Source of the DNA: a virus
Virus record (IMG/VR): IMGVR_UViG_3300009164_003447
Coordinates: 1-40,546 of that record
Reading direction: 5' to 3' (one strand)
DNA length: 40,546 bases
Position 1 is the stretch's first letter. Every line of letters begins with the position of its first letter. A model generated the notes under the pieces. It was not told the DNA's origin, did no database searches, and was given only the letters and a program-made list of their open reading frames with translations. Shown here piece by piece: positions 1-40,546 of this stretch. Position numbers and translations under genes: made by a program.

Positions 1-974
1 CACAACAAACTGCGCCACAGCAGACTCAAACTGCACCACAGGAAGAGCAACAAGAACCAAATGGTGCAGTAATTGTATTGGGAAGATTCAATCCGCCATC
101 CAAAAATCACGAAGCACTTTTGAGATCGGGATATTCGCAAGCAAATAGAAGAAAATTTGAATATCGCATATACCCAAGTCGTATTCAGGATGATGCTACA
201 AATCCATTGAATGTAAGACTTAAAGTTTCTTATATGCAATCAATGTATCCACAATATGCAGAATATATTGTGGATAGTGATAAGATGAAAACAATATTTG
301 ATGTTCTTGAATCTTTATATGGTGATGGATATACTGATGTAGTTATTGTTGTTGGTCAAGATAGACTTGGGGAGTTTCAAAGTTTAGCACACAAAGGCGA
401 AGGAGAAGCATATCAATTCAATACCATTCAGGTAATTTCTGCTGGTGTGAAAGATCCAGATAGTGATGTTGGAGGTGCTGGTTCTTCTGCGATGATGAGA
501 ACCGCTGCTGCTATGGGAGATTTTGAAAAGTTTTCAAGTGGCCTTCCCGCTACTATGAAGGTTAGTGAAAGAAAAGAAATGTTTAATACTATAAAAAGGT
601 CTATGAAGGTAAATGAAAATACTGAATTATGGAAAATAGCGCCTGAACTTGATTATAATGGAATGAGATGGAACTATAAGAAAAATGGATTATTTGAGGT
701 GGGAGCATTCGTTGAAAATTTAAATACTGGATTAGTTGGAAGAATACTTCGCAAGGGGTCAAATCATCTTATCTGTGTGACAGAAGATGGAGTAATGTTT
801 AAGAGTTGGTTAAGAGATTTGAGAGAAGTTCAAGAGATTGGAACTTGTGATTATAGAGCACACGCGCAATCAATGACGCCCGGACAACCAGTAGTTCCTT
901 ATACGGATACTGAAATTAAAATAACAGTACCAAAGAAAAAGATAAATACTAAAAGAAATAGTGGGTCTAAGTAA
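1..974 (+). CDS. Nucleotidyltransferase-fold virion-associated protein, 5'-truncated
   Basis: The frame is open back to base 3, so the true start lies outside the window and the TTG at 78 is internal. After a Gln/Pro/Thr-rich linker comes the motif AVIVLGRFNPPSKNHEALL, which matches the HxGH-type cytidylyltransferase P-loop (G-R-F-x-P-x-x-x-H). Further on there is a VIVVGQDRLGEF strand and an SAMMRTAAAMGDFEKF segment in the place of the family's usual S-x-x-M-R motif. A C-terminal SH3-like segment (FEVGAFVENLNTGLVG to FKSWLRDL) follows. T4-like cyanophages carry such nucleotidyltransferase-fold proteins among their virion genes; the substrate is unknown. In the first motif the residue before the second His is Asn rather than Gly, so catalysis is uncertain. 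The next gene starts 4 bases downstream. Confidence 0.75.
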   Translation, partial: QQTAPQQTQTAPQEEQQEPNGAVIVLGRFNPPSKNHEALLRSGYSQANRRKFEYRIYPSRIQDDATNPLNVRLKVSYMQSMYPQYAEYIVDSDKMKTIFDVLESLYGDGYTDVVIVVGQDRLGEFQSLAHKGEGEAYQFNTIQVISAGVKDPDSDVGGAGSSAMMRTAAAMGDFEKFSSGLPATMKVSERKEMFNTIKRSMKVNENTELWKIAPELDYNGMRWNYKKNGLFEVGAFVENLNTGLVGRILRKGSNHLICVTEDGVMFKSWLRDLREVQEIGTCDYRAHAQSMTPGQPVVPYTDTEIKITVPKKKINTKRNSGSK

Positions 975-978
975 AAAA

Positions 979-2901
979 ATGAAGACTTGGAAAGAAATTA
1001 TTACCGAAGCGAAAACAAAAAGAGAGCAACAACTTGCAGCTGCGACTGCACAACTTGCTGATAAAGACCCATCAATGCCAAAATCTCTTCAAAGTAAAGA
1101 AAAGAAAGCAAAAGACAAAAGAGACTATCAATCGGCTCATACCCAACTGTTGAGAGATATTCACCAGTTCAAAAAAGAAAAATATGAAGCACAAAAACAA
1201 GCACAAATTGATAAATTAAAGAAACAGGGAGTAGAGAAACACGCAGCAGCAGCAAAAGCATCTATTTCTGGCATTAAAACCCAACAGATTAGTAGTCAAG
1301 ATAAAGAAGGAACTGCATATTCCAAAGCAATGGGAAATGTAGGTTCTGCTGCTGCTGGCGTTGCTGGTGCAGCAGTTAATCTTACAAAGTTGACTTTTGC
1401 AAAAAGAAAAGCAAATGCAGCAGCAAATGCAGCAAAAAAAGCACAACCAGAAAAGAAAGAACCAGGGGCACCTGGAAGACCACCACAAGCAAATAAAACT
1501 GCACCAGCAACTCCTGGGACTGGATCTTCAAGTTCAGCACCTACGCCAAAAGCAACTGCACCAGCAACTAGACCCGCTGGACCCAAAGGACCTTCTGGAC
1601 CATCGGGACCAGCAGCAATGAGACCAAAAGGACCTTCTGGACCAAAAGGACCATCGGGACCAGCAGCAATGAGACCAAAAGGACCGGGATCTAATGTATC
1701 AACCGGACAAAAACCAACTGCGCCAGCATCAACAACACCAACAGTTCCAGCGAAACGTGTTGTGCATAAAGCACCAACCGCATTTGGATTTCCTGTTGGT
1801 CGTTTAGCTACAGCAACTGCAGTTGCTGGTAAAACTTTATCCGGAAAATTTCATACTATTGGACGAGGAGGAGAAAATCCACTCAGCAAAAGAATTGATA
1901 AAGCCAATGCGGTAAAAAGACCATATAAAGGAAATACGTCAAATATTAGAGAAAAATATTCCAATTGGAGAGATGAATTGCTCACCGAACAGGGATTGAT
2001 TATTGAAATTGATGATTTTGGATTAAAAGATAACAAAAAAGAAAAAGGAGAGAAAAAGATTATTGACGTGATGAAAGGAAAGAATAAGATTGATATTAAT
2101 CCAAATGAAACTTCGGTTAAAGAAGAGGTGTCTGGTGTGGATACTCAACAAAATCCAAATCAAGCAAATGATTTAGAAAAAAAACAAAAAGCAATACAAA
2201 GACAAATCTTATTGAAAAAAATACAGTCATTATCTGTTCCTGGTCCAACTGATATTACTGCATCTTATGACCCAAGAATTGAAGAGGCATATAAAGACGA
2301 AGAAGGCGGAATGTCCCGCAATGAACTTTCTACTGTGGAAAGAGCAATCAAATCTCTTCGTAAAAAAATAAAGTCTAATAATCAACAGTTGCCTGCTTGG
2401 GTCCAATCTAAAATCACAAAAGCAGCAGACTATATTGATACTGCTGCAGATTATATGTCAGGTGAAACTGAACAAGTTAAAGAAGCATATGATGATGACA
2501 ATGAAACTTTCCGTCAGCATTCTCGTGAGAGATTTACTGCTGGTCCTGCTGATGATGATGGAGCACAAAGAACTTCTAGAATTCTTCAAAGAATGAAAGA
2601 AATGAATAAAGATGCTGAACCAAAGAAAAAGAAAAAGAAAAAAAAAAATAAACTAAAAGAAGAAGGACCCGTATTATCTGTTGGTAGAGGTGAAAAACTT
2701 TCAGTAGAAAAGGGTGGTGGACTTACTCAAAAAGGCAGAGATAAATATAATCGTGCTACTGGTTCGCATCTTCAAGCACCAGTAACTGGTGATGTAAAAC
2801 CAGGAAGTAAAGCAGCAAAACGTAGAAAAAACTTCTGTTCTCGTAGTAGAAGTTGGCATGGTGAAAGAGGATTAGCAGCAAGAAGACGTTGGAAGTGTTA
2901 G
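979..2901 (+). CDS. Virion-type protein with collagen-like repeats and DUF6321-like C-terminus
   Basis: This is a 640-residue, Lys/Ala-rich protein. I chose ATG 979 (MKTWKEIITEAK) rather than GTG 961, because 979 lies just past the upstream stop and matches the short M-x-W-K opening seen in other virion genes here. It has charged coiled-coil-like N-terminal segments, a Pro/Thr/Ala linker, a GPSGP/GPKGP collagen-like block (about residues 200 to 235), acidic regions, and a Lys-rich stretch near residue 555. The C-terminus (GGLTQKGRDKYNRATGS, then GSKAAKRRKNFCSRSRSW and ending RRRWKC) resembles the DUF6321 domain of cyanophage proteins. The function is not known; a flexible virion component is an inference. 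Confidence 0.75.
   Translation: MKTWKEIITEAKTKREQQLAAATAQLADKDPSMPKSLQSKEKKAKDKRDYQSAHTQLLRDIHQFKKEKYEAQKQAQIDKLKKQGVEKHAAAAKASISGIKTQQISSQDKEGTAYSKAMGNVGSAAAGVAGAAVNLTKLTFAKRKANAAANAAKKAQPEKKEPGAPGRPPQANKTAPATPGTGSSSSAPTPKATAPATRPAGPKGPSGPSGPAAMRPKGPSGPKGPSGPAAMRPKGPGSNVSTGQKPTAPASTTPTVPAKRVVHKAPTAFGFPVGRLATATAVAGKTLSGKFHTIGRGGENPLSKRIDKANAVKRPYKGNTSNIREKYSNWRDELLTEQGLIIEIDDFGLKDNKKEKGEKKIIDVMKGKNKIDINPNETSVKEEVSGVDTQQNPNQANDLEKKQKAIQRQILLKKIQSLSVPGPTDITASYDPRIEEAYKDEEGGMSRNELSTVERAIKSLRKKIKSNNQQLPAWVQSKITKAADYIDTAADYMSGETEQVKEAYDDDNETFRQHSRERFTAGPADDDGAQRTSRILQRMKEMNKDAEPKKKKKKKKNKLKEEGPVLSVGRGEKLSVEKGGGLTQKGRDKYNRATGSHLQAPVTGDVKPGSKAAKRRKNFCSRSRSWHGERGLAARRRWKC
1582..1682 (+). repeat. Collagen-like coding repeat
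   Basis: Two near-identical in-frame units of about 42 and 54 bases encode Pro-Lys-Gly-Pro-Ser-Gly-Pro triplets followed by Ala-Ala-Met-Arg. The second unit has one extra Gly-Pro-Lys insertion. This is a Gly-x-y tract as found in many phage structural proteins, and it looks recently duplicated. Confidence 0.75.
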
Positions 2902-2902
2902 T

Positions 2903-3919
2903 ATGTCTCAAGATTTGAATGATTTTTTTAAATTATTAGCAGAAGATAAGAAACAAAAAAAAGAAGAATTTGATAATCTTGTAGGAGATTTGGGATTAAA
3001 TTCTCTTTTTGGTGAATTTGCTGCAATTAAAAAAGAACAAAAAGAAAAAAAGATAGAAGAAAAGAAAAAAACAGAATCTATTATTGGTGAACTTACTTTA
3101 GATTCTGTTTTTAAAGAAGTTGTTAATTTAAAAAAAGAAACAAAAAAGAAAAAAGTACAAGAACAAAAAACAATCCAAGCATTTGAAACTTGGTTATATT
3201 CTGATTCTGTATTGGAACAAGATGAAATAATCAATGAAGTTATTGAAGAATCTTTGGAAGAAGTTCTTGAGGTTCTTGAAGATAACAAAGAAGAATTGGA
3301 AGAATTTAATAAAATTGAAGAACCAACATTAATTGAAAAATCATTAGGTCTTCTTGCCGAACCAAGTGATGTCAAGCAACAAAATGACCCATTAACTCCA
3401 TTAGATCAAAAGTTCGCAACACTTGATGATTTACAAAAACATTACAGTACTTTCCTTTCTCGTATTCAACAACAACTTTCCACATTAGGTGGAGGGGGAG
3501 AAACCAGATTAAGATACTTGGATGATATTGTAGGTATTGCAACGAATTCTGGTGCTTATGATGGAAAGTATTTGCAATGGAACTCTACTACTAATAAAGC
3601 AGAATTTACTGACCCAAGTGATTCAGAATCTACAACAATAGTTTCAATTACTGGAATTACCACTTACTATCAGGCAACCGATAATGATGATTATATTGGT
3701 GTCAATGCTAGTGTTCCTGTAACAATAGTTCTTCCAACATCTCCAAATACTGGAAAAAAAATCATCGTCAAAGATGAGGGAAATAATATATCTACATATA
3801 GTATTAGAGTTCAATCAGGTATTGGTAAAAGTGTAGAAAACGATACTTCTGTGATTATGTCTATCAATCATCAATCACTAACATATTTTTTTAATGGAAA
3901 CAATTGGTTTATTATCTAA
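2903..3919 (+). CDS. Coiled-coil virion structural protein
   Basis: This 338-residue protein opens with a Lys/Glu-rich helical half (MSQDLNDFFKLLAEDKKQKK, then two GEL/GDL-type sub-repeats: LVGDLGLNSLFGEF and IIGELTLDSVFKEV). It ends in a beta-rich half with short Gly and Thr/Ser segments (SITGITTYYQATDNDDYIG, QSGIGKSVEND, finishing FFNGNNWFII). The layout fits cyanophage virion proteins with a helical shaft and a small beta-sandwich tip; that reading is inference. It starts 1 base after the preceding stop and is followed by a terminator hairpin, so it closes the first structural operon. Confidence 0.7.
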   Translation: MSQDLNDFFKLLAEDKKQKKEEFDNLVGDLGLNSLFGEFAAIKKEQKEKKIEEKKKTESIIGELTLDSVFKEVVNLKKETKKKKVQEQKTIQAFETWLYSDSVLEQDEIINEVIEESLEEVLEVLEDNKEELEEFNKIEEPTLIEKSLGLLAEPSDVKQQNDPLTPLDQKFATLDDLQKHYSTFLSRIQQQLSTLGGGGETRLRYLDDIVGIATNSGAYDGKYLQWNSTTNKAEFTDPSDSESTTIVSITGITTYYQATDNDDYIGVNASVPVTIVLPTSPNTGKKIIVKDEGNNISTYSIRVQSGIGKSVENDTSVIMSINHQSLTYFFNGNNWFII

Positions 3920-3964
3920 CTAAATATCAATACCTGTGTGGTTCGCATCTATCAGGTGGAAAGG

Positions 3965-3985
3965 GTGCTTTCGGGCACCTTTTCT
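3965..3985 (+). terminator. Rho-independent terminator
   Basis: GGTGC at the left and GCACC at the right form a short GC stem around a TTTCGG loop, followed by TTTTCTT. It lies between the stop at 3919 and the next gene. Confidence 0.7.
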
Positions 3986-3987
3986 TG

Positions 3988-3995
3988 TATAAATA
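3988..3995 (+). promoter_or_regulatory. Late promoter TATAAATA
   Basis: A perfect T4-type late promoter octamer lies 26 bases before the ATG at 4022 and directly after the terminator. Confidence 0.75.
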
Positions 3996-4021
3996 GTATT
4001 GCGAACCATAACAGAATAAAA

Positions 4022-4588
4022 ATGATTTATTACACTTACGCATATTTGCGGGTAGATAGAACACCTTATTACATAGGAAAAGGAAAAGGTAATAGGGCAT
4101 ATAGAAGAAGATATAAAGGTGAAGTAAGAGCACCAAAGGATAAGTCAAGAATAATTTTCCTAAAACAAAACTTAACCGAAGAAGAAGCATTTAAGCACGA
4201 AATCTATATGATTGCCGTGTTCGGCAGGATAGATTTAGGAACTGGTATTCTTCACAATAGAACTGATGGTGGTGAAGGTGCTTCTGGTGCTATAAGAAGT
4301 GAAGAAACAAAATTAAAAATGAGAACTCCTAAAAAAACAACAATAAATATGAAAAAACCAAAAAGTGAGGAGCATAAGAAAAAAATAGGATTGCGTAGAA
4401 AAGGAAAAAAACACACGGAAGAAGCAAGAAAAAAAATGAGTGATGCTCAGGTTAGGAGAATTATCACTGATGAATTTAGAGAAAAAATTCAAAAAAGTAG
4501 AATGGGAAGAAAACATTCCGAAGAAACAAAACAAAAAATGAGAGAAAAAGCATTATTAAGAGAAGAACTAAAACGGAACAATAAATAA
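4022..4588 (+). CDS. Free-standing GIY-YIG homing endonuclease with NUMOD3 repeats
   Basis: I chose ATG 4022 (188 residues) over the 28-codon upstream extension, because the extension runs through the terminator and late promoter. The N-terminus MIYYTYAYL and [16 protein letters not shown] is a GIY-YIG nuclease core (YAY and YIG pair, followed by basic residues). The C-terminal half carries at least four NUMOD3-like DNA-binding repeats of the form S/T-E-E-x-x-x-K-M ([34 protein letters not shown]). Such genes move between phages by cutting alleles that lack them. It sits alone between two virion transcription units with its own late promoter and hairpin. The target is not known; a repeat shared with the gene at 979-2901 hints at one. 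Confidence 0.88.
4580..4587 (+). promoter_or_regulatory. Late-promoter-like AATAAATA
   Basis: This NATAAATA match overlaps the end of the endonuclease gene and lies 19 bases before the next ATG at 4607. That position is the same as for the clearer late promoters in this window. Confidence 0.5.
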
Positions 4589-4606
4589 GGTATCAATATA
4601 ATTGTT

Positions 4607-5383
4607 ATGTCTTATAATCCACTTCCCCAACCAGCACAATCCGTAGTTTTTACTGGGGCAGGAAATACAGTAGTAAGTTTTTCCAATCCATTTCCAGTAT
4701 CGTTGGGTTCTTCCAATATTACGATTACTGGTAATGTAAATGTTGGAACCACAGTATCAGTCACAAGTTCTCCACAAAATCCAAATCATGTACATCTTAC
4801 AGAAGTTGGAACATCAGGAATTCTAACAACACCATACCTTCCAGTAGGTATATCAACTTTTAATAATATTATAGTTGTCAAACAACCTGAAGGCAGTTTA
4901 TATTCATTTAACAATCACGCAACAAATACAAATCGTGGTTGGACTATGGATGATACAATGAGACCCGTAATGAGTATTAGAGTAAATAGTTCTGGAACTA
5001 CTATATCAGATTTGGCAGAAATTACAGAATATGAAATTGGAAATAATAACGCCAATCAAAGTACTATCATCTATGAGTGGTATGAGGGTGATATTAATAT
5101 TGCTGGAGCAGCAATTCCTGCTTGGAATTCATTAGGAACAAAATTACAATATAGAGTATATCAAGATAAGTATAGTACTAATACGGGAAATACCTTCACA
5201 CAAAATAGTTCTGTTATGAGACATAGTGGAGTTATTATTGGAAAAAATACTTCAGGTGATGAAGGACCATCAACTATGCATGGTGGAGCATCTCCAAATA
5301 TGCTTACACTTTGTATGAAAAGAGTTGATAATTCAACAAAATTAGATGTTTGGTTTGCTTTTACTTGTAAGGAATTATCGTAA
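4607..5383 (+). CDS. Putative beta-rich virion structural protein
   Basis: This 258-residue protein is rich in Thr, Ser, Asn and Gly. It begins MSYNPLPQPAQSVVFTGAG and contains short repeating beta-strand patterns (ITITGNVNVGTTVSVTSS). A central segment with NTNRGWTMDD and a C-terminal TLCMKRVDNSTKLDVWFAF suggest a compact beta domain like that of fiber or decoration proteins. I see no catalytic motif and do not recognise the family. The virion role is inferred from its composition, a late promoter and its place among structural genes. Confidence 0.6.
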   Translation: MSYNPLPQPAQSVVFTGAGNTVVSFSNPFPVSLGSSNITITGNVNVGTTVSVTSSPQNPNHVHLTEVGTSGILTTPYLPVGISTFNNIIVVKQPEGSLYSFNNHATNTNRGWTMDDTMRPVMSIRVNSSGTTISDLAEITEYEIGNNNANQSTIIYEWYEGDINIAGAAIPAWNSLGTKLQYRVYQDKYSTNTGNTFTQNSSVMRHSGVIIGKNTSGDEGPSTMHGGASPNMLTLCMKRVDNSTKLDVWFAFTCKELS

Positions 5384-5427
5384 ATAGTAATAATTACTTC
5401 TATGAATGTTATTGGGAACTTGTAAGT

Positions 5428-5435
5428 AATAAATA
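5428..5435 (+). promoter_or_regulatory. Late-promoter-like AATAAATA
   Basis: This NATAAATA match lies 27 bases before the ATG at 5463, in the 79-base gap after the preceding stop. Confidence 0.5.
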
Positions 5436-5462
5436 AGATAGGATACTTCACCGGAGGTTATT

Positions 5463-5648
5463 ATGTCTACAGCACTAATACTTGGATTTTTTAAAGCAAA
5501 TCCAACACTCATTTTAACTATTCTTTTTGCAGTTTCGGAAGCACTTGGAGCAAATCCAAAAGTCAAAGCAAACGGTCTTCTTTCACTTATTCTTTTACAA
5601 GTCCAAGGACAACTAAAAGGCAAAGGTGCTAAAGATTTGACACCTTAA
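5463..5648 (+). CDS. Small hydrophobic protein, unknown function
   Basis: This 61-residue protein opens with MSTALILGFFKANPTLILTI and has a hydrophobic first half that could be one membrane or packing helix, then a Lys-rich tail. The start is well supported by a strong Shine-Dalgarno GGAGG at 5454-5458, one of the clearest in the window. It has its own late-type promoter and is followed by a terminator, so it is probably a single-gene unit. The family is not recognised. Confidence 0.65.
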   Translation: MSTALILGFFKANPTLILTILFAVSEALGANPKVKANGLLSLILLQVQGQLKGKGAKDLTP

Positions 5649-5670
5649 ATATAAATCAAATATATCACTA

Positions 5671-5704
5671 AATGGAGACTTAATTTATAGGTCTCCATTT
5701 TTTT
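5671..5704 (+). terminator. Rho-independent terminator
   Basis: AATGGAGAC at 5671-5679 pairs perfectly with GTCTCCATT at 5691-5699 (9 bp, 11-base loop), followed by a T-run. Confidence 0.85.
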
Positions 5705-5711
5705 ATAAATA
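5704..5711 (+). promoter_or_regulatory. Late promoter TATAAATA
   Basis: A perfect late octamer is fused to the end of the terminator T-run, 26 bases before the ATG at 5738. Confidence 0.75.
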
Positions 5712-5737
5712 AAAATAGGAAACTTACGGAAAAGAGA

Positions 5738-6763
5738 ATGGCACTCTGGGGCATTTCAACAACATCGGAAACTGCGGCAAACAATTACGCTATTCCAAAA
5801 TTCCAATCTGAGACTGATCGTAACAGAAGTCCTTGGAATACATTTGCAGATGTTCGTGGTTGGGTTCAAAGAAGATACAAGACTAAAGTAAATTCAGGAA
5901 TTTCTACTCGTTACTTTGACGAAGTTTTAGTTCCAGTTGTTGGATTGAATAGTACTGCAGCAGTAGGAGGAACTACTGGTATTGGTACTGCCGGTCCAGT
6001 CGCAGTTTTCTTTGAAGATCCTAACCAAGCATCACCAATTTCTGTAGGTGGTGGTGGAACTACTGGTATTGCTACGAATACTACTGGTTATGTTCATTTA
6101 GTGTTCAATGAACTTGTATTTGCTGGTGCTGGTGCAACAGTTAGAATTCGTACCTTTGATGCAAATAATGCTAACGAATCAACAGCAATTGTTGGAACTG
6201 CAGTATCAAATACTGGAACTCAATATGCTTGGGCGGGACCTGCTGCTAATCACGGTTCGCCAAATGTATATACTGGATTTAATGGTCAAATTACAAACCG
6301 AGTAGCATTTGCATTCACTACACCAAGTACTGTTTTGACTGCACAAGTTGCAATCTCAACAACATTGACTACAACAGGACAAACTGTTGCTGTTGGTGCA
6401 ACTAACATTTTTGTTGATTCGGTAACAGGTGTTTCTATTGGAAGTTCCCTCACAGTTGCAGGCAAACTTGCAAATGTTCCTATTGTTGCTGTTGGAACTA
6501 CCACCGTTCAGATTGGAACTGCAAGCACAATTGCAACAACGATTACTCAAGGACTTGGAGTTACATTCAGCACAAGAACTGTTGCTACTAAATTGTTTAT
6601 TGATATTCCAAGTGGATTTGTTGGTGTAATTACTGACGGATCAAATGGTGTTGGTGTAATTAATTCATTCACTTCACAATTTGGAGACCTTCTTCGTAAT
6701 GTTGGTGGTGCAGGAACTACTGGATCTGTTGGACTTGGAACTACTACATTAACTGTTAGATAA
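5738..6763 (+). CDS. Cyanophage virion structural protein (Gly/Thr-rich)
   Basis: This 341-residue protein has the N-terminus MALWGISTTSETAANNYAIP, typical of a T4-like cyanophage structural family. A basic segment (WVQRRYKTKV) follows, then long Gly/Thr/Ala/Val beta repeats in which GTTGI/GIGT occurs several times and GTTTVQIGT near residue 250. No enzymatic motif is visible. The repetitive composition, a dedicated late promoter and the regular Gly-Thr pattern suggest a surface or decoration protein made in quantity; that role is inference. The next gene starts 7 bases after the stop. Confidence 0.7.
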   Translation: MALWGISTTSETAANNYAIPKFQSETDRNRSPWNTFADVRGWVQRRYKTKVNSGISTRYFDEVLVPVVGLNSTAAVGGTTGIGTAGPVAVFFEDPNQASPISVGGGGTTGIATNTTGYVHLVFNELVFAGAGATVRIRTFDANNANESTAIVGTAVSNTGTQYAWAGPAANHGSPNVYTGFNGQITNRVAFAFTTPSTVLTAQVAISTTLTTTGQTVAVGATNIFVDSVTGVSIGSSLTVAGKLANVPIVAVGTTTVQIGTASTIATTITQGLGVTFSTRTVATKLFIDIPSGFVGVITDGSNGVGVINSFTSQFGDLLRNVGGAGTTGSVGLGTTTLTVR

Positions 6764-6770
6764 AAATTAA

Positions 6771-7142
6771 ATGAAATTTGATGAATTGAACGAAGAAAAT
6801 TATATAATCTTTGCTATCAAACACTACGAAAATCCTCAAGCAATGACGCAAGAGGATTTTTTTGAAGATATGAAAAGATTTAAGTGGATTAAACGACTTC
6901 TAAACAAATACAAAAACACAGGTGAATTGAATATTCATCTAATTATTAATCATTTTATGGTTCTTTATAATGTATTTGGTGAAGCAGCAACACCTTTATT
7001 ATTTTATAAATTGAATAAAGAATTGTGGAGTATATTGAAAACTTTTGTTTTGTACCTTGGAAGACTTCCAGAGTATCCAAAGACATCTATACACGATATA
7101 CCAATTGATATTGAATGTCTTAAAATTTTAAAATCAATCTAA
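6771..7142 (+). CDS. Conserved phage protein, unknown function
   Basis: This 123-residue, mostly helical protein begins MKFDELNEENYIIFAIKHYE and contains FKWIKRLLNKYKNTGELN and a hydrophobic stretch LIINHFMVLYNVFGEAATP. It resembles a small uncharacterised family conserved in T4-like phages (I believe the DUF7207 type), but I cannot confirm the family by search. It shares one base with the next gene (TAATG), so the two are translationally coupled. Confidence 0.65.
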   Translation: MKFDELNEENYIIFAIKHYENPQAMTQEDFFEDMKRFKWIKRLLNKYKNTGELNIHLIINHFMVLYNVFGEAATPLLFYKLNKELWSILKTFVLYLGRLPEYPKTSIHDIPIDIECLKILKSI

Positions 7143-7363
7143 TGAAAGAAGAAACTCTTTTAAAATTTATTAATATTGTTCGTAATCTTCGTGAGGATGG
7201 TGAAATGGTTATTACTAATAATGCATCAAGTGGAAAAATTGCGGGATTGCCACCGGATAATCCTCCGGTCTTTAAGAATAGAAAAACTGAACCAAAAAGA
7301 AAAAATCGCAATCCATTTTTTAAAAATTTAGATCAAATAGAAAGACGAAACCCACCGCAATAG
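7142..7363 (+). CDS. Small phage protein with IAGLPPDNPPV motif
   Basis: This 73-residue protein has a helical start (MKEETLLKFINIVRNLRE), the central motif NNASSGKIAGLPPDNPPVF, and a very basic Lys/Arg/Asn tail. The motif with flanking basic residues recurs in T4-like cyanophage proteins encoded near structural genes; the function is unknown. Its ATG overlaps the upstream stop by one base. Confidence 0.6.
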   Translation: MKEETLLKFINIVRNLREDGEMVITNNASSGKIAGLPPDNPPVFKNRKTEPKRKNRNPFFKNLDQIERRNPPQ

Positions 7364-7367
7364 AAAA

Positions 7368-7832
7368 ATGTTCAATCAAAACGTTACCTCTGATACAAAG
7401 ATAGCTGTTCTAGAAGAAAGATTATCTGTATATGAGCAGATGGTAAGTAGGATTGACATAGCAATTCAAAAAATTAGTGAGACTAATCAAGGAATTAGCA
7501 AAATGCTCACAATTCACAATGAAAGAATTGAGCAATCAATTAGAACTGATGATATAATTGTAAAAATGATAGAAGATATGAAAATATCGTCAAAAATACA
7601 ACACGAAGCAATCAGTGAAGAGATAGGGGAAAGAATAGAAAAATTAGAAAAAAAGGTAGAACACATATCACAAATAAAATGGATGACAGTTGGTTGTGGT
7701 GTGATTCTTGCTATACTTACGACGGCAATTTCATCTCTTGCTTCTGGAATGTGGACTCCTTCTGGAATGCAACAAAATAAAACAAATCAAAGTCAAAGTT
7801 TGACCGTACCAAATATTCGTGCTAGCATATAA
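7368..7832 (+). CDS. Coiled-coil protein with one C-terminal membrane segment
   Basis: This 154-residue protein has residues 10 to 100 with a long heptad pattern (KIAVLEERLSVYEQM, then KLEKKVEHISQIKW). A single transmembrane helix lies at about 104-124 (MTVGCGVILAILTTAISSLA), followed by a short polar tail. The topology is like small phage membrane proteins such as holin-like or BhlA-like proteins, but no specific family is recognised. It could be a membrane anchor in replication or lysis. It starts 4 bases after the previous stop and precedes primase. Confidence 0.6.
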   Translation: MFNQNVTSDTKIAVLEERLSVYEQMVSRIDIAIQKISETNQGISKMLTIHNERIEQSIRTDDIIVKMIEDMKISSKIQHEAISEEIGERIEKLEKKVEHISQIKWMTVGCGVILAILTTAISSLASGMWTPSGMQQNKTNQSQSLTVPNIRASI

Positions 7833-7850
7833 GTCCTGAACTTTTTGTGA

Positions 7851-8855
7851 ATGAATTTTATTGATCAAAAATACATTGGTCTGGTTTCTTCAAGACTGGA
7901 GAAGTTTAAACAAGTTAAAACTGGACTGTATAATTTTAGATGTGTATATTGTGGGGATTCACAAAAGAATAAAAGCAAGACAAGAGGATATATTTACGGT
8001 TATAAGAACGATCATAATTACAAGTGTCACAATTGTGGAGTATCTAAATCTTTTACTAATTTTCTAAAAGATATTGACACCACTCTTTATGATCAATATA
8101 TTATGGAGAGATATAAGAATGGTTCTACTGGCAAGGGATCTAATACACCGGAACCAAAATTCACCTTTGAAAAACCAAAATTCACAAAAAAAGCATTTGA
8201 TTTGCCATCCATCGCAGAACTAAATAAAGAACATTCGGCAAGAATTTATTTAGAAAACAGAAAAATTCCTCAAGATTTTTTGAGTCAATTATTTTATTGT
8301 GAAAAGTTCAAACAATGGACGAATGAACAAAAAAAAACTTTTGAATCTACAAAATACGATGAACCTAGAATCATCATTCCACTTATCAACAATGGAGAAA
8401 TATTTGGATTTCAGGGTCGTAGTTTAAGTAAGAAACCAAAAGTAAAATACATCACAATTATTCTAGATGAAGATCAACCAAAAATTTATGGATTAAACAG
8501 AATTGATTGGAACAAAACTGTTTATGTTGTAGAAGGTCCATTTGATAGTATGTTTATTGAAAATTCAATTGCGATGGTTGGTGCGGATATTGATAAAATG
8601 TTTTTCATAGCAAATTTTGAAACCAATTTTGTTATGGTCTATGATAATGAAAAAAGAAATAAAGAGATGGTTGCACGATTAGAAAAAAGCATTGAGATGA
8701 AATTTCCTGTGGTAATTTGGCCAAAAGATTTAAAGGAAAAAGACATTAATGATATTGTATTATCTGGACAAGACGTGGAATCTATGCTAAAATTAAATAC
8801 TTACCAAGGATTAGAAGCAAAACTTAAATTTACCAACTGGAAAAAAGTAGCATGA
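7851..8855 (+). CDS. 61: DNA primase (T4 gp61-like)
   Basis: This 334-residue protein is close to T4 gp61 in length. The zinc-binding module has Cys31-x2-Cys34 (CVYCG) and Cys59-x2-Cys62 (CHNCG). The TOPRIM core shows the catalytic Glu in VVEGPFDSMF (Glu228, Asp232) and the acidic VMVYDNE (Asp265). Gp61 makes RNA primers at the replication fork with the gp41 helicase. No helicase gene is in the window. It overlaps nrdA by 4 bases (ATGA), so primase and nucleotide reduction genes are cotranscribed. Confidence 0.9.
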   Translation: MNFIDQKYIGLVSSRLEKFKQVKTGLYNFRCVYCGDSQKNKSKTRGYIYGYKNDHNYKCHNCGVSKSFTNFLKDIDTTLYDQYIMERYKNGSTGKGSNTPEPKFTFEKPKFTKKAFDLPSIAELNKEHSARIYLENRKIPQDFLSQLFYCEKFKQWTNEQKKTFESTKYDEPRIIIPLINNGEIFGFQGRSLSKKPKVKYITIILDEDQPKIYGLNRIDWNKTVYVVEGPFDSMFIENSIAMVGADIDKMFFIANFETNFVMVYDNEKRNKEMVARLEKSIEMKFPVVIWPKDLKEKDINDIVLSGQDVESMLKLNTYQGLEAKLKFTNWKKVA

Positions 8856-10567
8856 GTAACGGCATAAACGTAGTTAAGAGAGATGGGTCTATTGAAAGTT
8901 TAGACCTCAATAAACTTCATTTGATGGTTGAAGAGTCTTGTAAAGACCTTGCTGGAGTGTCTGCATCTCAAGTTGAGATGACTTCTGGAATTCAATTTTA
9001 TGATGGAATTTCAACAAGAGAAGTTCAAGAAATTTTGATCAAATCTGCAGCAGATTTGATTGATTTAGAAAATCCAAATTATCAGTTTGTGGCAGCAAGA
9101 CTTCTTTTGTTCTCTGTTCGTAAATCACTTTACGGAAAAATTAAAGATCATCCTACATTCTTTGAACATATTAATAAATGTGTAGATGCAAGTGTTTATG
9201 ATAAGGAAATCTTATCATATTATACGGAAGAAGAACTAAATCGTCTTGGTGATTATATCAAACATAAACGGGATTATCTCTTCACCTATGCCGGTCTTCG
9301 TCAAGTTGTTGATAAATATCTTGTTCAAGATAGAAGCACCGGACAAGTATATGAAACTCCACAGTTCATGTATATGATGATTGCTGCAACAAAATTCTCC
9401 CAATATCCAAAAGAAACTCGTCTTTCATATGTAAAGAGGTACTATGACGCAATATCAAAACACAAAATCAACATCCCAACACCAATTATGGGAGGAGTTA
9501 GAACTCCTTTACGACAATTTGCAAGTTGTGTTCTTGTTGATTCTGATGATACCCTCGATAGCATCGGTCACTCTGATTTGGCTATTTACAAGTACGTTGC
9601 TCAAAGGGCTGGCATCGGTATCAATGCGGGCAGAATACGTGGTATCAATTCTAAAATCAGAGGCGGAGAAGTACAACACACAGGTGTTATTCCCTTCCTT
9701 AAAAAGTTTGAAGCAACTGTCAGAAGTTGCACTCAAAACGGTATCAGAGGTGGTTCAGCAACTGTTCACTTTCCAATCTGGCACCAAGAAATAGAAGACA
9801 TTATTGTTCTGAAAAATAATAAGGGAACTGAAGATAATCGTGTTCGTAAGTTAGACTATTCTATTCAAATCAGCAAAATCTTCTATGAACGATTTATCCG
9901 CAACGAAGAAATCACACTCTTCTCTCCCCACGATGTTCCTGGTCTTTATGATGCTTTTGGCACTGATGGATTTGACGACCTTTATGTGGGTTATGAACGA
10001 AATGAATCTATTCCAAGAAAAACTATCGGTGCTCAAGAACTCTTTCTGGACCTTCTAAAAGAACGTGCAGAAACAGGTCGTATTTATATTATGAATATTG
10101 ACCATTGTAATTCTCATAGTTCTTTTCTTGATAAGGTTTCAATGAGTAACCTTTGTGTTGCTGGTGATACAAAGATTAAAATCAAATACCCAAAAGCAAT
10201 ATATGATGATATTGGAGAGATTTATGATTGGAAAGTTTATGAAGAAGAAATTGAGATTGGAGATCTGGATGAATATATTAGTTCCAGAGAAATTAGAGTT
10301 ATGTCTTATAAAGTAAGTGATAATGATCCTTGTGAGGATGTTCCTCAAATAGAAGTTCTTTCTTATAATACAGAAACTAATCAACAAGAATGGGCACCTA
10401 TTACAGCATTTGCCGAAACATCACCAAAAGCAAAGGTAATGAGAATTACTGATGAAGAAAGTGGTAAGAGTATTGTAGTGACACCAGAGCATAAAGTATT
10501 CACAAAAAATCGTGGATATGTAATGGCAAAAGACCTAACCGAAACTGATGAGTTGGCAATCAACTAA
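8852..10567 (+). CDS. nrdA: NrdA N-terminal half fused to split-intein N fragment
   Basis: This is the N-part of the class Ia ribonucleotide reductase large subunit, 571 residues. Residues 1-434 are NrdA: an ATP-cone at the N-terminus (VVKRDGSIESLDLNK), the first redox cysteine in QFASCVLVDSDD (Cys226, E. coli Cys225), and the run MNIDHCNSHSSF up to Ser-Asn-Leu. At residue 435 the sequence switches to an intein: block A CVAGDTKI and block B VVTPEHKVF (the T-x-x-H motif), ending in DELAIN and a true stop. The rest of NrdA lies past an endonuclease gene, at 11295-12389. The polypeptide should be inactive alone, since the radical cysteine is on the other half. The start ATG overlaps the primase stop. 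Confidence 0.93.
   Translation: MSNGINVVKRDGSIESLDLNKLHLMVEESCKDLAGVSASQVEMTSGIQFYDGISTREVQEILIKSAADLIDLENPNYQFVAARLLLFSVRKSLYGKIKDHPTFFEHINKCVDASVYDKEILSYYTEEELNRLGDYIKHKRDYLFTYAGLRQVVDKYLVQDRSTGQVYETPQFMYMMIAATKFSQYPKETRLSYVKRYYDAISKHKINIPTPIMGGVRTPLRQFASCVLVDSDDTLDSIGHSDLAIYKYVAQRAGIGINAGRIRGINSKIRGGEVQHTGVIPFLKKFEATVRSCTQNGIRGGSATVHFPIWHQEIEDIIVLKNNKGTEDNRVRKLDYSIQISKIFYERFIRNEEITLFSPHDVPGLYDAFGTDGFDDLYVGYERNESIPRKTIGAQELFLDLLKERAETGRIYIMNIDHCNSHSSFLDKVSMSNLCVAGDTKIKIKYPKAIYDDIGEIYDWKVYEEEIEIGDLDEYISSREIRVMSYKVSDNDPCEDVPQIEVLSYNTETNQQEWAPITAFAETSPKAKVMRITDEESGKSIVVTPEHKVFTKNRGYVMAKDLTETDELAIN
10154..10564 (+). other. Split intein, N fragment (137 residues)
   Basis: It runs from Cys1 (TGT at 10154) to the stop. 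Block A is CVAGDTKI, and block B has the Thr-Pro-Glu-His that assists the first acyl shift. There is no in-frame endonuclease domain. The split falls where bifunctional inteins carry their endonuclease. Confidence 0.9.
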
Positions 10568-10595
10568 TATGATAGGAAGTGTAATTTCTATATTT

Positions 10596-10603
10596 TATAA
10601 ATA
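10596..10603 (+). promoter_or_regulatory. Late promoter TATAAATA inside hairpin loop
   Basis: A perfect octamer lies 23 bases before the ATG at 10627, inside the loop of the 14-bp inverted repeat. Confidence 0.78.
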
Positions 10604-10608
10604 GTTAT

Positions 10609-10622
10609 GAGATTACACTTCC
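10609..10622 (+). repeat. 14-bp copy of the nrdA sequence following the intein site
   Basis: GAGATTACACTTCC here is identical to 11400-11413, which encodes Glu-Ile-Thr-Leu-Pro directly after the C-extein Cys-Gln. It lies just downstream of the late promoter and includes most of the right hairpin arm. It may be an operator that imitates the endonuclease target. Confidence 0.8.
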
Positions 10623-10626
10623 TATA

Positions 10627-11301
10627 ATGAAAACATATATTGTTTATAAAATTACCAATAAGAATAACGGAAAATCTTACATAGGAAAAACTGAATACTC
10701 ATTAGAACATCGTTGGAATCGTCATTTATCATCGGCAAGAAATGGTTCTAAATTTAGATTTCATTCTGCTATTAGAAAATATGGTGAAGATTGTTGGGAC
10801 TTATCTGTGATTGAAACCTATCTGACCGAAGATGAAAACTTTATTAACGAAAAAGAAACTCACTTTATTAAACTCTTTGAAAGTGATACTAAAAAAGGTT
10901 ATAATGCTACTTCAGGTGGAACTGGTGGATGGATGCTTCCCAAATGCTCTCCGGAGGTTCAGGAAGAATGGAGAAACAATATTTCTATAAGAACTACTGG
11001 TTCCAACAATCCAAACCATTCTGGATATACTGATGAGCAACTTATAGAAATAGGTGTAAAGTTTGTTAAAAAATTTGGATTTATTGGTGGTAGAACGAGA
11101 ATAGTTGATTTTGCCAGTAATGAATTGAATATAAAGTTTCCAAAACATTTTTCTAAAAATAGATTTGGAGGAAACCATCAAAACTTTTATAAATCTATTG
11201 AAGAACAGACTGGATTGGTGTATAATTCATATTATAGAGACGAAACTCAAAGAACACTTGCTAAACAACTTTTAGAACAAAACAGGAGAAAAAAATGCTA
11301 A
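10627..11301 (+). CDS. GIY-YIG homing endonuclease inside fractured nrdA
   Basis: This 224-residue protein has a nuclease domain at residues 1-97: IVY (5-7) and YIG (18-20), the conserved Arg in LEHRWNRHL (Arg29), a Glu-rich NEKETHF (Glu75/77), and GYNATSGGTGG where I-TevI-like enzymes have a conserved Asn. The C-terminal half (from about 120) carries basic segments (GGRTRIVDF, KHFSKNRFGG), probably for DNA binding. It has its own promoter and hairpin and overlaps the next gene by 7 bases (ATGCTAA), which couples translation. The expected role is to cut nrdA alleles lacking this insertion and drive its spread. Split inteins with free-standing endonucleases between the halves are known from marine metagenomes. 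Confidence 0.9.
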   Translation: MKTYIVYKITNKNNGKSYIGKTEYSLEHRWNRHLSSARNGSKFRFHSAIRKYGEDCWDLSVIETYLTEDENFINEKETHFIKLFESDTKKGYNATSGGTGGWMLPKCSPEVQEEWRNNISIRTTGSNNPNHSGYTDEQLIEIGVKFVKKFGFIGGRTRIVDFASNELNIKFPKHFSKNRFGGNHQNFYKSIEEQTGLVYNSYYRDETQRTLAKQLLEQNRRKKC

Positions 11302-11393
11302 AGATTGAATATCTTGAAGAAGAAATTCCAGTTTATGATATTACTGTAGAAGGAACACACAATTTCTTTGCAAATAATATTCTGGTCCATAAT
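11295..11393 (+). other. Split intein, C fragment (33 residues)
   Basis: It runs from ATG to the terminal Asn before Cys34. Blocks F and G are intact, with the penultimate His and final Asn present. The length is in the usual range for naturally split C-inteins. Confidence 0.9.
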
Positions 11394-12389
11394 TGCCAAG
11401 AGATTACACTTCCCACCAAACCTCTTCAACATATTGATGATCCAGATGGAGAGATTGCTCTCTGTATTCTTTCTGCAATCAATGTGGGTAAAGTTAAGGA
11501 TGATAGTGAATTTGAAGAACTTTGTGATTTGGCTGTTCGTGGGTTGGAAGAACTCATTGATTATCAGCAATATCCAATAGTTGCTGCTGAAAAATCAACA
11601 AAAGCACGTAGATCTCTTGGTGTTGGATTTATTGGTTTGGCACATTATCTTGCTAAACTTGGTTTTGATTATGATTCTCAAGAAGCATGGGATGCAGTTC
11701 ATAGTCTTTCTGAATCATTCCAATATTTCTTACTCAAATCTTCTAATCAGATTGCCAAAGAAAAAGGTGCTTGTGAATATTTCAATCGCACAAAGTATTC
11801 CCAAGGAATTCTTCCAATTGATACATACAAAAAGGATGTTGATGAACTGTCAAATCCAACTCTTCAACACGATTGGGAAACACTTAGAGAAGATATAAAA
11901 CTGTATGGTCTTAGACACTCCACACTATCCGCACAGATGCCCTCTGAGAGCAGTTCAGTCGTCTCTAATGCAACTAATGGAATTGAACCCCCTAGAGGTT
12001 ATTTGTCCGTCAAACAGTCTAAAAAAGGTCCTCTCAAGCAAATTGTTCCACAGTTTCAAAGTCTTAAAAACAATTATACGCTTCTTTGGGATATGCCTAG
12101 CAATCGTGGTTATATTAATATTGTTGCAGTTATGCAAAAATTCTTTGATCAAGCGATTTCTGGAAACTGGTCATATAATCCGGAGAATTATCCCGATAAT
12201 GAAGTTCCTGTTAGCGTAATGGCACAAGATATGCTCACTTGCTTTAAGTATGGGCACAAAACAGCATATTATCAGAATACTTATGATGGTAAGTCCGATG
12301 AAATCAAAGAAGAAAAATCCAACCTTGACAGTTTAGTGCAGGACATACTAAACTCTAATGAAGATGACTGTGAGAGTTGTAAAATTTGA
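11295..12389 (+). CDS. nrdA: Split-intein C fragment fused to NrdA C-terminal half
   Basis: This 364-residue protein has the intein C part as residues 1-33: block F VYDITVEGTHNFFAN and block G ILVHN, with the His-Asn that cyclises. Residue 34 is Cys, the +1 nucleophile and also the thiyl-radical cysteine of NrdA (E. coli Cys439, in the S-N-L-C-x-E motif). The remaining NrdA shows EIALCILSAIN (second redox Cys), the MPSESSSVVSNATNG motif with EPPRG, and a C-terminal CESCKI redox tail. The spliced product would be 434 plus 331 = 765 residues, close to E. coli NrdA (761). All residues needed for splicing are present, so a functional enzyme is likely. Confidence 0.93.
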   Translation: MLKIEYLEEEIPVYDITVEGTHNFFANNILVHNCQEITLPTKPLQHIDDPDGEIALCILSAINVGKVKDDSEFEELCDLAVRGLEELIDYQQYPIVAAEKSTKARRSLGVGFIGLAHYLAKLGFDYDSQEAWDAVHSLSESFQYFLLKSSNQIAKEKGACEYFNRTKYSQGILPIDTYKKDVDELSNPTLQHDWETLREDIKLYGLRHSTLSAQMPSESSSVVSNATNGIEPPRGYLSVKQSKKGPLKQIVPQFQSLKNNYTLLWDMPSNRGYINIVAVMQKFFDQAISGNWSYNPENYPDNEVPVSVMAQDMLTCFKYGHKTAYYQNTYDGKSDEIKEEKSNLDSLVQDILNSNEDDCESCKI

Positions 12390-12391
12390 TT

Positions 12392-13549
12392 ATGGAAGAA
12401 ACTAAAACAATACAAGGTATGACTGTTCTTAATACCCAACAAGTAGATTTCAAAAAACAACCAATGTTTTTTGGAGCACCTCAAGGAATTCAAAGATACG
12501 ATTCTTATAAGTATCCTGTCTTTGATAAACTCACACAGCAGCAACTTGGTTTCTTCTGGAGACCAGAAGAAATCTCTCTTCAAAAAGATCGTTCTGACTA
12601 TCTGACACTGCGACCTGAACAAAGGCATATGTATACTTCAAATTTGAAGTATCAGATTATGCTTGATAGTGTTCAGGGTCGTGCTCCTGGTATGGCATTT
12701 ATTCCATATTGCTCTCTTCCTGAACTGGAAGCTTGTATGACAGTCTGGGGTTTTATGGAGATGATTCACTCTAGATCTTATACTTATATTATTAAAAATA
12801 TCTATTCTGATCCATCAGAAGTATTTGATACTATTTTAAATAATGATAAGATTTTAGAAAGAGCATCTTCTGTTACCGGAACTTATGATGATTTCATCAA
12901 TTCCGCACAACAATATGGATCTTCAAATCTATGGATTCACGCGCAAGAAGGTGCTGGTGGTGCAAGAGAGGAAAGATTAGAACTCAAAAGAAAACTTTAT
13001 CGTGCGGTCGCAAATGTCAACATTCTCGAAGGTATCAGATTTTATGTCTCATTCGCTTGCTCGTTTGCGTTTGGTGAACTCAAACTTATGGAAGGATCCG
13101 CTAAAATTATCTCTCTCATCGCAAGAGACGAAAATCAGCACCTTGTCATTACTCAAAACATCCTCAATAAGTGGCGTGAAGGAGATGATCCTGAAATGCA
13201 ACAAATTGCTGGAGAAGAAGAAGGGTGGGTAAGAAATGCGTTTAAGATTTGCGTAAATGAAGAAAAGAGATGGGCAGAATATCTCTTCAAAGATGGTTCT
13301 ATGATTGGTTTGAATGATAAACTACTTTGGAACTATGTTGAATGGATTGCGAATCGTCGTATGAAGGCAATTGGTCTTAAACCAGAATATGATATTCCGG
13401 CAAAGAACAATCCACTTCCTTGGACAGACCACTGGTTAAACAGTAAATCAGTTCAAGTCGCACCCCAAGAAACAGAAATTTCTAGTTATGTGGTAGGTGG
13501 TATTAAACAAGACATTAAAAACGATACATTCTCTGGATTTCAGTTGTGA
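12392..13549 (+). CDS. nrdB: Ribonucleotide reductase class Ia small subunit NrdB
   Basis: This 385-residue protein starts at ATG 12392 (MEETKTIQGMTV), two bases after the nrdA stop. Diiron ligands are visible: Glu in LPELEACMTV, Glu and His in EMIHSRSYTYI (with the radical Tyr in the same helix), Glu in LEGIRFYVSF, and Glu/His in ARDENQHL. The C-terminus TFSGFQL matches the tail that docks onto NrdA. It supplies the tyrosyl radical for the spliced NrdA, so its function depends on the fractured gene upstream. A strong terminator follows. Confidence 0.95.
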   Translation: MEETKTIQGMTVLNTQQVDFKKQPMFFGAPQGIQRYDSYKYPVFDKLTQQQLGFFWRPEEISLQKDRSDYLTLRPEQRHMYTSNLKYQIMLDSVQGRAPGMAFIPYCSLPELEACMTVWGFMEMIHSRSYTYIIKNIYSDPSEVFDTILNNDKILERASSVTGTYDDFINSAQQYGSSNLWIHAQEGAGGAREERLELKRKLYRAVANVNILEGIRFYVSFACSFAFGELKLMEGSAKIISLIARDENQHLVITQNILNKWREGDDPEMQQIAGEEEGWVRNAFKICVNEEKRWAEYLFKDGSMIGLNDKLLWNYVEWIANRRMKAIGLKPEYDIPAKNNPLPWTDHWLNSKSVQVAPQETEISSYVVGGIKQDIKNDTFSGFQL

Positions 13550-13552
13550 CGC

Positions 13553-13578
13553 AAGAGGGGTTTTACCCCTCTTTTTTT
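13553..13578 (+). terminator. Rho-independent terminator after nrdB
   Basis: GAGGGG (13555-13560) and CCCCTC (13566-13571) pair around a TTTTA loop, followed by seven T. Confidence 0.92.
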
Positions 13579-13585
13579 ATAAATA
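13578..13585 (+). promoter_or_regulatory. Late promoter TATAAATA
   Basis: This perfect octamer shares its first T with the terminator T-run and lies 23 bases before the ATG at 13609. Confidence 0.75.
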
Positions 13586-13608
13586 ACTAAAAAGTATTTC
13601 TTATTCAT

Positions 13609-15120
13609 ATGTCTGGAACTTATAAGTCTAAAGAAATTTACAGTGAAGGAGTATTGAGAGGGTCTCAAAGTCAAATTAAAAAATCTAGTGGAGCATCAGC
13701 ATTAACACCAGATGCGGCAGCACAACTTGGACCCAAAGCAGTAGAATTACAAAGAAAAAAAGCAAAACAAGTAGATGTTCCTAATTTTGTGAAGACTGTA
13801 AAAAAAGAAGAATTTGAAGTAAATGAAAAGATTGATGTAGGTGCTGATGCTGGTGCGACAATCAGTGATTTCGTTCATTCAAAGAGTGCTACATTCAAAG
13901 GTGATAGTAAGAAGCAAAGAATTAAGAGAGCACTTGGTGCCTATTACGCAGCACAAAAAGAAGAAACAGAAAACATTTATAATTATGTAATTGGAACTTT
14001 GGTTGATAGCGAATTCGCAGAAGATTATGAGACTGCTGAAAATATGTTTGAACATATGAGTAGTGAATTTGTAGCAGTCATTCTTGAAGAGTATATTGAA
14101 GAAAAGGCAAGAGGAACCAGACCAAAAAGAACAGTTCACGCATATGATGTTGACGAGACTTTGGTTGGACACGGTAAGAAAGGAAAAACAAACGTGAAAG
14201 TTCACGTAAATGATGCATCCGGTAAAAGAGTTAAGAGTTTAAGCAATCAAGAATTCAATACTCATAAACTTGATAAGGGACATTCTTATGATTTTAGTGA
14301 ATTCAGAAGTGCTAAAAAGTTTGGAGAAACTTCAAGCGCAAACAAAAAAGTAATTAAAGATGTAAAAAGAAAGCAGGCAAGAGGACAAAATGTTCATATC
14401 ATCACTGCTCGTGCGAAGTTTGATAATCCATCAGAGTTTCAAGGACATTTGAAGAAGAAAGGTGTTGATGTTCCTTTGAATAAAATTCATTATACTGGTG
14501 GAATGAAAGGTAGTGATATTGGAAAGAAAAAAGTAGATGTAGCAAAGGGGGTTGCAAAGCAGAGTGGTGCCAAGAAGATCCACATGTATGATGATGCCGC
14601 AAAGGTTCATAAGGCATTTGAGGGGGAAAAGAAAAATCAACCAACTTCCACAAAAATTAAAACTCATTTGGCAAAACCAAATGCATCTGGCGAAACACAA
14701 CTTCGTTCTTATCAAGGAACAAAAGGTGGAAGAACTAGCGATAATCCTTCATCAACTACTAAACAAACACAACGCAGAAGACAAAGGGCAAGAAGAGGTA
14801 TGAGTGAAGAGATGTCTTCTTATCTAAATATAGAAGAAGGAAAAGTCAAAGGAGAAATTATGTCACATTCCTACCAAGAAACCAAAGAAGATTTTGATCT
14901 TAGAGATAAACTCTTTATCAATTTCTCTGGAACTTCAAAAGCAAAAAATGAATTAAAAGAAGAAACTGAAATGACTCCATACGAACAATGGAAGTCTTTT
15001 GTTAAAGAAAATGAAGTTGAAGAAATTCAAGAGTCTGTTGAAATTGAAACAGAACTAAACGAAGAGTTAGTACCTATGAATTCCTATCAAGCTTGGAAAT
15101 CATATCTAGAATCAATTTGA
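13609..15120 (+). CDS. Virion-type protein with HAD phosphatase-like domain
   Basis: This 503-residue protein has about 170 N-terminal residues that are charged and helical. A HAD-like domain follows: motif I HAYDVDETLVGHG (Asp180, Asp182, Thr184), motif II VHIITARAKF (Thr266), a Lys cluster after GSDIGKKKVD, and the acidic motif IHMYDDAAKVH (Asp328/329). The core residues for phosphoryl transfer are therefore present. The C-terminal 130 residues are acidic and contain two related short modules, MTPYEQWKSF (about 455) and MNSYQAWKSY (about 490), like the openings of other virion genes here. I infer a virion-associated enzyme; the substrate is unknown. There is no Shine-Dalgarno; the 20 bases before the ATG nearly match those before 15217. 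Confidence 0.75.
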   Translation: MSGTYKSKEIYSEGVLRGSQSQIKKSSGASALTPDAAAQLGPKAVELQRKKAKQVDVPNFVKTVKKEEFEVNEKIDVGADAGATISDFVHSKSATFKGDSKKQRIKRALGAYYAAQKEETENIYNYVIGTLVDSEFAEDYETAENMFEHMSSEFVAVILEEYIEEKARGTRPKRTVHAYDVDETLVGHGKKGKTNVKVHVNDASGKRVKSLSNQEFNTHKLDKGHSYDFSEFRSAKKFGETSSANKKVIKDVKRKQARGQNVHIITARAKFDNPSEFQGHLKKKGVDVPLNKIHYTGGMKGSDIGKKKVDVAKGVAKQSGAKKIHMYDDAAKVHKAFEGEKKNQPTSTKIKTHLAKPNASGETQLRSYQGTKGGRTSDNPSSTTKQTQRRRQRARRGMSEEMSSYLNIEEGKVKGEIMSHSYQETKEDFDLRDKLFINFSGTSKAKNELKEETEMTPYEQWKSFVKENEVEEIQESVEIETELNEELVPMNSYQAWKSYLESI

Positions 15121-15128
15121 GATTGATA

Positions 15129-15163
15129 AAGGTCTTTCTAGTCCTAGAAAGACCTTTTATTTT
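15129..15163 (+). terminator. Rho-independent terminator
   Basis: AAGGTCTTTCTA (15129-15140) and TAGAAAGACCTT (15145-15156) pair perfectly over 12 bp around GTCC, followed by an AT-rich T-run. Confidence 0.9.
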
Positions 15164-15168
15164 TTTAT

Positions 15169-15180
15169 AATAAATAAATA
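15169..15180 (+). promoter_or_regulatory. Late-promoter-like AATAAATAAATA
   Basis: Two overlapping NATAAATA matches lie just past the terminator, 36 bases before the ATG at 15217. Confidence 0.55.
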
Positions 15181-15216
15181 ACTAAATAATAATAAGAAAA
15201 AGTATTTTTCAGTCAT

Positions 15217-16623
15217 ATGGAAACTTGGAACACTGTCAAAACTCTTAAAGATATCGCAGGGGCATATCAATCAATCTACGAAGCAAAGAAGCAAGTAGAT
15301 CAGGATGAAGATGGTGATAATGATTTTGCCGATAATATGATTGCGAGAATGGTTGCTTCTGGTATGTCTAGAGAAGAAGCAATTAAAAAAGTAAAGAATA
15401 AGGAATACAATAAAGAAGAGTATTCCTTGGACGAGGAAACCAAAGCAGAAAAAGAAGCAAGAATAGCAGCAAGACGAGCAAGGGTTAAGCAAATGGAAGA
15501 TGAAGGTGCAGTAATGACATCTTCTCGTAGAGCAAGTGAAGTAGCAAAGCAAAGAAAAGAAGCCAAGAAAGCGGAGGCACTTGAAAGAGCAGGGTCATCT
15601 GTCCTCAATCAAATGCGTGGAGCATCTGGAAGGGTCTCCGAGAGGCCTATGGGATCAGAAGCACCAAGGGCAAAGGAGAAGGCACCAGAAGCAACCAGAA
15701 GACTAAATCCGAACCTTAGAAAGGACAATCTTGGATCTGCTGCTGACCGAGTTCTCAAATCAATGAAAAAAGAAGAATTGGAACTTTGGGTAAATGAACT
15801 CATTGAAGAAGGTTATGACCTAAGTGAATATACTTGGGATGAGATGGCAGAGATTTATCTCGATGAAGCAACAAGAATGAGAAAAGAACTTGGAAAGGAA
15901 GGTGAGATTGCGACCCGTAAGGAGCTTGCATCACGTTCTAATGCCTACCAACGTTCTGGTAGTGTAGATAAGACCATTGCGGCGGCAGAGAGACGTGCAG
16001 ACCGCCCTTACGTCAAACCAGTGCGTGATGAAAATAAATCTGATTATAATAAGAGACTGCAGAAAAGTTCGGACACTATGTCAAAACTTGCAGCATCAAG
16101 AAGAGGTTCAGTAAGAGACAAACCCCGTGCTGGTCTAAGAGGTTATGATGCTGCTATAAAAGGTATTGTTAGTGATAAAGAACTACAAAATTCAAGACGT
16201 TCTGCTATGGCTGCAGGAACTCTAACTCCCAGAGAGAAAAAAATGCTCAACAGAGAAGCATATGAAACCTATGAGTTTGTAGCATCATACCTTTTAGAGA
16301 ATAACTTTGCTGAATCCGTTGAAGATGCAAATGCAATTATCAACAATATGAGTGAGGGTTGGTTTGAAAGTATTATGGAAGAAAAGAAACCACTTCCTGT
16401 TGCTAAAATGAAGAGAAAAGAAACAGAACTTCTTGGAAGTGATGAAGAACATTTTGCAACATTGAACACACCTATGGGTTCTCCTGAAAGAAAAAAAGCA
16501 ATGAAAAACCTTGACAGATTTGATAATATAAATACGGCAAGAAGAAGTGTAGCAACTAGAGGTGGCAAGAGACCATTACCAATGCCCGAAGTTGGTAGAT
16601 ATAGATCAAAAGACGAAGATTAA
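15217..16623 (+). CDS. Virion-type protein with EF-hand-like loop
   Basis: This 468-residue protein opens METWNTVKTLKDIAGAYQSI. A canonical calcium-loop pattern lies at residues 28-39 (Asp28, Asp30, Asp32, Gly33, Asp34, Asp36, Asp39; text VDQDEDGDNDFAD), followed by IARMVASGMSREEAIKKV. The middle is Arg/Lys/Ala-rich and probably disordered. A short acidic module, LWVNELIEEGYDLSEYTWDE, follows and is typical of cyanophage virion proteins. A similar helical module (FVASYLLENNFAESVEDANA) occurs later. The function is unknown; a calcium-stabilised structural protein is an inference. Confidence 0.7.
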   Translation: METWNTVKTLKDIAGAYQSIYEAKKQVDQDEDGDNDFADNMIARMVASGMSREEAIKKVKNKEYNKEEYSLDEETKAEKEARIAARRARVKQMEDEGAVMTSSRRASEVAKQRKEAKKAEALERAGSSVLNQMRGASGRVSERPMGSEAPRAKEKAPEATRRLNPNLRKDNLGSAADRVLKSMKKEELELWVNELIEEGYDLSEYTWDEMAEIYLDEATRMRKELGKEGEIATRKELASRSNAYQRSGSVDKTIAAAERRADRPYVKPVRDENKSDYNKRLQKSSDTMSKLAASRRGSVRDKPRAGLRGYDAAIKGIVSDKELQNSRRSAMAAGTLTPREKKMLNREAYETYEFVASYLLENNFAESVEDANAIINNMSEGWFESIMEEKKPLPVAKMKRKETELLGSDEEHFATLNTPMGSPERKKAMKNLDRFDNINTARRSVATRGGKRPLPMPEVGRYRSKDED

Positions 16624-16642
16624 TATAATATTACAATTCATT

Positions 16643-16669
16643 AAGCACCTCTTGGCAGGTGCTTTTTTT
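16643..16669 (+). terminator. Rho-independent terminator
   Basis: AAGCACCT (16643-16650) and AGGTGCTT (16657-16664) form an 8-bp stem around CTTGGC with a T-run. Confidence 0.9.
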
Positions 16670-16741
16670 ATGACTATAATCACTCTGTTAGGGTTGAAGA
16701 TAAGTTGTATCTATATAACTTGAAGAATATTAAGAACCCGA

Positions 16742-16834
16742 ATGAGTTATGATAATCCTTGGTTATATCAAGGAAAGATTTTTGAGACAGAAGATATTGG
16801 AGAGCACTTTGGATTTATCACAATGTTCTACTAG
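16742..16834 (+). pseudogene. Head fragment of a GIY-YIG endonuclease gene
   Basis: ATG at 16742 opens 30 codons reading MSYDNPWLYQGKIF, then ETEDIGEHFGFI, then TMFY and a stop. The N-P-W-x-Y-x-G opening leading to an FGF(I/V) strand looks like the N-terminal leader of T4-like GIY-YIG endonucleases, just before the VYxITN strand. Here the match stops at FGFI and is followed by the antisense end of the opposite gene. I interpret it as a remnant left by insertion or inversion. Confidence 0.5.
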
Positions 16835-17230
16835 ACTATAAATTCTATCAATTTCTGTTGAAAAATATTTACCTTCTATATTTGTATTATAATAGTCTTC
16901 ACTTATAAGTACATTACGATTGAATTGTTCATAAGTTTCATAATAACTCATAGATTTCTTATGAGGACATAGATACAATATTTCCTTTATGAACTTATCT
17001 TCACCAAGATTTTTTATATCTACTTTAAGTTCATCGCAAGAGCTTAAATATTTTCTCCAATCACTTTCTTTCTTTTTTCTCCTTCCGGTTTTTCTATCTT
17101 TTTGACGAGTCCAAAAATGTTTCTTGCCAACATACTTTTTATTATTCGTGAGATTGGTAATTAAATATACAAACCCTTCCATTTCTTTTGGAATTTCAAT
17201 TAAATCTTCTTCGTTATACTTCCACTCCAT
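16763..17230 (-). CDS. GIY-YIG endonuclease, minus strand
   Basis: This 155-residue protein has the start at 17230 preceded by AAAGGAAG on the coding strand. The nuclease core reads GFVYLITNLTNNKKYVGKKHFW (VYL at 21-23, YVG at 33-35), then a basic loop RKTGRRKKKESDW, KYLSSCDELKVDI, and the Glu-containing MSYYETYEQF, ending in the conserved VLISEDYYN. This is the single-domain GIY-YIG type common in T4-like phages. The last 22 or so residues are antisense to the + strand head fragment, so the C-terminus may have been acquired at a rearrangement. It is convergent to the virion gene upstream and has a - strand late promoter. Confidence 0.82.
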   Translation of the reverse strand: MEWKYNEEDLIEIPKEMEGFVYLITNLTNNKKYVGKKHFWTRQKDRKTGRRKKKESDWRKYLSSCDELKVDIKNLGEDKFIKEILYLCPHKKSMSYYETYEQFNRNVLISEDYYNTNIEGKYFSTEIDRIYSLVEHCDKSKVLSNIFCLKNLSLI

Positions 17231-17233
17231 AAA

Positions 17234-17271
17234 AATATTTTCTTCCTTTAAAATTATTTATAGAAAATACT
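17234..17271 (-). promoter_or_regulatory. Stem-loop and late promoter for minus-strand endonuclease
   Basis: On the coding strand AGTATTTTC (17271-17263) can pair with GAAAATATT (17242-17234) over 9 bp with one G-U pair. The loop holds TATAAATA (17262-17255) and the AAAGGAA ribosome site. The layout matches the other two GIY-YIG genes, but the sequence is AT-rich and so less conclusive. Confidence 0.5.
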
Positions 17272-17340
17272 TCTGGTCTCTTAGAACACCAAAAGGATAT
17301 GTTACTAAATTAGTTGAGCCGTTCTAGAGTCGGTCCGACA

Positions 17341-17348
17341 CATAAATA
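17341..17348 (+). promoter_or_regulatory. Late-promoter-like CATAAATA
   Basis: This NATAAATA match lies 26 bases before the ATG at 17375. It is preceded by the near-palindrome GTCGGTCCGAC. Confidence 0.6.
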
Positions 17349-17374
17349 CAATTATTAAAACTTCAGAGAATCAG

Positions 17375-17884
17375 ATGATCGGACCCAAAAAGAAACCACA
17401 AGATTTCGGATTTAAGAAAGGAGATACTCATCTCATTGTTAATGATATTACAGAAAAAGTAAAAGCATATAATTTTGATGGAAAACTTCTTTGGGAACTT
17501 CCTGCATTAGCAAGAGGACAGGGGAGTGATTATGAGTTTAAATTTTCAAATACAGATACTCCTCCTGGTCTTTACAAAATTGGAACTATCTACAAGGATT
17601 ATGAGAAAGATTCCACGCCAGAATATTCTAGGGATGTGATGGCATTTGGGTGGTATAGTTTTGATTTGGTTGAACTTGAGAATCAGGAGGCAAAGAATGG
17701 CCGTGCTGGAATCATGATTCATGGTGGTGGTTCTGCCTGCGGGTGGCCAGGCGCCTGGGCAGCAATGCAGAAACTCTTCTCAACACATGGTTGTGTAAGA
17801 ATGCATAATCAACACCTTAAAGATAATCTTCTTCCTTTGACGAAAAAGGGGACAGTCTTTGTTTCTGTATTTCAAGAGGGATGA
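17375..17884 (+). CDS. L,D-transpeptidase (YkuD-fold) domain protein
   Basis: This 169-residue protein carries the YkuD signature MIHGGG (His116), then after 22 residues STHGCVRMHN (His138, catalytic Cys140, Arg142). Before this, a beta-rich stretch with PPGLYKIGTIY matches the P-x-G-x-Y strand of the family. L,D-transpeptidases form or exchange 3-3 peptide cross-links in peptidoglycan. There is no signal peptide or SH3 domain, so it would act after release or as a virion or lysis protein. It overlaps the lysozyme gene by 4 bases (ATGA), which points to joint work on the cell wall. Confidence 0.85.
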   Translation: MIGPKKKPQDFGFKKGDTHLIVNDITEKVKAYNFDGKLLWELPALARGQGSDYEFKFSNTDTPPGLYKIGTIYKDYEKDSTPEYSRDVMAFGWYSFDLVELENQEAKNGRAGIMIHGGGSACGWPGAWAAMQKLFSTHGCVRMHNQHLKDNLLPLTKKGTVFVSVFQEG

Positions 17885-18363
17885 TTACTTCAATTCCACA
17901 ACCAGGTATTAAATTAATCAAAGAATTTGAAGGATGTCATCTTAAAGCATATCCGGATCCTCTGTCAGGTAAACTTCCAATCACTATAGGATGGGGGTCT
18001 ACTCGCAGGAAGAATGGATCTCCATTTAAACTTGACGACACCATTACTCAAAAGGAAGCAGATGAATTATTGATTGCTCAATGCGAGAGTCAGTTCTTAC
18101 CAGCACTTTCTAAAATCCCATATTGGAGAGAAATGAATGACAATCAACGCGGAGCACTACTATCCTTTGCTTACAATCTCGGTGCTGGATTTTACGGTGG
18201 AAGTGGGTTTAATAGCATCACTCTCAACCTTCGTGAGAAAAATTGGACGGCAATCCCAAAAACATTAGAACTCTATAGAAATCCTGGAAGTAATGTTGAG
18301 ACGGGATTGCTCCGTAGAAGGATTGCTGAAGGGAAATTATGGAAAAAAATAATCATTCCTTAG
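17881..18363 (+). CDS. GH24 lysozyme (endolysin)
   Basis: This 160-residue protein is the usual length of phage muramidases. The catalytic motif is EGCHLKAYPD (Glu17 with Asp26), followed by PITIGWGST (Thr35), and then NQRGALLSFAYNLG, a conserved GH24 helix. It hydrolyses the MurNAc-GlcNAc bond of peptidoglycan. No signal peptide or membrane anchor is visible, so release would need a holin, which is not evident here. It is translationally coupled to the L,D-transpeptidase gene. Its last bases overlap a tiny gene on the opposite strand. Confidence 0.9.
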   Translation: MITSIPQPGIKLIKEFEGCHLKAYPDPLSGKLPITIGWGSTRRKNGSPFKLDDTITQKEADELLIAQCESQFLPALSKIPYWREMNDNQRGALLSFAYNLGAGFYGGSGFNSITLNLREKNWTAIPKTLELYRNPGSNVETGLLRRRIAEGKLWKKIIIP

Positions 18364-18463
18364 TCTCCAGATATGCCATTCGTAGTATGTAGTAAATACA
18401 CCACATAGTAAAAATTAAACCTGCTCCAAGAATTATACATACTCCCCAGGGAAACTCATTCAT
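18353..18463 (-). CDS. 36-residue membrane peptide
   Basis: The start is at 18463, one base after the stop of the gene upstream on this strand. The peptide begins MNEFPWGVCIILGAGLIF and continues TMWCIYYILRMAYLETKE. One hydrophobic helix covers residues 8-27. The ribosome site AAGGAAGA lies inside the end of the upstream gene. Its 3' end overlaps the lysozyme gene by 11 bases. The family is not recognised. Confidence 0.55.
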   Translation of the reverse strand: MNEFPWGVCIILGAGLIFTMWCIYYILRMAYLETKE

Positions 18464-18464
18464 T

Positions 18465-18656
18465 TCATCTTCCTTCTTCTTTGTGTATCCAAACTTTTAA
18501 ATTTTTAACGTATTTTCTTAATATCTGTGCTTGCTCTTCGTGCCAGTAATCTCCTGTTTCTAGGTGAATACGTGTATGATTATCTATTGCTTGTAGCATT
18601 TGGTGAATGGGTTTGTTCCATTTTTCTCTATGTGGAGTATCAAACTCTCTTGCCAT
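18465..18656 (-). CDS. Small conserved-looking protein, unknown function
   Basis: This 63-residue protein begins MAREFDTPHREKWNKPIHQM, is helical, rich in His and Trp, and ends WIHKEEGR. A GAGGT ribosome site sits just before the ATG. It lies between two even smaller genes on the same strand, making a three-gene cassette opposite to the lysis genes. There is no known motif. Confidence 0.6.
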   Translation of the reverse strand: MAREFDTPHREKWNKPIHQMLQAIDNHTRIHLETGDYWHEEQAQILRKYVKNLKVWIHKEEGR

Positions 18657-18662
18657 AATACC

Positions 18663-18776
18663 TCATTTCTTTTTGCCTCCATTTTTAGCTTTTTTAATAG
18701 TTGCATTACCTTGATTTTGTTTGGATTGCTTTCCACCAGCAGAACCTTTTTTACCTTTATTTGCAGACTTACTCAT
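18663..18776 (-). CDS. 37-residue Lys/Gly-rich basic peptide
   Basis: ATG at 18776 opens MSKSANKGKKGSAGGKQSKQ, continuing with repeated Lys, Asn and Gly and ending GGKKK. It is strongly basic with no hydrophobic segment, so binding to nucleic acid or to an acidic partner is plausible. It is the first gene after the minus-strand late promoter and its stop is 6 bases before the next ATG. Confidence 0.5.
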   Translation of the reverse strand: MSKSANKGKKGSAGGKQSKQNQGNATIKKAKNGGKKK

Positions 18777-18797
18777 GAGGGCATTTCTATTTGTAAA

Positions 18798-18805
18798 TAT
18801 TTATA
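18798..18805 (-). promoter_or_regulatory. Late promoter TATAAATA (minus strand)
   Basis: Perfect octamer on the minus strand, 21 bases before the ATG at 18776. It supports real expression of the three small minus-strand genes. Confidence 0.7.
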
Positions 18806-18830
18806 CTTTTTATGGAAGAATTCCAAAAGA

Positions 18831-18859
18831 TTGACAAATCCTAAATATTCTGATATTAT
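18831..18859 (+). promoter_or_regulatory. Sigma-70 promoter
   Basis: TTGACA (18831-18836), 17-base spacer, TATTAT (18854-18859), with TGA before the -10 box. It faces away from the minus-strand late promoter and drives the structured leader and the RlpA-like gene. Confidence 0.8.
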
Positions 18860-18865
18860 GTTGAA

Positions 18866-18965
18866 ACCCAAACACATTGGGTCATATCATGAGATTTTGA
18901 TGTGAAACTTAGAGCCGTGGGCAATGCCTCCCGAGAGGGTTGGAACTTCTCCTTTGCCTATACGG
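18866..18965 (+). ncRNA. Structured 5' leader, candidate cis-regulatory RNA
   Basis: About 100 bases between the promoter and the coding region hold three successive helices. ACCCAA pairs with TTGGGT. CATATCA pairs with TGATGTG. A long CCGTGGGCAA pairs with TTGCCT-AT-ACGG and encloses a CCTC-CCGA-GAGG hairpin. The last helix closes one base before a possible ATG at 18966. I do not recognise a known riboswitch class. Translation or termination control is an inference. Confidence 0.5.
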
Positions 18966-18986
18966 ATGTCGAATTCTATTAAACTA

Positions 18987-19358
18987 ATGCTTTTCAAAAA
19001 AACAATTCAAACCCTTTCGGTCGTTGCTCTGAGTCTTGGTGCTCTTGCCCCAATTCCCTCTCAAGCGGCGACCTGTTCTTATGCTTCACATTATGGGATT
19101 GGTGACGGTTACGATGGTCAAAGAACTGCTAATGGCGAACGGTTCAATGCTTATGGTAACTCAGCCGCACATCGTGATCTTCCATTTGGCACTAGATTGA
19201 GAGTAACTAATGAATCAAATGGAAAATCTGTTGTTATACGAATCAATGATCGTGGTCCATATGTAAGTGGTAGGAGTCTTGATCTTTCTTATGGTGCTTT
19301 CTCAACGATTGCATCACCAAGTAGGGGAGAGATTAGGGTTTGTTATTCTAGATTGTAA
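18987..19358 (+). CDS. RlpA-like double-psi beta-barrel protein, secreted
   Basis: I chose ATG 18987, giving 123 residues; ATG 18966 would add 7 and abuts the leader helix. A classic signal peptide (MLFKKTIQTLSVVALSLGAL then APIPSQA) is followed by the RlpA core: SYASHYG, RTANGERFN, AHRDLPFGTRLRV and INDRGPYVSGRSLDLS. RlpA-type domains bind or cleave glycan strands lacking stem peptides. Two cysteines (30 and 119) could form a disulfide. It would act in the periplasm, beyond the lysozyme and L,D-transpeptidase encoded just upstream. Unlike them it has an early-type promoter, so it may act before lysis. Confidence 0.85.
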   Translation: MLFKKTIQTLSVVALSLGALAPIPSQAATCSYASHYGIGDGYDGQRTANGERFNAYGNSAAHRDLPFGTRLRVTNESNGKSVVIRINDRGPYVSGRSLDLSYGAFSTIASPSRGEIRVCYSRL

Positions 19359-19360
19359 TT

Positions 19361-19389
19361 GATAAATAGGGGAGAGTTCATTCTCTCCC
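19361..19389 (+). terminator. Terminator hairpin with late-promoter-like GATAAATA
   Basis: GGGAGAG (19370-19376) pairs with CTCTCCC (19383-19389), followed by TTTA. GATAAATA (19361-19368) directly precedes the hairpin and may serve the gene at 19393. Confidence 0.6.
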
Positions 19390-19392
19390 TTT

Positions 19393-19821
19393 ATGTTTAA
19401 TTTTAATTTTGGAAATAAAAAACCAGATATTAAACAATATGCAATCATAGGAATTATCTTAAGTTCTGTGATTGCAACTCTTACACAATGTACTGGAATT
19501 CAAGAAACATCCTTATGGGATGTATTTGATGAGGTGCAACGTAAGTTTTTCCCTCAAACAATCTTGAATGATTTCATCATCAAAGATCCCGAAAAATTGG
19601 ATCGTAGGGTGAAGAGAGATGTTGATTTGGCAATTGCTGAGTATGAAAGATTGACAGGAGATGATGGAAAGATTAGGATGCCTAAACCACGATATTCAGA
19701 GAAACCACCAGACGGGTCTTATGTCCAATCAGTTTTGGGTGGTGAAATGAGATTGTGTGCTCCTTGGGTAAACGATTGCCCCTTTACAGACCAGAATAAT
19801 GCGGATGTAACTCAGCGGTAG
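19393..19821 (+). CDS. Membrane-anchored protein, unknown function, 3' end inside tRNA
   Basis: This 142-residue protein has a short basic start (MFNFNFGNKKPDIKQYAI), then one hydrophobic segment (IIGIILSSVIATLTQC), so it is probably an N-terminally anchored periplasmic protein. The rest is charged and carries two Cys near the end (LCAPWVNDCPF). No family is recognised. The last six codons and the stop lie within the tRNA-Gly gene, an overlap of 21 bases. The ATG directly follows a hairpin, with no clear ribosome site. Confidence 0.6.
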   Translation: MFNFNFGNKKPDIKQYAIIGIILSSVIATLTQCTGIQETSLWDVFDEVQRKFFPQTILNDFIIKDPEKLDRRVKRDVDLAIAEYERLTGDDGKIRMPKPRYSEKPPDGSYVQSVLGGEMRLCAPWVNDCPFTDQNNADVTQR

Positions 19822-19872
19822 AGTTCCTGCTTGCCAAGTAGATTGTCGTCGGTTCGAATCCGATCATCCGCT
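19801..19872 (+). tRNA. tRNA-Gly (GCC)
   Basis: The acceptor stem GCGGATG/CATCCGC is perfect. The D-stem is ACTC/GAGT, the anticodon loop TTGCCAA has GCC at 19833-19835, and the T-arm GTCGG-TTCGAAT-CCGAT has one G-U. The anticodon stem has one C-A mismatch at its base. The discriminator is T, and CCA is not encoded. It is overlapped at its 5' end by the upstream gene. Confidence 0.9.
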
Positions 19873-19873
19873 T

Positions 19874-19898
19874 TCCCAGAAACACTGGGATATAAATA
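19874..19898 (+). promoter_or_regulatory. Hairpin plus late promoter TATAAATA
   Basis: TCCCAG and CTGGGA form a 6-bp hairpin right after the tRNA, perhaps a processing signal. It is followed immediately by TATAAATA (19891-19898), 30 bases before the ATG at 19929. Confidence 0.72.
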
Positions 19899-19928
19899 AA
19901 CTTCGTAGTTATAAAACTTAACAAATTT

Positions 19929-20816
19929 ATGAAATTTAAATCAATTTTTGCTGGTGCCGTTATTGCCTCTGGAATGGTTGCACCTGCTCTTGCGACTCCA
20001 AACGGGCAGTTCTCTGATGTTTCTCCAACAAATTGGGCATATCAGGCAATTACCAATCTAAATGCTCGTTATGGTTGCCTTGCTGGTTATCCAAATGGTA
20101 CTCTAAAACCATCCCAGTCTGCTACTCGTGCTGAACTAGTTGCTCTGACAAATGCTTGTCTGGATCGTATTTCTGAGTTTTCTAGTGCTGAAGATGCCCG
20201 CACTGCTTCTGCTCTTCGTGCTCAATTCTCCAAAGAACTTGCAGTTACTAATGCTCGTCTGAGTGTATTGGAAGTTGCTTCTGCTCGTAAGGCACAAGGA
20301 GTTGGTCAATATGTTGGTGTTGGCGTTCTTCTAAATCAACAAGGTGTAAGTGGTAATGGTTATGGTGCTAATCGTACCGTTTCTGGTGCTACCGTTCAGG
20401 CACGTTTCCCTGTTGCTACTGCTTGGGGTAATGAAGTCTCCGTTCGTCCTTATGCTAACTTTGTTGGCAGTCCTTCCGGTCAGATTGGATCTGCTGGTGG
20501 TGCTCTTGCCACTTATGATTATTCCATTTCAAGCAAAACTCTTGCTGATGGAACTAAAGTAAGTCGTGCAAATGTTTATGGTGGTGTTGGTTATCAAGTT
20601 CCTTTCGTAAATAACACTACTTCAAACTATCAGTCTGCTGTTGGTTCACAAGGTCAAGTTGTTCTTGCTCTTGGTGTTGAAGGTCGTATTACCAATTCTT
20701 TGGTTGGTTTTGCCGATGTTAAGTTCCCTACCACCAATGCTGCAAATAGTTATGGAGTTACTGGAGGTTCTTATAGTCCAGTGTTCACAACTGGTCTTGG
20801 TATCAAATTTAACTGA
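19929..20816 (+). CDS. SLH-domain porin-like outer membrane protein
   Basis: This 295-residue protein has a signal peptide (MKFKSIFAGAVIASGMVAPA, then LATP), followed by an S-layer homology domain at about 27-75: FSDVSPTNWAYQAITNL, GCLAGYPNGTLKPSQSATRAE. A helical linker with LRAQFSKELAVTNARLSVLE precedes a series of alternating Gly/aromatic beta strands ending in the outer-membrane signature GLGIKFN. Cyanobacterial porins of the Som type have this SLH-linker-barrel order, but are usually much longer. The role in the phage is unknown; it may alter the host envelope or be carried as a host-derived gene. It has a late promoter and a strong terminator. Confidence 0.82.
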   Translation: MKFKSIFAGAVIASGMVAPALATPNGQFSDVSPTNWAYQAITNLNARYGCLAGYPNGTLKPSQSATRAELVALTNACLDRISEFSSAEDARTASALRAQFSKELAVTNARLSVLEVASARKAQGVGQYVGVGVLLNQQGVSGNGYGANRTVSGATVQARFPVATAWGNEVSVRPYANFVGSPSGQIGSAGGALATYDYSISSKTLADGTKVSRANVYGGVGYQVPFVNNTTSNYQSAVGSQGQVVLALGVEGRITNSLVGFADVKFPTTNAANSYGVTGGSYSPVFTTGLGIKFN

Positions 20817-20839
20817 TAGACTACTCATAAGTTGAGTTG

Positions 20840-20870
20840 GACTACCTCTTTATGGGGTAGTCTTTTTTTT
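20840..20870 (+). terminator. Rho-independent terminator
   Basis: GACTACC (20840-20846) pairs with GGTAGTC (20856-20862), followed by eight T. Confidence 0.92.
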
Positions 20871-20877
20871 ATAAATA
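20870..20877 (+). promoter_or_regulatory. Late promoter TATAAATA
   Basis: This perfect octamer starts on the last T of the terminator run and lies 16 bases before the ATG at 20894, shorter than at the other sites. Confidence 0.68.
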
Positions 20878-20893
20878 ATAAAAAAAGTCTATA

Positions 20894-21328
20894 ATGGAAA
20901 CTTTATTTAAATCTTTGAGTGATGCTCAAGCATCACTTTTTGTTTTATTTCAAAAGACGTGGATTTACCATTGGAATGTTGTTGGACCAGACTTTCAACA
21001 ACTTCATACACTCTTTGGTGGGCAGTATGAGACTATGTTTGAAGAGATTGATACCCTCACCGAACATATGAGGTATTTGGGAATGAAACCAGTCAGCACT
21101 CTCACAAGAGCAGTTGAAGTATCTCAAATTTCAGAAGCAGATAGTTCAATTGGTGCTATGGAAATGGTTTCCCAACTACGTGATGATAATAAGAAACTCA
21201 TTGAAATGCTTACTGTAATATCAGAAGAAGCAGATGACCAAAAGCAATACGCAACATCAAATTTAGTTCAAAGTTTATGTGAAACTCACGGTAAATTTGT
21301 TTGGCAATTAAGAAGTATTTTAGAATAA
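20894..21328 (+). CDS. Dps-like ferritin family protein
   Basis: This 144-residue protein carries the Dps core YHWNVVGPDFQQLH, then EEIDTLTEHMRYLG. The four ferroxidase ligands His26, His38, Asp53 and Glu57 are spaced 12, 15 and 4 residues apart, exactly as in E. coli Dps (51, 63, 78, 82). Dps proteins form hollow dodecamers that oxidise and store iron and can protect DNA from peroxide. It lacks the Lys-rich N-terminal tail of E. coli Dps that binds DNA, so iron storage is the more likely job. The late promoter suggests it acts late in infection. Confidence 0.85.
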   Translation: METLFKSLSDAQASLFVLFQKTWIYHWNVVGPDFQQLHTLFGGQYETMFEEIDTLTEHMRYLGMKPVSTLTRAVEVSQISEADSSIGAMEMVSQLRDDNKKLIEMLTVISEEADDQKQYATSNLVQSLCETHGKFVWQLRSILE

Positions 21329-21359
21329 AGACTTGAATTTTTTGAATAGGTATGGTAAG

Positions 21360-21614
21360 ATGTTAAAGGTTAGATGTAAAAATTGTAATGCTGTGTTGGA
21401 GTCTCATCCGACACAGACCAGATGTTGTGGTTGTGATAATTTCACAACTTTAAGAGGAGAAAATATCTCTGGATTAGATTTAACACGAATAGAATTAATT
21501 TCAAATTTTCGTGGTGAATCTAATTCAACAACACTTCTTACACAAGAAGATATTGCTTATCACGAAGCAAGACGAAACCGCAAAATTAGAAAAATGGAGT
21601 TTGAAATTAGATGA
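21360..21614 (+). CDS. Small zinc-ribbon protein
   Basis: I chose ATG 21360 (84 residues); a TTG at 21333 is an in-frame alternative. The N-terminus MLKVRCKNCNAVLES with TRCCGCDNFTT gives Cys6-x2-Cys9 and Cys22/23-x-Cys25, a zinc-ribbon. The remainder is polar with a basic C-terminal helix (EARRNRKIRKMEFEIR). This could bind nucleic acid or a polymerase. It overlaps the next gene by 4 bases. Confidence 0.65.
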   Translation: MLKVRCKNCNAVLESHPTQTRCCGCDNFTTLRGENISGLDLTRIELISNFRGESNSTTLLTQEDIAYHEARRNRKIRKMEFEIR

Positions 21615-21769
21615 GTTGGGAATCCCCAAAACTTTCAAAAAGAGATATTGAACTACTTACAGTCACTCTTGATGATTATATTTTTTATGCCAAAAACGAT
21701 GGTGGCCCTGATACGGGAGAAGTTGAAAGATTTCTTCATAGATTAGAAGATCATTTAAATAAGTTTTGA
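21611..21769 (+). CDS. 52-residue protein, unknown function
   Basis: ATG overlaps the upstream stop (ATGA). The protein begins MSWESPKLSKRDIELLTVTL, continues DDYIFYAKNDGGPDTGEVER and ends in a helix FLHRLEDHLNKF. It is acidic and mostly helical. Translational coupling supports it as a real gene. No family is recognised. Confidence 0.55.
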   Translation: MSWESPKLSKRDIELLTVTLDDYIFYAKNDGGPDTGEVERFLHRLEDHLNKF

Positions 21770-21776
21770 TTTCAAC

Positions 21777-21806
21777 ATAGTTATAGATTTTAACATTTAT
21801 AACTAT
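21777..21806 (+). repeat. AT-rich inverted repeat
   Basis: ATAGTTATA (21777-21785) and TATAACTAT (21798-21806) are perfectly complementary over 9 bp with a 12-base loop. It sits in the short gap after the stop at 21769. There is no T-run, so it may be an operator, a weak terminator or an mRNA end. Confidence 0.45.
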
Positions 21807-21830
21807 TAGTATCCTCTTGATACAAAATAA

Positions 21831-21980
21831 ATGGATCAACACACCTATGATAATTGGATTAAGATCAAAGAAACTTTTGAAAAATCCGGCAATACCAATA
21901 ATATGTTTTATAGACGTGCTTGTGAAATTATAAAATCAAAAAAAGACCCATTAGCAAAATATCTTGGTGATGAAAAATGA
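21831..21980 (+). CDS. 49-residue protein, unknown function
   Basis: It begins MDQHTYDNWIKIKETFEKSG and contains NMFYRRACEIIKSKKDPLAK, ending YLGDEK. It is helical and charged, of a type frequent among small cyanophage genes, and its stop is overlapped by the next start (ATGA). The function is unknown. Confidence 0.6.
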   Translation: MDQHTYDNWIKIKETFEKSGNTNNMFYRRACEIIKSKKDPLAKYLGDEK

Positions 21981-22120
21981 ATTATGATGATATTGAAAAA
22001 TTGATTGATAAAAAAATTCAACAGCACGAATTTAGAATTGGTATTATTAGTGGAATTTTGGGATCCCTATTTGTATTTGGAATTATTCACGCAATTTGGT
22101 TAATCAAAGAAAGCATATAA
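21977..22120 (+). CDS. 47-residue single-span membrane protein
   Basis: It starts within the previous stop codon. Residues 1-19 are charged (MNYDDIEKLIDKKIQQHEF), then one transmembrane helix covers about 21-43 (IGIISGILGSLFVFGIIHAI). The layout resembles very small phage membrane proteins of unknown role. Confidence 0.55.
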   Translation: MNYDDIEKLIDKKIQQHEFRIGIISGILGSLFVFGIIHAIWLIKESI

Positions 22121-22126
22121 ATTCTC

Positions 22127-22155
22127 TTGACAGATCAACAGATTTTTGGTATGAT
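22127..22155 (+). promoter_or_regulatory. Sigma-70 promoter
   Basis: TTGACA (22127-22132), 17-base spacer, TATGAT (22150-22155). It lies 19 bases before the antitoxin ATG and shows that the TTG at 22127 is a -35 box and not a start codon. Confidence 0.78.
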
Positions 22156-22174
22156 TAATTCACACAACTTAAAT

Positions 22175-22363
22175 ATGATTATGGAAACTTTTACAATTGA
22201 AGAATTTCAAGAAGATTTTGATAATCTTTTAGGAAGAGTTGAGACTGGTGAATCTTTTGTAATTACTAGTGAATATGGAAATGCTGTTCTTATTCCATAT
22301 GCTGAATACAAAGAAGTAAATGAATTTGTAAAATGTTTATGTGATCACGACGACGGTTGTTGA
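22175..22363 (+). CDS. Phd/YefM-like antitoxin
   Basis: I chose ATG 22175 (62 residues), just past the promoter; ATG 22181 is equally possible. The pattern METFTIEEFQEDFDNLLGRV, then ETGESFVITSEYGNAVLIPY and AEYKE matches the N-terminal DNA-binding fold of Phd/YefM antitoxins: a strand, the helix FQEDFDNLL, then a G-E-x-x-x-I-T strand and xxAVLIPxxEY. No toxin gene is adjacent. Such an orphan could neutralise host toxins or act as a repressor. The C-terminus has three Cys, and the first 12 bases of the tRNA-Ile follow within 17 bases. Confidence 0.75.
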   Translation: MIMETFTIEEFQEDFDNLLGRVETGESFVITSEYGNAVLIPYAEYKEVNEFVKCLCDHDDGC

Positions 22364-22379
22364 TTCTTTCTGATGATAC

Positions 22380-22451
22380 GGTTCTGTCGCCTATTGGTTA
22401 AGGCCGACACCTTATAAGTGTCTGAACGGAGTTCAATTCTCTGCAGAACCA
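22380..22451 (+). tRNA. tRNA-Ile (UAU)
   Basis: The acceptor GGTTCTG/CAGAACC is perfect. The D-arm GCCT-AGGC has a GG in its loop. The anticodon stem GACAC/GTGTC is perfect with loop CTTATAA (anticodon TAT at 22413-22415). The T-arm CGGAG-TTCAATT-CTCTG has one G-U. The discriminator is A. A UAU anticodon reads AUA directly, rather than by the lysidine-modified CAU used by most bacteria. Confidence 0.88.
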
Positions 22452-22483
22452 CTATTAATAATATTAAAATTATCTTATTTTTT

Positions 22484-22954
22484 ATGGGGAAAAAACCTAC
22501 GTGGAACGACAACGAATTGATTGATGCAGTATCTAAATGTAAAAGTTTTAGTCAAGTTGCATTTTATTTAAATATGTCCAAATCTACCAATTCATTGTTA
22601 AAAAAAAGAGCAAATGAATTGGGATTAGATTATACGCATTTTAAAATTTCAGGATATGATGCAAAACCTATTGCTGAAATATTAATTTATGCAAATGAAG
22701 ACATAAAGGGAACTCATAAGTTAAAAATAAGATTAATTAAAGAAAAATATTTTGATCATAAATGTTATAATTGTGGTATAACAGAATGGAATGGTAAACC
22801 AACTCCTATAGAACTGGAACATATTAACGGAGACAGGTGTAATAATAGATTGGAAAATCTAACCATATTATGTCCAAATTGCCACGCACAAACCCCAACT
22901 TATAGGGGAAAAAATATTAAGTTAAAAAGAATAGCAACATATTTACCAGATTAA
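22484..22954 (+). CDS. HNH endonuclease
   Basis: I chose ATG 22484 (156 residues), since an earlier start would lie inside the tRNA. An N-terminal helix-turn-helix-like region (WNDNELIDAVSKCKSFSQVA) is followed by the HNH fold: CYNCG (Cys94, Cys97), ELEHINGDRCNNRLENL (His113, Asn) and ILCPNCH (Cys130, Cys133, His134). It is probably a free-standing homing endonuclease placed beside a phage tRNA. The stop codon lies inside the octamer repeat TTAAGGCC that also occurs in the tRNA-Ile D-arm, and the 3' end merges with a tRNA-like relic. Confidence 0.85.
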   Translation: MGKKPTWNDNELIDAVSKCKSFSQVAFYLNMSKSTNSLLKKRANELGLDYTHFKISGYDAKPIAEILIYANEDIKGTHKLKIRLIKEKYFDHKCYNCGITEWNGKPTPIELEHINGDRCNNRLENLTILCPNCHAQTPTYRGKNIKLKRIATYLPD

Positions 22955-22988
22955 GGCCTTTGGCAGGGTTCGATACCCTGGGCGACTA
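22951..22988 (+). pseudogene. tRNA 3'-half relic
   Basis: CAGGG-TTCGATA-CCCTG (22964-22980) is a perfect T-arm followed by GGCGACT and A, as in the 3' acceptor strand and discriminator. No matching 5' half (AGTCGCC) is found near it. It begins with TTAAGGCC, shared with the tRNA-Ile D-arm at 22398-22405. Confidence 0.55.
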
Positions 22989-23002
22989 TTACTAAATATA
23001 AC

Positions 23003-23027
23003 GAGAGAGTTTATTACTCTCTTTTTT
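23003..23027 (+). terminator. Rho-independent terminator
   Basis: AGAGAGT (23004-23010) and ACTCTCT (23016-23022) form a stem around TTATT, followed by a T-run. Confidence 0.88.
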
Positions 23028-23050
23028 AATATAATATTGTAAAATTTTTT

Positions 23051-23551
23051 ATGAAAATTGGTTTTAATTGTAGTTCATTTGATTTGTTTCACGCTGGGCA
23101 CGTTACTATGCTTAAAATGGAAAAAGAATTATGCGATTACTTAAAAGTTGCACTTCAAGTTGATCCGACCGTAGATCGTCCTGGCATTAAAAATAAACCA
23201 GTACAATCTGCTTACGAACGTTATGTTCAACTTCAAGGATGCAAGTATGTTGATGAAATCCTTGTTTATGAAACAGAAGAAGATCTTCTTAATTTAATTC
23301 AATCCCAAACAATTCATATAAGATTTTTGAGTGAAGAATATAAAGATAGAGATTTTACTGGTAAGCAATATTGTATTGATAATGGTATAGAATTATTCTT
23401 TCATTTAAGAAGGCACAAATATTCTTCAACTGAAATTAGAACTAGAGTTCATCATCTTGAAGAACAAAAAAGAATAAAAAAATTAGAAGAAAATGTAATA
23501 GAACAATATTCCCCAGAAATTTTAGAAAAATATTCTTTTAAAGATAATTAA
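23051..23551 (+). CDS. Cytidylyltransferase-family protein (TagD/HldE-C-like)
   Basis: This 166-residue protein starts with MKIGFNCSSFDLFHAGHVTM, giving the HxGH motif (His14, His17), and contains SAYERYVQLQGCKYVDEI, as in glycerol-3-phosphate cytidylyltransferase. The usual C-terminal ISTS-T-x-I motif is reflected in YSSTEIRTRV. It activates a sugar or polyol phosphate with a nucleotide. It opens the 22-gene sugar cluster and would pair with the PfkB kinase at 26748. The substrate is unknown. A basic helical tail (HHLEEQKRIKKLEENV) is extra compared with TagD. Confidence 0.82.
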   Translation: MKIGFNCSSFDLFHAGHVTMLKMEKELCDYLKVALQVDPTVDRPGIKNKPVQSAYERYVQLQGCKYVDEILVYETEEDLLNLIQSQTIHIRFLSEEYKDRDFTGKQYCIDNGIELFFHLRRHKYSSTEIRTRVHHLEEQKRIKKLEENVIEQYSPEILEKYSFKDN

Positions 23552-23553
23552 CT

Positions 23554-24474
23554 ATGACAATTTTAGTGACTGGTGGGTGTGGATTTATTGGCAGTAATTT
23601 TATTCACCATTTAAAAAAGAGAACAAGTGAAAAAATCATTTGTATTGATAAAATGACTTATGCTGCTGATTATGGAAATATTTCAAATTTAGATATTGAA
23701 TTATATCCACTTGATATTAATAATTCGGATTATGTATTTAAAGAAAATAAAATTAAAACCGTCTATCATTTTGCTGCGGAAAGTCACGTAGATAATTCAA
23801 TTAAAAGTTGCTCCGAATTTATCAATACTAATATTAATGGAACAGTCAATCTTTTGAATCTTTCTATGAAATATAATGTTGAGAAGTTTATTCATATTTC
23901 TACGGATGAAGTTTATGGTTCAATTGAACACGGTAAATTTACGGAGACAACAACATATAATCCAAGAAATCCATATTCAGCATCAAAAGCTGCAAGTGAT
24001 CATTTTGTGATGGCTTACCATAATACTTACGGTCTTCCTGCTATCATTACAAATTGTTCAAATAACTATGGACCAAGACAGCACGAAGAAAAATTAATTC
24101 CAAAGACAATTAAAAATTTAATGATGGGGAATAAAGTTCCTATCTATGGTGATGGGCAACAAATTCGTGATTGGTTATATGTTCAAGACCATTGTGAGGC
24201 AATTTTAGTTGTGGCAGAAAAAGGAAAGTTTGGTGAAAAATATAATATTGGTGGAGAATGTGAAGTCAAAAATCTTGATTTGATAAAAAATATTCTTAAT
24301 ATTATGAAAAAAGACGAAGATATGATAGAATATGTGAAGGACCGTCCAGGGCACGACCGTAGATATTCAACTGATATTACTAAAATACAAACTGAACTTG
24401 GTTGGTCTCCTAGATTTAATTTAGAACAAGGATTGGAAAAAACCATTGAATGGTATAAAAGTCATTTACAATAA
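23554..24474 (+). CDS. rmlB: dTDP-glucose 4,6-dehydratase
   Basis: This 306-residue extended short-chain dehydrogenase has the N-terminal TGGCGFIGSNFIHHL NAD-binding motif, HFAAESHVDNSI, the catalytic STDEVYGS with the Asp-Glu pair, and PYSASKAASDHF with Tyr and Lys. Further motifs NCSNNYGPRQ and GDGQQIRDWLYVQDHC are diagnostic of RmlB. It converts dTDP-glucose to dTDP-4-keto-6-deoxyglucose, the entry to rhamnose-type sugars. RmlA, C and D are not seen in this window, so the supply and later steps may come from the host or neighbouring phage genes. Confidence 0.9.
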   Translation: MTILVTGGCGFIGSNFIHHLKKRTSEKIICIDKMTYAADYGNISNLDIELYPLDINNSDYVFKENKIKTVYHFAAESHVDNSIKSCSEFINTNINGTVNLLNLSMKYNVEKFIHISTDEVYGSIEHGKFTETTTYNPRNPYSASKAASDHFVMAYHNTYGLPAIITNCSNNYGPRQHEEKLIPKTIKNLMMGNKVPIYGDGQQIRDWLYVQDHCEAILVVAEKGKFGEKYNIGGECEVKNLDLIKNILNIMKKDEDMIEYVKDRPGHDRRYSTDITKIQTELGWSPRFNLEQGLEKTIEWYKSHLQ

Positions 24475-24522
24475 AGGCATTTTAAACTAAAATACATAGT
24501 ACATACACTAATAAGTTAATTT

Positions 24523-25569
24523 ATGAGTCAATATAAAAAAACTGCACTTGTTCTTGGTGCGGGTGGCTTTATTGGAAGTCATATGGTAAAACGATTGAGA
24601 TCCGAAGGATATTGGGTCACCGGAGTAGATGTTAAACTCCCAGAATATTCTAAAAGTGAAGCAAATGAATTCATCCTTGGAGATTTGACAAATCAATTAT
24701 TTACTGATAAAGTAATAATGTTTAAAGGATATCAACAAAACTTTTATAAATTTGTCCCATCCAAATACATATCAGCATTTGATGAAATATATCAATTTGC
24801 CGCTGATATGGGAGGTGCTGGATATATTTTTACTGGAGAAAACGATGCTGATGTGATGAACAATTCTTGTTCTATCAATTTGAATATTCTTCGCTCGGTT
24901 AAAAATTTAAATGACAATCTTGGCGTGAATAAAACAAAAATATTTTATTCGTCATCAGCGTGTATGTATCCAGAGCACAATCAATTAGATCCTAATAATC
25001 CAAACTGCCGTGAAGAATCTGCTTATCCCGCTAGCCCAGACTCTGAATATGGATGGGAAAAACTTTTTTCAGAACGTCTTTACTTTGCGTACAATAGGAA
25101 TTATAATATACCTGTGCGTGTATGTCGCTACCATAACATCTTTGGCCCCGAAGGGACCTGGAAAGGCGGAAAAGAAAAATCCCCAGCAGCAATTTGTCGC
25201 AAAGTAGCAGAACTTCCTGATCTTGGTGGATCCATTGAAGTTTGGGGTGATGGGGAGCAAACTCGTTCGTTCCTTTATATCAATGAATGTATTGAAGCGA
25301 CACGAAGATTGATGGAATCTGATTTTATGGGACCAGTCAATATTGGATCTGAAGAGATGGTAACAATCAATCAACTTGTGGATATTACTGCTAAAGTTTC
25401 CAGCAAAACAGTACAGAAAAGATATAAATTGGATGCTCCCCTTGGTGTCCGTGGTCGTAATTCTAATAATGACTTAATTCGTAAAGAACTCGGTTGGGAT
25501 TATAGTATGACTTTAGAAGAGGGTATTACAAAAACTTACAAATGGATTGAGGAACAATTAAATGGTTGA
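24523..25569 (+). CDS. GDP-mannose 3,5-epimerase-like enzyme
   Basis: This 348-residue extended SDR has motifs that match GDP-mannose 3,5-epimerase: VLGAGGFIGSHMVKRL, FAADMGGAGYIFTGE, SSSACMYPEHNQ, YGWEKLFSERLY, and the long signature RYHNIFGPEGTWKGGKEKSP. The last is nearly diagnostic, with the catalytic Tyr and Lys in YGWEK. It would make GDP-L-galactose or GDP-L-gulose. It is preceded by a 48-base gap, the largest in this cluster, and overlaps the next gene by 8 bases. Confidence 0.88.
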   Translation: MSQYKKTALVLGAGGFIGSHMVKRLRSEGYWVTGVDVKLPEYSKSEANEFILGDLTNQLFTDKVIMFKGYQQNFYKFVPSKYISAFDEIYQFAADMGGAGYIFTGENDADVMNNSCSINLNILRSVKNLNDNLGVNKTKIFYSSSACMYPEHNQLDPNNPNCREESAYPASPDSEYGWEKLFSERLYFAYNRNYNIPVRVCRYHNIFGPEGTWKGGKEKSPAAICRKVAELPDLGGSIEVWGDGEQTRSFLYINECIEATRRLMESDFMGPVNIGSEEMVTINQLVDITAKVSSKTVQKRYKLDAPLGVRGRNSNNDLIRKELGWDYSMTLEEGITKTYKWIEEQLNG

Positions 25570-26215
25570 AAATTTTTCTTGGAGTGATAATAGAAGAGAA
25601 GATTGGAGAGATTATGTCCGTTCTTTGGAAAATGATAATATAAGTGAAATTCTTGGAGCAATTCCATCAGGATGGAATGTACCACCAAAAAGTCATAATG
25701 AATTTGTGATTTGGTTGATGAATAGAATTGATCCAAAATTAACTGTAGAACTTGGAGTTGATTGGGGATATTCATCTTTTATGCTTGCTTTGAATACAAA
25801 AAATGAGGTTGTTGGTATTGATTGTTTTGATATTTCAAAACATAGTTTAAGAAAAGATGATGACTATCAATTTGTTATGGACATAAAAGAAAAACTAAAA
25901 CTTGATAACTTAGAAATTATTAAAGGATATTTTGACGATGTAGCAAAAACTTGGAATAAAGAAATCAATCTTCTTCATATTGATGGTCTTCACGATTATA
26001 ATAATTGTAAAAATGATTGCGATACCTGGGCGCCATTTTTGGAAGAAAGAGGTGTAGTATTATTCCACGATACTATTTCAAATCCAGATGGAGTTGGACT
26101 TTTCTTTTCTCAACTTGAACTTCCAAAAGTGAATTTTACCAATTCTTGTGGATTGGGTGTTGCTTCAAATGATGTTAAATTGATTGAAGAAATTAAACAA
26201 GTTTTTAAACTATGA
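25562..26215 (+). CDS. Class I SAM methyltransferase
   Basis: This 217-residue protein carries the SAM motif TVELGVDWGYSSFML (E-x-G-x-x-x-G), VVGIDCFD and the later LLHIDGLHDYNNCKND with RGVVLFHDT. This is the Methyltransf_24 pattern common in polysaccharide clusters. It probably O-methylates a sugar. The start overlaps the previous gene and the stop overlaps the next by 4 bases. Confidence 0.8.
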   Translation: MVENFSWSDNRREDWRDYVRSLENDNISEILGAIPSGWNVPPKSHNEFVIWLMNRIDPKLTVELGVDWGYSSFMLALNTKNEVVGIDCFDISKHSLRKDDDYQFVMDIKEKLKLDNLEIIKGYFDDVAKTWNKEINLLHIDGLHDYNNCKNDCDTWAPFLEERGVVLFHDTISNPDGVGLFFSQLELPKVNFTNSCGLGVASNDVKLIEEIKQVFKL

Positions 26216-26748
26216 TTAAACTTATAATCCTTGATGTGGATGGTGTTCTTACTGATGGCACCAAATATTATGATCATGATGGGAAAGTAGTTCTTAAACT
26301 TTTCTGTGATAAGGATTGGACTGCAATTAAAAGGTTTCGTGCTATTGGAATTCCAGTTGTTTTTATAACTGGCGATCCTTATAATGAGATCATTCTTAAG
26401 AATAGAAATCTCCCTGTTGTAGTGAATCGTGGCGAAGGATTTCATAAAGACAAAGTAAATTATCTTGCAGAAGTTCTTGATGATTACAATTGTCTTGTAG
26501 AAGAAGTTGTTTATCTTGGAGATGATCTTTTTGATTATGGTATAATGAGAGAGGTTGGATATCCTTATTGTGTGTTAAATTCACCAAGAACTCTTCAAGA
26601 CATTTCTGTAGTTCTTCACTGTAATGGTGGAGAAAATGCAGTGATGTGTTTGTTTGAATATCTGGAGGATAGAGAATTGATTCCGGTTGTTCCTTATGAT
26701 GAGGTAATGTCTAAAATTTATGAACTTGACTTGAAGGAAAACTTTTAA
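26212..26748 (+). CDS. HAD phosphatase, KdsC/YrbI-like
   Basis: This 178-residue protein has motif I ILDVDGVLTDG (Asp8, Asp10), motif II FITGD (Thr53), a Lys in GFHKDKVNYLAEVLDD and motif IV YLGDDLFDYGIM (Asp104, Asp105), all as in KdsC-type C0 phosphatases. It would remove phosphate from a sugar phosphate such as an octulosonate or heptose. Unlike KdsC (which ends sooner), it has an extra 45-residue tail. It sits directly before the kinase and nucleotidyltransferase genes, suggesting one route. Confidence 0.85.
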   Translation: MIKLIILDVDGVLTDGTKYYDHDGKVVLKLFCDKDWTAIKRFRAIGIPVVFITGDPYNEIILKNRNLPVVVNRGEGFHKDKVNYLAEVLDDYNCLVEEVVYLGDDLFDYGIMREVGYPYCVLNSPRTLQDISVVLHCNGGENAVMCLFEYLEDRELIPVVPYDEVMSKIYELDLKENF

Positions 26749-27419
26749 TGAAAGACATTTCTCTTTATGGGCATCTGACTATTGATACGATTCTTGACGG
26801 TAATTCTGAAAAGAAAAGTTTAGGATCAATGGCAAATGTTTGGAGATCTTTACTTGAGATTGATTCAACATTAAATATTGGACTTTCTCCAATTGATGTT
26901 GGTCAAGCACTTGTTTATATTGATAAACTTTCAGCACAAAGGTATTCAAAAGCAAATTTAAATCTAGTTCAACACAAAGTAAAAATCTTCGAATCAAAAG
27001 TTCACCATCTAATTTATCTCAATGAAATGTCTATTCATGATTTTATTCCAAAACTGAATGGTATTATCACTGCAGATATATGTTCTGGAAAATCATTGAA
27101 TAAAGATTTACTTAAGGGTGTAGATTATCTTTTTATTTCTGATGAAGATATTGATGGCAATCTTTCAGATTACGTGAATACAATAAAGGGGTATGTGATA
27201 CTTCATAGTTCATCAGGAAGCATTGTATCAAATGGAAAAGATGAGTTTTTCTATAAACTGCCTAAAGATTTAATACTGAAAGGTGTTAATGTTCTTGGTG
27301 CTGGTGATACATTTGCGTCTTGTTTCTTATATAAATTACTAAGGAATGAAGGAAGCATCCACAACTGGATCGAATTTGCTCATTTAAAGACAACTGAAAT
27401 TATTAGGAATTCGATATGA
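26748..27419 (+). CDS. PfkB-family sugar kinase, shortened
   Basis: This 223-residue protein shows the PfkB signatures: an N-terminal YGHLTIDTILDG with SLGSMANVW (substrate loop) and the anion hole and catalytic base VNVLGAGDTFASCF (Gly184-Ala-Gly-Asp187). Ribokinase-type enzymes are usually over 300 residues, so lid strands are trimmed here. Together with the cytidylyltransferase at 23051 it resembles a split HldE (kinase plus nucleotidyltransferase). It shares one base with the preceding stop. Confidence 0.8.
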   Translation: MKDISLYGHLTIDTILDGNSEKKSLGSMANVWRSLLEIDSTLNIGLSPIDVGQALVYIDKLSAQRYSKANLNLVQHKVKIFESKVHHLIYLNEMSIHDFIPKLNGIITADICSGKSLNKDLLKGVDYLFISDEDIDGNLSDYVNTIKGYVILHSSSGSIVSNGKDEFFYKLPKDLILKGVNVLGAGDTFASCFLYKLLRNEGSIHNWIEFAHLKTTEIIRNSI

Positions 27420-28573
27420 AACCAAATATTCTTGTTCCGATGGCGGGACTTGGTAGTAGATTTATTAAAGAAGGATTTAAAGTACCAAAGCAGTTAATTA
27501 ATATCAAAGACAAACATCTAATTGATATTTCGCTTGATTGTTTGAACTATGAAGATTGTAATCTAATCTTCGTGGTTAGGGATGAAACTGTTTATAATTT
27601 TCATATTGATGAACTCCTAAAGAAAAAGTTTGGTGAAGATATCAAGATTGTTATTATTGATAAACTTACTGATGGATCTGTGAGCAGTTGTCTGTATGCA
27701 GAAGAATATATTGATAATGATGCGCCTCTTGTAATTCATACTCTAGATATTGAATTCCGTCCAGTATTTGATCCGCATACTATTAATAACTTGAATGCAG
27801 ATGGACTCCTTTTGACATTTAAATCAAATTCTGCAAATTATAGTTATGCTGATGTTAATGAAGATGGATATGTAAAAAGAACTGCTGAAAAGAAAGCAAT
27901 TAGTTCTAATGCCTGTGTTGGTATCTATGGATTCAAAAAAGGATCCGACTTCTGCAAGTATGCAAAGGAAATGATCGAAAGAGATATTAGAACTAATAAT
28001 GAGTTTTATATTGCACCTTTGTATAATCTTCTTATTGATGATTGTAAGAAAATCGTTACTTCGGATGTAGATAAAATGCATGTATTTGGAACTCCTGATG
28101 AGTTTCATTTCTACAAAGAAAATGTCATTCGTAAGGTTGGTGATAAACCAATTGCTATTTGCTCAGACCATTCTGGATTTGAATCAAAGGAAAAGTTTAA
28201 ACATATTCTAGAAAAACACAATCTTGAGTATATTGATTTTGGAACTATCTTGAATAAGGATTGTGATTATAGTGATTATATTGCACAAGCAGTTAAAGCA
28301 ATTGCTGAGCGTGATTGTGATTATGGATTTGGTTTCTGTAGAACAGGTCAAGGTGTGAATATTTGTGCTAACAAATACAAAGGTATTCGTTCAGCACTTA
28401 TCTATGATGATTTCTCTATGGAGATGGCAATCCGACATAATTGTGCTAACTTTTTTGCAATTCCTGCAAAAGATTATACTATTGAAAAAATGGATAAGTA
28501 TTTGGAAATCTGTTCTACTCATAACTTTGATGGCGGTCGTCATCAGGTTCGTATTCAGGAATTAGAAAAATGA
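27416..28573 (+). CDS. Sugar nucleotidyltransferase fused to RpiB/LacAB-type isomerase
   Basis: This 385-residue protein has two domains. Residues 1 to about 230 are an NTP-transferase (VPMAGLGSRF loop with FKVPKQLI, later LVIHTLDIEF and a substrate segment). Residues 245-385 are an RpiB/LacA/LacB isomerase: IAICSDHSGFE (250-252 SDH), DYSDYI, FGFCRTGQGVNICANK with the catalytic Cys308, and IRHNCANFFAIP (His341, Asn342). RpiB-type enzymes interconvert aldose and ketose phosphates. This fusion order is unusual; joined steps of isomerisation and nucleotide transfer are inferred, and no substrate can be named. Confidence 0.85.
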   Translation: MKPNILVPMAGLGSRFIKEGFKVPKQLINIKDKHLIDISLDCLNYEDCNLIFVVRDETVYNFHIDELLKKKFGEDIKIVIIDKLTDGSVSSCLYAEEYIDNDAPLVIHTLDIEFRPVFDPHTINNLNADGLLLTFKSNSANYSYADVNEDGYVKRTAEKKAISSNACVGIYGFKKGSDFCKYAKEMIERDIRTNNEFYIAPLYNLLIDDCKKIVTSDVDKMHVFGTPDEFHFYKENVIRKVGDKPIAICSDHSGFESKEKFKHILEKHNLEYIDFGTILNKDCDYSDYIAQAVKAIAERDCDYGFGFCRTGQGVNICANKYKGIRSALIYDDFSMEMAIRHNCANFFAIPAKDYTIEKMDKYLEICSTHNFDGGRHQVRIQELEK

Positions 28574-28890
28574 TTCAAGCAAATATTGTTGACTTTAAAG
28601 CAGGATGGTTTGTTGGGGACTTTGAACCATCTATTTTTAAGAATCCATTTTTTGAAGTTGCACACCATTCTCACACAAAAGGTCAACAAACTTTTCCTCA
28701 TTACCATGCAGTCACTAATGAACTTAACTACATTGTAAAAGGTGAACTAATAGTATCTGGAAAGCATTTGAATGCAGGTAATATGTGGATCTATGAACCA
28801 AAGGAAATTTCTGATGTTGAGTTCTTGAGTGATGTTGATCTTATAGTAGTGAGATGGCCGTCTATTCCTTCGGATAAGTATATGGTATGA
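28570..28890 (+). CDS. Cupin-fold protein
   Basis: This 106-residue protein has two His-rich segments, HHSHTKGQQTFPHYHAVTN and ELNYIVKGEL, that fit cupin motif 1 (H-x-H ... E ... G), and GNMWIYEPKEI for motif 2. It could be a sugar 3,4-ketoisomerase, an epimerase or a metal-binding regulator. It overlaps the upstream and downstream genes by 4 bases each. Confidence 0.72.
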   Translation: MIQANIVDFKAGWFVGDFEPSIFKNPFFEVAHHSHTKGQQTFPHYHAVTNELNYIVKGELIVSGKHLNAGNMWIYEPKEISDVEFLSDVDLIVVRWPSIPSDKYMV

Positions 28891-29354
28891 AACTGATAGC
28901 ACATAGAGGTAATATTGTAGGACCTAATCCTCTAGAGGAGAATAAACTAGAATACATTGAAGCAGCAATTGCAGGTGGATATGATGTTGAGATTGATGTA
29001 AGATGGGAAGATCATCAGTTTTATTTGGGACATGATGGACCACAATATTATGTCCCTATGACTTGGTTAGTTAAAAGAAAAGATAAACTTTGGATTCATT
29101 GTAAAGATTTTAAATCTTTGAATATTTTTTCTAATAGTCCAATAGATTTTAACTTTTTTTGGCATGAAAACGATAAGTATACTTTGACTAGTAAAGGTTA
29201 TATTTGGACTTATCCTGGGCAATTATTTGAAAATAATTCTGTTATTGTAATGCCAGAAGTATTCGACTTGCAAAATATTCAAGATAATGGTACAATAGCA
29301 TACAGCAAAAAATCTTTTGCTGTATGTAGTGACTATGTGGAAAAATTTAAATGA
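28887..29354 (+). CDS. GDPD-like phosphodiesterase domain protein, short
   Basis: This 155-residue protein opens with MKLIAHRGN and continues PLEENKLEYIEAAIAGGYDV, EIDVRWEDHQFYLGHDGP. This is the start of the glycerophosphodiester phosphodiesterase barrel: H-R-G, E-N, E-x-D and H-D are the metal and catalytic residues. Normal GDPDs are about 250 residues, so it lacks part of the barrel. It may modify a glycerol-phosphate decoration of the glycan. Confidence 0.75.
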   Translation: MKLIAHRGNIVGPNPLEENKLEYIEAAIAGGYDVEIDVRWEDHQFYLGHDGPQYYVPMTWLVKRKDKLWIHCKDFKSLNIFSNSPIDFNFFWHENDKYTLTSKGYIWTYPGQLFENNSVIVMPEVFDLQNIQDNGTIAYSKKSFAVCSDYVEKFK

Positions 29355-29962
29355 CATCTACGATTTCCCCAGTATTTAAAGAATTAAAACAATATGATAA
29401 AATTAATGTTATAGATGTTGGATCTGCAAGAGCATCTTTTTTGGTAGAATTGGAAAAATCCTTTGATCTAAAAAATGTTTATTCTATAGGAATTGATCCA
29501 ATTGATTATGGAGTAGAATCTCATTATGATAAGTTTTATCGTGTTTGTCTGGATGACGTTAAAACTCCTCAAAAGCAAATATTTTATAACGATGATCAAT
29601 CCTCTTCGCTGCTTTCTTCCAAAGGTGAAAAAATGGGCTTGGTTGACATTTTAAATATCAATAGCATTATCGATGTTGATATACCAGAAAATATTATACA
29701 TTTTATTAAAATAGATGCAGAAGGAAAGGATTTGTCTATTGTAAAATCTTTATCAAAACAAAATTTAAATAGAACAAAATTTATTGCAATAGAATGTCCA
29801 AATAAAATTCCAAGATATGATGGCGAATATATTAAAAAAGATTGTATTGAATATTTTAATTCTATAAATTTTGAATTTTTTTATGAATACGATACTAATA
29901 TTGAATCTTGGAACAAATCAGATTTGAGTGATGTCGTTTTTATAAACAAACGAGAATTATGA
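29351..29962 (+). CDS. FkbM-type methyltransferase
   Basis: This 203-residue protein has NVIDVGSARASFLVELEKSF and IGIDPIDYG as the SAM-binding strands, and IHFIKIDAEGKDLSIVKS, the K-I-D-x-E-G signature of FkbM-family methyltransferases. It is common in glycan clusters, where such enzymes O-methylate sugars. It overlaps both neighbours by 4 bases. Confidence 0.78.
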   Translation: MTSTISPVFKELKQYDKINVIDVGSARASFLVELEKSFDLKNVYSIGIDPIDYGVESHYDKFYRVCLDDVKTPQKQIFYNDDQSSSLLSSKGEKMGLVDILNINSIIDVDIPENIIHFIKIDAEGKDLSIVKSLSKQNLNRTKFIAIECPNKIPRYDGEYIKKDCIEYFNSINFEFFYEYDTNIESWNKSDLSDVVFINKREL

Positions 29963-30699
29963 AAGTAGCATTATGTTTATCCGGTCAACCAAGAGTAGTT
30001 GACATTGGGTTTCAAAAACTAAGCCAATCAATTCTTCAGCACAATGATGTTGATGTGTTTATTCATACTTGGTTTGATCCTGAAAATCTTAGTACAAATT
30101 CTGTCATTCCTGGCAGAGAATCTCATAGGTTAGATCCTCAAGCAATTGATAAATTGATTCATTATTATCAACCAAAACGCATTATGGTTGAAAAACCAAA
30201 AAAGTGGTCAAAAAGATATGAGTTTCCTGATAAGGTTTTTACACATTCGCATACTTGGGCACTTGAAGTTCCTGTAGGATTGGAAGCGGCAAAAGATTAT
30301 ATTTGTGATACTACAAATAGTATGTTTTATAGTATTATGATGTCAAATCTTTTGAAGGAGCAATATTCAACAGAAATCGGAATTGAATATGATTTAGTAA
30401 TTCGAAATAGAATTGACTATTCTCCTCATGTAGTGCTAAAATTGAATGAGATTCCAATAGATGATTGTACACTAATATATCAAGATCTATATCAACCTGA
30501 TGGTATGATTAGTGATTGGTTTGGTATGGGATCAACAAACACTATGAATGTTTTTTGTGGCGTATATAATCAAATAGGTCATCTCATCCGACAATCAAAT
30601 GAAGTTGATGGATATTGGTGCAATGAACTTCTTCTTAAACATCATATCAAAAATAATAAAATTAAAACAAATCCTATAGACTATCAAGTTCACTATTAA
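29959..30699 (+). CDS. Putative glycosyltransferase-like protein
   Basis: This 246-residue protein starts [20 protein letters not shown] and has [11 protein letters not shown] and later [11 protein letters not shown] and MISDWFGMG. The S-G-x-x-R opening and the I-H-T-W strand occur in a family of phage and bacterial proteins that lie next to glycosyltransferases, but the reaction is unknown. The position in the cluster supports a transfer or modification role. Confidence 0.6.
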
Positions 30700-30700
30700 C

Positions 30701-31726
30701 ATGAAGAAAGCACTTATTACTGGCATTACTGGTCAAGATGGATCATATCTTGCGGATTTACTTTTGAGCAAAGGATATGAAGTTCATGGAATTATTCGTA
30801 GAAATTCAACATCAGATTGTACTGATAGAATTAATTATCTTTTAGGAAATCCCAAAATCACTTTACATTACGGAGATCTAACTGATTTCTCAAATATTAC
30901 ATCTATCATTCAAGAAACTCGTCCTGATGAGATCTATAATCTTGCAGCACAAAGTCATGTAAAAGTATCTTTTTCCAATGCACTTTATACTGCTGATGTA
31001 GATGCTTTAGGTGTTTGTCGTATTCTTGAAGCACTACGAATTCTTGGCATGATTAATACGACCAAGTTTTATCAGGCAAGCACTTCAGAAATGTATGGTC
31101 TTGTTCAAGAAATTCCTCAACGTGAAGGTACAAAATTTCATCCAAGATCTCCTTATGGTGTGGCAAAACTTTATGCTTATTGGATTACTAAAAACTATCG
31201 TGAAGCATATGGTTTGTTTGGATGTAACGGAATTCTTTTTAATCATGAAAGTCCTCGTCGCGGAGAAACTTTTGTGACTCGTAAGATTACTAAAACTCTT
31301 GCAGAGATCAAGAATGGTAAACGTAGTCTACCATTAGAACTTGGTAATATAGACGCAAAACGTGATTGGGGTCATGCAAAAGATTATGTGGAGGCAATGT
31401 GGTTAATACTTCAACGTAATAAACCAGATGATTATGTTGTTGCAATGGGTGAACAGCATTCTGTTCGTGAATTTGTTGAGATTGCCTGTGAACATTTTGG
31501 ATTTGATATTGAATGGAAAGGAGAGGGAATAGAGGAGGTGGCAGTCTTTAGAAATACAAATAATGTTCTTATAAAAATTAATTCAGAATTTTATCGTCCT
31601 GCTGAAGTTGATTCTCTTGTTGGTGATTCTAGTTATACTAAAAGCAGAATTGGTTGGATTCCCAGATACTCTTTTTCTGATCTTGTAACGGAAATGTGCG
31701 ATAGTGATTTGGAGGCAACAAAGTGA
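30701..31726 (+). CDS. gmd: GDP-mannose 4,6-dehydratase
   Basis: This 341-residue protein matches Gmd throughout: [49 protein letters not shown] (catalytic Thr/Ser with Glu), [12 protein letters not shown] (Tyr, Lys), and [17 protein letters not shown]. It makes GDP-4-keto-6-deoxymannose, the precursor of GDP-fucose, GDP-rhamnose and GDP-perosamine. A GT11-type fucosyltransferase follows further down, so GDP-fucose is a likely product. No clear GDP-fucose synthase is recognised, although SDRs at 32649 and 34335 are candidates. Confidence 0.95.
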
Positions 31727-32652
31727 AGAAAAGGATTGTATTTTGGGTAGAAAATAAACCATATCAAACTTTTTCTTACATCTATGCTGGAATGAAAAAA
31801 GCATTTGAAAGATTGGGTTGTGAAACATATTGGTTTAGTGATTCTAATTATCCTTCAAAATTGGAGTTTGATTACTCGGATTGTATTTTTTTTGTAGATA
31901 ATCAAGGTCCACTTGATTGGAATGTTCCTATTATTGATAGTGGAATTTATTTTTCTTATGATAAATTTACAAATCTGGATAAGTATCTTGATAAGGTCAA
32001 GTGTCTTGTGAATTATCGAGTTGCTGAATTCAAAAAACCAATTCCGGATAATGATAGGTATATTGAAGTTGAAAAAGGAGTTACTTTTGATACTCAAGCA
32101 CCAGAACCTTATAATGTTGTTTATTTTAGTTGGGCAACTAATTTGCTTCCTGATGAAATTGATTTTGATTGGGCCAATAAACAGAGAAATGATGAATATA
32201 ATTTTGTTGGTACTATTCATTCTCCCCGTCCAAATTCCAAACCCCTTCATCAAGATTTTATTGATATTGTAAAAAATAAAAATATTACATTCAATCATTA
32301 TAATCCTAATATTAATCCTGCAACTGATCAGGAACATATTGAGATTCTTCAAAAATCGATGTTTGTTCCAGATTTTAGACCACAAGAACAAAAAGATAAT
32401 TGGTATGTTTCATGTCGTGTTTTGAAGGCAATTAGTTATGGTTGTCTTACTGTTTCGGATTCTTCTTATCTTAAACACTTTATTGATGATAGTCTTTTGG
32501 TTTCTGAAAATGCTCAAGAAATATTTGATCTTGGAATGAGAAATCAGTATAATAAAGATTTAATTGTACATCAAATGGAAATTATAAAAAGAGATCATAC
32601 TTATTTAAATAGGTGCAAAGGTATTCTTCAAATCGTAGAAAATATAAAATGA
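31723..32652 (+). CDS. Putative glycosyltransferase
   Basis: This 309-residue protein starts at GTG 31723, overlapping the gmd stop. Features are an N-terminal Rossmann-like [40 protein letters not shown] in the middle and a C-terminal donor-binding region [21 protein letters not shown], which recalls the A-x-x-x-G-x-x-x-x-x-x motif of GT-B enzymes. The exact family is unclear. Confidence 0.65.
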
Positions 32653-33506
32653 AAATTACAATTTTAGGTTCCAGTGGACAGATCGGTGCCTATCTTACCG
32701 AGTATCTGCGTAAAAAAGGACATGTAGTTGAAGAGTTTGATGTAGTTAATGGACCTTCACAGGATATGACCGTAATTCCTAATCAATATCTTGAAATAAA
32801 AATTAGAGATTCTGATTTTGTATTCTTCCTTGCATTTGATGTGGGTGGATCACGTTATCTTAAAAAGTATCAACATACTTTCCAGTTCATTGATAATAAT
32901 ACTCGTTTGATGGCAAATGCTTTTGGATTTCTTCAAAAGTATAATAAGAGGTTCATCTTTGCCTCATCTCAGATGAGTAACATGAGTTATTCTCCTTATG
33001 GAGTTCTCAAGAACGTTGGTGAACTGTATACCAAATCACTTAAAGGACTGATCGTTAAGTTTTGGAATGTTTATGGTATTGAGAAAGATCAAGAAAAAGC
33101 ACACGTCATCACAGACTTTATTCGTAAAGGATTTGAGACTGGTTTGATTGATATGCTTACTGATGGCGAAGAGGAACGTGAGTTTCTTTATGCTGAAGAT
33201 TGTTGTGAAGCACTTGAAACCATTATGGAGAATTATACTGACTTTACCTCAGAAGATAATCTTCATATTACTAGTTACCATCCAACTAAGATTATTGATA
33301 TTGCAAATATGATTATTGGGCAATTTAATTTGATTGGTAAGTATGATATAAAACTTCAACCATCTACCGAAAAAGATAGTGTTCAGATGGATAAAAAGAA
33401 TCGTCCAGATTTATATCTTTCTAAGTGGTGGATTCCCAAAACAACAATAGATCAAGGAATTTCAAAAGTTTTTAAAAGTATGGAGAAAAATTATGTTAGC
33501 GTGTAA
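32649..33506 (+). CDS. NAD-dependent epimerase/dehydratase (extended SDR)
   Basis: I chose ATG 32649 (285 residues), overlapping the previous stop. It has [20 protein letters not shown] for NAD binding, FVFFLAFDVGG, FASSQMSNMSYSPYGVLKN with the Tyr-x3-Lys pair, and FWNVYGIEKDQEK. It may be the enzyme that reduces or epimerises a keto-sugar made by Gmd or RmlB. It overlaps the fucosyltransferase gene by 14 bases. Confidence 0.8.
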   Translation: MKITILGSSGQIGAYLTEYLRKKGHVVEEFDVVNGPSQDMTVIPNQYLEIKIRDSDFVFFLAFDVGGSRYLKKYQHTFQFIDNNTRLMANAFGFLQKYNKRFIFASSQMSNMSYSPYGVLKNVGELYTKSLKGLIVKFWNVYGIEKDQEKAHVITDFIRKGFETGLIDMLTDGEEEREFLYAEDCCEALETIMENYTDFTSEDNLHITSYHPTKIIDIANMIIGQFNLIGKYDIKLQPSTEKDSVQMDKKNRPDLYLSKWWIPKTTIDQGISKVFKSMEKNYVSV

Positions 33507-34335
33507 TCAACTTGGCAATAATGGAAGACTTGGGAATCAAATGTTCCAATATGCTGCACTAAAAGGTATCGCACATCGTAGAGGATTTGATTATTGTATT
33601 CCCCCATTTGACCAACAAGGAATTGATAATTATGGACTTGGTGATGCCTTTAATATTAAATCTTTTACTGGTATAGCAAATCTTCCATCAGTTGGAGAAC
33701 CTCATTTTCATTACAGTGAAGAATTTCACAATACTTGTCCAGATGATGTTACTCTTGTTGGATATTTCCAAACTGAAAAATATTTCAAAGATATTGAAGA
33801 CCAAATCCGCCAAGACTTTATTTTTAGAGATGAATGGATGGAACCCTGTAAGGGGTTTCTTCAAGAGTTTGAGGGACAAGAGATCGCTTTCCTTCATGTT
33901 CGCCGTGGAGATCCAAATCTAGTGGATCGTAGGGGATTTAAATGGGCATACGTGAATTGTTCCGATCAACATCCAGTTCAATCTTTGGAATATTATGAGG
34001 AGGCAATCAAGAGATTGCCAGAAGATATGCCGATACTTGTTTTTTCTGATTCAATTGAATGGTGTAAAGAACAAGAATTCTTTCAACCAGATAGATTTTT
34101 ATTTTCGGAATCAGAAGACAAATATTCAGATGGCGCTTTGGTTCCATATGTTGATTTGTGCTTGATGTCCTTGTGTGATCATGCTATAATTGCTAATAGT
34201 AGTATGAGTTGGTGGGGTGCTTGGTTGATGAAAAATCCAAACAAAAAAGTAATCGCACCAAAAATGTGGTTTGGAACAGCATATTCTCACCACATCACAA
34301 AAGACATTTACTGCGATAATTGGGAGATTATTTGA
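33493..34335 (+). CDS. Alpha-1,2-fucosyltransferase-like (GT11)
   Basis: This 280-residue protein shows the GT11 signatures: GRLGNQMFQYAALKGIAHRR near the N-terminus, the donor motif FLHVRRGD (134-139) and ANSSMSWWGAWLMKN near the end. GT11 enzymes transfer L-fucose from GDP-fucose to galactose. With gmd in the same operon this suggests a fucosylated glycan. The start ATG lies inside the preceding gene, so translation is coupled. Confidence 0.9.
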   Translation: MLACNQLGNNGRLGNQMFQYAALKGIAHRRGFDYCIPPFDQQGIDNYGLGDAFNIKSFTGIANLPSVGEPHFHYSEEFHNTCPDDVTLVGYFQTEKYFKDIEDQIRQDFIFRDEWMEPCKGFLQEFEGQEIAFLHVRRGDPNLVDRRGFKWAYVNCSDQHPVQSLEYYEEAIKRLPEDMPILVFSDSIEWCKEQEFFQPDRFLFSESEDKYSDGALVPYVDLCLMSLCDHAIIANSSMSWWGAWLMKNPNKKVIAPKMWFGTAYSHHITKDIYCDNWEII

Positions 34336-35162
34336 TGATTTATATTTCTGGGTCTAATGGATTGATCGGAACAGAACTGACAAAAAATATTCAAAACTAT
34401 ATTCCAATCTCTTATAGGAATCAATATCCAGAAATAAATTTTTTATCGAATTCTACATTGATTCATTTATCTTCATCAACCACTCCTAGAAATAGTTTTG
34501 GTGAATTGCAATCATCATTTAATAGTGATGTTTTGATTCCTTTTGAATTGTTTCAAAATTATTTAAAAGTAAATCCAAATGGAAGAATTATTTTTCTTTC
34601 TACTGCTGGGGATTTACATAGTTCTGAATTTGATGTTTGGTCTAATGAAGAATCGGAACCTATTCCAAAGTCAATTTATGGCGCACATAAATTACTTTTA
34701 GAACATTATACAAAGTTACTTCATAGTCAATATGATTTTACGAGTATAGTTTTAAGAACTACAAATGTTTATGGTGGAAAGATTGACCCAAAAAGAGTGA
34801 ATGGATTGATTGATAAATTGATTTCAAATAATAATGAAATCGTAATAACATCAAATATTAAAACGACAGTTAATTTTATTCATATTAGTGATTTGATTAG
34901 TTTAATTTTGCAATCATTGGATGCGAATCTTAAAGGATTTAATTTATTTTTGGTTGGCAGTGAAAAATCCATTTCTATTCAGGATTTGATTGAAAAAATA
35001 TCATCATATATTTCTCCAAATATTGTATTTAAAAATGAGAATTCAAATCCCTCATACATAAACATAGACACCTCAAAGGTGCAAAAATATCTCAATTGGA
35101 AATGCAAATATTCAATTGATAGTGGTATAATTAAACAAGTACAATCTTTGAATTCTTTATGA
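34335..35162 (+). CDS. NAD-dependent epimerase/dehydratase (extended SDR)
   Basis: I chose ATG 34335 (275 residues); the five codons upstream lie inside the previous gene. It has MIYISGSNGLIGTELTKNI, IFLSTAGDLHSS, SIYGAHKLLLEHY (Tyr-x3-Lys), and VLRTTNVYGGK. The glycine motif is SGSNGLIG, a usual variant. This is a second SDR candidate for reduction or epimerisation of a nucleotide-linked keto-sugar. Confidence 0.8.
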   Translation: MIYISGSNGLIGTELTKNIQNYIPISYRNQYPEINFLSNSTLIHLSSSTTPRNSFGELQSSFNSDVLIPFELFQNYLKVNPNGRIIFLSTAGDLHSSEFDVWSNEESEPIPKSIYGAHKLLLEHYTKLLHSQYDFTSIVLRTTNVYGGKIDPKRVNGLIDKLISNNNEIVITSNIKTTVNFIHISDLISLILQSLDANLKGFNLFLVGSEKSISIQDLIEKISSYISPNIVFKNENSNPSYINIDTSKVQKYLNWKCKYSIDSGIIKQVQSLNSL

Positions 35163-35878
35163 AAATTGCTATTTCATTTTTTGGGACAGGAAGTTATTTG
35201 AATTTTCTTCCTAATTGGTATACGTCCATTCATGATAATTTTCTTCCAGGTGTAGAAAAAAAGTTTATTGTATTTACAGATGGAGAGGGTGATTTTCCAG
35301 AAGATGTTACTAAAATAGAAATAGAACATTTTGGGTGGCCTGATGTTTTTTACAAAACATTTGAAACAATCTTGAAAGCAAAAGAAATTATTTCTGAATG
35401 CGATTGGTTTATTTCTATTGATGCGGATATGATTGTTAATGGCAAAGTATCTATTGAAGAATTTATTGATGAAACCAAAGATTATATTGGAGTTCATCAT
35501 CCTTGTGCTTATTTAAAACTTCCACCACACGACAAATATCCAGGATCTTTTGATGTAAATCCACTATCAAATGCTTACATCACCGAAGATATGGATACTT
35601 CTGTTTATTATCAAGGATGTTTATGGGGTGGAAAGGTTCCTGAAATTATTGAAATGATGGAACTTTTAGATGAATGGACAAAGAAAGATATTGAAAAGAA
35701 TTCTACTCCCGTTTGGTATGAAGAATCTTATTTTAATAAGTTTTTTATTACAAACAAAGAAAGAGTACATACACTTCCTCCGTCATTTGCTTATCCAGAA
35801 GACTTTAAACAATATTGCGATTTTGAAGAAAAAATCACACATATCTCTAAAAATAATCAACAATATCATAATCAATGA
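35159..35878 (+). CDS. GT6-family glycosyltransferase (ABO-transferase-like)
   Basis: This 239-residue protein has KFIVFTDGEGD, FGWPDVFYKTFETILKA, the metal-binding ISIDADMIVNG (Asp88-x-Asp90), SVYYQGCLWGGKVPEI and VWYEESYFNKFF. These match, in order, the GT6 retaining alpha-1,3-galactosyl/GalNAc transferase blocks. Bacterial GT6 proteins often replace the D-x-D with N-x-N, whereas this one keeps D-x-D, as does the GT6 reported from cyanophage P-SSM2. It may cap a glycan with an alpha-linked sugar. Confidence 0.88.
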   Translation: MKIAISFFGTGSYLNFLPNWYTSIHDNFLPGVEKKFIVFTDGEGDFPEDVTKIEIEHFGWPDVFYKTFETILKAKEIISECDWFISIDADMIVNGKVSIEEFIDETKDYIGVHHPCAYLKLPPHDKYPGSFDVNPLSNAYITEDMDTSVYYQGCLWGGKVPEIIEMMELLDEWTKKDIEKNSTPVWYEESYFNKFFITNKERVHTLPPSFAYPEDFKQYCDFEEKITHISKNNQQYHNQ

Positions 35879-36657
35879 CTATGACTAAAAATTTATCAGT
35901 TTATTATCATATCTGGAGTCCTGGCGGAACGGATCTTTGGAAATTGATGGTAGACGAACAACTTAAAAGAATTTATCGCAATGGACTTACGGAAAGTGCT
36001 TCTATCTATTGCGCTATTAATGGACCACAAGCAAACCGAATTGCAGAATATATCTCCATCTATGATTGGTTAAATGTTCTTGATGTTTCAATTGATGAAA
36101 GTGAGTATGAAGGATTCACTTTAAAGAGAGCATACGAAGAGGCACATTTCAATCCAGATTTGAAAGCAGTTGCTTATCTTCATACAAAAGGCATTAGTCA
36201 TATGTGTGGAGTTCGGGATCATTACTCTGATCGTAAGTTTAGAGCAGTGAATAGTTGGAGACATCAAATGGAATGGGGCATTCTTGATCGGTGGAAAGAA
36301 GCGGTAGAAAAACTTGACGAATATCAAGTTTCTGGTGTAAATTATTGTTTGGATCCTTGGCCTCATATGAGTGGAAACTTTTGGTGGGCACGGGCGGATT
36401 ATCTTAAAACTTTAATTCATCCCACTAGAGATAGATTTCCAAATGACAATAGAGATTTTGGACCAATTCAAAGAATGAATTTTGAAAAATGGATTGGACT
36501 GAATAATCCAAAATCTTTCAGTTTTTACGATGCTCCATTTAGTTATGATTTTAAAGGAATGACACCAGATGTACAACCAACACCCCCAGGAGAACCGCAT
36601 TGGTTCTGGTTGTACCGAGACGACATTGAACCCTATTATAGAAAGGAAGGTAACTGA
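35875..36657 (+). CDS. Putative glycosyltransferase-like protein
   Basis: This 260-residue protein opens MTMTKNLSVYYHIWSPGGTD and contains AVAYLHTKGISHMCGVRDHY, SWRHQMEWGILDRWKEAVE, and HMSGNFWWARADYLKTLIHP. The motif around SGNFWWARADYL occurs in uncharacterised viral and bacterial proteins near glycosyltransferases. The role is inferred from context only. A second ATG at 35881 is an alternative start. Confidence 0.6.
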   Translation: MTMTKNLSVYYHIWSPGGTDLWKLMVDEQLKRIYRNGLTESASIYCAINGPQANRIAEYISIYDWLNVLDVSIDESEYEGFTLKRAYEEAHFNPDLKAVAYLHTKGISHMCGVRDHYSDRKFRAVNSWRHQMEWGILDRWKEAVEKLDEYQVSGVNYCLDPWPHMSGNFWWARADYLKTLIHPTRDRFPNDNRDFGPIQRMNFEKWIGLNNPKSFSFYDAPFSYDFKGMTPDVQPTPPGEPHWFWLYRDDIEPYYRKEGN

Positions 36658-36658
36658 T

Positions 36659-37381
36659 ATGACTTTTGGATGCTTTCATACAGTGTATGAAAATAAAAGA
36701 GCAACAGAGTTTATTTTGCAAGAGTTTAGAAAATATTATCCAGATGCTCCTTATACTTTGATTTGTGATGGTGGAGTAGATTACTCTGATCTTGCTGTAA
36801 AGTACAATTGTAAATATATTCATTCGTATATGCATATTGGCAGAAGAAATTCTGGGGATCCTTCTGGAATTTATGGATTCACAAAGGATGAAAGTCTTCA
36901 TTGGATTCATATGTTTAGGGAGGCAGCAAGACACGTTAAAGAAAATGGTGGAACACATATGATTATGATGGAAGATGATGTTCTCACTCAAGGTGAAGTG
37001 AAAATTAATCCAATTTGGGAATGTGCTGGATTTGATGTTCCGGGAAATAAAATTTCTCCTGGTCTTTTGAAGTTTATTGAAGAAAAGTATAATGCAAAAC
37101 CAAATGTTGATTGGTATGGTGCTGGTGGCGGAACCATTTATAATATTGAAACATTTTTAGATAACTATCATAAAATCTATGATTTTATTGATTTTGATTT
37201 TGAAAATATTCTAGAAAATATGGATTATAGATTTGGTTGGTTGGATCTTTATATGCAAATTGCTTATTTTGTAATTGGTAAACATTATTCAATTAATACA
37301 AATTTAACTGAAGTTTGGAAAACACCAAACTTTAGGGATAGTGAATTTACTCTTGTTCATGCTTATAAGGAATTATACTGA
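36659..37381 (+). CDS. Putative GT-A-fold glycosyltransferase
   Basis: I chose ATG 36659 (240 residues), one base after the previous stop and near GGAAGG. It carries a nucleotide-sugar-like fold: FGCFHTVYENKRAT, YTLICDGGVDYSDL, and an acidic MIMMEDDVLTQG in the position of a D-x-D metal site, then GAGGGTIYNIETF. The family is uncertain. It shares one base with the next gene. Confidence 0.65.
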   Translation: MTFGCFHTVYENKRATEFILQEFRKYYPDAPYTLICDGGVDYSDLAVKYNCKYIHSYMHIGRRNSGDPSGIYGFTKDESLHWIHMFREAARHVKENGGTHMIMMEDDVLTQGEVKINPIWECAGFDVPGNKISPGLLKFIEEKYNAKPNVDWYGAGGGTIYNIETFLDNYHKIYDFIDFDFENILENMDYRFGWLDLYMQIAYFVIGKHYSINTNLTEVWKTPNFRDSEFTLVHAYKELY

Positions 37382-38358
37382 TGAAAATTGCATTTATTGG
37401 ACCTGGAATTATGCCCATTCCTCCTGATGGGTGGGGGGCAGTTGAATCTTTAATCTGGGAAATTGCTTGTGAACTTGGGGAAATGGGTCATAGTGGAACA
37501 ATTATTAATGATCCAAATTTGAATGAAATTATTAAAACAGTCCAACAAGATGAGTACGATTTCATTCATTTATTTTATGATGTTTTTCACCCAATTATGG
37601 ATGAGATTAAAAGGTTGTGTCCCAAATCTATAACTGCGATTAGTAGTGCTTATCCTTATGTGGATCAATTTCAATTTCATCAAAGAGATGGATATGATAA
37701 AACATATAAGTGGTTGATTGAACAAAAAAATCATTATAATTTTTGTTTGTCTGATAAAGATTTTGAAACATTTAAAAAGGGTGGAGCAGACGAATCAAAA
37801 CTTTTGAGACTTGGACTTGGTGCTCAACATAAGAATTTTAAATTTAATATTGAATGCGAAAAACCAAATAAAACCCTATATATGGCAAAAATTGAAGTTA
37901 GAAAACGTCAATGGGTCTATCAGTCAATTGATAGCATTGAGTTTGTTGGTAGATATTCTCCCACAACTACATTTGATAAACTTCATAAAAGTTATATTGG
38001 AGAGTGGACAACAGAACAAAAACACGAAAATGTAACCAAGTATGCAAATTTACTTCTTCTTTCTGATGGTGAAAATGGGACTCCGCTCGTAATTAAAGAG
38101 GCACTTGTTTCTGGTATTGGTGTGGTTTGTTCTAAGTATGCTGCTTATGATTTGGATCATAGTCTTCCATTTATTACAGTTGTTCCTGATGATAAATTAA
38201 ATGACTTGAATTATGTGAGTAATGCAATTAAAGAAAATCGTGAAGTATCTGTGAACATGCGACAGCAAATTCATGAATATGGTGTAAATAATTTTTCTTG
38301 GGAGAATATTGTAAAACCTTATATTCAAACTATTGAAAAATTGGAGAGTGTTCAGTGA
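37381..38358 (+). CDS. GT4-like glycosyltransferase (first tandem copy)
   Basis: This 325-residue GT-B-fold protein has an N-terminal FIGPGIMPIPPDGWGAVE (glycine-rich acceptor loop), KTLYMAKIEVRKRQW (first residues of the donor domain), and LLLLSDGENGTPLVIKEALV, the GT4 E-x7-E type segment, then GIGVVCSKYAAYD. It shares many blocks with the next gene and is probably a duplicate of it. The sugar donor is unknown. Confidence 0.82.
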   Translation: MKIAFIGPGIMPIPPDGWGAVESLIWEIACELGEMGHSGTIINDPNLNEIIKTVQQDEYDFIHLFYDVFHPIMDEIKRLCPKSITAISSAYPYVDQFQFHQRDGYDKTYKWLIEQKNHYNFCLSDKDFETFKKGGADESKLLRLGLGAQHKNFKFNIECEKPNKTLYMAKIEVRKRQWVYQSIDSIEFVGRYSPTTTFDKLHKSYIGEWTTEQKHENVTKYANLLLLSDGENGTPLVIKEALVSGIGVVCSKYAAYDLDHSLPFITVVPDDKLNDLNYVSNAIKENREVSVNMRQQIHEYGVNNFSWENIVKPYIQTIEKLESVQ

Positions 38359-39308
38359 AAATCTGCATCATTGGTCCTGGATTTTCTCAAATTCCACCAG
38401 TTGGTTGGGGTGCTGTTGAAATTGTAATTTGGGATACAGCAAATACGTTGAAAGAATTAGGACATCAAGTAGATATTATTAATACTACTGATCCCCAACA
38501 AATTCTTTCAACAATTAATCAAATTAATCCGGATTTTGTTCACGTTCATTATGATGATTATGTCTTCTTGTATCCATATATTCAATTTCCAAAAGCAATT
38601 ACAACGCATTATGGATATCTAGAAAGACCAGAAATGTATGGTGCTTACTCATATAAAGCAAATGGATTTGCAAATATCAAACCAAATGTTTTTGCTTTGT
38701 CTGATGGTATTAAAAGTATCTATCAAAATCAAATGAGAATTCCGGAACAAAACTTATATACTGTTCCAAATGGTGTGATTAATGAGAATTTTAAATTTAC
38801 TAATACACCAGAATTTCCAAATAGATCAATCTACCTAGCAAAAGTAGATTACAGAAAGAGGCAGTGTTTATTTCAATCAATATCTTCAATTTATTATGCT
38901 GGAAATATTGTAGATGAAAGATTTGATAGAAATAAAAATTATCTTGGGGAATGGTCAAAAGAAGATTTGTATAATAATTTAACTGATTATGCGAATCTTA
39001 TTTTACTCTCTGATGGTGAAGCACATCCACTTGTTTGTATGGAAGCACTCTCTGCTGGATTGGGTCTTGTGATTTCTGAATGGGCAACTGCTAATTTGGA
39101 TTTAAATAAAGATTTCATTACTGTTATTCCTGAAAGTAAAATTATAGACTTGGAATATGTGTCTTTAAAAATTGAAGAAAATAGAACAATATCTTTACAA
39201 AAAAGAAATGAAATAGTAGAGTATTCAAAAGAATTTGCTTGGAAAAAACAAATTGAAAACTATTATATTCCTGCTGTAAAACAAGTTATGCAAAAATCTA
39301 ATGGATAA
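38355..39308 (+). CDS. GT4-like glycosyltransferase (second tandem copy)
   Basis: This 317-residue protein starts at GTG 38355, overlapping the previous stop. Matching blocks to the first copy are IIGPGFSQIPPVGWGAVE, SIYLAKVDYRKRQC, YLGEWSKEDLYNNLTDYANL, and LILLSDGEAHPLVCMEALSAG (the E-x7-E segment). Compared with the first copy it retains a fuller C-terminal PLVCMEALSAGLGLVISE. It probably adds the neighbouring sugar in the same glycan. Confidence 0.82.
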   Translation: MKICIIGPGFSQIPPVGWGAVEIVIWDTANTLKELGHQVDIINTTDPQQILSTINQINPDFVHVHYDDYVFLYPYIQFPKAITTHYGYLERPEMYGAYSYKANGFANIKPNVFALSDGIKSIYQNQMRIPEQNLYTVPNGVINENFKFTNTPEFPNRSIYLAKVDYRKRQCLFQSISSIYYAGNIVDERFDRNKNYLGEWSKEDLYNNLTDYANLILLSDGEAHPLVCMEALSAGLGLVISEWATANLDLNKDFITVIPESKIIDLEYVSLKIEENRTISLQKRNEIVEYSKEFAWKKQIENYYIPAVKQVMQKSNG

Positions 39309-40098
39309 AAACAAATCTACCTACAAACTTCAAGGAATTGGTCCAATTTATTACATTAATCTTGATGGACAACCAGAAAGAAAACAATATGTAGAAGATC
39401 AATTTGAGTATTGGGAAATTGAAAATTACACTCGTATTTCTGCTTATGATGGTCGTAATGATGATTTAAGTGATATTATATCTGGTCGTTATCCAGATAA
39501 TATGACTTCTGGTGAGATTGGGTGTGTCACCTCCCACCTTAAAGCAATCAAGCATTGGTACGAAACAACAGATAGTCCATATGCAATTATTATGGAAGAT
39601 GATGTTGATCTGCAACTTGTAAAGAATTGGGATTTTTCTTGGAAAGATTTTTACTCATTGATTCCCTATGATTGGGATGTAGTTCAACTTGCTATTATTT
39701 GTACTGGACCTTTACATATCAAACTTCATAAAAGATTTGTAAATAACTTTTCTACTGCCGCTTATATGATTAATCGGCATCACGCAGAAAAACTTTTAAA
39801 GTTTCATATTCGGGGTGATAAGTATAAACTTGATAATGGATGCAAACCAAGAGCGGTTGCAGATGATCTAGTTTATAATTCTGGAAATACTTATAGTATT
39901 CCTTTACTTCTTTATAAAATTCAATTGGGTTCTTCTATTCACCCAGAGCACGTTGATATTTTTCACAAATCAAGTCACGATGGTCTCTTAGAATTTTGGC
40001 AACAGAAAGGGGCAGGATTGAATATTCGGGAACTGATGGATTATGATCCTTATCTTGGTAGAATTACTGAAAATGTTCCAGAACAAAGTAACACTTGA
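39301..40098 (+). CDS. GT25-family glycosyltransferase
   Basis: This 265-residue protein has PIYYINLDGQPERKQYVEDQ, MTSGEIGCVTSHLKAIKHWY, and YAIIMEDDVDLQLV, the three hallmark blocks of the LPS GT25 family (the E-D-D-V is the metal site). Members transfer galactose and similar sugars in lipopolysaccharide synthesis. This is the last gene of the cluster. Its stop codon lies inside the -35 region of the promoter for hli. Confidence 0.88.
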   Translation: MDKNKSTYKLQGIGPIYYINLDGQPERKQYVEDQFEYWEIENYTRISAYDGRNDDLSDIISGRYPDNMTSGEIGCVTSHLKAIKHWYETTDSPYAIIMEDDVDLQLVKNWDFSWKDFYSLIPYDWDVVQLAIICTGPLHIKLHKRFVNNFSTAAYMINRHHAEKLLKFHIRGDKYKLDNGCKPRAVADDLVYNSGNTYSIPLLLYKIQLGSSIHPEHVDIFHKSSHDGLLEFWQQKGAGLNIRELMDYDPYLGRITENVPEQSNT

Positions 40099-40123
40099 CA
40101 AGTCTTAACATTTCCTATATAAT
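40095..40123 (+). promoter_or_regulatory. Consensus sigma-70 promoter for hli
   Basis: TTGACA (40095-40100), 17-base spacer, TATAAT (40118-40123), a full match to the consensus. The -35 box overlaps the stop of the GT25 gene. The TSS should be near 40130, giving a leader of about 20 bases. Confidence 0.88.
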
Positions 40124-40150
40124 TGTGTAGTAAAACTTCATAAAACAAAA

Positions 40151-40360
40151 ATGACTGTAACAACCAATGAGCGCGGGCAAAATAATATGTGGGCACTTGA
40201 GCCAAAAGTTTATATTTCTGATGAAGATGCAATCAAATATGGAATTAAAACTTATGCCGAACGTGCAGAGCTTGCTAATGGAAAATTTGCGATGCTTGGA
40301 TTTGTTGCCGCAATTATATCTTATGCGACAACAGGACACCTCTTTTTTGGTGTAATCTAA
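40151..40360 (+). CDS. hli: High-light-inducible protein
   Basis: This 69-residue protein has the ELANGKFAMLGF motif (Glu40, Asn43), the chlorophyll-binding E-x-x-N-G-x-x-A-M signature, within one membrane helix that continues VAAIISYATTGHLFFG. A 35-residue polar N-terminus precedes it. Hli proteins bind pigment and protect photosystems; phage copies are thought to keep host photosynthesis running during infection. A strong early promoter lies upstream, and the gene overlaps the next by one base. Confidence 0.92.
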   Translation: MTVTTNERGQNNMWALEPKVYISDEDAIKYGIKTYAERAELANGKFAMLGFVAAIISYATTGHLFFGVI

Positions 40361-40446
40361 TGGGAGAAGCAATCTTTACCATCGCAAGCATTGCCTTCTT
40401 TGTGCTTCTTTCACATTCTATCAATCAACTTTCAGAAACTTACTAA
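40360..40446 (+). CDS. 28-residue membrane peptide
   Basis: Its ATG shares one base with the hli stop. The peptide begins MGEAIFTIASIAFFVLLSHS and ends INQLSETY. One hydrophobic helix covers about residues 4-19. Its place between two hli genes and its size recall the tiny photosystem-like peptides of cyanophages, but no identity is assigned. Confidence 0.5.
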   Translation: MGEAIFTIASIAFFVLLSHSINQLSETY

Positions 40447-40459
40447 CGGAGAAACAAAA

Positions 40460-40546
40460 ATGAAATTCGGATTTACCCCTGAGGCAGAACTTCTTAATTC
40501 TCGCCTCGCAATGCTTGGATTTGTAATCGCAGTTGGCACTTATCTC
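40460..40546 (+). CDS. hli: High-light-inducible protein, 3'-truncated by window end
   Basis: Only the first 29 residues are in the window: MKFGFTPEAELLNSRLAMLG, then FVIAVGTYL. ELLNSRLAMLGF matches the chlorophyll-binding motif. A GGAG ribosome site lies at 40448-40451. It is cotranscribed with the first hli gene. The C-terminus is unseen. Confidence 0.82.
   Translation, partial: MKFGFTPEAELLNSRLAMLGFVIAVGTYL

Follow-up and report, generated by a model that had tools for sequence, protein, structure and literature searches.

A YkuD-fold protein paired with a GH24 lysozyme as a putative second catalytic part of a late cyanophage endolysin

Introduction

YkuD (L,D-transpeptidase) domains are already catalogued in phage endolysins, although rarely: PhaLP holds 10 entries (PMC8310338), an endolysin domain list holds three (PMC5017753), and one gut GH25-YkuD protein is on record (PMC13284279). 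These lytic proteins combine YkuD with a glycan hydrolase, as does the cyanophage locus described here; unlike them, this locus carries YkuD as a separate gene overlapping its GH24 partner by 4 nt, and the protein belongs to a large cyanophage family in which it appears interchangeable with a C39-type peptidase. A literature search of partial coverage returned no paper on a cyanophage YkuD protein.

Among bacterial proteins of this fold, Bd1075, Pgp2 and Csd6 are L,D-carboxypeptidases (PMC8938487, PMC8038945), Bd1075 acting on both cross-linked and free tetrapeptides (PMC8938487), and YkuD-type enzymes with L,D-endopeptidase activity are described in C. difficile (PMC12729407). The type VI secretion effector Tlde1a is a small soluble YkuD-fold protein, like the one studied here, that is used against the wall; it differs in being delivered by a secretion system, and its sequence identity to our protein is low, the latter not being a Tlde1a member.

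Results

Setting of the locus

The stretch of DNA analysed as a whole (the window) is a 40.5-kb virus record in which nrdA, nrdB, a SegE-like nuclease gene, GH24, rlpA and phrog_3316 follow one another in an order much like that of S-PM2 and S-CRM01; from this shared gene order, the window is a piece of a T4-like cyanophage genome. The features of the lysis region are listed in Table 1.

Table 1. Features of the lysis region, in window coordinates
Feature	Position	Strand	Evidence
Late promoter motif of T4 type, ATAAATA, 33 nt upstream of YkuD	17342..17348	+	
YkuD-fold protein (L,D-transpeptidase catalytic domain), 169 aa	17375..17884	+	PF03734, relatives, fold, dN/dS
GH24 muramidase, 160 aa, no signal peptide	17881..18363	+	PF00959 76.7 bits; nearest solved structures
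Sigma-70-like promoter of rlpA, TTGACA-17-TATTAT	18831..18859	+	11/12 matches
RNA leader upstream of rlpA (model R1), folded into three stacked helices	18910..18976	+	79.1 bits, E 1.6e-20 (window sequence among those from which R1 was built); covariation
RlpA-like protein of double-psi beta-barrel type, 123 aa including a signal peptide	18987..19358	+	PF03330 79.3 bits, TIGR00413 96.2 bits, N-terminal hydrophobic stretch
Terminator-like hairpin after rlpA	19368..19391	+	
phrog_3316 protein, one predicted membrane span	19393..19821	+	PHROGs E 1e-26

Several further features of the window were recorded. The nrdA gene (8852-12389, + strand) is broken in two, the first half ending in an apparent N-terminal intein part and the second opening with an apparent C-terminal one, and a GIY-YIG nuclease gene (10627-11301) sits between the halves; it is a candidate split intein in a fractured gene. 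Downstream of the lysis region, on the + strand, lie a gene for a phage protein with a signal peptide and an S-layer homology domain, the short rest of which is porin-like (19929-20816; homologues in loci L015, L025, L029 and L049), a Dps/ferritin-like gene (20894-21328), and a long gene run that starts with sugar-nucleotide enzymes (23051-40098).

The YkuD protein and its family

The PF03734 profile scored 38.5 bits against the YkuD protein, above its gathering cut-off of 23.4, and the catalytic residues His116 and Cys140 are present, the latter within T137-H138-G139-C140, which bears out the earlier note's description of a YkuD-type protein with an intact His-Gly-Cys site. Compared with the motif HXX14-17[S/T]HGCh, both His116 and T137-H-G-C-V are there; the His-to-Thr spacing is 20 residues, where the motif has 15-18, and His138 is variable in relatives. 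No signal peptide was found in the protein, and searches with it returned no match in PHROGs (E 0.01) or in NCBIfam; the family likewise gave no match to the sequences of solved L,D-transpeptidases, even at E 10. Relative to near relatives, dN was 0.02-0.11 and dS 0.55-1.7, values that place the gene under strong purifying selection, and the low dN/dS (~0.04-0.09) argues that it is not a chance reading frame.

Among isolate phages, a YkuD relative was found in only three (B23, S-CBS4 and S-CRM01), in five records. Two scans of viral metagenome contigs confirmed 332 and 420 relatives, of which 80 were kept from each, and 31 YkuD loci from cyanobacterial genomes were taken in. The equivalents of His116 and Cys140 are kept in 116/116 distinct relatives, and at the position preceding Gly-Cys 74 of them have His, 39 Leu and three Tyr.

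The AlphaFold model of the YkuD protein has a mean pLDDT of 83.7, falling to ~70 around the active-site loops, and Foldseek matched it to Bd1075 with E 9e-6. Leading the fold matches were Bd1075, Pgp2, Csd6 and B. subtilis YkuD, the carboxypeptidases (Z 13.1-12.4) and the YkuD transpeptidase (12.5) being tied. The Cys/His site resembles that of the three carboxypeptidases, which are bacterial shape enzymes; the window protein differs from them in having no sequence match to them, no NTF2 domain, Arg at the Cys+2 position and Met at His-2.

Association with glycan hydrolases

The YkuD gene ends in an ATGA overlap, 4 nt long, with the start of the gene that the earlier note had read as an overlapping GH24 lysozyme, a reading upheld by the PF00959 score; the nearest solved structures are GH24 muramidases and endolysins. 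The association extends across the family: in 71/85 distinct viral relatives, YkuD either shares a polypeptide with a muramidase or glucosaminidase or lies no more than 3 kb from one, the partners coming from three unrelated glycan-cutting families (GH24, GH19 and GH73). Forty-one distinct viral proteins are GH73-YkuD fusions; elsewhere GH24 is adjacent (18 copies), a divergent GH24 is near (5) or GH19 is near (5). The remaining 14 copies have no glycan hydrolase in the stretch covered; three of these contigs carry GH24 at another position. The isolates also differ in arrangement, with a GH19 domain C-terminal to YkuD in a single B23 protein, GH73 ahead of YkuD in S-CBS4, where the fusion is filed as an endolysin in PHROGs, and GH24 ahead of YkuD in S-CRM01, with a frame split inside the lysozyme. 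At that S-CRM01 locus (L005:3204-4513, g113/g112), the second frame continues into YkuD, and the frame change may be a sequencing error or a real frameshift.

On a tree of 76 sequences, 11 architecture states require at least 18 changes, against a shuffled mean of 48, which indicates that the link between YkuD and glycan hydrolases outlasts reshuffling: partners appear to have been swapped repeatedly while the link itself persisted. It is chiefly on this lasting link that we base the view of YkuD as a functional component of the endolysin. An internal start in the GH73-YkuD fusions, which would make free YkuD, was considered and rejected; most fusions retain the junction Met, but only 1/41 has a Shine-Dalgarno-like sequence ahead of it. 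We also noted that a similar N-terminal stretch of ~50 residues, possibly a wall-binding module, lies before cyanophage GH24, GH19 and C39 domains and in host YkuD proteins (L007:2794-2960, L191, L015, L025, L002).

A C39-type peptidase in the same slot

In seven cyanophages that have a close GH24 and lack YkuD, a C39_2 peptidase is paired with GH24, whether as an immediate neighbour, an overlapping gene or a fusion partner, and in either order: it is directly 5' in S-PM2, DSL-LC02, DSL-LC03, S-SRM01 (4-nt overlap) and S-CAM7, fused in ACG-2014f, and placed after GH24 in S-CREM1. Whole-record searches of 15 records found YkuD without C39_2 in eight, C39_2 without YkuD in seven and never both, a count that shows replacement rather than its rate, the two record sets having been picked by similarity to queries and not at random. 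The C39_2 and GH24 pair (S-PM2, S-SRM01, ACG-2014f) resembles the pair of the window in genome slot, in overlap with or fusion to GH24 and in being built on a cysteine enzyme, whereas the C39_2 fold is papain-like and unrelated to that of YkuD. A C39-type peptidase thus appears to replace YkuD in the slot by GH24 of related cyanophages.

Host copies

GH24-YkuD fusions are encoded in the genomes of Cyanobium, Synechococcus, Aphanothece and Acaryochloris. The four such loci examined, from picocyanobacteria and Acaryochloris (L088, L089, L112 and L115), adjoin katG or ilvD, and a prophage origin of these fusions was therefore rejected in favour of a chromosomal one. The surroundings of another locus, L098, are phage-like, with a phage tail hub gene alongside, and the N-terminus of its protein resembles that of an endolysin. 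A second host type consists of an N-terminal domain and YkuD with no lysozyme. The YkuD domain of the host fusion is 58-61% identical to that of the window and is likewise associated with GH24, to which it is joined; the host protein is longer and has Leu in place of the HGC His. The picocyanobacterial fusion is a possible source of the phage YkuD.

Promoters and the separate rlpA unit

The earlier note had assigned a late promoter to YkuD and GH24 and an early one to rlpA, and the two elements in Table 1 agree with this. ATAAATA stands 19-43 nt upstream of 10 of the 44 gene starts in the window, where 0.7 would be expected at random positions; its count over the whole window is not above chance, but its placement is. 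A site similar to the rlpA promoter precedes 45/53 related RNA leaders. The motifs support a real late/early promoter difference between YkuD/GH24 and rlpA.

That rlpA encodes a secreted RlpA-like protein was also correctly anticipated, as indicated by the signal peptide, DPBB_1 (PF03330) scores of 78.7-79.3 bits and a TIGR00413 score above its cut-off of 82.15; PDB matches include PA4485 (1e-19) and a phage hub protein (1e-22). The protein consists of the DPBB domain only, with no SPOR domain within its 123 residues, and has AATC, not a canonical lipobox, in place of the lipobox of bacterial RlpA. The start was placed at 18987 (MLFKK...) and not at 18924 because homologues and the signal peptide both begin there. 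The gene does not adjoin GH24, as had been supposed: ~620 nt with small minus-strand ORFs separate the two, and rlpA has its own promoter. Nor did the proposed single three-enzyme module hold up, for YkuD and GH24 form one unit and RlpA also occurs in phages without YkuD (S-PM2, S-CREM1); rlpA appears to be a transcription unit of its own, encoding an exported enzyme apart from YkuD/GH24.

The phrog_3316 protein is a candidate lysis-related membrane protein, with a homologue directly after YkuD in S-CRM01. Its relatives come after YkuD, rlpA or a secreted lysozyme in many cyanophages, and its C-terminus bears LGGEMRLCAPW. The protein gave no match to a holin family, and no holin was identified.

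A structured RNA leader before exported wall enzymes

Between the rlpA promoter and rlpA lies an RNA leader of ~65-67 nt that is conserved in other cyanophages. Its covariation is strong: across 42 distinct leaders, 96.8% of cells at the 13 pairs are able to pair (78% after shuffling), and 113 double changes were counted (33 after shuffling); pairing falls to 51-59% when the partner is slid by one base. Rfam 15 gave no match, relaxed threshold included, and a scan of two host genomes with model R1 found no leader. The model occurs in single copy before rlpA in S-PM2, S-CRM01 and S-CREM1, and before a secreted Phage_lysozyme2 (PF18013) in S-SRM01, DSL-LC02 and DSL-LC03.

A scan that used only the RNA pattern and ignored the following gene yielded 73 distinct leaders, 54 of which precede Phage_lysozyme2 and 11 rlpA, as judged by profile. 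By eye, seven of the other eight precede that lysozyme too, there starting at GTG, and one reaches the contig end after MQNFFT. An exported wall enzyme, either RlpA or Phage_lysozyme2, therefore follows 72/73 leaders, the remaining one being cut off. In nearly all cases the start codon lies 11-13 nt past the leader, with a Shine-Dalgarno-like sequence in 1/50. We infer translational control by the leader.

Discussion

We consider it reasonably probable that the YkuD protein is the second catalytic part of an endolysin, YkuD and GH24 being two polypeptides of one late enzyme. In such a scheme, both proteins, having no signal peptides, would accumulate in the cytoplasm and presumably get to the wall once a holin opens the inner membrane. 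GH24 would then cleave glycan strands while YkuD attacks peptide stems via Cys140 and His116; the likeliest route is an acyl-enzyme made at the mDAP-D-Ala bond and then released to water (L,D-endo/carboxypeptidase activity), perhaps with amino-acid exchange. The two cuts together may bring a faster collapse of the cyanobacterial wall. In sister phages a C39-type peptidase would do the job of YkuD, and RlpA would be a separate exported enzyme with its early-type promoter and structured RNA leader. For the chemistry, in which fold matches and marker residues pull in different directions, our best bet is that the mDAP-D-Ala bond would be hydrolysed, possibly with exchange; both the wall activity and the bond attacked are inferred. 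Of the earlier proposal of a phage L,D-transpeptidase acting on the wall, the intact Cys/His site and the company of lysozymes stand, and the protein probably acts on peptidoglycan; the module with RlpA does not.

The residues around the active site bear on whether YkuD might instead be a true transpeptidase or exchanger, which would make 3-3 cross-links or swap the terminal D-Ala in the manner of Tlde1a and so alter or weaken the wall without cutting cross-links. Arg at Cys+2 is a transpeptidase marker (PMC8938487), and the window protein has Arg142 there, kept in all aligned relatives, rather than the Ala of Csd6 and Pgp2 or the Val of Bd1075. Tlde1a, which is toxic by carboxypeptidase and exchange activity (PMC9638812), is among the fold matches (Z 9.9). 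However, having a late promoter and lacking a signal peptide, YkuD would not reach the wall before lysis; in 42/116 relatives Leu or Tyr stands in place of the HGC His, and a Tlde1a mutant at this position has greatly reduced cross-linking and retains exchange (PMC9638812); and the swap with a C39-type peptidase favours cutting. We regard this alternative as unlikely. The His-2 position, assigned by motif and not by superposition, is an invariant Met114 in place of the aromatic D-Ala pocket residue of Csd6, Trp158 (PMC10653827). This Met is common to DpaA (PMC10653827), whose structure (8ikr) is a fold match, as would suit a DpaA-like amidase that frees proteins from peptidoglycan and loosens the outer membrane at lysis like a spanin. 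Yet Cys+2 is Ala in DpaA and Arg here, and the partners of YkuD are glycan hydrolases. Cyanobacteria are also not known to tie proteins covalently to peptidoglycan as Lpp does, and such a role seems quite improbable.

Fusion to hydrolases is also what binding domains display, and YkuD could serve to anchor the lysozyme as a wall-binding module with weak catalytic activity or none; against this, its Cys and His are invariant across the relatives, and in the window and many relatives it is separate and unfused and cannot tether the enzyme there, which makes anchoring improbable. Some phage wall enzymes are virion proteins, and YkuD might accordingly sit in the particle and open the wall on entry. 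Its location after nrdA/nrdB with the endolysin speaks against this, as do its relatives, which are endolysin fusions; a tail-protein origin found no support, and the homology to a non-enzymatic tail protein that the earlier note had raised against itself did not turn up. We hold this role to be highly improbable.

Returning to the reading of YkuD as part of an endolysin, we lean towards a picture in which one uncatalogued RNA leader sets the early translation of exported cyanophage wall enzymes (RlpA or a secreted Phage_lysozyme2), and the late endolysin, distinct from these, relies on an enzyme of the L,D-transpeptidase fold that is interchangeable with a C39 peptidase. A rare endolysin domain would thereby become a family with hundreds of relatives, in which an L,D-transpeptidase fold is predicted to cut or edit walls at lysis and to be replaceable by a C39 peptidase. 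The leader offers a testable case of RNA control over cyanophage wall enzymes, and the YkuD/GH24 gene pair a direct assay for how cyanobacterial walls are broken.
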